A stretch of 56,192 nt of DNA, taken from positions 1 to 56,192 of the IMG/VR virus record IMGVR_UViG_3300008113_000177; one strand, 5' to 3'. The notes beneath the pieces are model-generated. The model had not been told where the DNA came from, did no database searches, and saw only the letters and a program-made list of their open reading frames with translations. Source of the stretch: a virus. Positions within the stretch are counted from its first letter, which is position 1. The number at the start of each line of letters is the position of its first letter. The position numbers and the translations under genes were made by a program. Of the stretch, positions 1-56,192 are shown piece after piece.

Positions 1-202
1 AATGGAACGCGTTAGAATCCAACGTATGGAACGCGTTAGAATATCCGTCAAGGTATGCGATAGCTTCAGACGTATTACCGCAGAATTGACCCCTACCTGA
101 TTTGGTAAATAGCGTTATGACATAACCCGGCATTCCACCCTGGATTTGATGCGTTAGGTTTAACCTATCTGCCATTTTTACAATTTTATCAATTCGTGTC
201 AT
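1..202 (-). CDS. Partial small early protein, C-terminus beyond window
   Basis: The leftward frame starts at 202 with ATG, sharing four bases (ATGA) with the stop of the gene before it, and runs off the left edge after 67 codons. The visible part begins MTRIDKIVKMADRLNL and is not recognised. Its last visible residues repeat SNAFH, separated by TLD, because the DNA repeats in frame with a 24-base period at the edge. It belongs to the packed leftward small-gene operon and depends on translational coupling. The number of repeat units and the true C-terminus cannot be seen. Confidence 0.75.
   Translation of the reverse strand, partial: MTRIDKIVKMADRLNLTHQIQGGMPGYVITLFTKSGRGQFCGNTSEAIAYLDGYSNAFHTLDSNAFH
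2..42. repeat. In-frame direct repeat at the contig edge
   Basis: A 17-base unit, ATGGAACGCGTTAGAAT, occurs at 2-18 and again at 26-42, a period of 24 bases or eight codons. The window ends inside this repeat, so the edge could be an assembly break at a longer array rather than a biological end. Confidence 0.85.
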
Positions 203-480
203 GCCTGCCATTCTCCCAATTCACCCTTAAGGGTATCAATTGCAATTTGCCTATCCGATTCAAGCGTACCGATTAACGCGTACCCTGTTAATTCCCTAAC
301 TTTATCGGTGATACTTTCAAGCACTACATCCGTATCAACATACGGATATTCCGATAGGGTATGCATATACTCTGATACTTGCGCAGGATTATTGCATCCT
401 GCCAATACCGCAAATGTTACGAATTCCACGCCTTGAATTGTCTTAATACTTGTGAACAAATCAAATCCTGCCATTGTCAT
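199..480 (-). CDS. Small early protein of unknown function (93 aa)
   Basis: The gene starts at 480 with an ATGA overlap onto the stop of the upstream gene and ends with an ATGA overlap into the next one, so it is the middle of a coupled trio. The protein begins MTMAGFDLFTSI, is acidic, has no membrane segment, and carries a single cysteine in AVLAGCNNPAQ. A second ATG two codons in is an alternative start. The family is not recognised. By position and direction it is an early accessory protein. Confidence 0.8.
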   Translation of the reverse strand: MTMAGFDLFTSIKTIQGVEFVTFAVLAGCNNPAQVSEYMHTLSEYPYVDTDVVLESITDKVRELTGYALIGTLESDRQIAIDTLKGELGEWQA

Positions 481-773
481 ACTCCCAATTCCGTAACGTG
501 ATTATTTTCATCTGCGTTGAATTCATCCGCATCATTTGAAGGATAATGAAATTCACAAATGCATGAGTCGCACAAATCAAAATCAAATGCAACGCCGCGC
601 TTGACATCCGTAAAAATTACACTTTGTATATCGTTCCCAATTCGTTTACCTGCGTCAAGGTAACATGAGTCGCATCCGTACCAGCTGAAACATTTTGAAT
701 CATCGGATGTTTCACCAATTACAATAGAATCCAAAGATTCTACGTTTTGTTCTAACAAATCATAAATTGCCAT
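477..773 (-). CDS. Small acidic protein with two CDSC motifs (98 aa), possible zinc-binding fold
   Basis: The start at 773 is preceded by GAAAGGTAGGTAGA, the TAGG-type ribosome-binding leader typical of these genes. The protein holds two matching motifs, GCDSC near residues 33-37 and LCDSC near 67-71, about 34 residues apart. Two CxxC pairs would suit one structural zinc ion. The C-terminus is rich in Asp, Glu and Asn. A zinc ribbon is an inference from the cysteines only; no family is recognised. It heads a coupled trio with the two genes downstream. Confidence 0.8.
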   Translation of the reverse strand: MAIYDLLEQNVESLDSIVIGETSDDSKCFSWYGCDSCYLDAGKRIGNDIQSVIFTDVKRGVAFDFDLCDSCICEFHYPSNDADEFNADENNHVTELGV

Positions 774-794
774 TTTCTACCTACCTTTCAATAT

Positions 795-817
795 GGCAGG
801 GTAATTGATACCCTGCC
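795..817 (-). other. Leader hairpin upstream of the 98-aa gene
   Basis: GGCAGGGTA at 795-803 pairs perfectly with TACCCTGCC at 809-817 around a five-base loop. Reading leftward it is followed directly by ATATTGAAAGG, the ribosome-binding leader of the gene starting at 773. There is no T-run, so it is unlikely to be an efficient intrinsic terminator. Similar hairpins sit before other leaders at 1321-1349, 52228-52255 and 54898-54929. Confidence 0.7.
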
Positions 818-827
818 GATACTTTCC

Positions 828-965
828 CTATCTGCTGTTGTGTAGAATCCACAACCCGATATACAGCACGTAAAACGCTAGCAGGATACCTGCCGATGTT
901 GCAAAGCTTTTCAGGATAGCACGTACGCGTCTCCCTGCGTTATATGATGGTATATGGTGCATCAT
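828..965 (-). CDS. 45-aa single-span membrane protein
   Basis: This very short frame begins at 965 with ATGATG, overlapping the stop of the upstream gene by four bases, and ends at TAG at 828. The N-terminal half is basic (SYNAGRRVRAILKSF), followed by a hydrophobic helix from about residue 23 to 41 (SAGILLAFYVLYIGLW) and a short tail. That pattern predicts one membrane helix with the N-terminus inside by the positive-inside rule. Similar small membrane proteins occur at 13623, 43957 and 51850. The function is unknown; a host-membrane target is a guess. Confidence 0.65.
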   Translation of the reverse strand: MMHHIPSYNAGRRVRAILKSFATSAGILLAFYVLYIGLWILHNSR

Positions 966-1303
966 TTTGAGATACCTACCCGGTAGCAATTCAAGGCATG
1001 CACACCAAATGTTCTATCCGTACCGCAAGGGATACCATCGGCATAACTCCATACCCAATTTGTTTGGGAAATTGACGGGTAGGTAAAATTCCGCAGGATT
1101 GAATTCAATCGCGATTTCGTGGTAGCAGATTTCCGCATTGTGTAAACGGTAATGTAGCCGTTTGACATATCAATTTCTGAAATCAGATTATTGAACAAAT
1201 AAACCCGTCGATAATCACCGGCAGATACAATCCGGGTATTACCCAAATTGATATTTTTACCATCGTGTATCGCTGTTAACATTTTCTTCTCAATTACGCG
1301 CAT
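962..1303 (-). CDS. Phage protein of the TTKSRLN type, unknown function (113 aa)
   Basis: The chosen start is the ATG at 1303, with GAAAGGAAATAAA directly upstream; an in-frame TTG further out lacks a site. The protein begins MRVIEKKMLTAI and carries the string TTKSRLNSIL near residues 62-71 and a W-rich segment near 83-86. From memory, the TTKSRLN signature recurs in small uncharacterised phage proteins, including those of cyanophages; no biochemical role is known to me. It is the first gene after a leader hairpin and is coupled to the 45-aa membrane protein downstream. Confidence 0.78.
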   Translation of the reverse strand: MRVIEKKMLTAIHDGKNINLGNTRIVSAGDYRRVYLFNNLISEIDMSNGYITVYTMRKSATTKSRLNSILRNFTYPSISQTNWVWSYADGIPCGTDRTFGVHALNCYRVGISK

Positions 1304-1320
1304 TTTATTTCCTTTCAATA

Positions 1321-1349
1321 CCTGCCGATACTTTGTGGATATCGGCAGG
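1321..1349 (-). other. Leader hairpin upstream of the TTKSRLN gene
   Basis: CCTGCCGATA at 1321-1330 pairs perfectly with TATCGGCAGG at 1340-1349 around nine bases. In the leftward transcript it lies just before TATTGAAAGG, the ribosome-binding site of the gene starting at 1303. It may be an RNA-processing site or protect the downstream message from decay; no U-tract follows. Confidence 0.7.
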
Positions 1350-1360
1350 TAGTAAACCGA

Positions 1361-1606
1361 TTAATCCCTTGTGATACTTTCCAACCGATTGTTAACAAAG
1401 TCGTATTCCGTAGAATCCCAAATACCACCGGTGGTGTTGAAGTCGTAAGACGTTCCGTCAATAGTGCAACCCGTTATAGCGTTGGAACGGATTAATGATG
1501 TAACGGTGTCTGCCGTAGCCAGAGAGCTTTTAATTGTCATAGGGGAACGTTGCAGACTTGCATACAATGCCAGTCGTAACAATTCCGCTTTGTACGCTTT
1601 GTTCAC
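1361..1606 (-). CDS. Small early protein of unknown function (81 aa)
   Basis: The start codon is GTG at 1606, overlapping the upstream stop as GTGA. GGAAAGGTTATCACAAA just before it gives a usable ribosome-binding site. The N-terminal half is helical and basic (NKAYKAELLRLALYASLQR), and the rest is polar and rich in Thr, Ser and Asp. There is no cysteine cluster and no membrane helix. The family is not recognised. It is translated as a coupled pair with the gene before it. Confidence 0.75.
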   Translation of the reverse strand: MNKAYKAELLRLALYASLQRSPMTIKSSLATADTVTSLIRSNAITGCTIDGTSYDFNTTGGIWDSTEYDFVNNRLESITRD

Positions 1607-1788
1607 TTTGTGATAACCTTTCCTGCCGTACCGGTAGTATGGAAATTGAGGTATCCACCACGCGACGAATAACGGGTAATTGTTCCGTTGTTAAGAAAGT
1701 GTGTAATGGTGCCAAGTCCTAGTGCGTAGCCGTCAAGCTTGACTTTATCGGCGGGGAACATCTTTCCGTTCCAAGATAACCAATTCAT
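1603..1788 (-). CDS. First gene of the left-end operon, unknown function (61 aa)
   Basis: The start is taken as ATG at 1788 because GGAAAGG lies eight bases upstream; a GTG at 1821 would give an N-terminal extension without a site. The protein begins MNWLSWNGKMFPADKV and is small, aromatic-rich and basic, with alternating Thr, Ser and Gly that suggest a beta-rich fold. It is the promoter-proximal gene, about 40 bases from a predicted -10 box and downstream of the operator at 1855-1870. The family is not recognised. Confidence 0.72.
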   Translation of the reverse strand: MNWLSWNGKMFPADKVKLDGYALGLGTITHFLNNGTITRYSSRGGYLNFHTTGTAGKVITK

Positions 1789-1826
1789 TGTAGTGACCTT
1801 TCCAGTCGGTATTTCTAACACACTGG

Positions 1827-1870
1827 ATTGTACAGTATAAGCACGTTATGCCAGTGTGAACAATTTCACG
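1827..1870 (-). promoter_or_regulatory. Leftward early promoter with CRP/GlxR-like operator (site D)
   Basis: TGTGAACAATTTCACG at 1855-1870 is a near-perfect TGTGA-N6-TCACA inverted repeat. On the leftward strand a TACAAT -10 box lies at 1827-1832, 33 bases from the operator centre, with a poor -35; a TATACT at 1834-1839 is an alternative. The same arrangement occurs at three right-end promoters with 34-base spacing. Such spacing equals class II activator placement around -42. Confidence 0.6.
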
Positions 1871-2208
1871 CGCCCAAAGCTTGACAATGGAATATGTCTG
1901 CCGTATCACGCGCGCGCGTTCCGTTCTATACACAATTGTTGTATACCCTGCTATCGGTTTACAAAGCTTTGTACCTGCAGCGGAACGTACCAGCTGCATT
2001 CTCCAATCTGCGGACTAGGTAAGAAATGAGGACTCCCTTTTTTCCAATCTGCTGACTAGGGGGAGGGGGGTAAGGCAAGCACCCACCCCAGTGCGCAGTG
2101 TGGTAGGGGGGGACTCCGACATCTACATCTCTATACTATCCACATCTCTATTTCTCCCATCGTAGAAACTAACTCATCCTACTACATACTTGCATAGTGT
2201 AATAACTA

Positions 2209-2221
2209 GAAAGATTCTTTC
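2209..2221. promoter_or_regulatory. Palindrome GAAAGA-T-TCTTTC, candidate operator
   Basis: A perfect 6+1+6 palindrome. The same sequence with A at the centre lies at 5278-5290 in another divergent control region. Two copies of a 13-base palindrome in two control regions suggest a shared DNA-binding protein, which remains unknown. Confidence 0.45.
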
Positions 2222-2415
2222 CTATCTATCTACTCCAATTGTAAGGTGTGCAAATATTGTTAGATTCAATATATACGCAAGTAGAAGATTGGTAGATGGT
2301 GCTGTAATAGCGTGTTCAGTAAGGCTAGCGTATGGTGTGCGTATCGAGGTAGTGCTATCCAGATAAGCTTGTAGTACGCCCACGTACTTCGTACGGATGG
2401 ATAGATATTATCCAG

Positions 2416-2444
2416 TTGGTGGATAGATTGTAAGGTTGTAGTAT
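2416..2444 (+). promoter_or_regulatory. Leaderless promoter of the SNase-like gene
   Basis: TTGGTG at 2416-2421 and TAGTAT at 2439-2444 are 17 bases apart, and exactly six bases (GTCCCT) separate the -10 box from the ATG at 2451. No ribosome-binding site is present, so transcription would begin at or next to the start codon. Confidence 0.6.
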
Positions 2445-2450
2445 GTCCCT

Positions 2451-2813
2451 ATGAGTATAAAGACTAGCCTCTATCAGTACGCTTTACGTCACATACGTGT
2501 TGTTGACGGCGATACGTTAGAAGGTGATATAGACCTTGGATTCAACGTAGAACTGAAGGGTGTGAAGGTACGCCTGGAAGGTATTGACTGCCCTGAAAAG
2601 AGTACACCTGAAGGTATTGCATCACGTGACTTTACGTCTCAATGGATATGTGCAGCTGAGAGTGAGTGTAAGACGGTAGTCATCAACGTAAAGAACCATA
2701 AGCGTGACAAGTACGGTCGTATCCTAGGAGTAGTTACGGTAGACGGTCAGAGCTTGACTGATGTGCTGCTTATCAACGAGTTAGGTAAGCCATATAGCGG
2801 GGGTAAAAGGTAG
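2451..2813 (+). CDS. Staphylococcal-nuclease-like (thermonuclease) protein
   Basis: This 120-residue protein matches the SNase fold in order: VVDGDT near residue 17-22 (calcium-binding aspartates), VRLEGIDCPE near 40-49 (catalytic arginine and the conserved turn), and DKYGRILG near 85-92. Family members cut DNA and RNA using calcium. No signal peptide is present, so it would act in the host cytoplasm, perhaps degrading host DNA or processing phage DNA. It is slightly short at the C-terminus compared with the staphylococcal enzyme. The start is leaderless, six bases after a -10 box, and an intrinsic terminator follows. Confidence 0.85.
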   Translation: MSIKTSLYQYALRHIRVVDGDTLEGDIDLGFNVELKGVKVRLEGIDCPEKSTPEGIASRDFTSQWICAAESECKTVVINVKNHKRDKYGRILGVVTVDGQSLTDVLLINELGKPYSGGKR

Positions 2814-2880
2814 AAGGTATACTGTTATTGCCACCGCAAGGTGAGCATCAACAAGAACAACAACTCACAACCAAACAGGA

Positions 2881-2927
2881 AAGTCCTCTAAGCGTAACTT
2901 GAAATTGCGTAACTAGAGGGCTTTTTT
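2881..2927 (+). terminator. Intrinsic terminator after the nuclease gene
   Basis: AAGTCCTCTA at 2881-2890 pairs with TAGAGGGCTT at the other side of a loop and is followed by a run of six T. Inside the loop GCGTAACT is repeated directly. It should stop rightward transcription from the nuclease promoter. Confidence 0.8.
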
Positions 2928-2929
2928 GG

Positions 2930-3278
2930 TGCTAGTCGATACAGGCATACCAGCTAATCCAGCACAGTTGATTATTTAATCCCAACAAATTGATATGCCT
3001 GTATCTTCGAACAGTTGAAAGGTTTTCTGGAATCTTTCTTTTTTAGTTCACTATCTCTCGATAGCAAACATAGTATACATCCATACTGGTACAGTTACCA
3101 TTAAATGATACAATTAACAGTAAGAACTACTCGCTACCCACGCAACGGTTGCCTATAAGCCTGGCGGCAGTTTGCTCTTAGTATTAGGAGTAAGACGGTT
3201 GGAGTCCGTCAGTAGTTCGAGTGTGTGCTGGTATTAATAACCTTGGATTGGTAACTGATGCCAGCACATACAATATTG
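2930..3278. other. Structured non-coding region between nuclease and methyltransferase
   Basis: No gene is visible in about 350 bases. A perfect 12-base inverted repeat, GATACAGGCATA at 2938-2949 and TATGCCTGTATC at 2994-3005, encloses 44 bases. A TGATACAAT sequence near 3105-3115 looks like an extended -10 box. Further on are GACGG/CCGTC around 3194-3210 and TGTGCTGG/CCAGCACA enclosing 29 bases near 3224-3269. The density of stems suggests a small RNA or a terminator cluster for the leftward methyltransferase operon. Confidence 0.45.
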
Positions 3279-4574
3279 TCAGACTTGCTTATTTATCTCG
3301 TGCTGAATACGCTTTTCAGCTATCTTGAGATACTCTTCGTCAAGCTCACAGCCTATAAAGTTTACACCTTCAAGCATTGCTGCCTTACCAGTAGTACCAC
3401 TACCCATAAAGGGGTCTAATACTGTACCCCCACGTCTAGTTACCATTCGTACTAGATAACGCATGAGGTCGGTAGGCTTTACTGTTGGATGGTGGTTTGC
3501 AGCTACGCTGTCGTTGCGCTGGTAGGCTGTCTCGTTACGTACTTCTCTACCATCATGTGAATATTGCTTAGGTTCTAGGTCTTCAAGTCCTTCGTTACGG
3601 TCACGCTTATTTGATTTAGAGCAGTAGAAGAAACGTGCAGCTGAACCACTTGATGTATCGCTGGCTAGTCGTTTTGGCGATGTAGGCTTACCGTTATTGT
3701 TAAAGTGCCTAGCACCATCAGTTTGTACCCAGGCTCCACCCTTAGTGTCAGGGAATAGGTCTAAGACCTCTTGTGAGCCATCATGTATGAAGTTAGCTCC
3801 CCATCTGCCTAATGGGTTAGCAGGATTAGCACCTGATAGGTCACTGCTGTTCTTCCACGAGTTGTCCATTACGCCACCACGCTCACGTATCTTATCTACG
3901 CCAGCAGATAACTTATTGAAGTCATCTTCATCCATAGGAACACGTGTAGCATCGATGTTGATAGCACCTACACCCCACTTGAGTACGTTATTAGTTACTG
4001 TACCCTCTAGTGGCTTACGTGCCATAGTGATTGGCTCAGAGGCGGGTTTAAGAGCTGTCCCCCAGCCTTGCCAATTCTTTGCTTCATCAGTAAGTGGTTC
4101 GTATGGAGTGACCTCATTACTGGTCAACTTGTTCTCTTTATCGACGTCTGAAGCTTGATACGTAGACGCTGTAGGGATTGCTCTACCCCGATTAGGGTGA
4201 CCAAATGACTTGTCTATGGCACAACTTACGTTATGAGATTTAGGGAATCCGCTACTGTAGACCCAAGCAATCATGTCACGTATTTCAAACCCAGCATCTT
4301 CGATGTTGACAGCCATTCGATGCTGCGTACGAGTACCTGCAAACGATAGGAGGTAACCACCAGGCTTGAGTACACGTAGGCATTCACGCCATATCTCAAC
4401 GGAAGGTACGTCATAATCCCACTTCTTGGACATGAAGGATATACCGTACGGTGGGTCAGTAACAATAGAGTCTATGCTGTTATCTGGGTACGTCTTTAGG
4501 GTGTCTAAGCAGTTGCCAAGATGTAATTGAAATCGTGGAATATCACCAGTTTGTAATTGTGTAGGGTCTACCAT
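3279..4574 (-). CDS. Site-specific DNA methyltransferase (N6-adenine or N4-cytosine type, beta class)
   Basis: The 431-residue protein has the catalytic motif TDPPYGISF at about residues 39-47 and the S-adenosylmethionine motif LDPFMGSGTTGKA near 391-403, in the circularly permuted order of beta-class enzymes of the N4/N6 methylase family. A long target-recognition region lies between, about residues 110-340. DPPY is more usual for adenine than cytosine methylation. The likely role is to mark phage DNA against host restriction. No cognate endonuclease is next to it. It overlaps the Tad2-like gene upstream and is the last gene of a three-gene leftward operon. Confidence 0.9.
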   Translation of the reverse strand: MVDPTQLQTGDIPRFQLHLGNCLDTLKTYPDNSIDSIVTDPPYGISFMSKKWDYDVPSVEIWRECLRVLKPGGYLLSFAGTRTQHRMAVNIEDAGFEIRDMIAWVYSSGFPKSHNVSCAIDKSFGHPNRGRAIPTASTYQASDVDKENKLTSNEVTPYEPLTDEAKNWQGWGTALKPASEPITMARKPLEGTVTNNVLKWGVGAINIDATRVPMDEDDFNKLSAGVDKIRERGGVMDNSWKNSSDLSGANPANPLGRWGANFIHDGSQEVLDLFPDTKGGAWVQTDGARHFNNNGKPTSPKRLASDTSSGSAARFFYCSKSNKRDRNEGLEDLEPKQYSHDGREVRNETAYQRNDSVAANHHPTVKPTDLMRYLVRMVTRRGGTVLDPFMGSGTTGKAAMLEGVNFIGCELDEEYLKIAEKRIQHEINKQV

Positions 4575-4783
4575 ACTGGTTCTTCTACTACAATCCAGTC
4601 ATCAGCAAAGAAACAATCTTGTGGAAGAGTAAGGGACTCCATCATAGTCTCTGCTTCTGGTGTCTTCATAACAAAGCAGTTGAAGCCTTCTGACCACCTA
4701 AGTAGCAGTTGGTCACTACCCCAGTGAACACGACTTACGACCTTGCCATACACAATATCTTTATGGATTTCCCCAAATGTCAT
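4568..4783 (-). CDS. Tad2-like (DUF2829) protein, putative anti-Thoeris factor
   Basis: The 71-residue protein starts MTFGEIHKDIVYGKVVSRVHW and ends with FADDWIVVEEP. This follows the DUF2829 layout: an MxFGEA-like start with a GK-V-R-W segment, a central FVMKT strand, and a D-x-x-A-x-DW close. Tad2, the studied member, binds and sequesters the cyclic ADP-ribose signal that activates Thoeris immunity. Whether this copy binds a signal is inference. It sits three bases after DUF5872 and overlaps the methyltransferase, so all three are probably one transcript of counter-defence genes. A second DUF2829-like protein is at 43506. Confidence 0.75.
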   Translation of the reverse strand: MTFGEIHKDIVYGKVVSRVHWGSDQLLLRWSEGFNCFVMKTPEAETMMESLTLPQDCFFADDWIVVEEPVW

Positions 4784-4786
4784 ATG

Positions 4787-5173
4787 TCAACGAAACTTAG
4801 CAACTTTCTTGGCAATGGACTTAGGTTGTGCAACAAACTGCTTGCCAGTTTTGTTGCCCTCTGCCTTGGCTTTATTGGTTGCTGCCTTTTCACCAGGGCT
4901 AAGTGTTGACCAAGCTTTGTCTGGTAGATACCGCTTCTTACCCTCTGAAGGTGTGCTATCACTAGTGCGCCACTTCTGGTCTGTCCACTTTGCTAGACTG
5001 TTATCAGCCTTCTTTGGACCTTCGTAACCACCACCTGAAGCCTTGTATTTCTGTACTGCCAGCTGCGCTTTACGGGCTGACCATTCACCTGAATCACCAC
5101 CCTTAGATGATGACTTTACGTCACTTACTACCTTACTCCAAAGTGTCGGGTTAGTCTTTTTAGCGGTACTCAT
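4787..5173 (-). CDS. DUF5872-like basic protein (128 aa)
   Basis: The sequence shows the hallmarks of a short lysine-rich family found in phages and large DNA viruses: NPTLWSKV near residue 8, SARKAQLAVQKYK near 32-44, SLAKWTDQKW near 59-68, then KRYLP and LSPGEKAATNKAK. It is strongly basic and soluble. No biochemical function is known to me for the family; nucleic-acid binding is suggested only by charge. The start is leaderless, six bases after TAAAAT. It is the promoter-proximal gene of the operon with the Tad2-like and methyltransferase genes. Confidence 0.75.
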   Translation of the reverse strand: MSTAKKTNPTLWSKVVSDVKSSSKGGDSGEWSARKAQLAVQKYKASGGGYEGPKKADNSLAKWTDQKWRTSDSTPSEGKKRYLPDKAWSTLSPGEKAATNKAKAEGNKTGKQFVAQPKSIAKKVAKFR

Positions 5174-5179
5174 ATAGCG

Positions 5180-5185
5180 ATTTTA
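5180..5185 (-). promoter_or_regulatory. -10 box TAAAAT of the DUF5872 operon, leaderless
   Basis: Leftward TAAAAT is followed by exactly six bases (CGCTAT) and the ATG at 5173. No ribosome-binding site lies between or close upstream. Confidence 0.55.
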
Positions 5186-5251
5186 TCCTGTTATTTTGCC
5201 AATATTTAGGTGTTTACGCACGTGCGAAATATAGTAAATCCCGACAGTTGT

Positions 5252-5369
5252 GGGGGAAAGTATTTTTAGGGGTATTGGAAAGAATCTTTCCTTCCCCGGT
5301 TATTGAGGGGGAAAGAATTTAGTACCCCTATTAACAAGAGAGATTAATATACATATTACATATGTATAT
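5252..5369. other. Candidate replication origin: iteron block plus AT-rich palindrome
   Basis: GGGGGAAAGTATTTT starts at 5252 and a related GGGGGAAAGAATTT at 5307, followed by AGTACCCC. The same elements occur inside the initiator gene near 47050-47137 on the other strand. Next to the block, ATATACATA at 5347-5355 and TATGTATAT at 5361-5369 form a perfect hairpin in an AT-only-like stretch that could melt easily. Iterons beside an AT-rich element are the usual make-up of an initiator-dependent origin. A regulatory role instead is possible. Confidence 0.55.
5278..5290. promoter_or_regulatory. Palindrome GAAAGA-A-TCTTTC, candidate operator
   Basis: A perfect 6+1+6 palindrome differing only at the centre base from the one at 2209-2221. 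It lies within the origin-like block, between divergent leaderless genes. Confidence 0.45.
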
Positions 5370-5396
5370 ATATTAATACGCGCGTAGAGCTTATGT

Positions 5397-5402
5397 TATG
5401 AT
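5397..5402 (+). promoter_or_regulatory. -10 box TATGAT of the HNH gene, leaderless
   Basis: TATGAT is followed by six bases (TTGGCT) and the ATG at 5409, with no ribosome-binding site. Confidence 0.55.
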
Positions 5403-5408
5403 TTGGCT

Positions 5409-5666
5409 ATGCCATACGTAAACAAAGAGAGACCCTACAAAAAAGAATACGCACAGCAAGTCGCTAGAGGTGAACACCCTACCCGTATGGAACGCCAGAA
5501 GGCTCGTAGAGCTATGGACGCTAACGGGGTAGACCGTAAGGGTAAAGACATCGACCACAAGAAACCTCTTTCAAAGGGTGGTACTAATGCACCTTCCAAC
5601 CTACGGTTGGTGAAACCTGCGACCAATCGCAGTTTCAAAAGAAACCCTGATAGAAGCGTCAAGTAA
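5409..5666 (+). CDS. HNH endonuclease (85 aa)
   Basis: The core DIDHKKPLSKGGTNAPSNL near residues 47-65 contains the HNH metal-binding histidines and asparagine, with a final TNRS. The upstream part is basic and helical (ERQKARRAMDANGV). Such small proteins nick or cut DNA; phage versions may be homing nucleases or assist the terminase. This one is far from terL. The ATG at 5409 is chosen over a TTG two codons earlier because the -10 box ends six bases before it. It is probably a single-gene transcript. Confidence 0.88.
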   Translation: MPYVNKERPYKKEYAQQVARGEHPTRMERQKARRAMDANGVDRKGKDIDHKKPLSKGGTNAPSNLRLVKPATNRSFKRNPDRSVK

Positions 5667-5675
5667 GTATTGTGA

Positions 5676-5705
5676 TATACTGTCACTGATGACAGGTTCC
5701 TGTCA
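5676..5705 (+). promoter_or_regulatory. Extended -10 promoter with a start-site palindrome
   Basis: TGATATACT gives an extended -10 box (TATACT at 5676-5681) without a clear -35. Just downstream TGACAGG-TT-CCTGTCA at 5690-5705 is a perfect palindrome over the expected start of transcription. It could be a repressor site or a 5' hairpin. The ribosome-binding site AGAGGAG follows for the gene at 5719. Confidence 0.5.
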
Positions 5706-5718
5706 GAGGAGTACAGTG

Positions 5719-5994
5719 ATGAAAGTTATTTCCTTTTCAAGGGATTCGGATGCAGAGGTTGAAATCAACCCTAAGGTTCCTGGAACCTATGATGTCTCAA
5801 TCAAAACGGTAGATAGCACTGAGATGGTATCGGCTGTATCAGCTGGTGAAGCGTGGATGTATATCCGCAACTACGATGCAAAAGTTCCTATGAAGATTAT
5901 GCTTGACTTTGCTGAGTTGGCTATTCGCTCGATGCAAGTTACAAACCAACCGTACACAGTTGTTTTGAATCCAGAGGTTACAGATGCTGAATAG
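5719..5994 (+). CDS. Small acidic protein upstream of ssb, unknown (91 aa)
   Basis: The start is the ATG after AGAGGAGTACAGTG. The protein begins MKVISFSRDSDAEVEI, alternates short strands and one helix, and has no cysteine or membrane segment. It overlaps ssb by eleven bases and shares its promoter, so a role in DNA replication or recombination is possible by context only. The family is not recognised. Confidence 0.75.
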   Translation: MKVISFSRDSDAEVEINPKVPGTYDVSIKTVDSTEMVSAVSAGEAWMYIRNYDAKVPMKIMLDFAELAIRSMQVTNQPYTVVLNPEVTDAE

Positions 5995-6379
5995 AGTCGT
6001 TCTAATTGGTCGATTGGTTGCTGACCCTGAACACCGCATGACTCAGTCTGGTAAGGGTGTAGCAAACCTACGTGTAGCAGTAGACCGAAAAGGGCGGGAG
6101 AAGGAAACTGATTTCTTTGATGTTACCGCTTGGGGGCAGTCTGCTGATTTTGCTGCTACTTACCTTTCTAAGGGTAGACTTGTTGCTATTGAAGGGCGTC
6201 TACAAGTTCGCCAATATACTGATAAAGACAACACACAGCGTAAAGTATGGGAAGTTGTTTCTGATTCGATTCAGCCTTTGGATAGCGGAAAAACTAAAGC
6301 TGAGGGTGGACATCAACAGCCAGCAGCTCATTCGTCTTCAGCAGATTCAAATGAAGAAATCGAAGACCCATTCGCCTGA
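5984..6379 (+). CDS. ssb: Single-stranded DNA-binding protein
   Basis: The first hundred residues match the bacterial-type OB fold: MLNRVVLIGRLVADPE, then WGQSADFAATYLSKGRLVAIEGRL and ending near VVSDSI. A flexible Gly/Ser/His-rich linker leads to an acidic tail ending EIEDPFA. The usual partner-binding tip ends in PF; here an alanine follows. It binds ssDNA as a tetramer in this family and recruits replication partners. Translation is coupled to the preceding gene, and AGAGG precedes the ATG. The 3' end overlaps a convergent gene by 52 bases. Confidence 0.95.
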   Translation: MLNRVVLIGRLVADPEHRMTQSGKGVANLRVAVDRKGREKETDFFDVTAWGQSADFAATYLSKGRLVAIEGRLQVRQYTDKDNTQRKVWEVVSDSIQPLDSGKTKAEGGHQQPAAHSSSADSNEEIEDPFA

Positions 6380-6819
6380 TAACCTTTAGGATACCAAGCC
6401 GAAAGGCTTATGAAATGCTTCAGAGGAATGAAAACGGACAGAGCTTCGTCAAACTCATTCCTCTTTACTCTTGGTCCAGCAAGTCTGGAATCTAAGTCAT
6501 CTAGACCCTGTATCTCCGTAATGTAATCACCATCTGTAAACTCAGTGAACAGAATGGAATAACCATTATAGGAACGCAGGTAGTCCCACTTAGACTTAGT
6601 AATCATCACATCTGGGTATGTCCCAAACTTATGTGTTCGTTGCTTGTATTCACATATGCCTGATAGATATGGTGTCCACCAAGTCATGTCGTGTTGACAG
6701 GTTGTAGGCATCAAGGCGATATCGCACTCTCCATAAAGGCAGAACAGCCGTCCTTGCAACTTTAGGGCAGCGTATGACTGAGAGTTCCTATTGGCTGGTG
6801 TTTCAAATAACTTACGCAT
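6328..6819 (-). CDS. Putative PD-(D/E)XK-like nuclease fold protein (163 aa)
   Basis: The start is taken at the ATG at 6819, within a few bases of a TATAAAAT promoter; longer N-terminal options would run across thyX. The protein contains GICEYKQRTHKFGTYPDVMI near residues 53-72, where the E-x-K and following conserved region resemble the core of small phage PD-(D/E)XK enzymes, and a later TEFTDG strand. The nuclease assignment is tentative. It lies between ssb and thyX on the opposite strand and overlaps the end of ssb by 52 bases. Confidence 0.6.
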   Translation of the reverse strand: MRKLFETPANRNSQSYAALKLQGRLFCLYGECDIALMPTTCQHDMTWWTPYLSGICEYKQRTHKFGTYPDVMITKSKWDYLRSYNGYSILFTEFTDGDYITEIQGLDDLDSRLAGPRVKRNEFDEALSVFIPLKHFISLSAWYPKGYQANGSSISSFESAEDE

Positions 6820-6840
6820 AATAGATTTTATAGGGTGAAC

Positions 6841-7491
6841 ATGAACAAAGTAAGTACTGTTTGGAAAACCCCCAACGCACTCGAACATATATGTTTCTGT
6901 GCAAGAGTCTCCTCCAGTAATCAGAATGATAGGTCGGATGCTGCAAATAAACGACTTATCAAATACTGCATGAGGAATAAACACTGGTCAATCTTTGAGA
7001 TGGCTAACTGGACAATAGAGATTCATACGTCTAGAATGGTGAGCCGACAATTTATTCGACACTCATCCATCAAGGTTCAGGAGTTTAGTCAAAGATATGC
7101 AGAAGTCAAAGAAGAAATCACGCCTCCAAATATGCGTGGCAAACATCCGTACAACCGGCAATCATCTGTTGAGATGCCTCTGGATATGCAACTCTATGCT
7201 GACAGCATTGTTTCTAATGCAATTCAGCAGATTGAAAGTGCATATGACAAACTTGTAGAAGCTGGTGTAGCACTAGAAACAGCACGTGCGATATTGCCTG
7301 AGTGTGCGCCAACTACCCTATATGCCAATGGACGTTTACGTGACTGGATTCACTATATGGACGTAAGGCGTGGTAACGGTACGCAGAGTGAACATGAGGA
7401 CTTGGCAAATAAGATATATGAAGAGTTCCAGGTTGAATTCCCGATGCTTGCAGAAATAGTAGAAGAACTCAAAGGAGATGAGGTTGTTTAA
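6841..7491 (+). CDS. thyX: Flavin-dependent thymidylate synthase ThyX
   Basis: ThyX makes dTMP from dUMP with FAD, NADPH and methylenetetrahydrofolate. The signature motif is present as RQFIRHSSIKVQEFSQRY near residues 60-77. The usual RHR-x7-S reads RHS-x7-S here, so one arginine is replaced. The N-terminal CARVSSSNQ and the C-terminal ARAILPE and NGRLRDWIHY segments are typical. At 216 residues it has normal length. GTG at 6835 is an alternative start; no ribosome-binding site is seen and TATAGG lies six bases before the ATG. It is coupled to the dUTPase gene. Confidence 0.93.
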   Translation: MNKVSTVWKTPNALEHICFCARVSSSNQNDRSDAANKRLIKYCMRNKHWSIFEMANWTIEIHTSRMVSRQFIRHSSIKVQEFSQRYAEVKEEITPPNMRGKHPYNRQSSVEMPLDMQLYADSIVSNAIQQIESAYDKLVEAGVALETARAILPECAPTTLYANGRLRDWIHYMDVRRGNGTQSEHEDLANKIYEEFQVEFPMLAEIVEELKGDEVV

Positions 7492-7906
7492 TTTACTTGA
7501 TAAAGATGCTGTAGTACCAACAAGGGCTACGGCTGGTTCAGCTGGTTTTGACCTCTATGCATTGAATGATGCATTTGTAGAGGATGGTGATGTAGCGGTT
7601 GTATCAACGGGTGTGTCTGTAGACATCCCAGAGGGTCACTACGCCCTTGTTTGCTCAAGGTCTGGGCTTGCTGCCAAGTATGGTGTATTCGTCCTCAATG
7701 CGCCCGGAATTATTGATGCAGATTACAGGCAGGAAATCAAAGTCATCTTAGCCAAATTTCCTAACAGTATGGATAATGGTCGTTTCCAAATTAACAAGGG
7801 TGACCGTATCGCTCAGTTGTTATTTGGTCAGTGTGATGTAAGCATTCTTAGTCGTGTAACAGCAGATGCTGAACGCACTGGCGGATTTGGTTCTACAGGA
7901 ATTTAA
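7478..7906 (+). CDS. dut: Deoxyuridine triphosphatase (dUTPase)
   Basis: All five trimeric dUTPase motifs are visible: AGSAGFDLYA near 19-28, SRSGLAAKYG near 60-69, NAPGIIDADYRQEI near 74-87, KGDRIAQLLF near 107-116 and RTGGFGSTG near the end. The enzyme turns dUTP into dUMP, the substrate of ThyX encoded just upstream, and keeps uracil out of DNA. It overlaps thyX by 14 bases. AGGAG touches the ATG at 7478, so the TTG at 7484 may be the real start. Confidence 0.95.
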   Translation: MRLFNLLDKDAVVPTRATAGSAGFDLYALNDAFVEDGDVAVVSTGVSVDIPEGHYALVCSRSGLAAKYGVFVLNAPGIIDADYRQEIKVILAKFPNSMDNGRFQINKGDRIAQLLFGQCDVSILSRVTADAERTGGFGSTGI

Positions 7907-7907
7907 A

Positions 7908-8138
7908 ATGGATAACATATTCTTTGTATGCGTCGGGTTTGCTGCATATGCACTTGTAAACTATGGGCTAAATATGCTTGGCGCATACAGAGAATATAAA
8001 GAGCTTACTGAATGGCTTGATGAAAGGGGTGTGGAGATATCGTCCCTAGATAAACGGGAGTTATCAAAGTACCTTTCAATATTCAGGTTATCTGAAATAG
8101 ATGGTGTTGAAGTAGTCTCGATTGATGAGCCTGAATAA
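7908..8138 (+). CDS. Small membrane-anchored protein downstream of dut (76 aa)
   Basis: The ATG at 7908 has AGGA upstream. Residues about 4-22 (IFFVCVGFAAYALVNYGLN) form one hydrophobic helix, followed by a charged cytoplasmic-type domain with WLDERGVEISSLDKREL. It follows the dUTPase by two bases, so it is in the thyX-dut transcript. The family is not recognised and the function is unknown. Confidence 0.72.
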   Translation: MDNIFFVCVGFAAYALVNYGLNMLGAYREYKELTEWLDERGVEISSLDKRELSKYLSIFRLSEIDGVEVVSIDEPE

Positions 8139-8142
8139 GGAG

Positions 8143-8208
8143 GAGCCAGCCGCTGGGAGTACGACTGGCTCTGGATAGGTTGCCTGAAAGGTAAGGTAGG
8201 TAGGTATC
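8143..8208 (+). other. Hairpin and orphan TAGG leader without a gene
   Basis: GAGCCAG at 8143-8149 pairs with CTGGCTC at 8165-8171. Further on, GAAAGGTAAGGTAGGTAGG at 8186-8204 copies the leader used by the right-end genes, but the sequence reads TATC where TATG would be expected and a stop follows at once. It looks like the remains of a lost small gene, placed between convergent genes. Confidence 0.5.
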
Positions 8209-8226
8209 AGACAGTAGGATTATACC

Positions 8227-8460
8227 TTAGTCTTCTTTGTTGGCAAGTTGCTTTGAAACATAATCTGCATATTCAAGGGCGAGTTTCATTTGAGACCTAG
8301 CGTTAGGTTCGTAGCCTTGCTTCTTGTAGATGTTCTGAAGGTGATAGTGAACAGTTCGTTTAGAGATTAGTAGCTTTTCGCCTATCTCATTTACTGTCAT
8401 CCTGTCTATTGCCATAAGATTCAAAATAGTGTGTTCTTTAGGCGTTAGGTTGTCATACAT
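8227..8460 (-). CDS. LuxR/GerE-type helix-turn-helix protein (77 aa)
   Basis: Nearly the whole protein is one GerE-like DNA-binding domain: LTPKEHTILNLMA near residues 5-17, MTVNEIGEKLLISKRTVHYHLQNIYKKQG near 21-49. There is no receiver or sensor domain. Free-standing GerE domains usually act as small transcription factors; the target is unknown. It overlaps the gene upstream by eight bases, and AGGAGAGCAAGG precedes the ATG. The pair forms a leftward two-gene operon ending opposite the dut operon. Confidence 0.85.
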   Translation of the reverse strand: MYDNLTPKEHTILNLMAIDRMTVNEIGEKLLISKRTVHYHLQNIYKKQGYEPNARSQMKLALEYADYVSKQLANKED

Positions 8461-8812
8461 CCCTTGCTCTCCTCTTTAGTGTGTTGAACTGTGTTTCAGC
8501 CTTTGCCTCATCTTCATAGAAGTAAATCACGCTTTGGTTTTTACCATTTGAGTAATCTTCTCGATGGAATACAAAGAATGAGTAGGTTGGATGCTTTACG
8601 ATTGTTCCCAGATTGCAAATAAGTGTATGACCAGGACAACGTCCATTAATGCATCCATCTTCACAATATTGCTTTCCCATAAACTTCTCTTTCCATTTAG
8701 GAGATACACCCATAGGTGTTCCAAATGTACGTTCGTCGAGTAAGTTTGCTAGATGGACAATTGCATTGATGTACAAAGGGTCATCAGTTGAAGTGATTAA
8801 TTTTTGTGCCAT
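8453..8812 (-). CDS. Protein with a four-cysteine cluster (119 aa), unknown
   Basis: The central YCEDGCINGRCPGHTLIC near residues 49-66 places four cysteines and a histidine close together, which could bind zinc. The rest is a mixed fold with TYSFFVFHREDY and a helical end. It is not recognised. Start at 8812 is leaderless, six bases after TAAACT. Its partner downstream is a LuxR-type regulator, so it might sense a ligand or metal for that regulator; this is speculation. Confidence 0.72.
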   Translation of the reverse strand: MAQKLITSTDDPLYINAIVHLANLLDERTFGTPMGVSPKWKEKFMGKQYCEDGCINGRCPGHTLICNLGTIVKHPTYSFFVFHREDYSNGKNQSVIYFYEDEAKAETQFNTLKRRARDV

Positions 8813-8818
8813 ATGACA

Positions 8819-8824
8819 AGTTTA
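8819..8824 (-). promoter_or_regulatory. -10 box TAAACT, leaderless
   Basis: Leftward TAAACT is followed by exactly six bases (TGTCAT) and the ATG at 8812, with no ribosome-binding site. Confidence 0.45.
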
Positions 8825-8852
8825 TCAGGTATGCATTAGATAGCATATACGT

Positions 8853-8858
8853 TACAAT
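8853..8858 (+). promoter_or_regulatory. -10 box TACAAT, leaderless
   Basis: TACAAT is followed by exactly six bases (CCGATT) and the ATG at 8865. It is divergent from the 8812 gene, and the two promoters share about 50 bases. Confidence 0.55.
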
Positions 8859-8864
8859 CCGATT

Positions 8865-9113
8865 ATGGGCGTCGTAAAGAAATATCAGAACCCCAAGGGT
8901 GGATTGAACGCAGCTGGTAGAGCGCATTTCAAGAAGACTACTGGTGCTAACTTGAAGCCCCCGGCTCCTAAGCCTAAAACGCCAAAAGATGCTGCTCGCC
9001 GTAAGTCATTCTGTTCAAGAATGAAAGGTATGCGTGAGAAGAACACATCGCCTGAAGTAGCAAAAGACCCTAACAGTAGAATAAATAAGTCCTTAAGAGC
9101 TTGGAATTGTTAG
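8865..9113 (+). CDS. DUF6321-like basic protein (82 aa)
   Basis: The string GGLNAAGRAHFKKTTGANLKPP near residues 12-33 in shortened view (GGLNAAGRAHF, then KTTGANLKPP), followed by RRKSFCSRMKGM and the end SLRAWNC, fits a family I recall as DUF6321, found in many phages. It is rich in Lys and Arg. The function is unknown; abundant basic proteins next to packaging genes may bind packaged DNA, which is inference. It begins a run of five rightward genes for small basic proteins. Confidence 0.75.
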   Translation: MGVVKKYQNPKGGLNAAGRAHFKKTTGANLKPPAPKPKTPKDAARRKSFCSRMKGMREKNTSPEVAKDPNSRINKSLRAWNC

Positions 9114-9123
9114 TGAGATAATC

Positions 9124-9297
9124 ATGAAAACTAAAGCGCATCGTGGCTTCAAAGTAGTACAAGCAGAGATTGCTAAGAAGCAAGGTATCTCTATGAATAG
9201 TGCTGGTGCTATCCTAGCAACTTCTGCACGTAAAGCTAGCCCTGCCGCTAAGGCTAAAAACCCTAGACTAAAGAAAGTATTAGGCAAGGCTAAGTAA
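9124..9297 (+). CDS. 57-aa lysine/alanine-rich protein
   Basis: The frame from ATG at 9124 to TAA at 9297 encodes a very basic protein: KTKAHRGFKVVQAEIAKKQG then a helical SMNSAGAILATSARKAS and a Lys-rich tail. It lies 10 bases after the DUF6321-like gene and touches the next start (TAA then ATG). Composition fits a nucleic-acid-binding peptide. The ribosome site is weak, so translation may be coupled. No family is recognised. Confidence 0.65.
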   Translation: MKTKAHRGFKVVQAEIAKKQGISMNSAGAILATSARKASPAAKAKNPRLKKVLGKAK

Positions 9298-9570
9298 ATG
9301 CTGAACGAGATGAACAAGCATATGAACCATCTTTCTATGGGTACTTTGATGACTATAGAAACGAAGGAACATAACCTCAAGAAAGCACCTACGAAAACGG
9401 AGCTTCTGAAAATGGAGCAACGTGAGCATAAGTTAGGCAATCGCCCGACTATGCGAGAAGCAATGGAAGCTGAGTACGCAGAGCATTCTAACGCTGAAGA
9501 TAAGTTGGTAATCAAACCGAGTCGAGCGCAGGAAGCCAAGGCTACTGCCATTTATAAAAAAAGGAAGTAA
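9298..9570 (+). CDS. Charged helical protein (90 aa), unknown
   Basis: The start follows the previous stop without a gap. The sequence is almost all helix-forming with repeats of an MxxxEHxL pattern: TKEHNLKKAPTKTELLKMEQ and then REHKLGNRPTMREAMEAEYAEH. This suggests two similar helical segments. There is no cysteine or membrane segment. Function unknown; context is the small basic gene cluster before the packaging genes. Confidence 0.7.
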   Translation: MLNEMNKHMNHLSMGTLMTIETKEHNLKKAPTKTELLKMEQREHKLGNRPTMREAMEAEYAEHSNAEDKLVIKPSRAQEAKATAIYKKRK

Positions 9571-9575
9571 CTAAA

Positions 9576-9743
9576 ATGCCAATGGGAATGCCCTATCCAA
9601 AGGGTGAAATGTCTATGTCGAAGATGATGGGTGTTGAGTCCAAGAAGGATGCAATGCCAGCGAAAAAGGCTAAAAGCATGAAGCCTGCATCTAAGAACGG
9701 TAAGAAGATGACCGCAAAGATGATGATGAAAGGTAAATGTTGA
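9576..9743 (+). CDS. Methionine/lysine-rich 55-aa protein
   Basis: AAGGAAGTAACTAAA gives a good ribosome-binding site for ATG at 9576; TGA ends at 9743. The protein is extreme in composition, with about a quarter of residues methionine and a quarter lysine (for example SMSKMMGV and TAKMMMKGK). Methionine-rich segments can bind copper or be flexible, but no function is claimed. The stop overlaps the next start as TGATG. Confidence 0.72.
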   Translation: MPMGMPYPKGEMSMSKMMGVESKKDAMPAKKAKSMKPASKNGKKMTAKMMMKGKC

Positions 9744-10822
9744 TGGCGGCTGCATCCGCTAATATGAGTGCCGCTAAACGCTTTCAGGCAAGTATGAGGA
9801 GTAATAACCCTGGTATCGTTCCTGATAAGCAAGGCACTGCACGAACGCTAGAAGCTGCTCGTCGTTTTCAACAAACTATGCGTCTACGTGACCCCGGTAT
9901 TGTTGGTAATGCTAGTAGTGAATTGTCTAAAGCGTTAGTTCGGTCTGCACCTTCTGAGATTGCCACACGTGCTAGTGGTGAACTAATGAAGCGTGAGGCT
10001 GGTGATATTGCTCGTCGTGCAAGTGGTGAAATGGTTAAGCGTCCAGCAGGTGAACTTGCAACTCGTGCCGCTGGCGAGATGGTTAAACGTCCTGCTGGAG
10101 AACTCGCTACACGTGCTGGTGGTGAGATGGTCAAGCGTGGTGCAGGTGATGTTGCTAGACGTGCTGGTGGTGAACTTGCTAAGGTTGCTGCCTCTGAAGG
10201 TAGCAAGGCTGGTATGCGTCAAGTTGCCGGTCAGGTTGCTAGTCAAGCTGCTGGTAATCTTGGGCGAACCGCTGCACAAGGACTTGCTATGGGTGCGGCT
10301 AAAGCTGTTTTACCAATAGCAGTTGTTGCGGCTACACAAAAAGGTTCTGGTGAATTTCCTGAACTAGAGAAGTTGCGTCGCGAAGAATCTGAAAACCGTC
10401 GTGTCAAAATGCAACAAGGTATGAAAACAGGTATGGGTAACACTGCACCTGGTGCATACCGTCACGAAACGCATATGACAGGTCTCAAAGGTGAATATAA
10501 ACCTATTGAAGACTTGACTGGATATGCCGTTAGCCTCATTGAAAAAGGTCGTAACTTTGGTGAAGCTCGTAAACTTATGCAGGGAACTGAAAAGTTTAGG
10601 GGTATGTCAGATGACATGAAGCGTATGGCTCTTCAGTACTACGATGATTGGCAGAAGGGTCAGTTAGCATCTACTAATCCTGCTGGTCGTGCTAAGTTGA
10701 ATGCTTATCTTGCATCTGAAAAACAGGCAAGGGAACGTGCTGCAAATGCAAATAAACCTTTGACGCCTACTGACCCAACTGGAATGCGTAAGCCTATTCG
10801 TCGTGCGCTTGGGATGGAATAG
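9743..10822 (+). CDS. Ala/Arg-rich repeat protein, possible virion or DNA-binding protein (359 aa)
   Basis: The protein has three parts. Residues about 10-55 contain two copies of a segment of the type AA(K/R)RFQ..M, each ending DPGIV or NPGIV. Residues about 75-150 contain four to five units of a 16-residue repeat, GEMVKRPAGELATRAA in one copy. A hydrophobic Ala-rich stretch near 170-200 and a charged C-terminal domain follow. The repeat region is basic and helical. Its place before the terminase genes suggests a structural or DNA-condensing role. The ATG at 9743 is preferred to 9737 because AAAGG is then spaced better. The 3' end overlaps the convergent DUF3310 gene by 29 bases. Confidence 0.75.
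   Translation: MAAASANMSAAKRFQASMRSNNPGIVPDKQGTARTLEAARRFQQTMRLRDPGIVGNASSELSKALVRSAPSEIATRASGELMKREAGDIARRASGEMVKRPAGELATRAAGEMVKRPAGELATRAGGEMVKRGAGDVARRAGGELAKVAASEGSKAGMRQVAGQVASQAAGNLGRTAAQGLAMGAAKAVLPIAVVAATQKGSGEFPELEKLRREESENRRVKMQQGMKTGMGNTAPGAYRHETHMTGLKGEYKPIEDLTGYAVSLIEKGRNFGEARKLMQGTEKFRGMSDDMKRMALQYYDDWQKGQLASTNPAGRAKLNAYLASEKQARERAANANKPLTPTDPTGMRKPIRRALGME
9973..10182. repeat. 48-base imperfect tandem repeat inside the Ala/Arg-rich gene
   Basis: Four to five units of about 48 bases encode the 16-residue repeat with centre GE-M/L-V/M-KR and A-G-E/D-x-A-x-R-A. Copies differ mostly at third positions, suggesting selection on protein sequence rather than a very recent expansion. 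Confidence 0.75.
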
Positions 10823-11054
10823 CAGATACTGCTATAACAATATTGTCAGCAATAGATGTTGACTTAGTAATCTCAAAAACTAAATACCAGAGTGCCTTCT
10901 GCAAGTCATCTTGTTCGGAGGCACTTTTCTTTTTGCCAGCACGTCCTATGTACTTGATAATATTACCTAAACAGAAGTCTAAGTCCCAGTCAACTATTAC
11001 ATCTAGTGGCTGAATATTACTCTTGCGGTAGTGTTCTATCTGTTCATACGACAT
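10794..11054 (-). CDS. DUF3310 family protein (86 aa)
   Basis: The core reads HYRKSNIQPLDVIVDW near residues 8-23, then LGNIIKYIGRAGKK and DLQKALWYLVFEI, which is the DUF3310 pattern found in many phage genomes. Members have sometimes been labelled nucleotide kinases, but no Walker motif is present here and the role is unknown. The start ATG at 11054 is leaderless, exactly six bases after a perfect TATAAT. It faces the 359-aa gene and overlaps its end by 29 bases. Confidence 0.85.
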   Translation of the reverse strand: MSYEQIEHYRKSNIQPLDVIVDWDLDFCLGNIIKYIGRAGKKKSASEQDDLQKALWYLVFEITKSTSIADNIVIAVSAIPSQAHDE

Positions 11055-11060
11055 AATGGG

Positions 11061-11066
11061 ATTATA
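11061..11066 (-). promoter_or_regulatory. -10 box TATAAT of the DUF3310 gene, leaderless
   Basis: A perfect leftward TATAAT, six bases (CCCATT), then the ATG at 11054. TTGTAG lies 18 bases upstream as a -35. This is the clearest member of the leaderless set. Confidence 0.65.
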
Positions 11067-11090
11067 CACTGGTAAAGGTGCTAACTACAA

Positions 11091-11957
11091 TTGACAGATA
11101 AGCGTAAGATGTTCCTTCAGAAGGGTGGGTTGGAAATCACTGACCCTATTACTGAAACGGATGGAGTCCGCTACAAGAACCGTAACGGCACATTAATTAG
11201 GTGTTGTGATGCAGAGGTTGGGCAAGGTTCTAAAACGTGGAAGTGTCGAAACATTGCAGTCAAGGGGAGTGCATTTTGTATAAAGCACGGCGGAGTACCG
11301 AAACCAGCCAATACCAATTCGTTATTATTCAACACAGGTCTTCAAAGTAGCAACCAAGGTAGATTCCGTAATGTTGGTAAGAAGATGCTTGACCGCATCG
11401 ACAAGCTTAGGGAAGACCCTGAACTTTGGTCATTGCGAGATGACACTGCATACATCACTGCTCTTCTTGATATTAGAGCAGAAGCAGCTGCTGAAGGTGT
11501 TAGTCTTGACCAATACAAAAAGATTCAAGAGATGTATAAGTCTTGTGCTGACCATAAATATCAAGAGGACTTTTGGGATTTATTTGATGAGTTAGGTAAG
11601 GCTATTAGTCATACGTTAAGTGAGTTTGCTGCATCAAAGGATGTACTTGAACTCATTGAACGACGTACTGATATTGTGGAAACAGAACAACGGTTGATGC
11701 ATCAAAAGGCATATACTCTTGAAGTAGACCAAGCATTCAGTCTTGTCATGCAGATTGTGAACGTTATTAATCGCACTGTAAGTAACTCTGATGAGAGGCA
11801 AGGAATCAAGGCTGGCATTGGCAAACTGTTGACTGTTTATAAGCAGTCATATGAAGAAGAAATTATAGATGCCGAGGTAATAGATGGCGCAGCAGAAGAG
11901 TCAGGTGAATACCAAGATAACTCCCAAGGCACTGAGGAAGTTCATCCGACCGAATAA
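11091..11957 (+). CDS. Zinc-finger protein upstream of terL, putative terminase small subunit
   Basis: The 288-residue protein has a Cys/His motif, CRNIAVKGSAFCIKHGG near residues 52-68 with two earlier cysteines at about 38-39, the short finger with HGG that often occurs in phage proteins encoded near terminases. A long helical region follows and the tail is acidic. Position directly before terL with a 74-base overlap supports the small subunit, which recognises the packaging site. The TTG start at 11091 is chosen for the AAAGGTG ten bases before; ATG at 11109 is possible. Confidence 0.65.
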   Translation: MTDKRKMFLQKGGLEITDPITETDGVRYKNRNGTLIRCCDAEVGQGSKTWKCRNIAVKGSAFCIKHGGVPKPANTNSLLFNTGLQSSNQGRFRNVGKKMLDRIDKLREDPELWSLRDDTAYITALLDIRAEAAAEGVSLDQYKKIQEMYKSCADHKYQEDFWDLFDELGKAISHTLSEFAASKDVLELIERRTDIVETEQRLMHQKAYTLEVDQAFSLVMQIVNVINRTVSNSDERQGIKAGIGKLLTVYKQSYEEEIIDAEVIDGAAEESGEYQDNSQGTEEVHPTE

Positions 11958-13626
11958 GCCGTTATCTGTCGCATTGCTTGAAGCGATGCAAGAGAAGTTT
12001 GATGAAGTGATTGATGGAAGTGGCTTTGATTCAAGGGCATATGCTATTGATGGTTCGGAACTTGAGTATCAGAAGTGGTTACGTAAGTTTGCTCCTCATG
12101 CTGCATCTGCACCATTAGCAAGGCATCACATTCGTGCGTGGGAATGGGCTGAAGGCATAGAGGCTGGTAATCCGCCTCCTGCTCTTATTGAGTGCTGGTT
12201 TCGTGGTGGTGGTAAGTCTACTACTATGGAGCTTATCTCTAGCCGTATTGCAGTCAAGGCTACACGCAGATTCCTTCTATATGTGTGTTCAACCCAAGAT
12301 GCCGCTAACCGTCACGTTGCAGATATAGCGAATACGATGGAGAAGTGTGGCATTGAGAGAGCCATCAATAAGTATGGATACTCTAGGGGTTGGAATGCTG
12401 AAAAACTACGTACTGCCAACGGGTTCAATATCTTAGCGTTTGGATTAGACACTGGCGCACGTGGTGTAAAGTTAGACAACCTTCGTCCTGACATGATTAT
12501 CTTGGACGATATTGATGAGCTTGATGACTCCGTCAATCGTGTTGAGAAGAAGATTCAGACTATCACCCAGACTATTCTCCCAGCGAAGAGTACCGATTGT
12601 GCGATTGTTTTTGTACAGAATAAAATTCACGCTAACTCAGTAATGAGTCGGGTATTAAATGGTGAGTTAGATATGTTACAAAACAGAATCCAATCACCTA
12701 TTGTTCCTGCCATTGAGAACCTAGAGTACATACCTATTGAAAAAGAAGACGGTCGTACTGGTTACAAGATTAAAAGTGGTGAGGCTAACTGGGACCACAA
12801 GTCTCTTGAGGTTTGCCAAAGAGAGATAGATGATTTTGGTATCATCGCATTCTTGCGTGAGTGCCAGCATGAAGTTGGTGTTGGTGGTAAGTTCTTCGGT
12901 GACTTTAGGGAATATGGTCCAGACGGAGAGCCTTGGCACGTAGTCGATTCTGTTGATACTCAGCCTTGGTGGAGATTCTGGGCAAGTCACGACTTTGGTA
13001 CGGGTTCACCAGCTGCATTTATCCTTTACTGTTCTGATGAAAAAGAGAACATCTACGTCATAGGTGAGTTCTATGAAGCAGGTCACGTATCAAGTAAGCA
13101 AGCCGAGAATGCTCTTCTCCTCTTGGAGAAGTTTAAGTTAGCAGAGGCATCTGATAGACGGTTTAAAGAAGGTAAGTGGAATACGAAGTTAGAGGCTATT
13201 GCCTTTGACTGGGCTAATACATTCCCACCTGAGAATCCTGCACAACGCATTGGTGAGTACCCTGTTGAGATTTGGTGGAAGAAGGGCTTGCCTTGTGTAC
13301 GTGCAGTCAAAGACCGTAAGGCTGGATGGCGTCGTGTCAAGGAATGGTTGATGGCGTCAAGGGTTGAAGGTGACAAGGTTAAGCCTAAGATACGCATAGT
13401 GCGTGACGCTTGCCCTAACCTGATACGTGAGTTAGGCAAGACTATGGCTGACCCACGAGACCCTGAAGATATTGATGGTGGTACACGTAGCGACCACGCT
13501 ATTGACTCGTTTAGGTATGGATTGATGTGGCGTGAATATCCTGTTCAGTGTCCAGAGACTTCTGACATGAAAACGTGGAAACCTTTGTGGGCAGATGATG
13601 GATATGGAAGGAAAGATTACCTGTGA
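11884..13626 (+). CDS. terL: Terminase large subunit (packaging ATPase/nuclease)
   Basis: The protein powers DNA packaging and cuts the concatemer. The Walker A-like element is FRGGGKSTTM near residues 107-116, the Walker B is MIILDDIDELDD near 205-216, and a coupling motif follows near IVFVQNK. The C-terminal RNase H-type nuclease starts at SHDFGTG near 367-373, with later acidic residues in AFDWANT and the final DHAIDSFRYG. At 580 residues it is within the usual range. GAGG lies before the ATG, inside the end of the upstream gene. Confidence 0.95.
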   Translation: MAQQKSQVNTKITPKALRKFIRPNKPLSVALLEAMQEKFDEVIDGSGFDSRAYAIDGSELEYQKWLRKFAPHAASAPLARHHIRAWEWAEGIEAGNPPPALIECWFRGGGKSTTMELISSRIAVKATRRFLLYVCSTQDAANRHVADIANTMEKCGIERAINKYGYSRGWNAEKLRTANGFNILAFGLDTGARGVKLDNLRPDMIILDDIDELDDSVNRVEKKIQTITQTILPAKSTDCAIVFVQNKIHANSVMSRVLNGELDMLQNRIQSPIVPAIENLEYIPIEKEDGRTGYKIKSGEANWDHKSLEVCQREIDDFGIIAFLRECQHEVGVGGKFFGDFREYGPDGEPWHVVDSVDTQPWWRFWASHDFGTGSPAAFILYCSDEKENIYVIGEFYEAGHVSSKQAENALLLLEKFKLAEASDRRFKEGKWNTKLEAIAFDWANTFPPENPAQRIGEYPVEIWWKKGLPCVRAVKDRKAGWRRVKEWLMASRVEGDKVKPKIRIVRDACPNLIRELGKTMADPRDPEDIDGGTRSDHAIDSFRYGLMWREYPVQCPETSDMKTWKPLWADDGYGRKDYL

Positions 13627-13763
13627 GATTTACAGATATTTACTTTGGTACACTCGCATTTATAGTTGCAAGTGCGTGTATGTATACTGCATATGAATTA
13701 CACTGCATTCGTAGAAACATTCCTGTAAAGAAAAAACAGGATGACAAGGGATGGTACATCTGA
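13623..13763 (+). CDS. 46-aa single-span membrane protein after terL
   Basis: GTG at 13623 overlaps the terL stop as GTGA, and TGA at 13761-13763 overlaps the portal start as TGATG, so the frame exactly fills the gap. Residues about 5-25 (IYFGTLAFIVASACMYTAYEL) form a membrane helix, followed by a basic tail ending KGWYI. Its place in the head operon is unusual for a holin, but holin or spanin-like roles cannot be excluded. Confidence 0.62.
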   Translation: MRFTDIYFGTLAFIVASACMYTAYELHCIRRNIPVKKKQDDKGWYI

Positions 13764-15994
13764 TGAGACTGCCGCTTCAGCGTAAAAGGAATAAGAATAC
13801 TAGTGGGATGGACGTTATGTCTGGGCTTGTGTCCTTTGCTGAACAGAAGATTCAGGAAGAAAACCAGCCTAAGGTAATGGCTTACGAACAACGACTTGTA
13901 TCAGGTATCCCTGGTGCTGCGAAGTTGAAGAACGATGAAACTATTACTGATAATAATCTTACTCTTGACCATAACTCTAATGAGTGGAAGGTATTACCTG
14001 AAGCACCAGACGAAGAAAAGATAAAGATTACCAAGTTTGTCAAAGAGCAATTTGATATTGCTTATCGTGCTAGGCAAGAGATGGAACTTGAATGGGCTAT
14101 GTCAGTAGCCTTCTTTGAGGGTCGGCAATGGTTTCGTATTTCAAGTCAGACTCGTAATCTTATTCAGTTACAGAATAAGGACGAACCTAACCGTTACATC
14201 ACTGTCAATAAGATGCGTCCATTGATTGATGGTGTAGTAGGCAAGCTTACGCAGGTTGGTCCAGATGCAAGGGCTGTTCCACTATCTCAGTCGCAACGTG
14301 ACTTATTAGCATCTGATGAAGCAAACCATATCTGCAATCATTATAATCGTCAGTTTAGTCGTGAAACTCAGCTCAAGGAACGTGTTCGCTGGGCTTGTGT
14401 ATGTGGAACGTCTTACCTGAAGATTTACTGGGATGCTAACGGTGAACAGGTTATGCCTTACTTCTCTCCTGAAACAGGTGAGATTACAGGTTATGAGAAT
14501 ATCCAGATTGGTGATGTACGAGAAGAGATTCTTCCAGCCTTTGACGTATTCCTAGACCCAACAGCAAAGCGTGATGCTGATGTTCGTTGGTTGATTCATG
14601 CGTCTGCAAAGCCACTGTCTTGGTTTGTAGATAACTATGGTGACACAGGTAAGTTAGTCAATCCTGACGCTATGATGGGCAACAACGCATCGTATATTGA
14701 TGCTTACTTAGAGGGCGGTAACGGTTCTGGTAATGGGTGGGTTCCACCTTCTACTGCTAGGCTTGCTCAAAGTGACTCAAAAAAACGTGCTGCAATTGTT
14801 TATGAGTACTGGGAAAAACCGTCACAACAGTATCCATCAGGGCGATATATAGTTAGCACTAACTCAGTTCTACTTCACGCTGGACCTTGGCTATACAAGA
14901 AGAAGGATGAGTTCCCATTCATTCCTCTCCGATGGCAACCACGTAGTGGTACACCTTATGGACACGCACTAGGCTTTGACTTGTGTTCGCTTCAGCAGAC
15001 ATACAACCGAGTCTATTCACGTATGCTTGAGCAGTTTGAGCAACAGCGTGACTACGTGATGGTTCAACGATTGTCTAATGTAGGTGCTGACGCTTTCAAT
15101 CATACTGGTGATGACTATTATGATGAGAGCCGTACATACAAGAAGATTTACTACAACCCCGGTGCTGCGCCTCCAGTTGTAAGTCGTGCGCCGGGTATCG
15201 GTGGTGACCTATTCCCTATGCTTCAATACATAGAGAAAGACATGATGGATATTGCTGGATTGCATGACGTATCGCAAGGTATGGCTCCTGCTGGAACACC
15301 AGCTGAGGCAGTCCAGTTGCTTCAACGTGCAGACAATACTCAACACTCTTATGTACGTGCGGACATCGAAATATCAGCCGCTAAAATCAAGGAGTGGGAG
15401 ATTTCTCTCGTAGAGCAGTTTGGTGTTGCTCCATTCATTGGAAATGTTGAAGGAAGCGGTAATCCATACGACAGTATTGAGCAAGGTGTTATTACCTTTG
15501 AGCATATACGTAATGGTGGTCAATACCGCATCGTCTATGTCCCAGGCTCCAGTATGGAAGACAGCCCTGACCAGAAGCTGCAAAAGGTTTTGACTATGCG
15601 TCAGATGGGATTATTTGGTGACCCAAGCGACCCATCAACAAACAAGCTTGTAGTCAGTATGCTCAACATACCTGAGACATCAAAGATTATTCAGCACTTG
15701 AATGAGCAAGAAGAAGGTATGGCTCAACAAGCAATGATGGCACAGCAGATGGCTATGCAACAACAGTCTGTTGCTGAACAGTCTGCTAGTAAGTTTGACC
15801 CAGAGACTGCTCAGATGCAGTCACAACTGGAGATACAGAAGATACAGGCACAGGTCGCTGCAAAGACTGACGCTGACCTAGTCAAGATGCGTGAGCGTTC
15901 TCGATTGACTCAAGAGAACGATGCTGCAAAGGGTATTGTTGACATTTCTACGGAAAAAATTAAAAGTCAAACAATGCCGAACGCCAATCAATAG
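13763..15994 (+). CDS. Portal protein, P22-like family
   Basis: The protein forms the twelve-fold ring at the head vertex through which DNA passes. Features include RYITVNKMRPLIDGVVGKLTQ near 145-165, a crown and stem region, and a C-terminal Gln/Met-rich coiled tail (QQAMMAQQMAMQQQ) followed by a KIQAQVAAKTDADLVK helix. The length of about 743 residues and the YNRVYSRMLEQ element match P22-type portals rather than the shorter HK97 type. Start codons at 13751, 13763 and 13808 are all possible; 13763 is chosen for the stop-start overlap. Confidence 0.92.
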   Translation: MRLPLQRKRNKNTSGMDVMSGLVSFAEQKIQEENQPKVMAYEQRLVSGIPGAAKLKNDETITDNNLTLDHNSNEWKVLPEAPDEEKIKITKFVKEQFDIAYRARQEMELEWAMSVAFFEGRQWFRISSQTRNLIQLQNKDEPNRYITVNKMRPLIDGVVGKLTQVGPDARAVPLSQSQRDLLASDEANHICNHYNRQFSRETQLKERVRWACVCGTSYLKIYWDANGEQVMPYFSPETGEITGYENIQIGDVREEILPAFDVFLDPTAKRDADVRWLIHASAKPLSWFVDNYGDTGKLVNPDAMMGNNASYIDAYLEGGNGSGNGWVPPSTARLAQSDSKKRAAIVYEYWEKPSQQYPSGRYIVSTNSVLLHAGPWLYKKKDEFPFIPLRWQPRSGTPYGHALGFDLCSLQQTYNRVYSRMLEQFEQQRDYVMVQRLSNVGADAFNHTGDDYYDESRTYKKIYYNPGAAPPVVSRAPGIGGDLFPMLQYIEKDMMDIAGLHDVSQGMAPAGTPAEAVQLLQRADNTQHSYVRADIEISAAKIKEWEISLVEQFGVAPFIGNVEGSGNPYDSIEQGVITFEHIRNGGQYRIVYVPGSSMEDSPDQKLQKVLTMRQMGLFGDPSDPSTNKLVVSMLNIPETSKIIQHLNEQEEGMAQQAMMAQQMAMQQQSVAEQSASKFDPETAQMQSQLEIQKIQAQVAAKTDADLVKMRERSRLTQENDAAKGIVDISTEKIKSQTMPNANQ

Positions 15995-16027
15995 TTGGCA
16001 AAACCATAATTAAGGAGTACGATTAAT

Positions 16028-16861
16028 TTGTCAGACGAGATGATGATACCTACACCCGAATCATCAACGGGTGCGTCAGACGGTTACGGCGTTGGTAACG
16101 CCATATTGGACGAAGTACGTGGAGCCGCCGTCTACGATACTTATAGCACAGAAGGCGTTAACGATGATGCTATGGTCCCAGCGGAGCAATCCGCAACTGA
16201 TGATGACTTCGGTTATCTGTCAGAGCCAGTTGAAACTTCTAATGAGCCTGGACCAATCCCATACGAGCGGTTCAAGGAAGTAAACGATAAAGCTAAGTCT
16301 TATTCCGACCGTTACGAGAAGTGGGCTGATGTTATCCAGCAGTTTGAACAGCAGGGGTTCCAATCCTCAGCTGACATTCGCAAGATGCAACAGCAACAAC
16401 AAGTCGAAATGCAGGAAGAGTCAATAAGGCAGCATTATCGAGAACTTCAATCTCAAGAACTTGTTGACCCTACTACTGCCCAACTGCAACTTGATGCTGA
16501 ACTCCAGAAGTTCCGCTATGAACAAGCAATGCAGGAAGTTGGACAGTTTATAAGTCAGCGAGAGCGAGAACAGGCGATACAGCAGTATCCACTGGCACAA
16601 AAAGCAAGTCACTTAGTGGACAGTCTGGTTAATGTAGGTATTAAGCCTACTGATGCCGTAAAGATGGTTCACGAACAAATCCAGAGTTTACAACAATCGT
16701 TAGTGCCAGAACTTACTAAACAGGTTGTTCAAAGTCAGCGTACTCCGACTCCGCAATCTCAAGCAGGTTCGGCAGCACCAACGGTTAGTGGAAACTCACA
16801 AGCTCCTCGAAGGATGAGCTTATCGGATTTAATGGGTATTAATCGAAATAGACCAATGTAG
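16028..16861 (+). CDS. Putative scaffolding protein
   Basis: The 277-residue protein lies between portal and major capsid, the usual place for scaffold. The N-terminus is acidic and disordered, the middle is a Gln/Glu-rich coiled coil (residues about 85-190), and the C-terminus is short and basic, ending RRMSLSDLMGINRNRPM. A basic C-terminal helix that touches the capsid protein is known for phage scaffolds. AAGGAG ten bases before the TTG supports the TTG at 16028; ATG at 16040 is too far away. Confidence 0.82.
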   Translation: MSDEMMIPTPESSTGASDGYGVGNAILDEVRGAAVYDTYSTEGVNDDAMVPAEQSATDDDFGYLSEPVETSNEPGPIPYERFKEVNDKAKSYSDRYEKWADVIQQFEQQGFQSSADIRKMQQQQQVEMQEESIRQHYRELQSQELVDPTTAQLQLDAELQKFRYEQAMQEVGQFISQREREQAIQQYPLAQKASHLVDSLVNVGIKPTDAVKMVHEQIQSLQQSLVPELTKQVVQSQRTPTPQSQAGSAAPTVSGNSQAPRRMSLSDLMGINRNRPM

Positions 16862-16874
16862 GAAGGCTAAATAA

Positions 16875-17891
16875 ATGGCTATTGACTTCAACGGTGCTTT
16901 GACGCTTGCGGACCAAGCAGCAATCAGCAATGACCCTCTCGTCAAAGAAATCACCAAATCTCTTCACAAAACGTGGAATGCCCTTAAGGATATTCCTCTC
17001 TACACATCACCATCGCTCAAGCAGATTGGTGTTCGTTACCTCAACTCCGGTATCCCTGCGCCAAACTGGACGGGTGTAAACTCTGAACCAGTCGCAGTAA
17101 AGGGACGCCCAAAGTCGTACGAAGAGCAGATGTACCTGATTCGCAACAAGATTCTTGTTGACCACGTACTTCTCGACCAGCCTACGAATATTATCGACCC
17201 AATCGAAGCTCAGGTACAAATCTTCCTTGAAGGTTTTGCTTATGATTTCAACGATAAATTTGTAAACAATAACCCGCTAACAGGCAATATTGACTGTTTT
17301 CCGGGTCTTGCTTATCGTATGGACAACCCTAGTGACTTTGACATTCCTTCTGAAATGTCTTTGGTTGCACCAGACGCTGCCCGTATTGATATCTCTGCTA
17401 GTACAACATCTGCTACGGCTAACGCATTCTTTGCTTACCTCCAGCAGTTGCTTGACAACATGAATTCCCCAGATGGAGATGGTGTTGTTTTGTATATGTC
17501 TGAGAAGGCAAAGCGTTCCGTTGAGTTTGCTATCCGTACTATGGGTATTGGTGCTGGTTTCGATGTCACTCGTGACTCGTTCGACCGCCCAGTTGAGAAG
17601 TACAAGAATGCAACCGTTCGTACAGTTGGTCGTAAGGCTGACGGTACTACGAGTGTAATCTCGGATACTCAGACCGCATCTGGTATTACAGGTTCCGTTG
17701 CTTCCTCCATCTATGCAGTTCGTTATGGAACTGGATATGCACAGGGATGGCAGAGTGGACCATTCAAGCCAACCTACCTTGGTCTCTCCAAGGAAAATGG
17801 CATCATGCACAACGTTGTCTTCGACTGGGGTATCGGGTTGTGGATTCCACACACTCGTGCTGTTGGTCGCTTGTTCTGCCGAGTCGCATAA
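16875..17891 (+). CDS. Major capsid protein (HK97 fold)
   Basis: The 338-residue protein has the order expected for the fold: a helical N-arm, the E-loop-like region YLNSGIPAPNWTGV near 55-68, the spine helix region ATANAFFAYLQQLLDNMN near 178-195, SEKAKRSVEFAIR, and the P-domain end VVFDWGIGLWIPHTRAVGRLF. Highly biased toward preferred codons and a strong GGAAGG site before the ATG fit the most abundant virion protein. No protease gene is next to it, so maturation by cleavage is not evident. Confidence 0.88.
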   Translation: MAIDFNGALTLADQAAISNDPLVKEITKSLHKTWNALKDIPLYTSPSLKQIGVRYLNSGIPAPNWTGVNSEPVAVKGRPKSYEEQMYLIRNKILVDHVLLDQPTNIIDPIEAQVQIFLEGFAYDFNDKFVNNNPLTGNIDCFPGLAYRMDNPSDFDIPSEMSLVAPDAARIDISASTTSATANAFFAYLQQLLDNMNSPDGDGVVLYMSEKAKRSVEFAIRTMGIGAGFDVTRDSFDRPVEKYKNATVRTVGRKADGTTSVISDTQTASGITGSVASSIYAVRYGTGYAQGWQSGPFKPTYLGLSKENGIMHNVVFDWGIGLWIPHTRAVGRLFCRVA

Positions 17892-17909
17892 TAGAAAGGA
17901 AGAATAGAA

Positions 17910-18482
17910 ATGGCACGTGATAAGAAGGCTTCCTTCAAATTTACAGCTGTAACTGGAGCAACTGCTCCTCAGATGAACCAGACTGCAACAACTGATAAGT
18001 TGGGTGCAACCATTACGGTTACAGCATCATCTGTTGCTTATCGTGGCGCATCTGATGTGTTCTCGACTCCAAACATGATTCTTGCAGCTGCTGCAGACTT
18101 TGCTTCACAGGCAGATACTGCTGCATCAGGGTCATCTGACCTTGCAGGAACAAACGGGCAGAATAGCCCACTGTTTGCAAAAGTCATTTACACAATGGGT
18201 GGAACACTTACAAACATTGGGTCTCCAGTTTGGAAAGTCGTTGCTTCTGCTGCATCTACAGTATCTGCTGGCGCACTGTCCTCGTCTCCTGTAAGTATTT
18301 CGGCTGAAGTCCCACTTCAGACTTCCGCTGGAACGTATGTTGCATACCTACCTGTATTGTCTCCTAAGCCATATTGGCAACTGCAACTTACTGGTACTGC
18401 TTCTGGTTCTGCATCTGGAGCAACAGTACAGGTAGTTATGGCTGCACTGGTCAATGGACGTGATGGCGCAGTCGGTCTCTAA
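17910..18482 (+). CDS. Probable head decoration or accessory capsid protein (190 aa)
   Basis: The protein is rich in Ala, Ser, Thr and Val, with repeated beta-strand patterns such as TITVTASSVAY and ISAEVPLQTSAGTYVAYLPVL, and a short basic start MARDKKASFKF. It follows the major capsid gene with a clear AAAGGAAG site, a place often taken by decoration proteins. No family signature is recognised, so the role is a context inference. A tail or fibre protein would be the alternative. Confidence 0.6.
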   Translation: MARDKKASFKFTAVTGATAPQMNQTATTDKLGATITVTASSVAYRGASDVFSTPNMILAAAADFASQADTAASGSSDLAGTNGQNSPLFAKVIYTMGGTLTNIGSPVWKVVASAASTVSAGALSSSPVSISAEVPLQTSAGTYVAYLPVLSPKPYWQLQLTGTASGSASGATVQVVMAALVNGRDGAVGL

Positions 18483-18500
18483 TTAGACTAAGGTAACAAG

Positions 18501-19142
18501 ATGACACTAGGTGAAATCAAACAAAAGGTCAGGATGATAGGTTTGCACCACTTTGGTAGCAAGCAAGACCTTGACCCATTTGGCTTAGAATACCTAGTGT
18601 TGGAAGCTGCCAATCAGATAGCCCGTAAAACAGACTGTTTGTTTGGCAGACGTTACCTAGACTTAGAAGATGGTACAGACGAGTATTGCTCCCCTGATAT
18701 GTATCGTATTAGGGGAGTATTCAAGTTAGAAGATAACGAGTACCGACGGCTACGACTGTTAGACTTTGCTGATAGGCAAGTAGACCGCTATAGGACTCAA
18801 GGTGACGCTGTTATTGACGCTTGCATACTTTATGCAACGAATAGGCTTAGGTTCCTTCCTACGCCAATCTCAAGTGTTACAAACGGCGTGATGATTGAAG
18901 GTTACTGTCAGCCTGGAATGATATGGCAGTACGATACGAACGGTAATGCTGTACCTCTGGCAGATGACCAAGAGTGTCCATTGCCAGACTCAGCACACGA
19001 CTGTCTTGTTTTTAGTGTTCTTTACTCTCGTGCTATGCAGATGAAGGATGCTAATGTACTTGCTATATATAAGGCAGAATATTTAGATAGACTGGGTATG
19101 GTTGAATCTAACTCTGCTATCTATGGTCGAAGGACAGTTTAA
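18501..19142 (+). CDS. Head-tail adaptor-like protein (213 aa)
   Basis: It begins MTLGEIKQKVRMIGL and contains LVLEAANQIARKTDCLFGRRY, then a beta-rich core and a C-terminal helical segment HDCLVFSVLYSRAMQMKDANVLAIYKAEY in parts. Helical ends around an insert are typical of adaptors that sit under the portal. The start overlaps nothing and has AAGGTAACAAG upstream; the end overlaps the next gene by one base (TAATG). It and the following gene are similar in plan, so they may both be adaptors. Confidence 0.68.
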   Translation: MTLGEIKQKVRMIGLHHFGSKQDLDPFGLEYLVLEAANQIARKTDCLFGRRYLDLEDGTDEYCSPDMYRIRGVFKLEDNEYRRLRLLDFADRQVDRYRTQGDAVIDACILYATNRLRFLPTPISSVTNGVMIEGYCQPGMIWQYDTNGNAVPLADDQECPLPDSAHDCLVFSVLYSRAMQMKDANVLAIYKAEYLDRLGMVESNSAIYGRRTV

Positions 19143-19882
19143 TGGCAACCCTGACTACACTTACATCAGAGGTTATTCGCCTCCTGAACGAAGCAACTAA
19201 CTCCTCAGTAGGTGAAGTTGGCGATGGTTCAGGAACTGTTACGACTACGACCAATCAAACGATTGAGGTTTACCTCAACGAAGCTATTAAAGAAACGTGT
19301 AGGACTTGTATATACGTTCCAGCAAAAGGAACAGTTACTCAGTCCAATCCTATTATCAACTTGTCTAGCATTAGCCTAGACTCAACCTATGTACCAACTG
19401 ACGCTTCAACGGTGAACGACGCTAGTAGTATGTGGTTTCCTCTAACTGTCCAATCTGGGCTTACAAACCTAGTCCACTGTAGTGAACCTACCCTAAGGGC
19501 ATATGACCCCACGTTCGAGTCTACAGCGGCTGGTACGCCTAAGTATTGGTATCGCTCTGGTGATTACCAGATAAGGATTTATCCTGCTCCATCAGCATCC
19601 ACTGTATTTACTGTTTATGGTTGTGGCACACTTGGTGATATTGGTGCTACATCTGTTACGGTTATTCCTGATGACTTGCAGTTGAGAATGTGGGCTAGTT
19701 ACGCTGCCTACAAGTTGGCATTAAAGAATACGGATGACCCATCTGTTGCTCAACGTGCCTTCTGGGGAAATTGGTACAACGAGACTCGTATGAGATTGTG
19801 GTCTCAACTTGATACATTCTTGCGTATGCCAGGTTCTCCATTTGCAATCCCTCCAGTTACAGGTGGTTCCGATGGAAGCTAA
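19142..19882 (+). CDS. Second head-tail adaptor or connector protein (246 aa)
   Basis: The N-terminus TLTTLTSEVIRLLNEATNSS and the helix YLNEAIKETCRTC are followed by a beta-rich domain with YWYRSGDYQIRIYPAPSAST, and a helical end PDDLQLRMWASYAAYKLALK. This looks like a gp4/gp6-type adaptor joining portal to nozzle. Ends with a Gly/Ser tail. Overlap with the next gene by eleven bases suggests coupled translation. Confidence 0.68.
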   Translation: MATLTTLTSEVIRLLNEATNSSVGEVGDGSGTVTTTTNQTIEVYLNEAIKETCRTCIYVPAKGTVTQSNPIINLSSISLDSTYVPTDASTVNDASSMWFPLTVQSGLTNLVHCSEPTLRAYDPTFESTAAGTPKYWYRSGDYQIRIYPAPSASTVFTVYGCGTLGDIGATSVTVIPDDLQLRMWASYAAYKLALKNTDDPSVAQRAFWGNWYNETRMRLWSQLDTFLRMPGSPFAIPPVTGGSDGS

Positions 19883-20141
19883 AGACATCCTCCCAGTAGT
19901 ACTTTCTACTTTGCTAACCGGCGTATCGTCGTTCTTAGGCGCATCATTTACGTTTGTACGTAAAGTAGACAAGCTTGAGATTATGCTGGCTAACCTTACA
20001 ACACAAAGTGAGATTCAGTATAAAGACCTGAAGAGTAGCATTCACGATATGCGAGTTGAGATTGTACGACTGGATAAAGAGTTGCAGAATGTCAAGGAAC
20101 GACTGAGAGTCCTAGAGGAAAAGACTAAGACATCAAGATGA
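19872..20141 (+). CDS. Membrane plus coiled-coil protein, holin or spanin candidate (89 aa)
   Basis: The ATG at 19872 follows GGTGGTTCCG. Residues about 5-30 (ILPVVLSTLLTGVSSFLGASFT) form a membrane helix; the rest is a coiled coil with regular heptads, from DKLEIMLANLTTQ to NVKERLRVLEEK. One helix plus a charged coil resembles hemolysin-XhlA-type holin partners. It overlaps the next membrane protein gene by four bases, so the two may act together in lysis. Confidence 0.65.
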   Translation: MEAKDILPVVLSTLLTGVSSFLGASFTFVRKVDKLEIMLANLTTQSEIQYKDLKSSIHDMRVEIVRLDKELQNVKERLRVLEEKTKTSR

Positions 20142-20473
20142 ACATAGCCTGGAGTAGACTGGTATGGATTGCACTTGGTGCATTTATGGCTAGTGCTGGA
20201 CCCGCATTCAATATGGAGTGGGAAGCAAAGCACATACCAGATACTGCCACGTTTGGTTATGTTATGAAAGCGTTTACGTTATGTGCTATTGAAGGAGTAC
20301 GTGCAGGTGTTCCTGCACTGGTAACTGCGGTAATAGCATTCTTTGTACGTCAGGACTCAGATGCAAAAGTCTTTCAGTTGCAGTCTCAAAAAGAAGTAGT
20401 ATTGAAACATATACGTGAGAGTTCACCAAGTGACTTAGTTTTTGGTAAGTCAACTAAAGAGGAAATAACATGA
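20138..20473 (+). CDS. Holin-like membrane protein, cassette copy 1 (111 aa)
   Basis: Two hydrophobic segments are visible, residues about 5-22 (WSRLVWIALGAFMASAG) and 54-72 (VRAGVPALVTAVIAFFVR), followed by a soluble helical tail. The protein at 22645 is a diverged relative: similar spacing, a shared final membrane pattern A-G-V-x-A-x-V, and the same place before a 75-residue protein. It could be a holin or a membrane protein tied to the tail fibres. Coupled by ATGA overlaps on both sides. Confidence 0.68.
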   Translation: MNIAWSRLVWIALGAFMASAGPAFNMEWEAKHIPDTATFGYVMKAFTLCAIEGVRAGVPALVTAVIAFFVRQDSDAKVFQLQSQKEVVLKHIRESSPSDLVFGKSTKEEIT

Positions 20474-20652
20474 GCTGGCTAAGTAAGTTATTGAAGAAGA
20501 CTACTAATGTCCCTGAGGTCAAGATACCTTTTGGTGAGGCTATGATTCTGAGTCAGATTGCTGACAACCTAGACTTTATGAGTGTGAGTGACCTTGAGAT
20601 GTTGCGTGACCTTACGCTAGTTGCTATTGAAAATCGTAGGGTGAAGAAGTGA
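20470..20652 (+). CDS. 60-aa helical protein, unknown
   Basis: The sequence begins MSWLSKLLKKTTNVPEV and ends MSVSDLEMLRDLTLVAIENRRVKK. The C-terminal pattern SV-x-DL-x-x-L-x(6)-IE-x-RR also occurs in the 43-residue protein at 30695, so the two may be distant relatives. An amphipathic basic N-terminus may attach to membrane. It sits between the holin-like gene and the 75-residue gene with four-base overlaps. No family recognised. Confidence 0.65.
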   Translation: MSWLSKLLKKTTNVPEVKIPFGEAMILSQIADNLDFMSVSDLEMLRDLTLVAIENRRVKK

Positions 20653-20876
20653 ACCTCCAAAACTTCCGCATTGAAAAGGAACAAGCACCGTCTACCGATT
20701 GGAAGGTCTTTGGTGACATCTACGACGATAATGGCAATCTTATAAACACATTCGGTGTTGATGGTACAAGCGTTAATGTTTGGTGGGTTACTCAAGACGA
20801 ACAGTTTCAGTTTGGTATTGTCAGCCAGTTTGCGGTGATTATGGCACAGCAGATAACACAAGGTACATCTGAATAA
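20649..20876 (+). CDS. 75-aa protein of the tail-fibre cassette, copy 1
   Basis: The GTG start overlaps the previous stop as GTGA, and the stop overlaps the fibre start as TAATG. Its relative at 22893 shares YDD-x-GN-L, GTSV, WW-x-TQ and VSQF-x-x-IMAQ along the whole length. Because each copy directly precedes a beta-helix fibre, a chaperone or base-attachment role is likely. No known family was recognised. Confidence 0.72.
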   Translation: MNLQNFRIEKEQAPSTDWKVFGDIYDDNGNLINTFGVDGTSVNVWWVTQDEQFQFGIVSQFAVIMAQQITQGTSE

Positions 20877-21964
20877 TGGCTACTTATTATGTTGCGACAT
20901 ATGGCTCCAACAGTAACAATGGCACAAGTGCATCAACGCCTTGGAAGGATATATCTTTTGCAATTGGTGCTGCATCTGGTACTAATCCCGGTCTGTCTGC
21001 TGGTGATACCGTTTGGGTTGCGCCGGGGACATACAGGGAATCACTTAGTGCAGCTTTGCAGTATCTCGGCGGTAATGGGACATCTGGAAGTCCTATCACA
21101 ATTAAAGGTGACCCGCTATCTACTCAATCTTGGACTGCAACAACAGCAGGTGTTGTTCGGTGGACTGCTTTTCCTACTGACACAACTAATCCAACGACTG
21201 GTTGGGCTTTACTTACAGCTACAAGCAAAAACTATATAAACTGGGAATCCTTGTACTTTGACACTTGGGTAAGTGGCTATGCAATTAACCTGACAACGTG
21301 TAGGGGATGGACCTTCACTAAGTGTGTTTTCTCTGTAGTGCAACTGAACTGTCAAATCTTTACGATGACGAATACGGCTGGTACGCCATACGACTTTACA
21401 CTTGATAGGTGTGTATTACTTGGTGGGCAGTGTTGTACCGTTTCATGTGCGCGTCATTCATCCACTTATGATGTGAATATAAACATCAAGGATTGCATAT
21501 TCTTGGGATGTCCTCCAACTGGTCAAGCGTTGGTTTTCACACAATCCGGTACAGGTTCAGATGGTAATGGCGTAAAAATATACAACAGTCATTTCCAAGG
21601 GTTTGACAGTCAAACAATCTATGTTTCCAGTACGAACACCACTCACAACAGCATAGTCAAAAACTGTGTTTTGATTCGTGGCAACATTTTCGGCGGCACT
21701 ACTGGAGCAGTGGTTCAAACATATAATCGATTAATAAACGTAACACTGCAAAACACTGCAACAAGTGTAACAAGTGTTACCGCCGGTAGTGCTGGCGTAT
21801 CGTTAGCATATGAACGCATCAATGGTTTGACAGGTAACGATACTTTTGCACCGTATCCAAACAGTCCTAATATGCAAGCACAACAGGTGGCGGTAAGACC
21901 GGTATTGCCTTCAACGCTGCGAGCTTTACCGCTTACTATGTTCGACCTCCAGTTGCTGGAGTAG
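20876..21964 (+). CDS. Beta-helix tail fibre/spike, copy 1, N-terminal part (frameshifted)
   Basis: It starts MATYYVATYGSNSNNGTSAS and continues GDTVWVAPGTYRESL, the usual entry to right-handed parallel beta-helices in phage spikes and carbohydrate-binding or -cleaving proteins. The frame after about residue 334 no longer resembles the copy at 23120, while the homologous continuation is found in the -1 frame from 21871. Adding one A in the GCACAACAGG at 21878-21887 restores a single frame to 22635, about 586 residues. So this is either a sequencing error or a recent one-base deletion. Cutting off the C-terminal half would probably affect receptor binding. Confidence 0.82.
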   Translation: MATYYVATYGSNSNNGTSASTPWKDISFAIGAASGTNPGLSAGDTVWVAPGTYRESLSAALQYLGGNGTSGSPITIKGDPLSTQSWTATTAGVVRWTAFPTDTTNPTTGWALLTATSKNYINWESLYFDTWVSGYAINLTTCRGWTFTKCVFSVVQLNCQIFTMTNTAGTPYDFTLDRCVLLGGQCCTVSCARHSSTYDVNINIKDCIFLGCPPTGQALVFTQSGTGSDGNGVKIYNSHFQGFDSQTIYVSSTNTTHNSIVKNCVLIRGNIFGGTTGAVVQTYNRLINVTLQNTATSVTSVTAGSAGVSLAYERINGLTGNDTFAPYPNSPNMQAQQVAVRPVLPSTLRALPLTMFDLQLLE

Positions 21965-22635
21965 GTGGTACAGCAGTACAGATTACGTTAGCGACACAAA
22001 CAGTCAGCGGTGCGTATTCATCTGGTGGATGGGTTGAGGTAGACGCAACTAACCTTCCTGGAATCTATCGTTTTGACATTCCTAACGCTGTATTTGCCAC
22101 AGGCGTAGACCACGTTGTCGTTATGCTCAAGGGTGCATCTGGTATGGCTCCTGTTTCTTTGGAGTATCAGTTGACTGGCTTTGACCCATTGACATCTTGG
22201 CTTTCAGGAGCGCAGACAGCAACTGCTGTATGGGGTGCTTCACCTACTGGATACGTTGATGCAACCACCTTTGGTGGTGTACTTATGGAAACAAATTCAC
22301 TTGCAAATGGCATCGATGGTGAAGTGGGTGATATCCCATCTAACGTGTGGGAAGAGTTGAAGGTCAATCACACAACGGCTGGTACGTTTGGTGCTAAGTT
22401 GCAAGATAATGTAATGGCAGATGAACTCCTTGCAAGAGATGTAGGAAGTGGTTCAGGTGCAGGAGCAATCAACGAGCGGACTGTAAGGTCTGCTCTAAGA
22501 GGTTTGCGTAATAAGACTACAGTCATCAATAATGAGATGACTGTTTACAAAGAAGACGATACGAGTACTGCGTGGTCTGCTACAGTGAGTAGTAGTGATA
22601 GCAGTAAGACTATTACTGGCGTTGACCCAGCGTAG
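21871..22635 (+). CDS. Beta-helix tail fibre, copy 1, C-terminal part in the shifted frame
   Basis: The frame is open from 21871 and has no good start until ATG at 22123. It contains FTAYYVRPPV, SGGWVEVDATNLPGIYRFDIPNA and the end ERTVRSALRGLRNK with EMTVYKEDDTSTAW, each matching the second fibre at 23120-25096. This confirms that it is the missing C-terminus of the upstream fibre. Expression alone would give a fragment. Type is left as CDS because a single-base sequencing error would make it the end of an intact gene. Confidence 0.75.
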   Translation, partial: YASTTGGGKTGIAFNAASFTAYYVRPPVAGVGGTAVQITLATQTVSGAYSSGGWVEVDATNLPGIYRFDIPNAVFATGVDHVVVMLKGASGMAPVSLEYQLTGFDPLTSWLSGAQTATAVWGASPTGYVDATTFGGVLMETNSLANGIDGEVGDIPSNVWEELKVNHTTAGTFGAKLQDNVMADELLARDVGSGSGAGAINERTVRSALRGLRNKTTVINNEMTVYKEDDTSTAWSATVSSSDSSKTITGVDPA

Positions 22636-22644
22636 AGGTATTAC

Positions 22645-22896
22645 ATGAATAAAATCAGTATAAGCAGGTTGCTAGTTATTGCTCTTATCGCATTCGTTGC
22701 TGCGTTTACAGCAGTTTTTGGCGATGGTATCCGCACAAGCGAAGTACACGACATCAGCGAGCTCGGCGCAGTGCTGGCACTCTACGGCAGCAAGGCGGTA
22801 GCGGCGGGTGTCTCCGCTGCGGTAAGCAGTGTGCTGGCGTTCCTCACGATGCCGTTCAAGGGTACGAATGCAAACAGTTTGAAGGTGGGCAAATGA
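22645..22896 (+). CDS. Holin-like membrane protein, cassette copy 2 (83 aa)
   Basis: Two hydrophobic helices, residues about 8-25 (RLLVIALIAFVAAFTAVF) and 47-68, separated by a polar loop (RTSEVHDISELG), resemble the 20138 protein. The 3' two-thirds are markedly GC-rich compared with neighbours (hand count 76 of 120 bases at 22741-22860), a sign of recent exchange. AGAGG lies before the ATG. The ATGA overlap couples it to the 75-residue gene. Confidence 0.7.
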   Translation: MNKISISRLLVIALIAFVAAFTAVFGDGIRTSEVHDISELGAVLALYGSKAVAAGVSAAVSSVLAFLTMPFKGTNANSLKVGK

Positions 22897-23120
22897 ACTT
22901 TCCAGACTTGGCTATAACACCAAACCCTAACGTGGTCGGTGACTACATTGTCACTGGTGATTTCTACGATGATGCTGGCAACCTGCTCGGAACTTACGGG
23001 CCAGATGGAACAAGCGTTTTCACTTGGTGGGCTACACAAACTCCTGAATTTCAACTGCGGTATGTGTCGCAGTTCTCGCAGATTATGGCGCAAGAAATAG
23101 CAAATGGAGTGACTCCATAA
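22893..23120 (+). CDS. 75-aa protein of the tail-fibre cassette, copy 2
   Basis: Same length and pattern as the protein at 20649 (shared YDD-x-GN-L, PDGTSV/VDGTSV, WW-x-TQ, VSQF, IMAQ). It overlaps both neighbours by one to four bases, again just before a fibre gene. The two copies differ at more than half of the positions, so the duplication is not recent. The role is unknown, probably fibre assembly or attachment. Confidence 0.72.
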   Translation: MNFPDLAITPNPNVVGDYIVTGDFYDDAGNLLGTYGPDGTSVFTWWATQTPEFQLRYVSQFSQIMAQEIANGVTP

Positions 23121-25096
23121 TGGCCACATACTATGTTCGGCAGGATGGAAACGATTCCAATACTGGATTAGGTTCGACTACTAACCTTGCGTGGAAGACA
23201 CTACAAAAAGCGTTAGGGGCTACTGGCATCGGCTCCGGTGATACTCTTTACATTGCCCCCGGAATATACATTGAGGCAGTTGTAATTGGTGGCACGTATA
23301 CAGCACCAACGTACGTGATTGGTAACCCAACAGCGTCACAGTTTAGTGGTGTAGCGGCTGGTCTTGTGAACCATACTGCACTAAATGCTTCAGGTACAGC
23401 AACTACGCTTTTAGGTGTGAATTTGCTTACAGGTACATCAAAGTCATACCTAAAGTTTTCCTATATTTACTGGAGCAACAATCTTATTAGTGGTTATGGT
23501 TCAGTTAGACTTGTAAGTATAAGTGGTCGTTACAATGAGTTTCGCAATTGTGTTTTTGAACACATGAACATTAACTATGATTCATTATTTCTAACCGCAT
23601 TAAGTAGCCAACCACTAGACGCAGTCGTAGATAAATGTATTTTTTATAAAGGTAATTATCAAATACGTTTTACTGGCGGTTCAAACCTTGCAGACACAAG
23701 TCAAGTGACATCATGCCTTGGGGTTTTACAAGGCTTTATATTTGTACAGACTGATTCAATACCATCAAAAATATACAACTGTACGGTTTTATCTAACACT
23801 TTGTATTCGATAGGCGTTACCGTTGGCAGTGCAACTAATCAATCGTTTGTATACAACAATATAATCCCCGGTACTCTTTATGTTGATGTCGCAAATAGTA
23901 TGGTTGAAAACTACAATCGTTTTGTCAGTAATAGGCAAGGAACAATTGCTGTAGGTTCAAACACGACGAACGCTGGTGCATATGGACTTGATATCGGTCA
24001 GACGTTATTGTTTGGTATTCCGAACTCACAGATAAATACATCTGCGCTGGTCAGTCCTAACCAAAGTTATGGCATAACCGCAAACGCTCCTGCTACCGAC
24101 CTCTATGGAATTGCTTGGACAGGGTCAAGCCCAGACGCTGGTTGTGGTACTTACCGGAACATCTCAACTTTGACTGGTTATCTTCCAACAGAGCGGAACG
24201 CTTCCGCAATCACAATCGCTCCCGGCTCGACCTCACAAAGCATCGAACTCTACCTAGGTGCTACAGGGCTGACATTTGCCACCTCCGGTCTAGCGGCCTA
24301 CTACGTCCGCAATCAGAGCGCTCCGGTGGCTATAACGCTGGTCACGCAGACAGCAACAGGCGCGTGGACATCTGGTGGCTTTGCAGAGATAAGCTCCTCC
24401 CTAGTGCCGGGCGTGTATCGGCTTGATGTTCCTAACGCGGCATTTGCTGCTGGTGCATCTGATGTCACGATTGTCGTTAGAGGTGCCTCTGGTACGAATG
24501 GAGCAGTCTTGACCGTTACACTTTCAAGTGGTGGCTTGACGGCAGCGCAGACAGCGTCTGCTGTTCTTGATGCAGTCGCATCAATACATAATAATGCTGG
24601 TTCTATTGGTGCATCTATACAAGATAAGGCTGGCTACTCGCTATCAACTCCTCAGTCATTCAGTACTACAGGGTCAGTTGGTAGTGTTACAGGTAACGTG
24701 GCAGGTAACGTAACAGGAACCGTAGGTGGTGTAGTTGGCAACGTAGTTGGAAACATTACTGGCTCTGTTGCAACTGTCGCTACGCCTGACAACATTATTG
24801 ATGGCGTGTGGGATGAACAACGTACTGGTCATACAGGAGCCGGTTCGTTTGGTGAGAAACTACAGACTAATGCTCTTGCGGATGAGATGCTTGCGAGAGA
24901 CCTTGGTAGTGGTTTGAATGCTGGTACTGCTGAAGAGCGTACCGTTCGTTCTGCTCTACGTGCGTTGCGTAACAAGGTAAACGTTGGTAGTTCTCAGATG
25001 GTTGTGAAGAAGGAAGATGACACTACGGATGCGTGGACAGCAACAGTCACGACTACTGCGGTATCATCCAACGTAAGTGGAATAGACCCTAATTAA
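23120..25096 (+). CDS. Beta-helix tail fibre/spike, copy 2, intact (658 aa)
   Basis: It begins MATYYVRQDGNDSNTGLGS and has GSGDTLYIAPGIYIEAV, then a central beta-helix region (residues about 40-340), a domain with AAYYVRNQSAP near 397-407, a Gly/Val/Asn repeat segment (GNVAGNVTGTVGGVVGNVVG) near 523-542 and a C-terminal ERTVRSALRALRNK helix with KEDDTTDAW. The Gly/Val/Asn segment is typical of trimeric fibre shafts. The region 24190-24430 is GC-rich, suggesting domain exchange. It should recognise or cleave host surface glycan. Confidence 0.85.
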   Translation: MATYYVRQDGNDSNTGLGSTTNLAWKTLQKALGATGIGSGDTLYIAPGIYIEAVVIGGTYTAPTYVIGNPTASQFSGVAAGLVNHTALNASGTATTLLGVNLLTGTSKSYLKFSYIYWSNNLISGYGSVRLVSISGRYNEFRNCVFEHMNINYDSLFLTALSSQPLDAVVDKCIFYKGNYQIRFTGGSNLADTSQVTSCLGVLQGFIFVQTDSIPSKIYNCTVLSNTLYSIGVTVGSATNQSFVYNNIIPGTLYVDVANSMVENYNRFVSNRQGTIAVGSNTTNAGAYGLDIGQTLLFGIPNSQINTSALVSPNQSYGITANAPATDLYGIAWTGSSPDAGCGTYRNISTLTGYLPTERNASAITIAPGSTSQSIELYLGATGLTFATSGLAAYYVRNQSAPVAITLVTQTATGAWTSGGFAEISSSLVPGVYRLDVPNAAFAAGASDVTIVVRGASGTNGAVLTVTLSSGGLTAAQTASAVLDAVASIHNNAGSIGASIQDKAGYSLSTPQSFSTTGSVGSVTGNVAGNVTGTVGGVVGNVVGNITGSVATVATPDNIIDGVWDEQRTGHTGAGSFGEKLQTNALADEMLARDLGSGLNAGTAEERTVRSALRALRNKVNVGSSQMVVKKEDDTTDAWTATVTTTAVSSNVSGIDPN

Positions 25097-25106
25097 GGAA
25101 TAAGCG

Positions 25107-25496
25107 ATGCCTACTACTACTGCTATGACGAACACTCTTGAGAGTGCGTTGATTAATCTTATATTGAATGGAACCGGATATACGGCTGGTCAAGTTACGT
25201 ATATTGGTATCTTGAGTGCGGCTGGTTCTGACTCAGCACAAACTGAGATGAGTGGTAGTTCTCGTCAAGCGATTGCGTTTGGAGCATCAACAAGTGGAAG
25301 TGCAGTTACTAATACAGGGGCTATTACATTCACTAACTCAGGTTGGGGTTCTACTTCTGTTTATGGTGTGGGTTTTTATACTGCTGCTTCAGCTGGCACT
25401 TGTCTGCTATACGGTAATTTTGATAGTGTTGTCACTGTAACTTCAGGTCAATCCCTCCAGTTCAACATTGCTGGCATTACTATATCTATGGATTAA
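25107..25496 (+). CDS. Tail-fibre-associated protein (129 aa)
   Basis: The start LESALINLILNGTGYTAGQVTYIGIL and the segment AGSDSAQTEMSGSSRQAI follow a pattern common in short phage tail or fibre proteins (T-x-Y-x-G-L, then T-E-x-S-G). The rest is beta-rich with Gly, Ser and Thr. AAGGAATAAGCG precedes the ATG. It lies directly after fibre copy 2, so it may be a fibre tip or a baseplate component; the name is a family-type judgement, not an exact match. Confidence 0.7.
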   Translation: MPTTTAMTNTLESALINLILNGTGYTAGQVTYIGILSAAGSDSAQTEMSGSSRQAIAFGASTSGSAVTNTGAITFTNSGWGSTSVYGVGFYTAASAGTCLLYGNFDSVVTVTSGQSLQFNIAGITISMD

Positions 25497-25499
25497 TAG

Positions 25500-26249
25500 A
25501 TGCCTACAGAAGAAGAAGAAGGTGGACTGCCTCCTATTCCCGTACCAGTACCTGCTCCAATTGACTTTGGTCAGGGTGGTGGTGGCGATGCAGTCATTAC
25601 GATTGAGCCTCCAATCATTGTCCCTCCTTCTGACTTCAGCCTGTCTGGTCAAGCTACTGTAACCTTACCTGTCTTTGCTACAATATCTTTATCGGGACGT
25701 GCAACGACTAGTGTTACACCTGCTCAGATAAGAGCGGTATCTCTCAGTACTACAACAACTGCTACGACTCAGGTTAGGTTTGTTCAATCACTTAGCTTGA
25801 GTGGTAATGTTGGTGTAACAAGTACACCAGTAATCAATTTTGCATTAGCGTTGAATGGTAAGGCTAGTGTTACTACCGACCCTATTGTTGGTGGTGTAGT
25901 CGAAGCAAGTATCTCGTTATCAGCAAGTGCAAGTGTTGACCTTGATGTAGGTTACACTGTTTGTGAATGTCCTGATTACTTGTTTGACCCGGTAGATGAT
26001 TTACCTGCTGGTTCATTCCGTAGTGGTGTATTCATCCCTATATTTAGGTTGGCTGCTGGTAACGTATTTGTACCGGCTACAACTGAACAGACGTGGATAC
26101 GGCGTGGTGACAACGGTTGCCTTACGTATGGTCCTGTAGGTTTTCAATTCCCTCTAGGTCCACTAATGTTACGATATGCAAATGGTGTTTCTGGCACTAA
26201 GCATGATGGCAGTAAGTCTAATAGCTGGAAGCGCAGAGGGTGTGATTAA
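25500..26249 (+). CDS. Virion protein with SLSG-type repeats (249 aa), unknown
   Basis: A proline-rich acidic start (MPTEEEEGGLPPIPVPVPAP) leads to repeated beta units of the form SLSG-x-A-T/V-x-T at about residues 46, 63, 97 and 112. The C-terminal half is different and includes a CxC (ECP) and EQTWIRRGDNGC. Repeats of this kind suggest a fibrous element. It ends TAATG into the nozzle gene. Not recognised. Confidence 0.62.
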   Translation: MPTEEEEGGLPPIPVPVPAPIDFGQGGGGDAVITIEPPIIVPPSDFSLSGQATVTLPVFATISLSGRATTSVTPAQIRAVSLSTTTTATTQVRFVQSLSLSGNVGVTSTPVINFALALNGKASVTTDPIVGGVVEASISLSASASVDLDVGYTVCECPDYLFDPVDDLPAGSFRSGVFIPIFRLAAGNVFVPATTEQTWIRRGDNGCLTYGPVGFQFPLGPLMLRYANGVSGTKHDGSKSNSWKRRGCD

Positions 26250-29200
26250 TGGCAGATACAACACGTATGGTTACTGACTCAGCCCAGCCTTTTATCGTTG
26301 GTGACAAGATATGGCGTGGTGTTGATACCTATAACGACCCAAACAAACTTGAGACTGGCTACGCTGAAACCATAAGTAACCTACAACTTGATGGTGGCTC
26401 CCTTGTGTTACGTAATGGATGGCAGGGACTACTACAGCCTACTGAGTTGAATGGTGCTGGTAGTGACGCTAACGGCGTGTATGAGATGGTTCCTATCAAG
26501 GGTGCATCTGGTGTAACAAGTAACTTTGTATATACATCAGCTGGTGATGTCCGTCTATTCAATACGACTACGAATGCGTATACGAACCTAACAACTAACA
26601 GTGCTTTTGATACGTTGTACAGCCCTAATGTACGTATGGTTTCCTATGGTAAGTACGTCTATGGTGTTCCAGGACTAAAGTCAGATGGTACTGAATCACC
26701 TGTTGGGTTGTTCCGTACTGATGGTTCTACTATCGAGATAGTCCCTACTATCACTGGATTTCCTAACCTCAAGCCGTCTGCTAGAGCATATGCGTTTGTT
26801 GAGTATGGTGTTCCTGCTACTAACAAGCATACGTTTATTGATAGTGCTGTTGGTCCAATCCTTAGAGCGGGTGGAATAACAACCCTTATCTCTGATTGGA
26901 ACTTTACTGCTGGCAGTACAGGTTCTATGCCTACATCAGGTGCAGCTTGGTTGAAGTATTCAGGTGACCCAGTACGTAAGGCTATTCCACTTACTGTTGC
27001 TGCTGGTAACTTTCCATCTGGTGTAACAGCCCAGATTGTTTCCCCTCTAGGTCAAGGGGCAACTCGCATGATTGAGATTGCTGGTACGGATGATGGCATC
27101 TACCAGAACGTCCCTTATACAAGTACTGCAATTACGTTTACGAATGGTAGTGCCAATATAGGTGGTACGTTCAATCCTGTTCCTGCTGTTGATACACCTA
27201 TACAAATTGCAACTGCTGGAGTATTACCAACTAACTTCGCTATCAACACAACATACTTTGTTGTTGGTACACCAACCTCTTCTGTTATTACTGTTTCGAG
27301 TACTGTTGGTGGAACTGCTATTGTTGCTGGTAGTGCTGGTAGTGGTACTCATTCGTTGCAATACATCAACGTCGCTGATGAGCAACTGAACTTTACTAAT
27401 CAGAATGATAGTTCAACAGCAATCACTTGTACGGTTGCGTCAACGGCTACAGTAACTAGCGCAAGCCATAACCTCAAGGTTGGTCAACAGATACTCTTTA
27501 TGGGTACTGTAGGTATCCCTGCTAATACTCCTGCGTGGGTGTTGACTGTACCTACGGCTAATACCTTTACCGTATCGATTGTTTCGCAGGGTGGTGCTGC
27601 ATACACGTTTACTGCTACAGGAAGCAATAGTTACCATACTATTCAAGGTGCAGGTCTATACCTAGTTAGTCTATGGGCTATCAACGTAGACACCCAGAAC
27701 AGTGTTACGGGTCAATCCATCAAAGTGGCATTACAAGCTTACAAGAATGGCGTTGCTATTCAAGGTGCATATGCATCTGCTATCATTGCACCACCTATTG
27801 CTAGGTCAGGTACTGACTGGATTAAGGCTAACCTCTTATGTGACTTCCGTCCATTCAGAGACCAGATTACATCCTTCCAGATATTGATACAGAATGTAAA
27901 CGCAAAAGATGGTGACCAAAAAGGTATCTACGTAACCAACGTAAATCTACACGCTGTAAGTCCTAGATTGAATACGGATAGTACTGATGCTGCGGACCCT
28001 ATCACTGGGTTGGTCAAGGTCAAGGTTTATCAGAACAATACTAATGTTGCTGGGTACGCAGGACTCCTCAAAGGATGTGCTGTCAAGTTCTCTTTTGCAA
28101 CGGCAAAAGACTGGAGTAAGTACGACAGTGTTAGTATGCGTATGCAGTTACCTGAGAAGATTAGGGATATAGCACCTAACCTTAGAATCGGTTTACAGCA
28201 GAGTGGTGCTGCCATCGAGTGGGGTGGTTATGGCACTATCAACGAGAAGACAGGCTATATGACGTGGAGTGTAAGAGGATTTACAGACTCCCGTATTAGT
28301 GCTGTACGTCAGATGTATATCCGTTGTGAGACTGACATTCAAGACCTAGTTGATGGTGAAGACTTTATGTATATTGGTGACATAGTTGTGAATGGCAACT
28401 TGTCTGCTGATATCAAGTACACCTATAGATTTTCAAGGTGGTATCCAGAGGATGGTGCATCTGCACCATATATTCCAGGTGTTGGTACTGCTGCCTCAAC
28501 TGTATATGCTAAAGGGTTTGAGAGTGAACTCTCTGGTGCAAGCGAACAGATAACTGCTACTGAAGCACTTAGTGCTAACCAGATTATGCTGAACCCTGCT
28601 AACGAGACACTTACTGCAGCAGGTTACACACACCTCATTATCTATCGGTCTAGCACTTCATTTACTGATGGGTTGTATCGTTGTCTTGGTTCTTTGAAGC
28701 TAAGTGACAATACTATCAACGGTGTAAACCTCACACTGCTTAGTACTACAGGTGGCATTACACTTATTGATAACGTCGCTGAGTCTGCTGTCTTAGATGA
28801 TGGTCCAAAGGGTTCACAGGGTGATGTATACGAATCTGGTCAGGATTACTTCCCGACTGGTGCTACTGCTATCTCTGTTCACCAGAATAGATTGTGGGTA
28901 AGTAAGAATAACTCTTTATGGGTATCTTGGCAGTTTGATTCAGACAACGAATACACCATTAATACTACTCACGTACCGCTTCTTACTGACCCTAAGGTAG
29001 CAATCAAGGGTGCATCGTTTGATGTCTCATCAAAAGATGACAAAGAGTACATCGTGAATATGTTGTCGTACCACGGCGATATGATGTCACGTAACAACAG
29101 TACAACAGCTGTACTACTCGTCTTTCGAGAGAATACCGTTTATCCGGTTACAGGTTTTGACCCAACTAACTATTCAATACAGGCATTCCTACGTGAGCCT

Positions 29201-30235
29201 GGTATTGGTTTGCTTGCACCTAGAGGTCTTGCAAACATACTTGGTCAACCTTGGTATTTGAACACGAGTGGTGTTGTACAGTTTGCTGGTACTCAGGTTA
29301 TTCCTAAGTCTGTTGCCCTTGATGGCTTGATGTCAATCAGTAAGTATAGGGTTCAGATTGATAGTGACAACTATATAACATCTGAGCAGTATGCAAAGTC
29401 CTTTATGGCTATGCACGATAAGAAGCTGTTCTTGTTTGCTCCAAGGGCATATAAGACTGCTTCCGTTGATTACCGTAGTAACGTGCAAGCATATGTGTGG
29501 GACACACGTTATTCAGGGTGGGTTGCATTTAGTGCGCCATCAGTTATGACCGGCGGCTTATCTATAGATACGACAAATGACAGAAGTATCCTTTATGTTG
29601 GTGGATATGACGGTCAAATATATGTGTTGAATAACTTCTACGACAGCCCATATAGGTATAAGCCCACGAGTGGTTCAGGGACTAGCACTCTGTCATTCTC
29701 AGGTACTACTAATACTACAGGACTAACAGTCAATGACCCTGTGACTATTGTGAAGGCTGGTGGTGGTCTTACTGTTGATACGACTATGTACGTAAAGACG
29801 GTAACAAACAATAGTGTTCAACTTAGTGCTTCTGTTAGTGGTACGGCTTATACGTTCACTGGTGGGACTGTCCCACAGTTCTGTCTACTTGGAGAGATTG
29901 ATTGGGAAGTATTCACTAGAGCTTTTGGTCAGGCTTACTCAGATGGTATTTCATACTACTCAAAGAATCGTCCTAGCCAGATAGACTTACACGCTATTGG
30001 TGATACGTCTGGTGGCTCAACTGTTAGTTGGGTTGTTCAGAATGAGGTTGGTGTACAGACTACTGGTGATTACACTATTACGGGTAATGCATCTAGGGCT
30101 ATACGTGGATTGAACAGAGATGTGATTGGTGTGAACTTCCAGATTGGATTATCTGGTACTGAGCTAGATTATCCATTTAGGTTGTATGCAGTACATATCC
30201 ATATGGTTGAGAGTGGAATCCAGAGGCATAGATAA
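26249..30235 (+). CDS. Tail nozzle-like protein (gp10/gp12 type, 1328 aa)
   Basis: The N-terminus GYAETISNLQLDGGSLVLRNGW near residues 37-58 (seen as GYAETISNL, then LVLRNGW) is the usual beginning of podovirus nozzle or DNA-stabilisation proteins. A long beta-rich centre with inserted domains follows. Near residue 870-1150 are segments such as SVHQNRLWVS, KAFSFDV-like and RVQAYVWDTRYSGWVAF (QAYVWDTRYSGW), which fit a beta-propeller. The protein would form the six-fold tip that closes the tail tube. It is longer than P22 gp10 or T7 gp12, with an insertion of Ig-like domains near 290-450. Host recognition by these extra domains is an inference. Confidence 0.78.
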   Translation: MADTTRMVTDSAQPFIVGDKIWRGVDTYNDPNKLETGYAETISNLQLDGGSLVLRNGWQGLLQPTELNGAGSDANGVYEMVPIKGASGVTSNFVYTSAGDVRLFNTTTNAYTNLTTNSAFDTLYSPNVRMVSYGKYVYGVPGLKSDGTESPVGLFRTDGSTIEIVPTITGFPNLKPSARAYAFVEYGVPATNKHTFIDSAVGPILRAGGITTLISDWNFTAGSTGSMPTSGAAWLKYSGDPVRKAIPLTVAAGNFPSGVTAQIVSPLGQGATRMIEIAGTDDGIYQNVPYTSTAITFTNGSANIGGTFNPVPAVDTPIQIATAGVLPTNFAINTTYFVVGTPTSSVITVSSTVGGTAIVAGSAGSGTHSLQYINVADEQLNFTNQNDSSTAITCTVASTATVTSASHNLKVGQQILFMGTVGIPANTPAWVLTVPTANTFTVSIVSQGGAAYTFTATGSNSYHTIQGAGLYLVSLWAINVDTQNSVTGQSIKVALQAYKNGVAIQGAYASAIIAPPIARSGTDWIKANLLCDFRPFRDQITSFQILIQNVNAKDGDQKGIYVTNVNLHAVSPRLNTDSTDAADPITGLVKVKVYQNNTNVAGYAGLLKGCAVKFSFATAKDWSKYDSVSMRMQLPEKIRDIAPNLRIGLQQSGAAIEWGGYGTINEKTGYMTWSVRGFTDSRISAVRQMYIRCETDIQDLVDGEDFMYIGDIVVNGNLSADIKYTYRFSRWYPEDGASAPYIPGVGTAASTVYAKGFESELSGASEQITATEALSANQIMLNPANETLTAAGYTHLIIYRSSTSFTDGLYRCLGSLKLSDNTINGVNLTLLSTTGGITLIDNVAESAVLDDGPKGSQGDVYESGQDYFPTGATAISVHQNRLWVSKNNSLWVSWQFDSDNEYTINTTHVPLLTDPKVAIKGASFDVSSKDDKEYIVNMLSYHGDMMSRNNSTTAVLLVFRENTVYPVTGFDPTNYSIQAFLREPGIGLLAPRGLANILGQPWYLNTSGVVQFAGTQVIPKSVALDGLMSISKYRVQIDSDNYITSEQYAKSFMAMHDKKLFLFAPRAYKTASVDYRSNVQAYVWDTRYSGWVAFSAPSVMTGGLSIDTTNDRSILYVGGYDGQIYVLNNFYDSPYRYKPTSGSGTSTLSFSGTTNTTGLTVNDPVTIVKAGGGLTVDTTMYVKTVTNNSVQLSASVSGTAYTFTGGTVPQFCLLGEIDWEVFTRAFGQAYSDGISYYSKNRPSQIDLHAIGDTSGGSTVSWVVQNEVGVQTTGDYTITGNASRAIRGLNRDVIGVNFQIGLSGTELDYPFRLYAVHIHMVESGIQRHR

Positions 30236-30684
30236 TGAGTATTCCTACACCTGCACCAGTAGTCCCACCGGGTGACCAAGGCGTACCTGCTGTACAGATA
30301 CTGCCGGGTTCTAGCGTTGTTGTTATTGAGGGTGACTTCAGTACATACAACGAGAGACCAAAGGCTGTTGCAGCTGAAGTAACGATTACAACGACTACGG
30401 ATGCTACGATTACTTTGGATAACGCACCTTATGTTTTGAGGTGTGATTGTACGAGTAACAATATTGCAGTTACGTTGCCACCTGCTAACTCTTGTATCGG
30501 TCGTATTATCTGGATTGCTAAGGTTGACGTTGGTTCTAATGAAGTTAGTATTGCAGTCCAGACTGGTGACACGTTTTGGAGACCATCTCACTTTACAGTA
30601 TTAAAGAATAGCCATATATGTTGTTCTTTGATTGCTTGTAGTGATGGAACTAGTCCTGGATGGCAGACACTAAGTTTCTCTTAG
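30235..30684 (+). CDS. Small tail or head protein (149 aa), unknown
   Basis: It starts with a proline-rich segment MSIPTPAPVVPPGDQGVPA and continues with a compact beta-rich domain containing CDCTSNNIAVTLPPANS and GRIIWIAKVDVGSNEVSI. The TLP-P and I-x-I-K pattern resembles beta-sandwich tips of phage fibres. It follows the nozzle by a TAATG overlap. Four cysteines are present. No family name is offered. Confidence 0.65.
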   Translation: MSIPTPAPVVPPGDQGVPAVQILPGSSVVVIEGDFSTYNERPKAVAAEVTITTTTDATITLDNAPYVLRCDCTSNNIAVTLPPANSCIGRIIWIAKVDVGSNEVSIAVQTGDTFWRPSHFTVLKNSHICCSLIACSDGTSPGWQTLSFS

Positions 30685-30694
30685 GTATAGATGT

Positions 30695-30826
30695 ATGTAT
30701 GAAGAGTTTGAAGATGTGGTCAAAGAGTTATCAGTAGATGACCTAATGCACCTTATATGTATAATGCAGGAAGAGATTGAACGAAGGATTCGCACAACCA
30801 AAGAAGCGAATGACGGTACAAATTAA
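30695..30826 (+). CDS. 43-aa helical protein, unknown
   Basis: ATG at 30695 to TAA at 30826, overlapping the next start as TAATG. The acidic N-terminus MYEEFEDVVKELSVDDL and a basic end form one or two helices. The SV-D-D-L-x-x-L-x(6)-IE-x-R pattern resembles the end of the protein at 20470. It is too short for wide comparison. An upstream ATG at 30691 stops after three codons. Confidence 0.55.
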   Translation: MYEEFEDVVKELSVDDLMHLICIMQEEIERRIRTTKEANDGTN

Positions 30827-32232
30827 TGGCAAGTAATTCAGCAAATCCATTCGCTTGGTTTGGTCGAATGTCAAAACAAAACCCTAAGTGGGCGCAGGAC
30901 ATCAATAGTATTGGTGGAATGGGCGGTATCGATAATGCCAATACTACTATGGGTTACTTAGATGCTGGTCAAAAAGCACTCAAGGGTGACGTTAAAGGTG
31001 CTTTGACTAGTGGTGCTGATACTTACCTTCGTGCTGCTGTACCTGCATATGGTGCAATCAAAACCTTCAACGACATAACAGGTGGAATCAACTTCAATCG
31101 AATGATGAATCCACGTAAACCTGTTTATGATGAATCTAAACTAGCGTCTCAGGCTATGAACGCCAATATGATTGAGAGTCAGCGTAATCTAGCCTCACAA
31201 CAAATGCGTGATGCTACAGAACAACGTCAACAGATTCGACCTCAATATGAGAAGGTACAAAGTGACCTTCTTGATATGTTGACTCAAGGTGTATCAAGCC
31301 GTCAACTTGCTCCTATCTATGGTGCTGGTGAATCTCGCAATCGTGCTATTGGTGCTGCATCTGAATCTGCTATGGCGCAGAACTTGGCGGCAAGAGGTGT
31401 AGGTGGTGGTATTCAGGCTGGTGTAGAACAAGCTAACCTTGCTGCACAAAGTGGACGTTCCGCTGACCTCAATAACGCTATTGTCCAACAGCAGTTACAA
31501 CAACGTCCTGAGATGTTGAATATGGCTGCTAACCTTCTTGCTAATCGAGATGCTCAGGCGGCTGCTGAACTACAGGCTGGTCAAGGGATGAATCTGCAAG
31601 CGTCTCAAATGGCGTTGAACCAGATGAATCTTGAGCGTCAACAGCGTATGCAAGAAGAGGCTATTGCTAGGGCTAACCGTCAACAGGAGATGGAGAGTAT
31701 TGGCTCTGTTCTTGCGTTGCTAGAACCTGAGTTACAGCGTATGCGTACTCGTGGGAAGAAGACACCCGGTCAGCCTGACTTTATGCCAACAGACACGCCT
31801 TCATCTGAGCAGATTGCTTCAGAGATTATGGCAGACGAAGCCAAGGCAGCGGAGTTTGATAAAGTCTGGTCTGGTCTTGGTAACGCTTTGACGAATACAC
31901 CTACTGGATATAACTTACCTCTTACAGTTGAAGAACAACAGACTAGAGATTTTAGTTTCTCAGCTCCAGAAAATGTTGGTGGTGGAATACAACAGGTTAC
32001 TGATATTGCCACTATGCAAGAAATTGAGAATAGTAAAACCAAGAGAATAACCAAAAATCTTGGTAATGGTCTTGCGTTAGTTGCATACCTTGACCCACGT
32101 ACTGGTCGATATATGAAGATGTATGCACGTACTAACCCTGAGTTAGCCAATAGACCTATAGAACAAACAGGCAGTCCGTCGGAAGTGCCTATGACGCAGC
32201 GAACACTTGGAAGGGCTTTCTACGGAGCATAA
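30826..32232 (+). CDS. Putative ejection (internal virion) protein 1 (468 aa)
   Basis: The N-terminal 90 residues include a Gly/Ala-rich segment GYLDAGQKALKGDVKGAL and TYLRAAVPAYGAIKTF. Residues about 110-300 are a long Gln/Ala/Arg-rich coiled coil (QMRDATEQRQQIRP, RQQRMQEEAIARANRQQEM). This composition and location between tail nozzle and two more long helical proteins fit the pore-forming ejection proteins of podoviruses. There is no enzymatic motif. Exact family unknown. Confidence 0.68.
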   Translation: MASNSANPFAWFGRMSKQNPKWAQDINSIGGMGGIDNANTTMGYLDAGQKALKGDVKGALTSGADTYLRAAVPAYGAIKTFNDITGGINFNRMMNPRKPVYDESKLASQAMNANMIESQRNLASQQMRDATEQRQQIRPQYEKVQSDLLDMLTQGVSSRQLAPIYGAGESRNRAIGAASESAMAQNLAARGVGGGIQAGVEQANLAAQSGRSADLNNAIVQQQLQQRPEMLNMAANLLANRDAQAAAELQAGQGMNLQASQMALNQMNLERQQRMQEEAIARANRQQEMESIGSVLALLEPELQRMRTRGKKTPGQPDFMPTDTPSSEQIASEIMADEAKAAEFDKVWSGLGNALTNTPTGYNLPLTVEEQQTRDFSFSAPENVGGGIQQVTDIATMQEIENSKTKRITKNLGNGLALVAYLDPRTGRYMKMYARTNPELANRPIEQTGSPSEVPMTQRTLGRAFYGA

Positions 32233-32234
32233 TA

Positions 32235-33869
32235 ATGGCTATTAATCTTTCTGGAATACTGCAAGGATTCCAACAGGGCAATCAGTTCGTCCAACAACAG
32301 AAGCAGAATAAACGTGCTGAAGAACAGTTCAAATTAACTGAGCGACGTCAGCGTGGAATGGAACTTGATACTAAGTTCAAGGAAGCACGTCGTGTCGCAG
32401 AACTAGATGCGCTTGATGACGATACCACCCTAAAGCAACTATCTGTACCGGGTATGGATGAAGCAAGCCGTCAAGCTATTCTTGAAGCCCGTAAGCGTAG
32501 ACGTTCTGAGAATGAGGTTTACCTCAAGTCTATGACGGCTGACCCTGAATCAGCACAAGAACTGACTACTAGGTTTGGTGATGTAACCAAGCTGATGAAG
32601 CCATCAACTATTCAACAAGGCTTATTACCTAAGCCAACTATGGATATTGCTGCACTAATCAAGTCGGCTGAAGCGTATCGTAGAGAAGCAGAACTTACTC
32701 CAGATGAAGAGTCTAAGCAGTTCTTGGTTACTCGTGGACGTGATGCTCTTACGGCGATGGGTGCATCCCAAGATATTGTCAACAAGTTCCTCCCTGGCTA
32801 CAAGTCTGTTATCGGTAAAGGTCAAGAAGCGGTATCACCACTTTCGCTTGTGTCTGAACCTGAGGCTTTGAAGGCTAGAGGTATTGGTGCTGGTGGTTCA
32901 TTCGTAGACCCTCAGACTGGTCAGACTGTTCGTATTACCGAGCAGGATGGCAAGATGATGAAGTCTTACGTCACACCTGCTAAGGATGTCGTTGCGAACT
33001 ATCTTCCTGCTGGTGCTGAAGGTGCTAAGGTCAAGAAGATATATGCTGATATTGACCGTACTGATGCTGCCATTAAAGATATTGAATCTAAGATAAAGAT
33101 ACGTCCTCAAGAGATGCAACTAAAAACTGAGAAGGCATTATCTCAGATAAAGAATGCAGAACTACGTACTCAGATTGCCAAGGATAGTCTTGGTGTAAAG
33201 TATGCTGGTTTAGCACTACGTCGTGACCTTGCTATGATGGCACGTGATGATGCTCGTCGCAAACTTGGGATTAGTACATCATTCAAGATGGCAGACCATA
33301 TGCGTAAGATACAGAATACTGCCCAGAACAACCTGTCAAAAGCTGAAGGTTCTTTGCGTTCCGCACAAGAAAAGATGGCTAAGGCAAAGACTGAAGGTCG
33401 TAGTTCAGAAGTCAATCAGTTGAGGAGTATTGTTGGATTCCTTGAGAGTGAAGTTGGGACATTACGTCAAGCTGCTAGTGGTCGTATTGACTACAATATG
33501 TTCCAGAACTCTATGGATAACCTTGGACTTGGTGACGTAGACCTTGATATGTCTATGTTCAGTAATACTGCACCACAACAATATATGTATCAACAAGCTC
33601 CTGCACAACAGCCTATCTATATTCCACAACCATATCCTGTTCAGGGTGGATATCCTATGCAAGGTGGATACCCACCACCACAACCATATCCTCAACCTGC
33701 GCCGGGTCCTGCTCCAGCACCTGCTCCTCAAGGCGGTGGTGTTGGTGGTATGTTCATCAAGGCTGGTGGCAAACTTGTTCCATATGACCCAAGTGGCAGA
33801 GCCGGTATGCGTATGACACAGGGCGGTAAACTAGGGCAAGCCGCTACGGCTCTCTCTCAAATGAAATAA
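32235..33869 (+). CDS. Putative ejection (internal virion) protein 2 (544 aa)
   Basis: GGAGCATAATA precedes the ATG. The N-terminal 45 residues are Gln/Lys-rich and helical (GFQQGNQFVQQQKQNKRAEEQF), and much of the protein up to residue 420 is alpha-helical with coiled-coil patches. The C-terminus is a Tyr/Pro/Gln/Gly-rich region (YMYQQAPAQQPIYIPQPYPV) that is probably disordered, followed by a short Gly/Lys tail. This resembles T7 gp15-like or P22 gp20-like helical ejection proteins by layout only. Confidence 0.66.
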   Translation: MAINLSGILQGFQQGNQFVQQQKQNKRAEEQFKLTERRQRGMELDTKFKEARRVAELDALDDDTTLKQLSVPGMDEASRQAILEARKRRRSENEVYLKSMTADPESAQELTTRFGDVTKLMKPSTIQQGLLPKPTMDIAALIKSAEAYRREAELTPDEESKQFLVTRGRDALTAMGASQDIVNKFLPGYKSVIGKGQEAVSPLSLVSEPEALKARGIGAGGSFVDPQTGQTVRITEQDGKMMKSYVTPAKDVVANYLPAGAEGAKVKKIYADIDRTDAAIKDIESKIKIRPQEMQLKTEKALSQIKNAELRTQIAKDSLGVKYAGLALRRDLAMMARDDARRKLGISTSFKMADHMRKIQNTAQNNLSKAEGSLRSAQEKMAKAKTEGRSSEVNQLRSIVGFLESEVGTLRQAASGRIDYNMFQNSMDNLGLGDVDLDMSMFSNTAPQQYMYQQAPAQQPIYIPQPYPVQGGYPMQGGYPPPQPYPQPAPGPAPAPAPQGGGVGGMFIKAGGKLVPYDPSGRAGMRMTQGGKLGQAATALSQMK

Positions 33870-33881
33870 AGGCGTTCAATA

Positions 33882-36800
33882 ATGGCTGAAGACCAAAGGC
33901 AAAGATTCCGTCGGCTTGTACAGACTCTTGCTGACGATGACCGTACATTCTTAGACTCTAGCCTTCTTGGCACATACAAGAATAGTCTTTCACTAGGTCT
34001 TCAGAAGAATTGGCTATCTCAATCAGAGTACAACAATTATCTTGGTGTAGGTGACAAGCGTCTAAAGACTTTGCGTGGTGTCCAGTTGATGGATGCTCAA
34101 GGTAATAAACTTACCAAGTCTATAGATGTTCAAGTCCCTACACCTCAAGGGTTTACTACTCAGACTAAGACTACACCTATCACACCACTTGACCTACTAC
34201 GTCGCACTGGTGGGCAGATGGAAGGTGCTGATGTAGATGCGCCTAACTATACTGGCTTTACTCTTGAGTTAGGTGAACCTGCTCAGACGATGTATGACCA
34301 GCGGCAGAAGATGGGTGACATCGCTGCTAAGGGTAAAGCAGCAGCAACTAAACTTGAAAAGGAGAGAGGTCTTACGGCATTCGATAGACCTCAGACTGTA
34401 CCGGCTATGCTTGCTGGTATTCCTTTTGGTGTTCTATCTGGTGTATCTAAGGCAGTTGCCACACCTGTATTGTCTACTGCTGGACGTATTGCATCTGCGT
34501 TTAGCCCTGAGGCAGGTCGTTCTGTAGACCAATTTACTGCTGACACTCTGTATTCAAAGCCTGAACTTAGTCCATCAAATCCATTTCAGTATGGTGCTGA
34601 GTTATCAGAGATTGGTGGTGCTACGTTTACTGAAGGTGCATTACCTACTGTTGTTGGTGGTATTACGGGTACTGCTGCTGCAATTCCTGTTTCATTAGCT
34701 ACTACACCCATTGGAGGTGCTATTGCTGGTTTTGGTACAGGTCTTGCTGCATCCACTGCAACTCAACAGGCTCAGAACTTTCTTGGTGAGCTTGCGATGG
34801 GGTCTTCATATACTCCATCAACGACTGGCTTTGGGTTTGATATTCAGCGTAGCCCACTTAGTCAAGCTCGTGCTGAGTATATGCAAGAGGGTAGAGAACG
34901 CGCCCCTGAGTTAGCTTACGCTGGACAACTTGCTACTAACTTCTTAATGGCAAACCCATCACTCCCTACGGGCTTTGGTGGTGGATTAAAGTCAGGGCTT
35001 GCTGCAACTAAACTAGGTACTGCTGGTAGAGAAGCACTTGCAACAGCGGCTGTTCCTACTCAAGGGCTTGCTGGTAAGTTAGCGTCTACTCCATTCATGC
35101 AAGGTGCTAGGACTGCTGGTCAACAACTAGAACGTATTCCGGGTGTTGGTACTGCCGCTACGTTTGGTCGTGGTTTTGCTTCGTCTGTACCGGGACGTGA
35201 GTTCCTGAGTGATGTTGCCGAGCGTGGTGTAGAAGCCAGTTCCGACCTTGCAATGGCACTTCAAGAGAACAACCAAAAGCCTGAATCAGAGCGTGACCCA
35301 CTATGGATGATTCTAGGTAAGACCGCTCTTGGTGGATTGTTTGAAGGTAAAAGTAAAATTGGTTCATACCTGAATGCACCAGGGCAACGTGCTGGTATGG
35401 CTATTACTCGTGCGCTTGATAAGCGTTTCGATACGTACACCCCTGAAGCCTATCAACCTATTGTTGCTCCGTCACCGTTTGCTCGCACACCAAGTGCTGG
35501 TGTGACACCGGGTGTAACTCCAACACCTACTCCTTCTGCTGGTGGTATTAGTCCTACATTTGCTGAGGCACGTACTGCTACTGCTGCTCCAAGGAATCCA
35601 CTAGGTGAAAACGTAGTGCCTATTGGTGGTGGGCGTGTAGTCAATATCAACCCAGAGAATATGTCTGCGACCATTGGTAATGCACCTGTATTTGAATCAG
35701 ATAGGGCTGGTGCTGATAACCCTATGGTTGGTCAGAGCCTACTGAATGCTGTTAGTTCACTAGCCCCTAAGAAGGGATTCAGTATTGCAGGGACGTATGC
35801 CAAAGCTGCAAGTACGTTTGGTAAAGTCCAGACTCGTGGTGATGAGTCGCAAGCATTCCTTGGTCTTACGCATGACGGTCTTGCAACAGTTAAGACAACT
35901 GATAAGAAGACTGGTGAGTCACGACTTGACTTGGTCAGTACGGATATGTTGTTTGGTGAAAACCAGAAACTAGCGGCTGATGCATTCAGGGCTGGTGGTA
36001 TTACACCAAGTGATAAGACTGGTTACCAACTCAAGAACTACGAGTATGACCTTAGTAGGGCAGCTGATTACATTCCTTCAAAGGATGGTGATGGACCTTC
36101 TGATACTGACTTCAATCGTCGTATCGATGTAGTTGGCACACCTCTTTATGGGCGTGTAGTCAAGGCTATCGATAAGAACTATTCTGTTGTGCAGGTTCCA
36201 TCACCTGTTGGTGGCTTTGATATGTTAGTTGTCCCTAACGATACTGTTGAGGGACTATCACGAGATTCTGTCGCTACAAAGTTTGAGGGTGAAGTACTAG
36301 ATACATCCTCTATGAATGTTGACCCATCTCAGTTTAGGGTTGATAGAAGTAAGTATGACCCTATCTTCAAGTCATCTGATAGAGAGAGATTCACTGGGCA
36401 AGACCATCCAGTCCTTCTTACACCTGAACAAGTTGCAGATGCTAAGACACGCAAAGATAACCTGAATGGTTATCGTAATAAGATGCGTTCTGAGGGTGTT
36501 CCTGGAGGTACAGCGCAGACTAGGTTGGCTGATGCGAGTAAGAACACACGCAAGGAATTTACTAAGTCATTCTCAAAGAGTGATACAGACTATGAAGTAG
36601 GTTCTATTGTTGAGTACAGAACTCCTTCTGGTGAAGTTGATAATGGCGTTGTTGTAGGTAATACGCAGTTTGGTCCAACCGTTGTTAGTGTTAGTAATCC
36701 ATCGGCTCCTGCGTTTACAGTTCAGCAATCCGCTATCACACGTGCTTATGGTGGTGTAACGCAAAAGGCTACACCTGAGAAGGCACGTAGGACAAAACGT

Positions 36801-39800
36801 ACCGAGGCTCCACGCCCTGAGCCAACTGCCACAACTGCACCTACTGCTGAGGCTACACCTACGGAACCAGAGGTTACTCCAGAACCACGAGAACGCACTA
36901 CTACAAGGCGTACTAGGGCAACTGAGCCAACGGCTGAAGTAACGCCGTCAGAGGCTCCTGTAGAGGCTCCTGAGCTTACTCCTCGTCGTAGGACACGCCG
37001 TCGTGCAGCACCAGTAGTAAACCCTATTGCTGATGAGCCAGTAGGTGAAGCTCGTATGCGTGAGGCAGAAGCACGTGCTGCTGAAGTAGAGATTCCTGTT
37101 ACACGTCCTGAGCCTACTGTAGCCCCTGTTGAGCCGGTCGTAGTGCCTGAGCCTACACCATCTATTATCACTGAAGCGGAGTTGTTAGGTGAATCAGACA
37201 TTCTCCCTGCGGAAGAAGGTAGCGCACTTGACGTCACTATGCCGGGTGATGTTGAGATGCTTGACAACGATTCTCTTGTACGCATTACCGCATCTATTGA
37301 AGGGCTTGGAGACATTAATGATGTGTTCCGTAAGGCACGTAATGTCACCGAACTCAAAGACATTCTCAAGCAAGTAATCAAAGATGCTAACGTCAAGATG
37401 CCGGAATCAGAGGTTGATAAGTATGCAGACTCTGTATCAAAGTATTACGACGAGTGGATTCGTGCATTCGTAAACAGAGACCTGTTGATTGCACAACAGT
37501 ATGCACAAGGTGTACGAGCGTTCTCTTCTACAGTTACTAGTGGAAGCCTGACTAAGTATAGTATTGATGAAGTACCTATCCTCGATACTGACACTAAGCA
37601 AGCTGCAAAGCAGAAGCGTGTAAGGAATAGGATTGCTCGTCTTTACCAGAAGTTTGAGATTCCTCGTGTCACCAACATTATTACTATGTTGAATGAGGAA
37701 GCATCAAAGAAGTCTCTGGTACGTAACGCTGATGGTACGTATTCACGTGATGAGCGTGTCATGTACTTTGGTGATGCATTATCGACTGACCAAAAGCGTG
37801 ATGTTGTACGTAAGGTGCAGTCAAGACTTATCCGAGAACGATATCAGACGAACACTCCTGTATTCGCTGTACTCTCCAAAGCACCTAATATCTCAGCTGC
37901 ATTTGACGAAGTCTTTGTAGGTGAAGGTGCATACGTCAATATTCGTAACAAGAATAATGATGTCGGTCAGCAGGTGGTGTTCATCACTATGAACCAGGCT
38001 GACTCAAATACCATTATAGAAGAGTTGTCACACGCCATTCTTGAGAATATGCCTGTTGATATGGCACGTGAGGTGGCAACCAAGCTTGGTAAAACTTTAC
38101 GTGAGCCTACGACTACAAACCAAAGCCTAGCCTCATACGAAATGCAAGAGATGTTTGCAGCACGTATGAAGGCATCATTCCTAAATGGTGAGAATGCTTT
38201 CGTTCAAAAAGAAGGTAGTACTGAAGCCAAGGCTCGTATGACAGAACTTTGGGACAACCTCCGTACGTTTATGCGTTCTGCATATTCAGAGATGTCCTCG
38301 GCTGTTGTAACACCTCTTGAGAATGGTAAGTACGAAGCTCAGTGGTCTGTTCCATACGATTGGCGTCGTATCTCTTTGTGGGATAACGCACCTGTTATTG
38401 TGGATGTAGATGGTATGCCTGTACGTGGAAAGATTCTTTCTACTAAAAAGTATCCTTTTGGACCCTTGATGGTTTCAGAGCGTAACCTAGATAAGCCGAT
38501 TGTGGCTGTTGAGTTATACGCTGAAGATGGAACAGTAACCCAGACTGAAGTCACCCCACGAGATGTGATTGCCTTGTCTGATGATATTGGGTTCAGTCCA
38601 GAGTTTGGCAAGATGTTGCTGAACTTTGTGTCTGGTTCATCGGGTCCACGTGGTGTTCAAGTTATTGGTCTTGATAACCCTTATAACGCTGTTACAAAGG
38701 CTCTTGAAGATAACTCCTATACTGGTATGACCAAGCGTGTTGCATCATTCGCTGATACCACCTTGAAGGAATACTCAGTCAAGTCTGTAAGTAATAAGCC
38801 TGAAGATATTGAACGTGCTACAGGTATGCTCGAAGGCATCATTCCTAACAAGCTCTTGGCTATTGTCAATCAGGCTAACGAGTATGGGTTGCTATCTGAT
38901 GTCTCCACTAATAGTGATGATTCGCTGAGTTTACAAAACTGGCTGAACGTAATTGGTACAATGAAAGCGGGAGAAGGTAGAACTCGTGAATCATTCACAA
39001 AGCAAGGTAATCGCAAACTCACAGCAGAAAAGTGGATGCGAAGGTCACTACCAGAACTGCAAGCCAATATTGCGGACGCAACACCATTTGCAGCTGCGCT
39101 GGAGGCACAAAGCCGTAATCAACGGTCGGCTTACAACGATGACGCAGGTAACACCGGCGGTAATATCCTGTACTCCAGTCGTAAAACTCGTTTTGCAGAC
39201 AAAGCGGACAGAGCGTTAGCCAACGGTCAAAGTTCCACAATCAATCCTGATGCACGTACACCTGTAGACTTTGCTGAGTCTGCTACAAGAAGTGGTGTGC
39301 CACGTGAGTCTGTTACCCCTATTGTTCAACAGAGATTAGACTCTGATGTCTTACGTTCTGAACTAGGTAATAGCAACATCAAGTTGATGGAGATAAACGA
39401 CGTATTAGTCATCGATGGAACAGTCGGTATCAACGATGCTGGTATTGACACCATTGGTAAGGCTATTGACTTTGCTGTCCGTAACAACATCCAAGAAGCA
39501 TTACTTGTTACAAAGGCAAGCTCTGGTGAAGAGATAGGTTACAACGAGAAGCGTGGTTATTCGGTAGAGCCATCAGTCACCTTTGAGTTTGATGGTCCAG
39601 TGACAGACAACGTGTACGCTGCTATGAAGCGTATGTATCCATACCTACGTAAGAGTATTGATGGACAGTCTGTAACGCTACATAACGTAGAGCAGAGAGG
39701 TAAGACATATGAGGAATCCCTCAACAACTTTGAAAAAGCCGTCGGCAACATTACCAGCGAACTCTCTAAGAGACGCATTCCAGTTCAAGCTATCCAAGAT

Positions 39801-42431
39801 ACTGAAAGAGTCTGGCATTTCGGAAACGAAGCGGCGGAAGGCTATGCCATCCCCTTCTATGAAGCGAGAAATGTACTTCACCTCATCAAGCCGGAAATCT
39901 ATGAAGCCGGACATCAGTCTATTGCCGACCAAAGGCTAAAGGATGTCATAGAGTCTTCTCTATCAACGGTTGCTGGGCGTGAAATAAAACTACCCGGTGA
40001 CTGGACTTACGCTCAGGATAATCAAGAACGTCGATTGGGTATTGCAAGCAACTACGACAAGTTACCTGCTAACTCGTATGACACTAACCCTGAGACTAAG
40101 ATGGCGTATGACGCTTTGATGTCTGAGATTGATAGACAGTTTACTTACTTGAAGATGGAAGTAGGTGACGTCTCATCTGAAACACCTGCGACAACAAGAG
40201 TAAAACGTGTGGATGATACTAAGGGTCATCCTTTGATGGCTGATAGTAAGCAGGTTGATGTTGATGGTAAGCCTCTTCGCTATATAGATGTTTTGAATGC
40301 TATCCATTCAAACCTTATTGATGCAGTTGAGGTTTCAAGTGGTGGAGAGTATGCAGACTATGGTGCGTTTGCAGCACACTCCGCTATTACAAAGGACGTC
40401 AACGCTATTCGTGCGTTGTATACAGAAACCTTTGGTCGGTCTAACTACAAGTCACTTGGTGGTGTAGATGTACATAAGGCTGCACTAGCCCCTATTGAGG
40501 ATATCAAGACAGGTATCGTTGCACTCGATAAGCGTATAGATAAGAACTACGAGACAACCAAGTCACCTTACGGAGACTTGAAACCTAATCAAGTCAACAA
40601 CCCTATGGGACGTGTACAGTATGCAACTGGCAGGGGTACTCCTCTCTACAGCCTTCGCCCTATACGTGATGCTGATATCAAAGATGTTGATGACTCTGAT
40701 TTGCCAACACCAGAGAATCCAATAACCTTTGCTGATGAGGATGGTGTTGAGACTACCTTTACTGACCCAAATGAATACAGCACATTCATCAAGGTTGTGC
40801 AGAAGATTGATGAAAGCTGGTTGATGAAGGGTTTTGATGTAATCAACGCATTAGGTCGCTTCCCAATGGCTGGAGACTGGTCTGCACCGCTCATCCAGAA
40901 CTGGATGCTTGCTAACCCTATTGAGTCACCTGACTTGTTTTTCAAGTCGTTACTGCTTGGACCTAAGTCTCTTGCACCTAATTTAGGTATTGATAACGGC
41001 GTTGGAACTATCAACAAACAGATGTTCAAGGGTCGTGAGCAGGTCCATATTATGGGCAATCAGATTCGCGCAAACAAGTATTACGAACTAGCAAAGCAGA
41101 GTAGGCTTACTCTTGCTACATCACAATACGACAGAATCCTAGATGAACTAAGAGTCAAAAGGGAAGAGCAGTTGGCTGAACTTCGCAAGACAAATCCAGA
41201 TGCAACTCTTCCTGAGATTGACTTGATGGATGTCAACGAGTTGGATGTTGACCCAGATATCCAAGGTGTTCTTTCTGGTGAGCGATACGTACCACTCAAA
41301 GCATCATCTGAACGTGCTATGACGATGATGAAGGACTACGTGAAGTTCAATAAGTTTGCACAGACGATGGCTACATATGAAGAACTAGGCTACGACCCAT
41401 CATCTGCTGGGTTCAAAGAAGCAGCGGCTGATATGGCAGCTGTTTTGAACGTCATGAATGGTGACATCAAGTTTAGCGCACAAGATTACGACAAAGCTAT
41501 CGGTCGCATGATGCGTCGTATTATGTTCGCACCACGCTGGCTTGCAAGTCGTGTAATGGCTGACCCAATAGGACGATGGGCTTTAGGACAAACTGATGTC
41601 GGTAAGAAGTGGATGGAGTTGAATGGCATTCCATCAACACGTAGTCTGAATCCGTATGCATTCAGGGCTAACTGGAAGATGCTATTGAAGGCACGTGCAT
41701 TGTGGTATGCACTACTTGCATACTTTGGTTTGTATCGTCCATTCGACCAGTTCAAGGTAAAGACATCTGTTGCTGCTGCCGGTACAAAGATACAGGTTGG
41801 CAACTATGTATTCAAAGCTCCTGGTGGAATCATGATGTTCCTTGAGTTTGGTGATGCAGTCGCTAACGCTATGAAGATGTCCCCAAAGGATTCACCTAAA
41901 GAGGCACGTGAGAAGTTCACTAGTATGCTGAGTTCGTTTGTTGAGGGACGGTTAGTAAACGCTCCTGCTGTCAGCATGATGAAGGAGATGTTCACTGGGC
42001 GTGACTTTATGGGTAAGCCTGTAGGTTACGTAGATGAAGACCTCAAGACTTGGTATGACAACGTAACCAAACCTATGTTGAAAGAGGTTGGTATTGATGC
42101 CCCTGACATGAAGCTCAGTAAGTTGGTTACCAAGAACCTTATGTTCCTTTGGGTGCAGTCGTACCTTGAAACGTATAAGGCGGCTAATGATAGAGAAGAA
42201 GAAGACAAGAACTTTGAGGCAGCCTTCGTTGGTGCAGTCAACGCACTAGGTGGAAGGCTTAGGTATAACCCACCGGCTGGTAAGGGTGAATATGACTACG
42301 ACACATACGGCAATCCTCCAGGATGGCAGTATTACTTACTTGGTTCAGACAAAGAAGAGTGGTTGATGAATCCTGAGTCTGAGTTACGACCAGACCAGAT
42401 GGAGCAAGTTGAGGAGGAGGTTCTTGAATGA
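33882..42431 (+). CDS. Giant virion-associated protein, large polyvalent type (2849 aa)
   Basis: The protein spans about 15 percent of the window. In order: helical N-terminus; hydrophobic Gly/Ala segment near 252-300; a Pro/Thr/Glu/Arg linker near 967-1103; a zincin-like stretch TIIEELSHAIL near 1377-1387 where the first histidine of HExxH is isoleucine; a region near 2110-2180 with HPLMADSKQ and GEYADYGAFAAHS; and a C-terminal domain from about 2317 with RRIMFAPRWLASRV and a membrane-like ALWYALLAYFGLY near 2606. Such multi-domain proteins in phages are packed in the head and injected. No polymerase motif of the N4 vRNAP type was seen. It shares ATGA with the lysin gene. Confidence 0.75.
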   Translation: MAEDQRQRFRRLVQTLADDDRTFLDSSLLGTYKNSLSLGLQKNWLSQSEYNNYLGVGDKRLKTLRGVQLMDAQGNKLTKSIDVQVPTPQGFTTQTKTTPITPLDLLRRTGGQMEGADVDAPNYTGFTLELGEPAQTMYDQRQKMGDIAAKGKAAATKLEKERGLTAFDRPQTVPAMLAGIPFGVLSGVSKAVATPVLSTAGRIASAFSPEAGRSVDQFTADTLYSKPELSPSNPFQYGAELSEIGGATFTEGALPTVVGGITGTAAAIPVSLATTPIGGAIAGFGTGLAASTATQQAQNFLGELAMGSSYTPSTTGFGFDIQRSPLSQARAEYMQEGRERAPELAYAGQLATNFLMANPSLPTGFGGGLKSGLAATKLGTAGREALATAAVPTQGLAGKLASTPFMQGARTAGQQLERIPGVGTAATFGRGFASSVPGREFLSDVAERGVEASSDLAMALQENNQKPESERDPLWMILGKTALGGLFEGKSKIGSYLNAPGQRAGMAITRALDKRFDTYTPEAYQPIVAPSPFARTPSAGVTPGVTPTPTPSAGGISPTFAEARTATAAPRNPLGENVVPIGGGRVVNINPENMSATIGNAPVFESDRAGADNPMVGQSLLNAVSSLAPKKGFSIAGTYAKAASTFGKVQTRGDESQAFLGLTHDGLATVKTTDKKTGESRLDLVSTDMLFGENQKLAADAFRAGGITPSDKTGYQLKNYEYDLSRAADYIPSKDGDGPSDTDFNRRIDVVGTPLYGRVVKAIDKNYSVVQVPSPVGGFDMLVVPNDTVEGLSRDSVATKFEGEVLDTSSMNVDPSQFRVDRSKYDPIFKSSDRERFTGQDHPVLLTPEQVADAKTRKDNLNGYRNKMRSEGVPGGTAQTRLADASKNTRKEFTKSFSKSDTDYEVGSIVEYRTPSGEVDNGVVVGNTQFGPTVVSVSNPSAPAFTVQQSAITRAYGGVTQKATPEKARRTKRTEAPRPEPTATTAPTAEATPTEPEVTPEPRERTTTRRTRATEPTAEVTPSEAPVEAPELTPRRRTRRRAAPVVNPIADEPVGEARMREAEARAAEVEIPVTRPEPTVAPVEPVVVPEPTPSIITEAELLGESDILPAEEGSALDVTMPGDVEMLDNDSLVRITASIEGLGDINDVFRKARNVTELKDILKQVIKDANVKMPESEVDKYADSVSKYYDEWIRAFVNRDLLIAQQYAQGVRAFSSTVTSGSLTKYSIDEVPILDTDTKQAAKQKRVRNRIARLYQKFEIPRVTNIITMLNEEASKKSLVRNADGTYSRDERVMYFGDALSTDQKRDVVRKVQSRLIRERYQTNTPVFAVLSKAPNISAAFDEVFVGEGAYVNIRNKNNDVGQQVVFITMNQADSNTIIEELSHAILENMPVDMAREVATKLGKTLREPTTTNQSLASYEMQEMFAARMKASFLNGENAFVQKEGSTEAKARMTELWDNLRTFMRSAYSEMSSAVVTPLENGKYEAQWSVPYDWRRISLWDNAPVIVDVDGMPVRGKILSTKKYPFGPLMVSERNLDKPIVAVELYAEDGTVTQTEVTPRDVIALSDDIGFSPEFGKMLLNFVSGSSGPRGVQVIGLDNPYNAVTKALEDNSYTGMTKRVASFADTTLKEYSVKSVSNKPEDIERATGMLEGIIPNKLLAIVNQANEYGLLSDVSTNSDDSLSLQNWLNVIGTMKAGEGRTRESFTKQGNRKLTAEKWMRRSLPELQANIADATPFAAALEAQSRNQRSAYNDDAGNTGGNILYSSRKTRFADKADRALANGQSSTINPDARTPVDFAESATRSGVPRESVTPIVQQRLDSDVLRSELGNSNIKLMEINDVLVIDGTVGINDAGIDTIGKAIDFAVRNNIQEALLVTKASSGEEIGYNEKRGYSVEPSVTFEFDGPVTDNVYAAMKRMYPYLRKSIDGQSVTLHNVEQRGKTYEESLNNFEKAVGNITSELSKRRIPVQAIQDTERVWHFGNEAAEGYAIPFYEARNVLHLIKPEIYEAGHQSIADQRLKDVIESSLSTVAGREIKLPGDWTYAQDNQERRLGIASNYDKLPANSYDTNPETKMAYDALMSEIDRQFTYLKMEVGDVSSETPATTRVKRVDDTKGHPLMADSKQVDVDGKPLRYIDVLNAIHSNLIDAVEVSSGGEYADYGAFAAHSAITKDVNAIRALYTETFGRSNYKSLGGVDVHKAALAPIEDIKTGIVALDKRIDKNYETTKSPYGDLKPNQVNNPMGRVQYATGRGTPLYSLRPIRDADIKDVDDSDLPTPENPITFADEDGVETTFTDPNEYSTFIKVVQKIDESWLMKGFDVINALGRFPMAGDWSAPLIQNWMLANPIESPDLFFKSLLLGPKSLAPNLGIDNGVGTINKQMFKGREQVHIMGNQIRANKYYELAKQSRLTLATSQYDRILDELRVKREEQLAELRKTNPDATLPEIDLMDVNELDVDPDIQGVLSGERYVPLKASSERAMTMMKDYVKFNKFAQTMATYEELGYDPSSAGFKEAAADMAAVLNVMNGDIKFSAQDYDKAIGRMMRRIMFAPRWLASRVMADPIGRWALGQTDVGKKWMELNGIPSTRSLNPYAFRANWKMLLKARALWYALLAYFGLYRPFDQFKVKTSVAAAGTKIQVGNYVFKAPGGIMMFLEFGDAVANAMKMSPKDSPKEAREKFTSMLSSFVEGRLVNAPAVSMMKEMFTGRDFMGKPVGYVDEDLKTWYDNVTKPMLKEVGIDAPDMKLSKLVTKNLMFLWVQSYLETYKAANDREEEDKNFEAAFVGAVNALGGRLRYNPPAGKGEYDYDTYGNPPGWQYYLLGSDKEEWLMNPESELRPDQMEQVEEEVLE

Positions 42432-43204
42432 GTCCTGTACAAGAGTTCATATCGGTAGCAAGAGGCTGTGTTGGTATCAAAGAAGAGCCTATTGGCAGTA
42501 ATAGGGGTTTCCATATTGACGTATGGAATACGGCTTGTAATGTTCCGCTTGGTAGTTTTTGGTGTGCTTCGTTTCTCAGTTCTGTACACTCAAGGTGGAA
42601 GTTCAAGACTAACCTTGACTGGCAACTAGGTCGTTCAGCCAGCTGTGATGTATTGCTTGCTCGTGCAAAGAAGTTAGGTATCTTGCACAAGACACCATAC
42701 GTAGGTGATATTGGGTTTGTACTAGCGGCTGAGGATAGTGATGACGCTGTCCACGTATTCCTTGTATCTGGCTATAAGGACAACGCATTCACATCTATTG
42801 AGGGTAACAGTAACCTAGATGGTTCAAGGAACGGTACGTCCGTTGTAGAGCGTCCTAACCTATATGCAGGACGTAACCTCAAGCGTCTCGTGTTTGCTAG
42901 ATGGGCTGACTTGCTTGATGATGTTTCATCTGAGCGTAATGTTGTCATAGGTTCTGACTCCATTAAGTCTATATTGACTAACGGCAAAGCTTATGCTGCG
43001 CTACGTCCTATGCTTGAGGCTCTGTATGGTGAAGATGTCAAGACTAGGTTGACCTTTGACTTAGTCCCTTTATGGGACGACAAGGCTGTCCCTTGTTCAC
43101 CTATCATTCTTGGTGGTAAGTCTATGGTGTCTGTACGTGACTTTGCAAACTGGCAAGGACTGACAGTTGCTATTGATGAAACTTCTATCATCCTAAAGAG
43201 ATAA
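42428..43204 (+). CDS. Endolysin with CHAP/NlpC-type cysteine peptidase and C-terminal binding domain (258 aa)
   Basis: The N-terminal domain has the catalytic cysteine in GSFWCASFLSSV near residue 46, a histidine in DDAVHVFLVSGY near residue 103 and a third polar residue in SIEGNSNLDGSR, the order of CHAP/NlpC-P60 amidases. It would cleave peptide bonds in cell-wall peptidoglycan. The C-terminal segment (about 175-258) resembles the copper-amine-oxidase N-terminal-like repeat found in wall-binding modules. There is no signal peptide, so it relies on a holin. GAGGAGG precedes the ATG. Confidence 0.85.
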   Translation: MSPVQEFISVARGCVGIKEEPIGSNRGFHIDVWNTACNVPLGSFWCASFLSSVHSRWKFKTNLDWQLGRSASCDVLLARAKKLGILHKTPYVGDIGFVLAAEDSDDAVHVFLVSGYKDNAFTSIEGNSNLDGSRNGTSVVERPNLYAGRNLKRLVFARWADLLDDVSSERNVVIGSDSIKSILTNGKAYAALRPMLEALYGEDVKTRLTFDLVPLWDDKAVPCSPIILGGKSMVSVRDFANWQGLTVAIDETSIILKR

Positions 43205-43209
43205 ACAAA

Positions 43210-43238
43210 TAAGACACCAGCGTTATGTTGGTGTCTTA
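43210..43238. terminator. Bidirectional terminator between late and early operons
   Basis: TAAGACACCA and its complement TTGGTGTCTTA form a stem of nine to ten pairs with a loop of eight to nine bases. On the leftward strand it is followed by TTATTTGTTT. It lies between the stop of the lysin and the stop of the leftward operon, so it should end both transcripts. Confidence 0.8.
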
Positions 43239-43245
43239 CTCTTGT

Positions 43246-43509
43246 TCATTTATTGTTTATTTGAACTGTTCGTATGAGATTCCTATTTTTATAGGTGGAC
43301 ATTGTAAGTGCTGCGCCATCCATAAGCGTTACATACTTTGGATTTACTATCTGCCCTACGTGTCCAACGATTCCATCTTCGCCTTTTGCGTAGATATCAG
43401 CAGCATATTCATTTGGGTGTTTATCAAAGAACTTGTATGCAGTCTTTGCCAGTTCGATTATGAGACTCTCGTCTTCATTAGGTCTTATTGCTTGTGCTTC
43501 AAATTTCAT
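43246..43509 (-). CDS. Last gene of the leftward replication operon, unknown (87 aa)
   Basis: The start at 43509 overlaps the DUF2829-like stop as ATGA. It begins MKFEAQAIRPNEDESLIIELAKT and contains FFDKHPNEYAADIYAKGED then HVGQIVNPKYV; an alpha-beta fold is likely. No cysteine or membrane segment. The terminator at 43210-43238 lies directly downstream. The family is not recognised. Confidence 0.72.
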   Translation of the reverse strand: MKFEAQAIRPNEDESLIIELAKTAYKFFDKHPNEYAADIYAKGEDGIVGHVGQIVNPKYVTLMDGAALTMSTYKNRNLIRTVQINNK

Positions 43510-43706
43510 TCAACTACCTCCCAGTCATTAGACAAGATGTCAAATGATGACAGGACTGTAACCCCATCAAAGACTCTGGTGTTAGCACCATTCAGTTTGT
43601 ACGTACATAACTTCTTGTCTACCATCTGAACAAACCATCTAGCCCCAACACGCCTAATCGCCTTACCGCTTTTTGCATCTTCCAGTATCTGCGTAAAGTT
43701 CTTCAT
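43506..43706 (-). CDS. Second DUF2829/Tad2-like protein (66 aa)
   Basis: The chosen ATG at 43706 has AAGGAGAAGGT in front and overlaps the upstream stop as ATGA. FTQILEDAKSGKAIRRVGARWFV near residues 4-26 (in parts FTQILEDAKSG and AIRRVGARWF) and the close FDILSNDWEVVE follow the DUF2829 plan: G-K-x-x-R-R-x-x-x-W and D-I-L-x-x-DW. It differs from the 4568 protein, so the two are diverged. A Tad2-like role in capturing a Thoeris signal is possible; ligand binding is unproven. Confidence 0.65.
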   Translation of the reverse strand: MKNFTQILEDAKSGKAIRRVGARWFVQMVDKKLCTYKLNGANTRVFDGVTVLSSFDILSNDWEVVE

Positions 43707-43960
43707 ACCTTCTCCTTGTACTTTGCTATAACTACAGTGATTGCATTTATTCCCCAAGGAAGAGTCATCTTAGGAGATGGCACTCCCTCTGCAATCAAGA
43801 CATCGCTAATACCACGTCTACTCATTCCATCTTTATGCATCGCCCAAATGCGTAACTGGACGTCTTCTGGTATCTGGTCGATAAGCTTCACCATCTTTAC
43901 AGGAGGTGATTTCCAGTTTCCAGATGCAGATAATTGACTGATATGTTTCACCCCAATCAT
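43703..43960 (-). CDS. Small HTH protein resembling a serine-recombinase linker domain (85 aa)
   Basis: The C-terminal half reads RIWAMHKDGMSRRGISDVLIAEGVPSPK and ends NAITVVIAKYKEKV. The pattern G-x-S-x-x-x-I-x-x-x-L-x-x-x-G-x-PSP with a later I-x-x-x-I/V matches the DNA-binding Recombinase domain of large serine integrases, but no catalytic domain is present. It could be a small regulator derived from such a domain. Start 43960 overlaps the upstream stop as ATGA. Two more small HTH proteins are in this genome. Confidence 0.65.
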   Translation of the reverse strand: MIGVKHISQLSASGNWKSPPVKMVKLIDQIPEDVQLRIWAMHKDGMSRRGISDVLIAEGVPSPKMTLPWGINAITVVIAKYKEKV

Positions 43961-44061
43961 TTACGTCCCTCCGCATACTGCCCTATCACGTATCCTATAC
44001 CCAAAAAGCAACACACTATCGCTAAAATGATGACACCTACGATGGTTATAAATATGGTCAT
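43957..44061 (-). CDS. 34-aa single-span membrane protein
   Basis: The frame from ATG at 44061 to TGA at 43957 exactly fills the gap, with TAATG overlap upstream and ATGA overlap downstream. AGGAGCGACTA is an excellent ribosome-binding site. Residues 2-29 are nearly all hydrophobic (TIFITIVGVIILAIVCCFLG), ending QYAEGRK. It is a membrane peptide with two adjacent cysteines. Function unknown; its conservation in an operon is suggested only by tight packing. Confidence 0.7.
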   Translation of the reverse strand: MTIFITIVGVIILAIVCCFLGIGYVIGQYAEGRK

Positions 44062-44291
44062 TAGTCGCTCCTATTTGCAAATCCCCTACTACCTAGAATA
44101 ACTTCTGCTTCCTTGATGTTGCGACAACCCATCGTCTTGTATGCACGATACAAAAGGTCATCAAGGGTTCGTATCTTCAACCCTAGTCTCTCAGCTGCTT
44201 CTGCCCTGGTCTTTGATTCTGCTACCGTCATAATCACGTGTCGTTGCCAGTTGGACACACGCTTGTATCCTGTTCGGATTGATACATCCAT
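44061..44291 (-). CDS. Small HTH protein of GerE-like type (76 aa)
   Basis: The segment TRAEAAERLGLKIRTLDDLLYRAYKTMG near residues 28-55 has the helix-turn-helix spacing of LuxR/GerE domains (A-x-x-L-x-x-x-x-x-T-L-D-x-x-L-Y-R-A). A start WQRHVIMTVAES gives a helix in front. It overlaps the dnaB stop (TAATG). It may autoregulate the replication operon. It is less canonical than the protein at 8227. Confidence 0.7.
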   Translation of the reverse strand: MDVSIRTGYKRVSNWQRHVIMTVAESKTRAEAAERLGLKIRTLDDLLYRAYKTMGCRNIKEAEVILGSRGFANRSD

Positions 44292-45667
44292 TAGAGACTT
44301 CCTTCTGGAATATCAGCGAAACGTGCCACACGTTTGTGGAACTCGATTCGTGATACTCCAATAGACCCATTGCGGTTTTTCGCTGTTATCACTTCTGTCT
44401 CGGAAGGCATATCTTCGTCCCAAGCATTCCTATCTTCAGCGTAATAGTCTGGTCTATACAGAAATTGTACCACGTCAGCATCTGACTCAATATCCCCGGA
44501 CTCTCGTAGGTCTGACATGATTGGTCGCTTGTCATTACGCTGTTCACTTGCACGTGAGAGTGACGATAGAGCTATGACCGGGATACTAAACTCTTTGGCT
44601 ATGGACTTCAACCCTCTGCTCAGTACGCCAATATCACGTGTCCTACCTTGCGTCTCCTTGCCTGTATCCAGCATCTGTAGATAGTCAACGACAAGCATAG
44701 AGAGTGTGCCTCTGCGCTGCATATCACGAGCCTTAGCCCTGATGCTCTGAATGGTCACAGGAGTCTCTGTTGAGAAGTAAAGGGGTAATGTGTCCACCTC
44801 ACGTTGTGTAGCCTCCATACGGTCACGCTCGCCCTTAGAGAAGTAGCTGTTGTGAAGTGCTTGACCGTCTACGTTTCCTATTATCTGTAAGAGCCTCTGA
44901 CTAATCATGTCCTGTGACATCTCTACGCTGATGAAGAGCGCACCTCCACCACCATCCGCCTTGCACTGCCTTGCTGCGTTGATTGCATACTGTAGCCCAA
45001 GGGATGACTTACCCATAGAAGGTCTGCCACCAAGGATGATTAGTTCACCTTCTTTGAATCCGTTGATTACCTTATCGATATCAGCAAAGCCTGTAGGTAT
45101 GCCCTTCTTGCGACCGTTGAGGATACCTAAGATGCTTTCACGTAGCACATCACCTGCGCTTGATACTACGTTGGTTGCATTCTTTATCTCAGTACCCTTA
45201 GCAAAGTCTAGGGTGATTACCTCAGGGTCAATCTCACCTTGCTGCGCCCTGAGCATAGCGTACTCAGAGTTGACTACAATATTCCTAAGCTCGTGGTATC
45301 TCTTGACCTTATTGGCATACGTTACAGCGGTTGATGTAGTGAACTCCATATCACCTAACTGCATCAGATATGCCAAGCCACCTATGAGGTCTATCTGGTT
45401 ATGGTTAGTTAGGTCATCATTGAGTAGGACGATGTCGCAACTACCTTGCGTCTGAGCAACCACTCGCTTCATAGATGAATAGACAGCTTGGTTACCAGGG
45501 CGATAGAACATCTGTTCGTTGACGATATGCTCTACATCATCAAGAACCTTCTTGCCCCCAAGAAGGATAGTCCCAAGAAGGGACATCTCCACCATAGGGT
45601 CGAACGGGTAATACCCATCCTTCTTGCGTGATGATAGTTCAGATACACGCTTCTCAACTTCTGTCAT
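44291..45667 (-). CDS. dnaB: Replicative DNA helicase DnaB
   Basis: The 458-residue protein unwinds DNA at the fork as a hexamer. Walker A is GGRPSMGKSS near 213-222, Walker B region is MLVVDYLQMLDTG near 323-335, then ALSSLSRASEQRNDKRP and DLRESGDIESDADVV, typical of RecA-type motif 3 and 4 in DnaB. The N-terminal domain (about 20-120) has the partner-binding helices. ATGA overlap with the gene upstream couples it to the putative loader. Confidence 0.96.
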   Translation of the reverse strand: MTEVEKRVSELSSRKKDGYYPFDPMVEMSLLGTILLGGKKVLDDVEHIVNEQMFYRPGNQAVYSSMKRVVAQTQGSCDIVLLNDDLTNHNQIDLIGGLAYLMQLGDMEFTTSTAVTYANKVKRYHELRNIVVNSEYAMLRAQQGEIDPEVITLDFAKGTEIKNATNVVSSAGDVLRESILGILNGRKKGIPTGFADIDKVINGFKEGELIILGGRPSMGKSSLGLQYAINAARQCKADGGGGALFISVEMSQDMISQRLLQIIGNVDGQALHNSYFSKGERDRMEATQREVDTLPLYFSTETPVTIQSIRAKARDMQRRGTLSMLVVDYLQMLDTGKETQGRTRDIGVLSRGLKSIAKEFSIPVIALSSLSRASEQRNDKRPIMSDLRESGDIESDADVVQFLYRPDYYAEDRNAWDEDMPSETEVITAKNRNGSIGVSRIEFHKRVARFADIPEGSL

Positions 45668-46161
45668 TCTGAGATTGCCTTCACTTCAGGCTTGACATCA
45701 ATCTGTACAAGGTTCTGAACCGTATCGTTTGCGTCCTTCGTCCAGTCACGTAGTGCTGAGGTAAGCTTATCTCTATCCATCTTCCCTGCGACTTGCCATC
45801 CACCGATGTACTTGACAGCAACGATATCAAAGGGATGCAGGTCACCATCTGTCAGCCACTCAACCTCACGCTCTGAACGCATCTTAGGATGGACATCTGA
45901 GAGGAACCGGCAGATGCGATTGAACATCTGAATGACGGATGTTTCACCACACCGGATGCCACGTACCCTTCGAAGGATTGCAGCTGGACTAGGACGGAAG
46001 TCCTCAGTCTTCAACATATCGATGACTACGTCAATAGCCGTCTTATCGTCTACATCTTTGAGGGAAAGAGCGTAGCCTACCGCAACGCCATCATCCCATC
46101 GCTGTTGTGCTGGCATAGCACTAAGGATGCCAGCAACTGTACCAAACGCCTTATCAGTCAT
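45664..46161 (-). CDS. Putative helicase loader (165 aa)
   Basis: The ATG at 46161 is chosen because GGGAGAACTACT precedes it, overlapping the end of the previous gene by eight bases. The sequence begins MTDKAFGTVAGILSAMPAQQRW and has SPAAILRRVRGIRCGE near 57-72, helical throughout. It lies directly before dnaB in an ATGA-coupled pair, as loader genes do in several phages (G39P-type proteins). No ATPase motif is present, so it would be a non-AAA loader or inhibitor. Function is inferred from context. Confidence 0.6.
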   Translation of the reverse strand: MTDKAFGTVAGILSAMPAQQRWDDGVAVGYALSLKDVDDKTAIDVVIDMLKTEDFRPSPAAILRRVRGIRCGETSVIQMFNRICRFLSDVHPKMRSEREVEWLTDGDLHPFDIVAVKYIGGWQVAGKMDRDKLTSALRDWTKDANDTVQNLVQIDVKPEVKAISE

Positions 46162-46555
46162 AGTAGTTCTCCCATTCCTCTCCACTTGCATACGACTCAA
46201 ACTTTGCTTCCACATAACGGTCAATCTCTGGTTGAATCTCTTCATTAATCCAGTGACTAATCATGTCAAGTACTTCCTCCTCATCCATTGGAGGCGCACC
46301 TGTTTGTTGCCATTCTTCATCTGTCACTTCGATAGCCCACTTGACTTTCTCAACCCACTCATCACCATCCTTCAATAACTCAGGGTCGATTGGCTCTTTG
46401 CGGAATATCTTCCTTGCTTGTTCCAAGACCTTATCAGTTATGATGCAGTGGTACGTGACAGTGAGATTGGACTCATCATCCTCTCTCTCACCCTCGCCAA
46501 GCAGTTGGTCTGGAAGTGTCCAGCCAACGTGTGTGTACATATCGATGTCTATCAT
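46154..46555 (-). CDS. Acidic early protein (133 aa), unknown
   Basis: It begins MIDIDMYTHVGWTLPDQLLGEGE and is very acidic, with WINEEIQPEIDRYVEAKFES in the C-terminal helical part. The leader reads AGGAGGTAGGT directly before ATG. It is the first gene of a transcript starting at a strong promoter at 46576-46603. Acidic composition could mimic DNA, but there is no other evidence. Family not recognised. Confidence 0.72.
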   Translation of the reverse strand: MIDIDMYTHVGWTLPDQLLGEGEREDDESNLTVTYHCIITDKVLEQARKIFRKEPIDPELLKDGDEWVEKVKWAIEVTDEEWQQTGAPPMDEEEVLDMISHWINEEIQPEIDRYVEAKFESYASGEEWENYYD

Positions 46556-46575
46556 ACCTACCTCCTATGCCAAGT

Positions 46576-46603
46576 ACTTTACCACAATACACCGTACTGT
46601 CAA
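46576..46603 (-). promoter_or_regulatory. Sigma70-type promoter of the dnaB operon
   Basis: Leftward TTGACA at 46598-46603 and TAAAGT at 46576-46581 with a 16-base spacer, just upstream of the AGGAGGTAGGT leader of the gene starting at 46555. The -35 sits in the last codons of the initiator gene. Confidence 0.65.
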
Positions 46604-47463
46604 GACATATTCCTAACGAACTTCATTACATCCTCAGCTGATGTTGCGTGGTCTCGTGTCGAAGCTTTCTTGAGAGGTGTTCCGATGGTCGTAGTAAGTT
46701 GCGTTGCAGTTGACCAGTGTTTCCATACAGAGTTGATTGTGACCATATCTGCGTTGCCCCACTTGTTGGTGAGGTTCTGGCAAGCATTCACCAGGGTCTC
46801 ACCACTAATACCTTTGTTGACCATCTGGTAGAGGATGAAGTAAACGGACTTCCATTCAGTGACGTTGAAGTCAGATGCCTGTAGTGATGGATACTTCCAT
46901 TCCCTGAATGCTACGTAAAGCTCACGTGCTGGGTCATCATCCTTTGGAAGGGATACCTTTGAGCGTTTCTTTGTTGGAGCCTTTGGCTCAACAGCCTCTG
47001 GTACAGAGGATATATAGTTAATTGATTCTTGTTCTAATTGTTTCTTGTTAATTGGGGTACTAATTTCTTTACCCTCCCCCCTATAAGATTCTTTACCCTC
47101 CCCCTCCAAAATACTTTCCCCCTGATAGCCGGGAAGGATGATGTATTCGTTACTTGTTTGACGTCCTTCTTGGAACCTCATGCGACGTGATACAACCTTA
47201 CATCCTTCAATCTCTTTTGTCTCTAGCCCTGCGATTGCTGCACGTATCGTAGGTGCTGATAAGCCTGTTGACTTCATTAGTCTAGGGATAGATGGGAAGC
47301 ACACACCTTCTTGGTCAGCGTGTAATGAGATAGCGCAGAACACCATCCATTCACTTGACGTGAACTTATTCATATGCTGGAGTATGCGGTGTTCAAGTTG
47401 CACAAAAGAACTATGTTCGGACGTACGTAAGCTACGTGTCCTACCGTTGAATATTGTAATCAT
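46600..47463 (-). CDS. Replication initiator with N-terminal HTH and internal iterons (287 aa)
   Basis: Residues about 35-82 form a winged-helix/HTH of the replication-initiator type: TSSEWMVFCAISLHADQEG, then PSIPRLMKSTGLSAPTIRAAIAGL. A low-complexity linker (about 112-140, GEGKES and RGEGKEI) follows, and the C-terminal domain (175-287) is helical with AFREWKY and VWKHWSTA. The linker DNA carries iteron-like repeats, the layout of lambda O. It would bind them and recruit the DnaB/loader pair encoded downstream. CTATAAAGGTAGG-like leader (TAGGTAGGCAAC) precedes the ATG. Confidence 0.78.
   Translation of the reverse strand: MITIFNGRTRSLRTSEHSSFVQLEHRILQHMNKFTSSEWMVFCAISLHADQEGVCFPSIPRLMKSTGLSAPTIRAAIAGLETKEIEGCKVVSRRMRFQEGRQTSNEYIILPGYQGESILEGEGKESYRGEGKEISTPINKKQLEQESINYISSVPEAVEPKAPTKKRSKVSLPKDDDPARELYVAFREWKYPSLQASDFNVTEWKSVYFILYQMVNKGISGETLVNACQNLTNKWGNADMVTINSVWKHWSTATQLTTTIGTPLKKASTRDHATSAEDVMKFVRNMS
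47050..47137. other. Iteron cluster inside the initiator gene, candidate origin
   Basis: Leftward strand: GGGAGGGTAAAGAA twice and GGGGGAAAGTATTTT once, followed by AGTACCCC, within codons of about 109-137. The neighbouring bases 47008-47062 are AT-rich. The same elements occur at 5252-5332. In lambdoid phages the origin lies within the initiator gene in this manner. Confidence 0.65.
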
Positions 47464-47568
47464 GTTGCCTACCTATAAAGCGAATATTCCCCTCAGTTAA
47501 TGTGCTTCAGGGAATAGGACTATATCACATACGATTAGATACACCTTGTATCCGTTCGCCTATGTATC

Positions 47569-48021
47569 TCATGTGTTTAGTGTCTTCTCCCATCTTGCTT
47601 TCCTACACGTTGGTTGGTCTGTCCTACGTGGCTTGCCATCTGTATGTGACCATAACCCACCTTGTGTCATAGCCACCATAGTCCAACCAGATGCCTTGAG
47701 TGTCGTACCAAGTTCGTCTTCTAAGATATACGTTTGTATCTTCTTGTAGCCGATAGCTTTACCAGCACGTGCAGCTGCCCCATACAGTATTGAACAGGCG
47801 TTGAACGTGCCATCTGTAACCAAACGTGTGACTTCAAGGACTTCTGAATAGTTGATGGCTCGTGCTACTGGACGTCCTACGATACAAGCTCCACGTAATA
47901 CTCCATCAGCGTCTACGCATCCGATAGAGAACCTATGACCACGTGCAGGTTTGTGATGCCTATGGTGTAGTTCAACGAATGCGTTTGCTTGCTTTAGTTC
48001 AAGGGAGACTATCTTTAACAT
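47569..48021 (-). CDS. GNAT-like protein of the XF1762 type (150 aa)
   Basis: The ATG at 48021 follows GGAAGGACAAGTA and overlaps the upstream stop as TAATG. NAFVELHHRHHKPARGHRF near residues 13-31, then GRPVARAINYSEVLEVTRL and ACSILYGAAARAGKAIGYKKIQTY resemble a phage family I recall as XF1762, which is related to acetyltransferases by the GAAARA-x-x-x-G-Y segment. The HHRHHKP motif is unusual. Substrate is unknown. It lies in the recombination operon. Confidence 0.75.
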   Translation of the reverse strand: MLKIVSLELKQANAFVELHHRHHKPARGHRFSIGCVDADGVLRGACIVGRPVARAINYSEVLEVTRLVTDGTFNACSILYGAAARAGKAIGYKKIQTYILEDELGTTLKASGWTMVAMTQGGLWSHTDGKPRRTDQPTCRKARWEKTLNT

Positions 48022-48569
48022 TACTTGTCCTTCCTGAAAGGACACTCGTCACATAGTGACGTGCAGTTGTTAGCCTGGTGAAGAACCGCATTCGCTTCAG
48101 ATACAGACATACCTTTAGGGACGCTCACCTGCTCTATATTATTCTTAGGTAATGGTTCACCACGTACCTCTTCCATCAAGGTAGTGATAGTCCAATCTTC
48201 AGCCTTTGCCCGTTTTAGTAACTCTGTCTGCTTCTCAGGGTCAAGCTTTGCTACAACCCGGTGATGTGTCCAGCTAAGACCTGCGACACGCCTATCTTTA
48301 TCAACTGCCTTGCTAACCCATACATAGTTAGCGAGTGACTGATACGACTGCCCTGTCACGTCAACAGCTTGAGCGTAGCGTTCACCATAACGGCTTTCAC
48401 CATAGAGGAGTGCATCCCCTATGGCGAACTGGAACGCCGTATCCATACGACTGAGAGTACCCATAAGGGTTGACCATTGGTCAAAGGACAACTCCTTGAC
48501 AACAGACAACCCTGTTTCACTTATGGATACAGAATCGGTAAGGCTACCGATATGTACCACTTCACTCAT
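48021..48569 (-). CDS. ParB-like helical DNA-binding protein (182 aa)
   Basis: Residues about 28-120 (FDQWSTLMGTLSRMDTAFQFAIGDALLYGE, RYGERYAQAVDVTGQSY, LSWTHHRVVAKL in parts) match a helical domain seen in many phages and actinobacterial proteins, with a helix-turn-helix that resembles ParB or LmbU-type proteins. The C-terminus has CTSLCDECPF, three cysteines that may hold metal. The role may be gene regulation or DNA binding; partner unknown. ATGA overlap with the gene upstream. Confidence 0.68.
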   Translation of the reverse strand: MSEVVHIGSLTDSVSISETGLSVVKELSFDQWSTLMGTLSRMDTAFQFAIGDALLYGESRYGERYAQAVDVTGQSYQSLANYVWVSKAVDKDRRVAGLSWTHHRVVAKLDPEKQTELLKRAKAEDWTITTLMEEVRGEPLPKNNIEQVSVPKGMSVSEANAVLHQANNCTSLCDECPFRKDK

Positions 48570-48805
48570 AGCTTGAATCCTACAAACATATTGAACTTCT
48601 GAGCCAAAGTCTTAGGTGTCCTATCCTTTGTTGCATAAACCTCTTTTGTCAGTAGGTTAATCGTCTGGTCTAACTTCTCAAGGACGTTTGATACAGGGAA
48701 CTGAGGTTGCCCTGTCTTTAGTTCTTCATTCACCTGGATGCAATGAGCCTTAGCCCTAAGTTGCACTAGTCCTTCAAGCACATTCTCAAGCTCACTTCGT
48801 CTCAT
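48566..48805 (-). CDS. Small helical protein in the recombination operon (79 aa)
   Basis: ATG at 48805 is used because GGAG lies eight bases upstream; it overlaps the end of the Gp157-like gene by 14 bases. The protein begins MRRSELENVLEGLVQLRAKA and is helical, with NVLEKLDQTINLLTKEVYA. No cysteine cluster. Family not recognised. Tight overlaps on both sides suggest coupled translation. Confidence 0.7.
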   Translation of the reverse strand: MRRSELENVLEGLVQLRAKAHCIQVNEELKTGQPQFPVSNVLEKLDQTINLLTKEVYATKDRTPKTLAQKFNMFVGFKL

Positions 48806-49382
48806 CTTTAGTCTCCATAAGCGTTTTGATGGTGATGCTTTCTCCACCTTCCACTACAGCAAACCCGAATGCTTCAGCACTTGATGGGTCACTCAACAAC
48901 TTAGCCTTCACTGAATCTGGAACCATAGATATAAGTACAGATTCCTGTACCTTGATAGCCTGTGGACATTCCAACTTTGCGAATGCTAGTGCAACATTAG
49001 ATGTCATTACCTTTATCGTTGGTGTTGTCGTACGTTGACCGATAGTCCCGAATGGGCATCGATACGTCTTGCTACGAAGGTTGCCTTCCTTATCTCTAGG
49101 GAGGAGTGTGTTTGCTACCTTTGCAGCTTGACCTTCATACATAGCCCTAAGGTAAGTGACCTTAGACTTATGACGCTTGACCATCTTATTGATGTTCTCT
49201 AAGACAGACTTGTACTTCATCTCTTCTGCTGCAGCACGTGTCTCAGCGTCAAGAAGGATTCTCATATACTTGAGAAGGTCTTCTTCACCTTCAAGGATTG
49301 AGGGGAGGTCTCTCCCCGTTGGTCCCGCATACTCGCCTGTCTCATCATCAAACAGGTCACCGTCAATCTCAATAATAGCCAT
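48792..49382 (-). CDS. Gp157-like protein (196 aa)
   Basis: The long helical segment AETRAAAEEMKYKSVLENINKMVKRH followed by YLRAMYEGQAAKVA, then a beta-rich domain with TYRCPFGTIGQRTTTP, is the plan of Siphovirus Gp157-like proteins. These occur near recombination genes and have been linked to resistance to phage infection in Streptococcus. Here it lies just downstream of the ERF gene. The TAGG leader GAAAGGTAGGTAGGTATG is complete. Confidence 0.8.
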   Translation of the reverse strand: MAIIEIDGDLFDDETGEYAGPTGRDLPSILEGEEDLLKYMRILLDAETRAAAEEMKYKSVLENINKMVKRHKSKVTYLRAMYEGQAAKVANTLLPRDKEGNLRSKTYRCPFGTIGQRTTTPTIKVMTSNVALAFAKLECPQAIKVQESVLISMVPDSVKAKLLSDPSSAEAFGFAVVEGGESITIKTLMETKDETK

Positions 49383-49396
49383 ACCTACCTACCTTT

Positions 49397-50137
49397 CTAT
49401 TCGTTCGCTTCCAAACATCCAGTGATGAATACATCTGCCTCTGCTTTGTCTTTGCATTCAGACAAACAATCTGCTACGTGTGATAGTGAATCCTTTGTGA
49501 TAGGAACCTCTGAACCGCCAGCTGCGACAGCGTTGTGGATTCCCTTACGGTCAGCCTTAGATGTCTCTTTACCCCAGAGCCTATCAATCTCTGCGTTGAA
49601 CCTATCCAATGGTGCAGGTACTGTTGGCGCAGGTGTCTTAGGTGCTTGCTTTTGTGGAGTCTGCGGCTGTCGCAAAGGTTGTTGTGGAGCCTGAGATTGA
49701 TTCTGGTATCCACTAGCATTGTTGCCGTCATCATCCGTATCTGATGCTTCACCGATAGCCAAGAGTGCAGACAAGCTATATCTGCGCCCATAAGTAATAG
49801 CAGAGCCTACTCGATGTGCATCTACTGGCTGTACCTTGCCATCCCTGTTAATGATAGGGTTGACTGGTACAGATACTTCATTAGCAATCCACTCACCACT
49901 AGCATGAATCAACGTGGAGCGAACAGTAATCTCGCTATCAGTATGGCTTTGCACTGACTGTGACAAGAAGATGTTGTACTGACTAAGTACTGGACGAACA
50001 GACAGTAGAATGCTATCAAGCGTGATGTATTTACTACGGAAAATAGGGTTGTTGCCATCCTTTGCAACACCATTAATGCCAGCCTGAACCTTCACAAGGT
50101 CAGGTGCAATACTAGACAACGAATCTGAATGAAACAT
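49397..50137 (-). CDS. erf: ERF-family single-strand annealing protein
   Basis: Residues about 10-140 contain the ERF pattern: LVKVQAGINGVAKDGNNPIF, then AHRVGSAITYGRRYSLSALLAIGEASDTDDDGN (in parts VGSAITYGRRY and SLSALL). ERF proteins form rings that anneal complementary strands in phage recombination. A Gln/Pro-rich linker (145-175) connects to a C-terminal helical domain. AAGGGAG precedes the ATG and a sigma70-type promoter lies 23-50 bases upstream. Confidence 0.9.
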   Translation of the reverse strand: MFHSDSLSSIAPDLVKVQAGINGVAKDGNNPIFRSKYITLDSILLSVRPVLSQYNIFLSQSVQSHTDSEITVRSTLIHASGEWIANEVSVPVNPIINRDGKVQPVDAHRVGSAITYGRRYSLSALLAIGEASDTDDDGNNASGYQNQSQAPQQPLRQPQTPQKQAPKTPAPTVPAPLDRFNAEIDRLWGKETSKADRKGIHNAVAAGGSEVPITKDSLSHVADCLSECKDKAEADVFITGCLEANE

Positions 50138-50159
50138 ATGTTTTCTCCCTTACGTAGAA

Positions 50160-50188
50160 AGTGTACTCCAAGAATACTGTATTGTCAA
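50160..50188 (-). promoter_or_regulatory. Sigma70-type promoter of the ERF operon
   Basis: Leftward TTGACA at 50183-50188 and TACACT at 50160-50165 with a 17-base spacer, followed by AAGGGAG and the ATG at 50137. The -35 overlaps the last codon of the upstream gene. Confidence 0.7.
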
Positions 50189-50835
50189 TAATCCATCTTA
50201 GACAAAAGAAGTTCTTCTTCATCATCATCTGGGTAGAGGTTTGAGATTTCCTCAAGGTTGAATGGTGATTCAGTATCCTGGAGTATGAGGAAGTCAGCTT
50301 GTGAATAAATCTTTGTGACTGGGATGTATTCAAGTATCATCGCTGGGTTGAGCATAGCCTCTTCAGGGTTATCGCTCGTATCCTTTATGACGCCTAATGC
50401 GTGTTCTATATCAGCTGATACTACTTGATGTGGCTTGCCGTTGATTAGTCTATGGACGCATCCAAGCTTGCCATCCTGTACCTTTGCCACCCGGTAAACA
50501 AACCCGCCAAAGTCTGGTGTAAGTCTGCCATCTGGTGCATCTGTAGGGCAGGTACATAGTGTTCCATTACATCCTAGTGCCTGTACCTTACGTCCGTTGT
50601 ATTCAAAGAAACGGTAACGATTCATCAAGGTACGAAGTTGTATTCTTGTGTTGTACTCGATGCCGTTCTGCGTTACTTCATCATCAAAGATAACTGCATA
50701 TCGCCATCCATCCTTCTCTGACTCTTGTATGAGATTGATACCCTCTATGGTCTCCATATTGACCCATACGTAGTCTCCACCTGTCTTCTGGAACACGTAG
50801 TCCCAACAATCAATACTTGGTTTCAAATAGCCCAT
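50185..50835 (-). CDS. Protein of unknown function (216 aa)
   Basis: ATG at 50835 follows GTGGAGGCAAACT and overlaps the nuclease gene upstream by 26 bases. It begins MGYLKPSIDCWDYVFQKTGG and has TLCTCPTDAPDG near 94-105, with three to four cysteines, and an acidic C-terminus rich in Asp and Glu (LYPDDDEEELL). The fold looks mixed alpha-beta. No family recognised. Position in the recombination operon suggests a DNA-related role at most. Confidence 0.65.
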   Translation of the reverse strand: MGYLKPSIDCWDYVFQKTGGDYVWVNMETIEGINLIQESEKDGWRYAVIFDDEVTQNGIEYNTRIQLRTLMNRYRFFEYNGRKVQALGCNGTLCTCPTDAPDGRLTPDFGGFVYRVAKVQDGKLGCVHRLINGKPHQVVSADIEHALGVIKDTSDNPEEAMLNPAMILEYIPVTKIYSQADFLILQDTESPFNLEEISNLYPDDDEEELLLSKMDY

Positions 50836-51232
50836 AGTTTGCCTCCACAAATCTTGTAATCTTATCTACGGTTGTCCAGTTGTTAAGTTCTGCCTCAACC
50901 CTTGATATAACCAATAGAACCTCTTCGGTAGAACGACAGATTGTCGTATACCCAGCATCTGCTATCTTTTGCTGTATCTCAGATGCCTTACCTTTCGCAG
51001 CCTTCAGTTCGATAGCTACTGCTTTGCTGCCCCATAGATGGTGTGACGAATGTATGTACAAGTCTGGTAGCCCTGGTGTGTTACCCTGATAGCCTGTCGC
51101 ATAACTGTACGCACCACATTTAGTGCATCTAACCTTAGTTCTAGTCTTCCCTGTTTCAAAGACTTTGTAACCTAGCACCATCAAAGTATCTATCACTTGT
51201 TTTTGTAGTGCTGCTTCAGGCTTAATCCTCAT
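50810..51232 (-). CDS. VRR-NUC nuclease (140 aa)
   Basis: The core reads NTPGLPDLYIHSSHHLWGSKAVAIELKAAKGKAS near residues 50-83: the aspartate of PD, then E-L-K, as in the PD-(D/E)XK superfamily VRR-NUC branch, with QQKIADAGYTTICRS after it. An insertion CTKCG near 36-40 adds a CxxC. Such small phage nucleases cut branched or single-ended DNA. It overlaps the gene upstream by eleven bases and is part of the recombination operon with ERF. Confidence 0.88.
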   Translation of the reverse strand: MRIKPEAALQKQVIDTLMVLGYKVFETGKTRTKVRCTKCGAYSYATGYQGNTPGLPDLYIHSSHHLWGSKAVAIELKAAKGKASEIQQKIADAGYTTICRSTEEVLLVISRVEAELNNWTTVDKITRFVEANYGLFETKY

Positions 51233-51782
51233 GCGTAACTCTCCATACGTATTGTGCTACGCTTGCAGTAATGGGAGCTTTGAGCATATCTATCTTCCTG
51301 AGTGCCATCTTAAATGCTGTAGGTGTTGGCGCACGTTTACATAATTCAAAGAGACTCTCGTTGTTTTGGATAATCTCTAACCCATTCTTCATAGGTTGTG
51401 TTGGATTCACGATAGGCGTAGTAAACTCCTCAAGGGTTGCATAGTTACGCTTTTGATTCACCTTATCTATGAACTTAACAACCTTCCCACCTGTGATGGA
51501 TACGTCATAAATGGTTGTCCATCCAAAGTCTCCATTTAGAAATGCGATGATATCCTTCTTAGTCCAGTGATGACTTACCTGTCTACGGAACTGACTAACT
51601 AGCACGTGTACCCTGCCTGTCATCCGCTGCTTCATCATGTTGTATTGGATACCTCTCGCTTCCTGTATGGCATCCTCTTTACTTTCAAAGTATCTGGTAA
51701 TGCTGCCCCAACGTAGCTGAGTTACGTGTGCATAGTTACCTCTACCGAAAATGGGCTTGCGTCCCGTTTTAGTTTCTGCCAT
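51222..51782 (-). CDS. Basic protein of unknown function (186 aa)
   Basis: The start follows GAAAGGAATAGATAGATAGATAG, where tetranucleotide repeats separate the ribosome-binding site from the ATG. The protein begins MAETKTGRKPIFGRGNYA and contains WTKKDIIAFLNGDFGWTT near 73-90 and a helical C-terminus FKMALRKIDMLKAPITAS. It is basic and may bind nucleic acid, but no family is recognised. It is the first gene of the nuclease operon. Confidence 0.7.
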   Translation of the reverse strand: MAETKTGRKPIFGRGNYAHVTQLRWGSITRYFESKEDAIQEARGIQYNMMKQRMTGRVHVLVSQFRRQVSHHWTKKDIIAFLNGDFGWTTIYDVSITGGKVVKFIDKVNQKRNYATLEEFTTPIVNPTQPMKNGLEIIQNNESLFELCKRAPTPTAFKMALRKIDMLKAPITASVAQYVWRVTHED

Positions 51783-51833
51783 CTATCTATCTATCTATTC
51801 CTTTCGTGCGAACTGGTTTCAGAACTGGTTTCA
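51781..51833. repeat. Compound repeat: ATCT microsatellite and 12-base direct repeat
   Basis: Four units of ATCT at 51781-51797 overlap the start codon of the 186-aa gene. Then GAACTGGTTTCA occurs at 51810-51821 and 51822-51833. The same combination lies at 55906-55958. Confidence 0.7.
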
Positions 51834-51849
51834 AAAAGAGAAAACGGAC

Positions 51850-51972
51850 TCACCGCTTGCCTGAAAAGACAAGGGTGAATCCGATTACTAGTAAACCAAT
51901 CGCTAAAGGTACATATCCCATAAACAGGGTAGACCATCCTAGGAAACAAACAAAGCTTCCAGTCTGCCTCAT
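51850..51972 (-). CDS. 40-aa membrane protein
   Basis: ATG at 51972 overlaps the upstream stop as ATGA; TGA ends at 51850. The sequence MRQTGSFVCFLGWSTLFMGY followed by VPLAIGLLVIGFTLVF is nearly all hydrophobic and would span the membrane once or twice, ending SGKR. It lies before the compound repeat. Too short to assign. Similar tiny membrane proteins fill gaps at 828, 13623 and 43957. Confidence 0.62.
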   Translation of the reverse strand: MRQTGSFVCFLGWSTLFMGYVPLAIGLLVIGFTLVFSGKR

Positions 51973-52205
51973 GAATACAATCCCTTTACATTCTTCGCAT
52001 AATCGATAGCTTTGTGTACTAGATTCCACATATGCACACTATCCGTATGTGTGTACAGATACTCTGCGACCTTCGATGCATCCTTATCCTGGAGTGTTGC
52101 ATCAGCTATCTTGTATTCATCTGGTGAGAATGCCTCTATATGGCATTCGGGGAACATCTGCCTGAGACGTTCCAATTCAGCGTTAAATAACTTTTGATTG
52201 AACAT
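51969..52205 (-). CDS. Small early protein (78 aa), unknown
   Basis: The TAGG leader (AAGGTAGGTAGGTATG) precedes the start. It begins MFNQKLFNAELERLRQMFPE and is helical, with SKVAEYLYTHTDSVHMWNL. A leader hairpin lies upstream at 52228-52255. Family not recognised. Coupled to the 40-aa membrane protein. Confidence 0.75.
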   Translation of the reverse strand: MFNQKLFNAELERLRQMFPECHIEAFSPDEYKIADATLQDKDASKVAEYLYTHTDSVHMWNLVHKAIDYAKNVKGLYS

Positions 52206-52227
52206 ACCTACCTACCTTAGGGAATGA

Positions 52228-52255
52228 ATACCTGTACCAGAAATGATACAGGTAT
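52228..52255 (-). other. Leader hairpin upstream of the 78-aa gene
   Basis: ATACCTGTA at 52228-52236 pairs perfectly with TACAGGTAT at 52247-52255 around ten bases. It lies between the stop at 52267 and the TAGG leader, as in the other leader hairpins. Confidence 0.7.
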
Positions 52256-52266
52256 ATGTAAACGTA

Positions 52267-52827
52267 TCAGCAGCCTACCGCTGTTACCAAACGTCCAGCG
52301 ATACATTCTTTGATTTCCATACGTGAGTATGCACCAGCTAACTCAATTTGTTGAATGATTCGTTGCATACCATCCCTACCGTAACGGAATGTGATACTTT
52401 CCAAATGACTATTCTTATCAAATTGGAATAATGCATGATTGTGGATATCACCATTCCCATAGACTGAGATTTCTATGTCTAAGCTTCCATCTAGAGGATT
52501 CTTTAATCCTATACTTACAGATTCGATGTCAAGGATATGTTTCCAAAACATAACACGTATATCGTCCAACTGTACCGAATGACGTTTGATGCCATATTGT
52601 GCATAAACGGCATCTGTCACATTATCGATACTTTCATTCCATACCGTATCTCCACCAGCGAATACGCCTATGGTGTTAGGTAATTCCATCACCTGGTGTT
52701 TACTATCATCTACGAATGCGTGATAGAGCTTGAATGGGATACTTTCCCTTTCACATACCGCTATCTGTTCCAACATATCCGACGCTGAGATTTGGTCGAT
52801 ATCGACCGATTCAATTCTGATTTCCAT
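52267..52827 (-). CDS. Early protein (186 aa), unknown
   Basis: The leader GGAGTAGGTAGGTAGCT precedes the start at 52827. It begins MEIRIESVDIDQISASDMLE and contains YHAFVDDSKHQVMELPNTIG, a GIKRHSVQLDDIRVMFWKH helix and a beta-rich segment. No cysteine cluster (three Cys) or membrane helix. Family not recognised. It is one of the longer proteins of the small-gene region. Confidence 0.75.
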   Translation of the reverse strand: MEIRIESVDIDQISASDMLEQIAVCERESIPFKLYHAFVDDSKHQVMELPNTIGVFAGGDTVWNESIDNVTDAVYAQYGIKRHSVQLDDIRVMFWKHILDIESVSIGLKNPLDGSLDIEISVYGNGDIHNHALFQFDKNSHLESITFRYGRDGMQRIIQQIELAGAYSRMEIKECIAGRLVTAVGC

Positions 52828-52837
52828 AGCTACCTAC

Positions 52838-53167
52838 CTACTCCTTTACTAAACCTTTGTGTGTGTCCCATACAGCGATAAGAATGTCTGCATCTGAGTA
52901 TTCTTCGGTATTATTCAAGTCTGCTACCAGTCTGATAAATTCTCGTTGCCAGACTTCAGCGTGACCCAGATGTTTACATTTGTATAACTCGAATACCATA
53001 TCGACGAATTGCCGTACAGACATAATCGTCGCATAGCTCGTCAAGTCTGGTAGCGTAACGTGAAGGGATGATATTACATCATCCATTTCTATCTTGTATC
53101 CACCTAACGCAATTACCTTTGCCAAGCTCACCAATTCAACATTTGTGAATGTCTTAGATATATTCAT
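52838..53167 (-). CDS. Small early protein (109 aa), unknown
   Basis: A complete GAAAGGTAGGTAGGTATG leader. The protein begins MNISKTFTNVELVSLAKVIA and is helical, with FVDMVFELYKCKHLGHAEVW and ADILIAVWDTHKGLVKE. No family recognised. Ten bases separate it from the next gene. Confidence 0.75.
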   Translation of the reverse strand: MNISKTFTNVELVSLAKVIALGGYKIEMDDVISSLHVTLPDLTSYATIMSVRQFVDMVFELYKCKHLGHAEVWQREFIRLVADLNNTEEYSDADILIAVWDTHKGLVKE

Positions 53168-53181
53168 ACCTACCTACCTTT

Positions 53182-53382
53182 CTATTCTTCGTCCCTATCA
53201 TCATTCGTACCCATATGTTCTTCGATGATTTCGTCATTCTCAAACAGGTAAACCGATTCACCAGCTACCCTGCCATACCCTGATGTCGATAACTCAACGT
53301 ACGATTTGTATGATTCCTGGGCTAATTGACGTGACGCATATTCGCCTATTTTGCCTACGTTACCTACGATAACTGTATACAT
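53182..53382 (-). CDS. Small early protein (66 aa), unknown
   Basis: The ATG at 53382 is preferred because AGGAGAATAGGT precedes it; an upstream in-frame ATG at 53412 lies inside the previous gene. It begins MYTVIVGNVGKIGEYASRQL, like a small alpha-beta fold, and ends in an acidic tail (GTNDDRDEE). Family not recognised. Confidence 0.72.
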   Translation of the reverse strand: MYTVIVGNVGKIGEYASRQLAQESYKSYVELSTSGYGRVAGESVYLFENDEIIEEHMGTNDDRDEE

Positions 53383-53384
53383 AC

Positions 53385-53639
53385 CTATTCTCCTATCCCT
53401 GCATCGTCGCATACTGTCGCTGAAATAATGATGTTTGTACCTTTAGGGAATTCGATTGTGAAGGTATCACCATTCCAGCTGTAGTAATTATGTGTGTACG
53501 TGATACCTAGTGTGCGCTTGACCTTGCGTACAATCGCTGCATCTGAAGCTTTACCCGTATGCTTTACAGTCTTACGTACAACCCAGCTGTAATTTGGCAC
53601 GTCACAAAACGTATCTGTCATTTCTATACTGAGATTCAT
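53385..53639 (-). CDS. Small early protein (84 aa), unknown
   Basis: Leader GAAAGCGAGTAGGT precedes the start. It begins MNLSIEMTDTFCDVPNYSW and includes KASDAAIVRKVKRTLGITYTHN, a mixed fold with aromatic-rich strands (NYYSWNGDTFTIEF). Two cysteines. Family not recognised. Confidence 0.73.
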   Translation of the reverse strand: MNLSIEMTDTFCDVPNYSWVVRKTVKHTGKASDAAIVRKVKRTLGITYTHNYYSWNGDTFTIEFPKGTNIIISATVCDDAGIGE

Positions 53640-53641
53640 AC

Positions 53642-53935
53642 CTACTCGCTTTCTTCGTCTGTATCGTCTGATTCTTCGGACAATTCGGCAGCATCGTTTA
53701 CAGACTTGGCTATCTCATTCCAATCTACGCTAGACATAAAGCTCCCAACGATATCGCCTATGAATCCTTGGAATACGTTACGTACGGAATTCTCTAGGTA
53801 TTCTTCCACCATTTCCTTGCACCATCCGGCATCGATAGCGTATCCATTTTCCTTGGCTACATCATGCATATCATCGCCAAACCATAGGTTAACCTGCCAC
53901 GTATCTTTATTCGTCCAGCCGTTATAACTTTCCAT
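53642..53935 (-). CDS. NGWTN-x-TW protein (97 aa), recurrent phage family of unknown function
   Basis: The start MESYNGWTNKDTWQVNLWFGDD has the pattern NGWTN-x-x-TW-x-V-x-LW, which recurs in small proteins of actinophages and other phages, usually annotated as unknown (possibly DUF7249). The C-terminus is acidic (ELSEESDDTDEESE). Full GAAAGGTAGGTAGGTATG leader. Its presence in actinophages weakly supports the host inference. Confidence 0.78.
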   Translation of the reverse strand: MESYNGWTNKDTWQVNLWFGDDMHDVAKENGYAIDAGWCKEMVEEYLENSVRNVFQGFIGDIVGSFMSSVDWNEIAKSVNDAAELSEESDDTDEESE

Positions 53936-53937
53936 AC

Positions 53938-54189
53938 CTACCTACCTTTCCCTGCTGGCATAAAACCTGCCACATAATCAGCGATACTCTTATCTGTGAG
54001 ATTGTACAAACCATAATCAATATCGGAACGAATATCATCTACATCTGATACGCTCCAAAGCTCATTTTCATCTGTGAATACTGCATCAAGATTGTTTGTA
54101 ACGTCATACACTTGGATGCTACACAATCCACGTTCCTGCCAGATGTTCACAGAGAAAATCCTGCCATCGTTTACATTAACTAATGCCAT
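53938..54189 (-). CDS. First gene after promoter B, unknown (83 aa)
   Basis: Full GAAAGGTAGGTAGGTATG leader and a promoter with an operator at 54211-54255. It begins MALVNVNDGRIFSVNIW and continues with short strands (GLCSIQVYDVTNNLD) and an acidic middle. No family recognised. It heads a run of closely spaced leftward genes down to 52267. Confidence 0.76.
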   Translation of the reverse strand: MALVNVNDGRIFSVNIWQERGLCSIQVYDVTNNLDAVFTDENELWSVSDVDDIRSDIDYGLYNLTDKSIADYVAGFMPAGKGR

Positions 54190-54210
54190 ACCTACCTACC
54201 TTTCATACCT

Positions 54211-54255
54211 AGTCTACCAGAGTGTACGGTAGTGTGATGTGTGAGATATTGCACA
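54211..54255 (-). promoter_or_regulatory. Early promoter with CRP/GlxR-like operator (site B)
   Basis: TGTGAGATATTGCACA at 54240-54255 (TGTGA-N6-GCACA) is the operator; leftward TAGACT at 54211-54216 is the -10, 34 bases centre to centre. Conserved ACTACCGTA lies between. It drives the gene starting at 54189. Confidence 0.6.
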
Positions 54256-54267
54256 CTACCTACCTAC

Positions 54268-54561
54268 CTATCGTCTGATTGTTTTACTTAGTAACGATTG
54301 TTCCATAAATAGATGCAGCATATCGATATCCTCTGCGATGGTATAGCCTACACCAGCTTTATAGTCGTGTTTCCATACCTCAGCTAGATTCTGTACCCTA
54401 CACACTTCGTATGAGCGTGGTTCCCTAAGCTCACCGATACTTTCAGCGATAGATTCTAGCTGTTGAATACGTTTACTCTTATCCTGGATTGTATGTAAAT
54501 CCCTGATATCTGAAAGGATGTCGAATACGCGTTCCTTGCGTGTCAAATTACCTATTACCAT
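54268..54561 (-). CDS. Small early protein (97 aa), unknown
   Basis: ATG at 54561 is chosen over one at 54621 because GGAAAGTAGGTAGGAT lies immediately upstream. It begins MVIGNLTRKERVFDILSDIR and is helical, with KRIQQLESIAESIGEL. Single-cysteine. It ends about 10 bases before the operator of promoter B. Family not recognised. Confidence 0.73.
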   Translation of the reverse strand: MVIGNLTRKERVFDILSDIRDLHTIQDKSKRIQQLESIAESIGELREPRSYEVCRVQNLAEVWKHDYKAGVGYTIAEDIDMLHLFMEQSLLSKTIRR

Positions 54562-54565
54562 AATC

Positions 54566-54877
54566 CTACCTACTTTCCTGAATACGTATGCTGGCAGCCT
54601 GTACATGAGCGTATGCGTCACCCTTTATAGGGTAAAGCTTCAGATAGTTACGGGTACGCATTAACTTGACGTCAAACCTACCTACTACACTTCCATTCCA
54701 TCCGTCACGCTGAATTACTACGATGTGATTTCCATTGTATGCATGACGTGAGTAGAATGGTAATTCGTTATTTGCTACCTCGAAATCCTTCAAGCTCTTA
54801 TATTCTCTGAATATCCTAACACCACGATTTGATGCATAATCAGCAGCAGATGATGCCACATGAATGTCTAACGTCAT
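54566..54877 (-). CDS. Small basic early protein (103 aa), unknown
   Basis: Full GAAAGGTAGGTAGGT leader. It begins MTLDIHVASSAADYASNRGV and contains a beta-rich middle NHIVVIQRDGWNGSVVGRFDV and a basic end. There is no cysteine. It is preceded by the leader hairpin at 54898-54929. Not recognised. Confidence 0.75.
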   Translation of the reverse strand: MTLDIHVASSAADYASNRGVRIFREYKSLKDFEVANNELPFYSRHAYNGNHIVVIQRDGWNGSVVGRFDVKLMRTRNYLKLYPIKGDAYAHVQAASIRIQESR

Positions 54878-54897
54878 AACCTACCTACCTTTCATCT

Positions 54898-54929
54898 GGT
54901 AGGGTATCCAACGGTATGAATACCCTACC
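54898..54929 (-). other. Leader hairpin upstream of the 103-aa gene
   Basis: GGTAGGGTAT at 54898-54907 pairs perfectly with ATACCCTACC at 54920-54929 around twelve bases. The 3' arm also complements the TAGG leader just downstream, so an alternative pairing could mask the ribosome-binding site. Confidence 0.7.
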
Positions 54930-54937
54930 TGCTATCA

Positions 54938-55243
54938 TTACCTGTACAAATCACCGGGATTCTGTACGCTATCGCGCATTTCTTCGAATGTCTTATCCTT
55001 TAGCTGGACGTTTGTAATGAATGCGTGTACCCGTTTGGTATCAGCTGATTTCAATTTGCTGCTATTCATTATCAAATCCATAATGTCATTCGGTACGTCG
55101 ATACCAGCATACAATCTGCCATTCGTTACGCTATATGATGTGAATACTACGTGTTTAACAGCTTTCCTGCGTTCCGTACAAACGCATATACCTATGGCAT
55201 CATTCATCTGTACGAATAGAATTCCGCTGACGTTTACTTTCAT
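54938..55243 (-). CDS. Small early protein (101 aa), unknown
   Basis: Leader GGATAGGTAGGTAGTT precedes the start. It begins MKVNVSGILFVQMNDAIGIC and shows a compact alpha-beta pattern, with TERRKAVKHVVFTSYSV and DIMDLIMNSSKLKS. Two cysteines in GICVC. Family not recognised. Two bases separate it from the gene upstream. Confidence 0.74.
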   Translation of the reverse strand: MKVNVSGILFVQMNDAIGICVCTERRKAVKHVVFTSYSVTNGRLYAGIDVPNDIMDLIMNSSKLKSADTKRVHAFITNVQLKDKTFEEMRDSVQNPGDLYR

Positions 55244-55245
55244 AA

Positions 55246-55458
55246 CTACCTACCTATCCTTTCCTTGACACAAGTACTTGCGTTCAAATCGTATAGTAAT
55301 ATTGTCTTATTCGGGAATTGTTCAGCTATGGAATCAAACGCATTCATAGCATCATCCAAAGTTTCACACGCGCATTTGACACCATTACCGACAACCCAAA
55401 TACTAAAGCTCGCCCAAACGGATTTTGATGCTAGGCATCTGCATTCTTCTAACGTCAT
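55246..55458 (-). CDS. First gene after promoter A, unknown (70 aa)
   Basis: Full GAAAGGTAGGTAGGT leader; promoter at 55481-55525. It begins MTLEECRCLASKSVWASFSI and has five cysteines (ECRCL, KCACE, STCVK), which could bind metal or form a redox site. Family not recognised. Confidence 0.73.
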   Translation of the reverse strand: MTLEECRCLASKSVWASFSIWVVGNGVKCACETLDDAMNAFDSIAEQFPNKTILLYDLNASTCVKERIGR

Positions 55459-55480
55459 AACCTACCTACCTTTCAATAAG

Positions 55481-55525
55481 AGTATACTACGCTATACGGT
55501 AGTATGTAATGTGAGATATTCCACA
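55481..55525 (-). promoter_or_regulatory. Early promoter with CRP/GlxR-like operator (site A)
   Basis: TGTGAGATATTCCACA at 55510-55525 is the operator. Leftward TATACT at 55481-55486 is the -10 and TTACAT at 55504-55509 a -35 with 17-base spacer. Operator centre to -10 centre is 34 bases, as in sites B and C. Confidence 0.65.
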
Positions 55526-55798
55526 CTAGTCTGCGTCATTCCATAGCAGGATATCGCTGCAATTATCATCGTCGGATAGCACAATCCATCCTGTAGGTTT
55601 GTAGCCATTACGTTCCTCCAGCTGATTGTATATCGTGGCAGATTCCGGTGAATTTGGCATACGCTCAGATGCTGCCGGTTTATAGTACTGTTGCATTTTG
55701 CATAGTCGTTTGTATTCATTACTCCACATACCAGAATGGTAATGTGTGAAATACCAATAGTATCCTTGACATATCGCAAACCTATCGAATGATTCCAT
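55526..55798 (-). CDS. First gene after promoter C, unknown (90 aa)
   Basis: Leader GGAAAGGTAGGGTAGTTAGTT precedes the start. It begins MESFDRFAICQGYYWYFTHY and is aromatic-rich, followed by SNEYKRLCKMQQYYKPAASE and an acidic end (LSDDDNCSDILLWNDAD). Three cysteines. Family not recognised. Its stop is directly next to the operator of promoter A. Confidence 0.74.
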   Translation of the reverse strand: MESFDRFAICQGYYWYFTHYHSGMWSNEYKRLCKMQQYYKPAASERMPNSPESATIYNQLEERNGYKPTGWIVLSDDDNCSDILLWNDAD

Positions 55799-55828
55799 AA
55801 CTAACTACCCTACCTTTCCTACACATCT

Positions 55829-55873
55829 ATTCTACTACACTATCCGGTATCTAAGTATGTGAAGTATCTCACA
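55829..55873 (-). promoter_or_regulatory. Early promoter with CRP/GlxR-like operator (site C)
   Basis: TGTGAAGTATCTCACA at 55858-55873 has both half-sites perfect and TA at the centre, exactly TGTGANNTANNTCACA. Leftward TAGAAT at 55829-55834 is the -10; centre distance is 34 bases. It drives the gene starting at 55798. Confidence 0.68.
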
Positions 55874-55905
55874 CTATCTATCTATCTAACTATCTAAACT
55901 TTGCG

Positions 55906-55958
55906 TCTATCTATCTATCTATCTATCTATCTGCGGAACTGGTATTGGAACTGGCATC
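55906..55958. repeat. Compound repeat: CTAT microsatellite and 12-base direct repeat
   Basis: Nearly seven CTAT units at 55906-55932 are followed by GGAACTGGTATT at 55935-55946 and GGAACTGGCATC at 55947-55958. A shorter CTAT run lies at 55873-55898. The same combination occurs at 51781-51833. Confidence 0.75.
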
Positions 55959-55965
55959 GTGGAAT

Positions 55966-55989
55966 CTGCCAGCCGTTGCCAGCTGGCAG
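55966..55989. other. Hairpin downstream of the right-edge gene
   Basis: CTGCCAGC at 55966-55973 pairs perfectly with GCTGGCAG at 55982-55989 around eight bases. It lies after the stop of the partial leftward gene. There is no T-run, so it may be a processing site or a factor-dependent stop. Confidence 0.55.
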
Positions 55990-56023
55990 GTATCGCACAC
56001 GTATGCTGCCGATTAGCCTGGAG

Positions 56024-56192
56024 TTAGCCTACCCTGCATTTGTCAAGCTTCAATACTGGCAGGGTATCGCCTGTAATATCAGACTCTGCAGCAAAACCGG
56101 TAAATCGTTTACCGTTTACCCGTACCGTAGCCGTTGCAAAATTACCGAATTGTTCGAAATAATCCACGCGCCTAACTTTGTTATAACCTTCA
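56024..56192 (-). CDS. Partial small early protein, N-terminus beyond window (55 aa visible)
   Basis: The leftward frame is open from the edge to TAA at 56024. The visible part reads EGYNKVRRVDYFEQFGNFAT and ends LPVLKLDKCRVG; a small beta-rich basic domain is likely. The family is not recognised. If the genome were circular, simple joining to the left-edge partial gene would put the two in different frames, so they are listed separately. Confidence 0.68.
   Translation of the reverse strand, partial: EGYNKVRRVDYFEQFGNFATATVRVNGKRFTGFAAESDITGDTLPVLKLDKCRVG

Follow-up and report, generated by a model that had tools for sequence, protein, structure and literature searches.

The window analyzed here is the whole of IMG/VR virus record IMGVR_UViG_3300008113_000177 (56,192 bases, ~44% G+C), which encodes a P22-like portal, a major capsid protein, a large terminase, DnaB, ERF, SSB, ThyX and a dUTPase. 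In its left 11 kb, hexamers of the form TANNNT lie six bases in front of several start codons, which raises the question of whether these genes are transcribed from the start codon itself and translated without a leader. TANNNT ~12 bp upstream of the start codon is the signature of leaderless genes, and such signals are frequent in Actinobacteria and Deinococcus-Thermus and present in other phyla too (PMC3160421); in Deinococcus, a -10 motif of this kind has been found by experiment to drive leaderless expression (PMC12340547). No match for 20 kb of the window was found among isolated phages by megablast, and a search of the window with Rfam gave no match. Comparisons were made with 80 related viral contigs gathered by a TerL search.

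A sequence-only reading of this DNA had listed six TANNNT-N6-ATG sites, and every hexamer, spacer and ATG was found where that reading had placed it (Table 1). Its statement that the six genes lack a Shine-Dalgarno (SD) sequence was likewise borne out: none has a good site, the predicted SD pairing ranging from -4.5 to +0.7 kcal/mol, whereas the other genes of the window have a median of -7.2 kcal/mol (p = 6e-4). The coexistence of two translation modes that it had proposed is also supported. The first 35 nt of the predicted leaderless transcripts are also less structured than those at other starts (mean MFE -1.5 vs -3.6, p = 0.009). The count of ‘at least six’ can be raised to at least seven, since a minus-strand gene starting at 6819 (TAAAAT-N5-ATG) had not been listed. 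All were said to be first genes, and they are, mostly in divergent pairs; every predicted leaderless start except 2451 is divergently arranged (5173/5409, 6819/6841, 8812/8865, and 11054 against the gene upstream of the terminase). In the pair 6819/6841, in which 21 nt separate the start codons and the partner gene is thyX, only 6819 is a predicted leaderless start; 52 nt lie between 8812 and 8865.

Table 1. Promoter elements and genes of the window discussed in the text.
Feature	Position	Strand	Remark
-10 box TAGTAT	2439..2444	+	N6 before ATG 2451
Putative leaderless gene 1, staphylococcal-nuclease-like, 120 aa	2451..2813	+	Pfam SNase E 1.5e-7
-10 box TAAAAT for ATG 5173	5180..5185	-	spacer 6
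Putative leaderless gene 2, conserved phage protein, function not known, 128 aa	4787..5173	-	phrog_14910 E 1e-32
-10 box TATGAT for ATG 5409	5397..5402	+	spacer 6
Putative leaderless gene 3, HNH-endonuclease-like, 85 aa	5409..5666	+	Pfam HNH E 6.5e-4, just below cut-off
-10 box TAAAAT for ATG 6819, spacer 5	6825..6830	-	orthologues TAGAAT/TATAAT-N5-ATG
Probable leaderless gene 7, PDDEXK endonuclease-like	6328..6819	-	Pfam PDDEXK_14 E 1.3e-6
-10 box TAAACT for ATG 8812	8819..8824	-	motif in 8/8 distinct orthologues examined
Putative leaderless gene 4, 119 aa, without family match	8453..8812	-	
-10 box TACAAT for ATG 8865	8853..8858	+	spacer 6
Putative leaderless gene 5, DUF6321 protein, 82 aa	8865..9113	+	Pfam E 7e-25
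-10 box TATAAT for ATG 11054	11061..11066	-	spacer 6
Putative leaderless gene 6, DUF3310 protein, 86 aa	10794..11054	-	Pfam E 3e-14
Probable -10 box TACACT, rightward packaging/structural operon	11065..11070	+	
Gene upstream of large terminase, possible small terminase	11091..11957	+	AAAGGTG-N10-TTG

TANNNT is a loose pattern that matches 1.8% of positions, and the hexamers could in principle be meaningless products of an AT-rich composition, the real promoters and ribosome sites lying elsewhere. Among 71 gene starts of the window, picked manually rather than by a standard gene caller, TANNNT was enriched at -12 to -7, where it was present at eight (the six listed, 18501 and 20649), compared with 0-3 at every other spacer from 0 to 20. 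The frequency at internal ATGs, an equal value of which the sequence-only reading had named as evidence against its own claim, was much lower: 3/407 for in-frame ATGs (Fisher p = 1.9e-5 vs gene starts) and 10/704 for off-frame ATGs (p = 7e-5). Shuffling the 40 nt upstream in 5000 runs gave 1.5 hits on average and at most 7, and so never eight. Two of the eight hits are probably fortuitous; 18501 and 20649 lie within operons with possible SD sites and were not retained as leaderless starts. Chance is nevertheless contradicted by the internal-ATG and shuffle controls and by the movement of the hexamer with the start codon in relatives (below), and is an extremely unlikely explanation for the set as a whole.

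The preference for a spacer of six extends to the family. Before the first ATG of open reading frames in the window and the 80 contigs, TANNNT peaked at 76 occurrences at spacer 6, with ~20-50 at neighbouring spacers, and the fuller TATA[AC]T occurred 23 times at spacer 6, 6-7 times at spacers 5 and 7 and 0-4 times elsewhere; before internal ATGs, TATA[AC]T was found at spacer 6 in no case. This all-offset histogram of 81 contigs is free of bias from motif-guided choice of starts. The orthologue comparisons that follow are more favourable to the motif, as the starts of the relatives were picked by motif among nearby in-frame ATG/GTG codons and were not independently annotated. The motif-bearing DUF3310 orthologues have a spacer of 6 in 24/24 distinct cases, while their ATG ranges over ten codons, from up to four earlier to five later than that of the window protein. 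In several SNase orthologues the start lies one to three codons further downstream, preceded by a re-placed -10 box, and TATACT, TAATAT or TATTAT is kept at spacer 5-7 despite the shifted start. DUF6321 orthologues similarly have TACAAT/TATACT or CATACT/GATACT conserved at spacer 5-7. The spacer of ‘exactly six’ claimed earlier therefore holds for the six listed sites of the window and gives way to 5-7 across the family.

The spacers of 5 and 7 count against a strictly leaderless reading, as leaders of 1-2 nt or a shift of the transcription start would be possible at such sites. More broadly, the same promoters might produce 5' ends 1-5 nt upstream of the ATG, with SD-independent initiation on a short leader; the spacers of 5 and 7 in the SNase, HNH and DUF6321 orthologues would suit this arrangement, but the peak at spacer 6 and the exact spacing kept by DUF3310 do not, and it is considered unlikely.

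The motif also alternates with SD sites. Promoter and start codon are conserved together most strongly for DUF3310 and the gene starting at 8812, whereas the 5173 and HNH genes swap with SD-led forms: some orthologues of the 5173 gene have TATGAT-N5-ATG and most others an SD site, and HNH orthologues have either TANNNT at spacer 5-6 or an SD site. The HNH gene of contigs L008 and L019 has TATGAT, then an SD-bearing stretch and then the ATG, an arrangement that can be read as the gain or loss of a leader. The motif was missing from 33/117 orthologues, which usually have an SD site in its stead and in which the predicted SD pairing was stronger (median -7.2 vs -0.7 kcal/mol, p = 1.5e-13), a contrast that is partly trivial because the AT-rich hexamer sits at the SD position; as with other comparisons within the family, the related sequences are not independent and the p-value overstates their independence. 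Some of the orthologues without the motif sit inside an operon, and the motif is rarer in operon-embedded orthologues (5/20 vs 76/133, p = 0.007).

In a promoter logo, alignment of the boxes gives G-TATA[A/C]T, with the G directly before the box; as the rows were selected for TANNNT, only the remaining positions are informative. Of a -35 element at 17-bp spacing, the logo shows no more than a weak T at the first position, and no conserved upstream operator was found in it. A small gene for a GerE/LuxR-type regulator (8227-8460) lies immediately downstream of putative leaderless gene 4, the 3' end of which it overlaps. The motif could thus be the promoter element of a coordinated regulon served by a phage-encoded factor such as this one, with leaderlessness as a by-product. 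The position of the GerE gene and the clustering of the putative leaderless genes in one region are compatible with such a regulon; against it, the core is an ordinary TATA[A/C]T -10 box and no operator is conserved upstream of it. This explanation is considered very unlikely.

At the 11 kb junction, the TACACT box of the rightward operon and the -10 box of the DUF3310 gene overlap by 2 nt (TA, 11065-11066). Divergent boxes with this 2-nt overlap were seen at 11061-11070 of the window and in L021, L022 and L026 (ATTATACACT / AGTATACAAT), and in L021 and L022 one 10-bp element would serve two leaderless genes with start codons 22 nt apart. In the window, the gene upstream of the terminase was rejected as leaderless: a stop at 11082 leaves only TTG 11091 or ATG 11109 as its start, no -10 box precedes either codon at spacer 5-7, and the SD-like AAAGGTG lies before TTG 11091, so that initiation is probably SD-led. 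Its orthologues are predicted to be leaderless in L021, L062, L066, L070 and others, and the mode is therefore not limited to accessory genes, leaving the earlier description of the set as ‘mostly accessory’ only partly right. The 28-bp double-promoter pattern CAT-N6-AKTATACAMT-N6-ATG was found in 107 viral stretches compared with 58 and 70 for two controls, and it opened reading frames on both sides in 9/60 testable N6 cases compared with 2/37 for an N9 control, which is only suggestive of enrichment.

Several other features were noted in passing. At 5676-5733, an inverted repeat (GACAGGTTCCTGTC) lies between a TATACT promoter and the SD-led ATG 5719; this promoter and the TGATGACA after it are conserved in the relatives L007 and L022, and the arrangement suggests a short structured leader. 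Many small minus-strand genes at 48792-55243 have GAAAGGTAGGTAGGTATG upstream, and such repetition of one SD context is unusual. A tRNA-like stretch, GAACTACT ... GACGGTTGGAGTCCGTC AGTAGTTC, lies at ~3124-3218 and received no ARAGORN or Rfam call. In L062, L067, L068 and L069, the end of a tRNA-Asn gene adjoins the -10 box of the putative leaderless DUF6321 gene.

The motif, its spacing, the lack of SD sites, their conservation and the swapping with SD sites in relatives are directly visible in the DNA. The best explanation for them is that at least seven genes have sigma-70-type promoters and leaderless transcripts, with SD-led initiation elsewhere. It is favoured by the spacer peak, the co-movement of promoter and start codon, the alternation of motif and SD, the weaker 5' structure and the occurrence of the same arrangement in two of the nearest isolated actinophages (below), and is considered highly probable. 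On this view, the seven or more genes, all in the left 11 kb and either monocistronic or at the head of an operon, would be driven by host sigma-70-type promoters, G-TATA[A/C]T with little or no -35 element. Transcription would start at the A of the start codon or no more than ~2 nt from it (a leader of 0-2 nt), and the 5'-terminal AUG would be bound without SD pairing by 70S ribosomes or by fMet-tRNA-bearing subunits. The remaining genes, including the structural and replication operons, would use ordinary SD-led initiation.

The earlier reading had narrowed the host to Actinobacteria or Deinococcus. The first is supported independently by the portal and capsid matches, and nothing points to the second. 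Of the 12 records matching the portal, 11 are actinophages and the twelfth has no stated host; the matches comprise Arthrobacter, Microbacterium and Cellulosimicrobium phages and one unassigned phage. The sole match of the capsid protein is Streptomyces phage Rowa. Two of the isolates nearest by portal have TANNNT-N6-ATG as in the window: gene 3 of Arthrobacter phage Brad has TTGACA-N17-TACGGT-N6-ATG, in which TTGACA is the consensus, and Microbacterium phage Shocker has two occurrences of TACCCT-N6-ATG. Both phages share only ~22% portal identity with the window and have fewer such genes among the starts checked, and the G+C content of Shocker is much higher. Counting against an actinobacterial host are the Pelagibacter phage that TerL weakly matches, the absence of the actinobacterial marker WhiB from the 22 records searched (WhiB is not known to be universal among actinophages), the search of 84,980 bacterial genomes, in which no relative of TerL was found in a host or prophage, and the tRNA-Asn stretch of the relatives, found almost only in Clostridia and one candidate phylum. 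The last was rejected as host evidence because the arm is probably generic, and the ThyX, DnaB and DUF6321 matches were dropped because they are spread over many hosts. Taken with the motif in Brad and Shocker, the portal and capsid matches suggest that the host is probably actinobacterial.

Leaderless genes are already known, and this phage family appears to be an unusually clear and well-supported new case. As in Actinobacteria and Deinococcus-Thermus (PMC3160421, PMC12340547), TANNNT lies at about -12 to -7 without an SD site, SD-led genes coexist and the initiation mode switches between orthologues; unlike those cases, this is a phage family of ~44% G+C with a fuller TATA[A/C]T box, known here from sequence alone. 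Cluster O mycobacteriophages have the predicted leaderless divergent promoters PL1/PR2 (PMC4351075), which likewise precede divergent first genes of actinophages and place the predicted +1 at the first base of the start codon. Theirs is one pair in isolated phages, whereas several genes with comparative support are involved here, in a distant uncultured family. Phage Adephagia has one predicted leaderless gene (PMC11373665). The cI mRNA of phage lambda, cited as leaderless in PMC9031893, is also a phage transcript beginning with AUG, as predicted here, but belongs to the single repressor gene of a temperate phage rather than to several nuclease and accessory genes.

A more far-reaching proposal is that the leaderless set forms a regulated class, translated selectively when infection alters the initiation machinery of the host, and that a double -10 element of 10 bp, shared by the two genes of a divergent pair (with 22 nt between starts in some relatives), makes a minimal portable expression module; this is regarded as unlikely. 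The comparative evidence suggests repeated use of leaderless translation, kept by selection, in an uncultured phage family, and the leaderless set also points to an actinobacterial host. Gene callers that require an SD site will misplace such starts. As many natural orthologue pairs differ in their predicted initiation mode, the swap between leaderless and SD-led initiation is open to direct study in this family.

What the first reader, a model, noticed from the sequence alone, without database searches (positions are those of the whole stretch)
5252..5369. Origin-like block outside the initiator gene, related to one inside it
The order GGGGGAAAGTATTTT ... GGGGG-AAAGAA ... TTAGTACCCC is shared between 5252-5328 and the initiator gene (47052-47122, other strand), and both also contain a CCCCCT-(N)-CCGGG-AAGG element. 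The intergenic copy has an AT-rich perfect palindrome next to it. Two copies of an iteron set about 14 kb apart (over the end) or 42 kb apart could mean two origins, an origin and a regulatory handcuffing site, or a relic of gene transfer.
Basis: partly seen in the sequence, partly recalled or inferred. Interest (0 to 1): 0.8.

Follow-up and report, generated by a model that had tools for sequence, protein, structure and literature searches.

The report
Phage genome with two paired origins
This uncultivated phage carries two matching sets of DNA repeats, one inside the gene for its replication-starting protein and one in an intergenic gap about 14 kb away on the closed circle, and both change together across related phages, which points to a two-origin replication system like that of the Bacillus phage SPP1.

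Summary
The intergenic block (5240-5378) and the initiator-gene block (47042-47135, minus strand) match far beyond shuffled controls. In five related phages, profiles built from either block find the same two places and no other credible site. The gene-internal block shows nucleotide-level constraint: 83% identical synonymous codons against 48% in the rest of the gene. It encodes a linker predicted to be disordered. The intergenic block keeps its place upstream of the SSB gene in the divergent gap, even in a relative lacking the neighbouring HNH gene there. In a more distant relative with different iterons (G011), that gap carries the relative's own iteron type. Both blocks have an AT-rich stretch on the same flank, among the most AT-rich places in the genome. 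The intergenic block sits near the GC-skew minimum, though gene orientation confounds this.

Best reading: one lambda O/SPP1 G38P-type initiator binds two origins about 14.4 kb apart on the closed circle, the layout known from SPP1 (oriL in gene 38, oriR about 13 kb away). Binding and firing are inferred. The second site could instead be a fork barrier or control site. A relic of gene transfer is rejected. New member of a known kind, with unusually clear evidence that the two sites co-evolve.

The parts
5174..5408 (.). Divergent intergenic region holding the second iteron site, between the phrog_14910 gene (-) and the HNH gene (+, ATG at 5409)
   Evidence: ORFs; families; best match to the gene-internal block among all genome windows
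5240..5328 (+). Intergenic iteron block: CCCG at 5240, unit 1 at 5252-5268, unit 2 at 5277-5289, unit 3 at 5307-5328 (GGGGGAAAGAATTTAGTACCCC)
5329..5378 (.). AT-rich stretch next to the iterons, likely unwinding element; the most AT-rich place in the genome for 40- and 60-bp windows
5347..5369 (.). Perfect palindrome ATATACATATTACATATGTATAT, conserved as ACATA(C/T)-N3-(G/A)TATGT beside the second site in all six core genomes; role unknown (operator or part of the origin)
   Evidence: sequences
46600..47463 (-). Initiator gene, 287 aa: predicted winged-helix N-terminal domain (about 20-110), low-confidence linker (114-168), helical C-terminal domain (178-253); HTH_36, O-like
47042..47135 (-). 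Gene-internal iteron block (about residues 110-141), three units 23-24 bp apart, under synonymous constraint
47010..47049 (.). AT-rich flank of the gene-internal block, on the same side of the iterons as in the intergenic site; 2nd to 3rd most AT-rich place in the genome
45664..46245 (-). Unassigned 193-aa protein between initiator and helicase; in the position of a helicase loader (inferred from position only)
44291..45667 (-). DnaB-like replicative helicase
5984..6379 (+). Single-strand DNA binding protein, first recognised replication gene to the right of the second site
49397..50137 (-). Erf-like single-strand annealing recombinase (candidate for concatemer formation)

Best explanation
The phage encodes one initiator of the lambda O / SPP1 G38P type. 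It binds two arrays of 2-3 direct iterons (about GGGG(A/T)AAAGnnTTTnTA, 22-33 bp apart), each followed on the same side by an AT-rich stretch that can unwind. One array lies inside the initiator's own linker-coding sequence. The other lies in the divergent intergenic gap upstream of the SSB operon, about 14.4 kb away on the closed genome. Bound initiator melts the AT-rich stretch and loads the phage DnaB helicase through the protein encoded between them, so both arrays act as replication origins, or the intergenic one also acts as the switch or fork-barrier origin as oriR is proposed to do in SPP1. Shown: two related, conserved, co-varying cis elements; nucleotide-level constraint inside the gene; adjacent AT-rich stretches. 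Inferred: binding by the initiator (about 0.85), gene-internal site fires (about 0.7), intergenic site fires (about 0.6).
For: Profiles of either block find both sites in all six genomes (window, G001, G002, G007, G008, G009). With the gene profile the intergenic sites score E 1.5e-9 to 1.1e-3, and the only other hit below 10 is E 6.7. These initiators are 46-86% identical to the window's. Synonymous codon identity is 183/221 (83%) in the block against 577/1193 (48%) elsewhere. The block encodes the low-confidence linker between two predicted domains. In G011, whose iterons differ (TATCAAAAATGAGACCCC), the divergent gap upstream of its SSB gene carries its own iteron (30 against at most 21 in shuffles). 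G016, G017 and G021 also carry short second copies of their own iterons, 7-8.5 kb from the initiator. AT-rich flanks. Detrended GC-skew minimum within 0.2 kb of the second site in the window, G001 and G002, within 0.4 kb in G007 and G008. SPP1 precedent: PMC6316719, PMC3485210. Lambda ori in gene O with iterons plus AT-rich stretch: PMC3349717.
Against: No binding, footprint or replication data exist. GC skew follows gene orientation, so it cannot separate origin from transcription. Two relatives with linker iterons (G012, G014) show no second site, and five relatives (G018, G019, G020, G022, G023) lack the linker block, so the pair is not universal. The G010 match is weak (1/500 shuffles and 9 of 1036 other windows reach it). 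AT-rich ranking is weaker in G009 and at the gene flank of G007 and G008. The second sites of G016, G017 and G021 were found by self-search, so the permutation test that includes them is partly circular.
Confidence: 0.7

Rival explanations
1. Only the gene-internal site is an origin. The intergenic site is bound by the same initiator but serves control: titration or handcuffing of the initiator, or switching of the two divergent promoters.
For: The site lies in a divergent promoter gap; a promoter-like sequence at 5373-5402 follows the palindrome; the palindrome is found only at the intergenic site. Extra ori copies are discussed as O-protein traps in lambda (PMC3349717).
Against: A pure binding site would not need the adjacent AT-rich stretch, which is the richest in the genome and lies on the same side as at the gene copy. 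Promoter-like hits in the region (4) are close to the shuffle mean of 2.4.
Confidence: 0.18
2. The intergenic site is mainly a fork barrier: initiator bound there stalls forks from the gene-internal origin and triggers the shift from circle to concatemer replication, as proposed for SPP1 oriR. (Overlaps with the best explanation, which allows this as a second role.)
For: Similar spacing to SPP1 (about 13 kb there, 14.4 kb here); the phage also encodes an Erf annealing protein and SSB, and the SPP1 model needs such proteins.
Against: Nothing in the sequence separates a barrier from an origin; the mode of replication and packaging here is unknown.
Confidence: 0.3
3. Both blocks are bound by some other factor (host protein or phage regulator), or the G-rich runs act as structure, not as initiator iterons.
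For: G-rich direct repeats could form four-stranded structures; no protein binding has been shown.
Against: Location inside the initiator gene's linker is the classical place for O-type iterons; in G011 the repeat type differs at both sites together; the stem-loop fold of the gene block is not better than shuffles (z = 0.60).
Confidence: 0.07
4. The intergenic block is a decayed fragment of an initiator gene left by gene transfer.
For: Same order of elements as in the gene.
Against: Conserved as noncoding DNA at the same place in many contigs; frame not kept; unit number and spacing differ; it carries lineage-matched changes (for example CCCCTTTAACAAGAA at both sites of G007 and G008).
Confidence: 0.02

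Closest known systems
Bacillus phage SPP1 oriL/oriR with initiator G38P (PMC6316719, PMC3485210)
   Same: One origin inside the initiator gene, a second in an intergenic region about 13 kb away on the circle; both made of direct repeats plus an AT-rich region; initiator gene near a DnaB-type helicase gene; SSB and annealing protein present.
   Different: Second site lies in a divergent gap upstream of the SSB gene, while SPP1 oriR interrupts late genes; palindrome beside it; SPP1 sequences were not in the collections, so no direct comparison of iterons or initiators was made.
Phage lambda ori within gene O
   Same: Iterons in the coding sequence of the initiator gene, AT-rich flank on one side, DnaB helicase pathway.
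   Different: Lambda has one such site: the same self-search finds no second place in lambda. Lambda uses host DnaB, this phage carries its own DnaB-like helicase.
Phage P1 lytic origin oriL, postulated to lie within repL (PMC9948254, abstract only)
   Same: Origin within the initiator gene, AT-rich region involved.
   Different: No relation of the proteins was tested; P1 was not examined here.

Membership tests
O-type / replisome-organizer origin inside the initiator gene | Direct iterons inside the initiator coding sequence | tested here: met
   Three units 23-24 bp apart at 47042-47135
O-type / replisome-organizer origin inside the initiator gene | Iterons under nucleotide constraint beyond the protein | tested here: met
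   83% against 48% identical synonymous codons
O-type / replisome-organizer origin inside the initiator gene | AT-rich unwinding element next to the iterons | tested here: met
   Rank 2-3 in the window genome; weaker in G007, G008, G009
O-type / replisome-organizer origin inside the initiator gene | Initiator is an O-like / replication initiation protein with DNA-binding and partner domains | tested here: met
   PHROG replication initiation and O-like hits, HTH_36; two predicted domains and a linker. No significant PDB relative
O-type / replisome-organizer origin inside the initiator gene | Initiator binds the iterons | not testable with these tools
   Needs a binding assay
SPP1-type two-origin system | Second noncoding site with matching repeats and AT-rich stretch | tested here: met
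SPP1-type two-origin system | Spacing of about 12-13 kb on the circle | tested here: met
   14.4 kb in the window over the end; circularity inferred from synteny
SPP1-type two-origin system | Initiator homologous to SPP1 G38P | not tested
   SPP1 record not in the collections
SPP1-type two-origin system | Both sites bound by the initiator; theta then concatemer replication | not testable with these tools
   Needs binding and replication assays

The most novel reading that the evidence does not exclude
In this phage lineage the noncoding site near the GC-skew minimum is the main bidirectional origin, and the gene-internal array is an older or alternative origin; the two arrays evolve together with the initiator's specificity, and some relatives have lost the gene-internal array altogether.
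Probability: 0.25. Interest if true: 0.72.

Novelty: new member of a known kind. Interest (0 to 1): 0.55.

Why it matters
SPP1 is the one phage found here with an origin inside the initiator gene and a second one elsewhere bound by the same protein. This lineage shows the same layout kept over deep divergence in uncultivated phages, with the two sites changing together. That allows the purpose of a second origin (early/late origin, fork barrier, control) to be approached by comparison, and gives a simple computational way to find initiator binding sites: compare the initiator's linker DNA with the rest of its own genome.

Tried and rejected
Relic of gene transfer: rejected by conservation as noncoding DNA. 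Scar of the HNH gene: rejected, because G009 keeps the block where HNH is absent from that place. RNA family or terminator: no Rfam match, no terminator-like hit in 4700-6100. Stem-loop of the gene block: not better than shuffles. SPP1 as positive control: records not available. Lambda as negative control: no second site. PDB search by sequence: nothing; by fold: only general winged-helix hits with E > 0.001. Search for a second site in G012 and G014 and for any origin-like gap in G022 and G023: none found. G-rich region 2000-2189 as a third iteron site: no profile match, though conserved.

Full report
WHAT IS THERE. The window is a 56,192-base virus record of a tailed phage, with terminase, portal and major head protein genes. 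Genes run right from about 5.4 to 43.6 kb and mostly left over the rest. The initiator gene (46600-47463, minus strand) has a Pfam HTH_36 domain and PHROG hits to replication initiation and O-like proteins. It is followed by an unassigned 193-aa gene and a DnaB-like helicase.

THE OBSERVATION. The shared words GGGGGAAAGTATTTT, TTAGTACCCC and ATTAACAAGA each occur exactly twice in the window, once per block. The alignment score of the two blocks is 42 against a mean of 12.9 in dinucleotide shuffles (0 of 2000). With the gap defined only by its position between genes, it scores 43.5, and the best of 461 other windows of the genome scores 17. In a scan of all 120-bp tiles the pair is among the strongest internal repeats; the few stronger ones are elsewhere and of another kind. 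The CCTTCCC(C)GG...GGGGG element is present in both but in a different order. The palindrome at 5347-5369 is real.

CONSERVATION. Five relatives with both genes were read in full: G001, G002, G007, G008, G009, with initiators 46-86% identical. A profile from the gene-internal blocks finds both places in every one of the six genomes, with intergenic E-values from 1.5e-9 to 1.1e-3, and one stray hit at E 6.7. The profile from the intergenic blocks gives the same pair; its few extra hits overlap these sites. Each profile was built from the blocks of these same genomes, so the informative part is that each finds the other kind of site. The intergenic block is also seen upstream of HNH/SSB in many partial contigs. 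G009 keeps it with no HNH gene at that place. Lineage-matched changes occur at both sites: CCCCTTTAACAAGAA in G007 and G008, CCCCTATTAACAAG in G001 and G002, GGGTCAAGTTTTTTATA at both sites of G002.

MORE DISTANT RELATIVES. Initiators of 15 of 16 further records were found. Their linker repeats differ in sequence. G011 has TATCAAAAATGAGACCCC in its initiator gene, and the divergent gap upstream of its SSB gene carries copies of a near-identical word; its score is 30 against at most 21 in 500 shuffles and 19 in other windows. G010 has a weak match in the corresponding gap. G016, G017 and G021 have short matches to their own iterons 7-8.5 kb from the initiator. G012 and G014 show none. G018, G019, G020, G022 and G023 have initiators whose match skips the linker block. 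A permutation test of own against foreign pairs gives 5e-5, but several of those second sites were found by the self-search, so that number is partly circular; the position-defined test is the cleaner one.

CIS FUNCTION INSIDE THE GENE. Among five divergent initiators, codons for the same amino acid are identical in 183 of 221 cases in residues 111-146 and in 577 of 1193 elsewhere. AlphaFold places residues 114-168 in a low-confidence linker between two predicted domains, so the protein is likely tolerant there and the DNA is what is being kept.

ORIGIN-LIKE FEATURES. In the window the AT-rich flank of the intergenic block is the most AT-rich place of the genome, and the flank of the gene block ranks second or third. 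In both cases it lies on the CCCC...ATTAACAAG side of the iterons. The ranks are lower in some relatives. The detrended GC-skew minimum is at 5142 in the window, 53470 in G001 and 8905 in G002, each within 0.2 kb of the second site; it lies within 0.4 kb in G007 and G008, and in G009 the circular minimum is at 2442 beside the site at 2390. Gene orientation turns at the same point, so this is only consistent, not proof.

HOW IT LIKELY WORKS. By established knowledge of lambda and SPP1, an O-type initiator binds the iterons, the AT-rich stretch opens, and a loader brings DnaB. SPP1 has two such sites bound by one protein, oriL inside gene 38 and oriR about 13 kb away in the circle; initiation at oriL and fork stalling at oriR-bound G38P is the published model (PMC6316719, PMC3485210). 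The layout here is the same in outline, at 14.4 kb. Contigs of the relatives open at different points of the same gene map, and G001 has a 25-bp identical end, so the circle is likely. What each site does in vivo is inference.

VERDICT. It is a new member of a known kind rather than a new kind.

Noticed in passing
2000-2450: A second conserved noncoding region, G-rich (TAGGGGGAGGGGGGTAAGGCAAG...TAGGGGGGGACTCC...TTTCTCCCATCGTAGAAAC), also present in G001, G002, G008 and G009. No Rfam match. Could be a packaging site, a small RNA or a control region.
   Followed up: partly
49370-55475 (minus strand): At least seven copies of AGGTAGGTAGGT directly before start codons in the left-going early region, like stacked ribosome-binding sites.
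   Followed up: no
54190-54258, 55460-55528, 55808-55876: Three-copy 69-nt noncoding repeat containing TAGTGTG-N-AATATCTCACA, possibly repeated promoters or operators.
   Followed up: no
L199-L203 (G018, G019, G020, G022, G023): Related initiators that lack the linker iteron block; where their origin lies is unknown.
   Followed up: partly
33882-42431: Very long ORF of 2849 aa with only one marginal PHROG hit, to a family of unknown function.
   Followed up: no
G007 and G008, gap beside the second site: The gap contains tRNA-like sequences between the phrog_14910 gene and the iteron block (judged by eye); the window itself has no tRNA.
   Followed up: no

Follow-up and report, generated by a model that had tools for sequence, protein, structure and literature searches.

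A conserved composite promoter with a CRP-like operator precedes presumed early genes in one group of uncultured phages

Three promoters of an uncultured phage share a composite architecture, in which a CRP/GlxR-like operator lies at a fixed distance from the −10 box and a second conserved element occupies the spacer. The window analysed is a 56,192-base IMG/VR virus record with 44% GC. Direct inspection of the sequence placed operators exactly at 54240-54255, 55510-55525 and 55858-55873, as the initial annotation had described, each with 0-1 mismatch to the TGTGANNTANNTCACA-type palindrome (TGTGA-N6-TCACA with a TA centre) and each followed by a −10 box 34 bases away, centre to centre. All three promoters, termed P1, P2 and P3, read the minus strand. 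We propose that a host-supplied activator of the CRP/FNR family acts at this composite, sigma-70-type early promoter, together with a repressor at the spacer element, a reading to which we assign a probability of roughly 0.45. The elements and the genes that follow them are:

55858..55873, minus strand: P1 operator, a GTG-N8-CAC dyad, TGTGAGATACTTCACA on the minus strand (site also given as TGTGAAGTATCTCACA)
55843..55849, minus strand: P1 spacer element TACCGGA, from the promoter alignment
55829..55834, minus strand: P1 −10 box TAGAAT, 34 bases centre to centre from the operator
55526..55798, minus strand: first small gene after P1, 90 aa, no family match
55510..55525, minus strand: P2 operator, TGTGGAATATCTCACA (site also given as TGTGAGATATTCCACA)
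55495..55501, minus strand: P2 spacer element TACCGTA, from the promoter alignment
55481..55486, minus strand: P2 −10 box TATACT, 34 bases centre to centre from the operator
54268..55458, minus strand: small genes after P2, of 70, 101, 103 and up to 117 aa, no family match
54240..54255, minus strand: P3 operator, TGTGCAATATCTCACA (site also given as TGTGAGATATTGCACA)
54225..54231, minus strand: P3 spacer element TACCGTA, from the promoter alignment
54211..54216, minus strand: P3 −10 box TAGACT, 34 bases centre to centre from the operator
44291..54189, minus strand: early/replication genes downstream of P3

Counting TGTGA-N6-TCACA alone, with as many as two mismatches tolerated, gives no excess over chance in the window (28 observed against 41.8 expected). 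With a TA centre and at most one mismatch, only the P1-P3 sites are found, against 0.27 expected, a count reached in none of 300 first-order simulations. When TANNNT is also required at exactly 34 bases, the same three sites compare with 0.013 expected in 300 first-order simulations. The strength of the observation thus comes from the exact spacing to the −10 box rather than from the motif by itself, and the arrangement is far beyond chance.

We aligned 21 distinct copies of the promoter from nine contigs of one phage group, gathered largely through the spacer element TACCG(T/G)A; the copies are related, not independent. Going upstream, the layout comprises TANNNT at −12 to −7, a G at −13, TACCG(T/G)A at −27 to −21, no conserved −35 and the dyad TGTGnnATATCTCACA at −51 to −36. 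Most operator columns carry 1.0-1.7 bits of information, against mostly 0.1-0.8 at −33 to −28. The best consensus match lies at 34 bases in nearly all 21 copies, with loose variants at 32-33, and the operators of the relatives mostly show 0-2 mismatches to the TGTGANNTANNTCACA palindrome. TACCG(T/G)A is conserved more strongly than the operator, partly by construction because the alignment was gathered on it; promoters found through the operator alone also carry it, and operator-anchored searches of related contigs repeatedly recovered the same composite promoter, including TACC/TACT-G and the −10. The earlier description of a repeated operator at fixed spacing in presumed early promoters is upheld, but it had missed the spacer element.

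The genes driven are small and differ between promoter copies, so the composite promoter is not one duplicated gene block. Recent duplication of a single promoter was likewise rejected, as flanks and spacers diverge while the elements are kept and the driven genes are unrelated. In all of IMG/VR, ten stretches have an operator with TANNNT 23 bases after it, and the only two outside the phage group (L232 and L233) carry no TACCG. The composite promoter is essentially confined in IMG/VR to this one group, and we are almost certain that it is real and conserved.

Position and gene content suggest that the driven genes are early. Downstream of P3 lie an 83 aa ORF, a DUF7249 protein, ERF, an HTH_36 replication protein and DnaB, and in relatives a P3-type operator also stands upstream of a DUF7249-type gene. 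The window as a whole encodes TerL, a P22-type portal, the DnaB helicase, the ERF annealing protein and the HTH_36 replication protein.

The −35 region bears on the role of the dyad. None of the 21 aligned dyad promoters has a perfect TTGACA, compared with three of four dyad-less TACCG promoters in the relative G006 (Fisher p 0.0017); these four were selected without reference to the −35 and come from a single phage. Several dyad promoters carry TTTACA (a 5/6 match) beside a perfect operator, so compensation for the −35 is not strict. Two TTGACA promoters in the window were left out of this count, having been located through their TTGACA:

50160..50188, minus strand: TTGACA-N17-TACACT upstream of the ERF gene, with neither operator nor TACCG element
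46576..46603, minus strand: TTGACA-N16-TAAAGT, with no CRP-like operator

The G006 pattern favours a reading in which the dyad would be the site of an activator that replaces the −35, and we consider an activator role probable. With the −10 hexamer numbered −12 to −7, the operator is centred at about −43.5 and adjoins the −35 region without overlapping it. A canonical E. coli class II CRP site is centred near −41.5. Set against the class II geometry previously assigned to these promoters, the layout is activator-like and lacks a conserved −35, and its predicted centre lies some 2 bases upstream of the canonical position.

The phage dyad matches the consensus of C. glutamicum GlxR and of CRP. 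GlxR of C. glutamicum recognizes TGTGANNTANNTCACA and is usually an activator (PMC4254451); its regulon shares the consensus but drives cellular genes. In CRP-activated cyanobacterial promoters, TGTGA-N6-TCACA is followed by TAN3T after about 22 bp (PMC2633013), close to the gap of 23 bases in the phage promoters, but they too serve cellular genes and lack the TACCG element. Cyanophages (PMC3037559) and T1 (PMC6737242) provide known cases of phages using CRP-family regulators of their hosts. In cyanophages, sites for NtcA, a host CRP-family global regulator, occur as GTA-N8-TAC upstream of many genes, at 1-16 per genome, and were read as use of the host nutrient response (PMC3037559, Sullivan 2010). 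Those sites resemble the present ones as CRP-family-type sites before phage genes; they differ in having GTA/TAC rather than GTG/CAC half-sites and diverse target genes, whereas here the presumed early genes are small, the spacing is fixed at 34 bases and a second element lies in the spacer. In T1, host CRP acts on the pir promoter and couples the phage to the sugar state of the host (PMC6737242). There CRP inhibits one regulator gene, while the present phage repeats an activator-like site, whose binder would be a CRP-family protein, at several presumed early promoters.

That the window has no CRP-like gene, as noted before, holds: CRP-family HTH domains are absent from it and from the 16 related contigs (17 phage contigs in all). 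A search of 17 group records for an integrase came back empty, and a temperate-type gene set (integrase plus XRE-type repressor) was likewise not found. At least 80 relatives of the portal protein occur in IMG/VR, and portal alignment gave no relative or prophage in 84,980 bacterial and archaeal genomes; near relatives among GenBank phages were likewise absent. Neither a phage CRP-type HTH, nor an integrase, nor a bacterial portal relative was found; promoters of this kind, if early, must therefore rely on factors provided by the host. A CRP-family activator is our best single guess for the dyad. The proposal that early genes are placed under a host CRP-family regulator is partly supported, through operator, spacing and consensus; GlxR as the binder is unproven.

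An unlikely but serious alternative is that the dyad is the operator of a regulator encoded by the group itself, either an activator or a repressor for early shut-off, rather than a site for host CRP. Such a regulator would equally produce an operator found essentially in this one phage group in IMG/VR, and the position of the dyad beside the −35 fits a repressor too. The group also encodes small HTH proteins that are candidate phage regulators: a 77-aa GerE/LuxR-type protein (8227-8460 in the window), present in 15 of 20 group records, and a weak sigma region 4-like protein at 44061-44291. However, the LuxR-type protein also occurs in relatives that yielded no such operator (G005, G008, G015 and others), whose early regions may lie off the contigs. 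A search for HTH_3 repressors yielded only one weak, sub-threshold match, the missing integrase in the 17 group records speaks against this alternative as well, and a weak −35 is unexpected for a repressed promoter.

Half-site recognition is common to several regulator families, which raises another host regulator with GTGA/TCAC half-sites, for example Rex or a BldD-like protein, as the binder of the dyad; we judge this improbable. A fourth site, noted in the initial annotation with 33 bases to a TACAAT, is relevant here:

1855..1870, minus strand: CGTGAAATTGTTCACA, a distinct, conserved site type at varying distances from the −10

The site is present, lies 33 bases from a −10 and is kept in three relatives (G001 at 57183, G002 at 5717 and G012 at 17940), but its core (TGTGWAATTGTTCACA, AATTGTT) differs from the P1-P3 operators and its distances to the leftward −10 are 33, 33, 44 and 56 bases, roughly whole helical turns apart. 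The different core and variable spacing mark it as a separate site type and not a fourth copy. Sites of this type (TGTGAAATTGTTCACA and variants) partly keep GTGAA-N4-TTCAC, and we take them to fit a Rex-like palindrome. The early-promoter consensus TGTG(G/C/A)AATATCTCACA, however, lacks GTGAA/TTCAC symmetry, and PF06971, the Rex N-terminal domain, was absent from six Planktophila-type genomes.

The initial annotation had proposed that an actinobacterial host CRP/GlxR may read cAMP at these promoters. We tested Nanopelagicales as a plausible host, given a phage that is taken to be from freshwater, has 44% GC and carries structural genes resembling those of actinophages; the freshwater habitat of the group is our assumption from IMG sample numbers. 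The genomes were reached with a 16S probe and match named Planktophila isolates, and we take them to be Nanopelagicales. A GlxR/Crp orthologue with a RETVNKAL-type recognition helix (SRETVNKAL) is found in 9 of 11 Nanopelagicales genomes over the cut-off, and in L123-L131 it stands beside an endonuclease III-like gene, presumably nth as assigned by eye. Against the proposal, TGTGA-N6-TCACA is no commoner, and mostly rarer, than a reversed control in 121 Nanopelagicales genomes, the operator motif shows no promoter enrichment in Planktophila versatilis, and class III adenylate cyclase was found in none of the six Planktophila-type genomes searched, with C. glutamicum positive as a control. Neither GlxR as the binder nor cAMP sensing gains support from these results, which cover one host order.

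The signals for an actinobacterial host conflict. Portal and capsid matches are to actinophages, at about 22-25% identity; among named phages the portal matches reach only about 22% identity, and all but one are actinophages. ThyX and the DUF6321 protein point instead to cyanophages and pelagiphages, and WhiB, tried as an actinophage marker, was absent from 23 phage records. P. versatilis itself was rejected as the host: its dinucleotide distance to the phage is 0.147, on a scale where its own segments lie within 0.043 of its genome and a 49-kb E. coli stretch lies at 0.166, and the tRNAs of the phage relatives, used for this comparison, are 65-73% identical to its nearest tRNAs. The actinobacterial, cAMP-dependent reading of the dyad is unproven, and we give it little credence.

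The spacer element may have a binder of its own. TACCG(T/G)A together with (G/A)GTA over the −10 gives TACC-N9-(G)GTA; the exact form TACC-N9-GGTA occurs in the window only at 54215-54231, at P3, and in G006 (L098, around 3134) the combined sequence is a perfect palindrome, ATACCGTTTCATACGGTAT. Because of its position over the spacer and the −10, TACCG-N7-(G)GTA is probably a repressor operator, and we treat it as a candidate. Promoters of the type TTGACA-NN-TACCG-N8-GGTA were also seen in other viral contigs (L311, L293, L253, L234 and others), twice each in L311 and L293, and possibly represent a widespread operator layout.

Returning to the host-supplied activator, we propose the following scheme, in which the early timing, the activation step, the CRP-family nature and host source of the regulator, and the repression at TACCG are all predicted. 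A dimer that recognizes DNA in the manner of CRP, most likely a host protein of the CRP/FNR family, would bind GTG-N8-CAC directly upstream of where the −35 is missing and recruit RNA polymerase. The first small genes (P1 and P2) and the early/replication operon (P3) would then depend on it for transcription. A second factor, probably a repressor, would bind TACCG-N7-(G)GTA in the interval from the −35 position to the −10 and could shut the same promoters off.

A broader reading, which we hold to be doubtful, is that a lytic freshwater phage lineage has tied its first genes to a host CRP-family global regulator, discarding the −35 and using the spacer operator for shut-off, so that lytic entry is gated by the nutrient state of the host. 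If the activator is a global regulator of the host, infection by these phages would hinge on the metabolism of the host as early as the first transcript. That would be a rare form of host sensing, open to testing, in a phage that shows no sign of lysogeny. Even if the phage encodes the binder, the 45-base composite promoter gives this uncultured group a recognizable signature of its presumed early promoters, compact and conserved, and implies two regulators.

Several further features were observed around these genes. A 71-aa protein (4568-4783), adjoining a DNA methyltransferase gene (3279-4574), has a sub-threshold match to Tad2-like proteins of Thoeris anti-defence. The ribosome-site block GAAAGGTAGGT is repeated before early genes at 779, 49387, 53172, 53940, 54194, 54883 and 55464; in G006 (L098) TTGGAGGGGTTCA, which resembles start-associated sequences, takes its place. 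The hairpin GGTAGGGTATTCATACCGTTGGATACCCTACC lies at 54897-54928, just upstream of the gene at 54566-54877, and similar AGGGTAT/ATACCCT repeats occur in G007 (L093). Finally, a TATC microsatellite at 55876-55932 directly precedes P1, and the relative G001 has one too.
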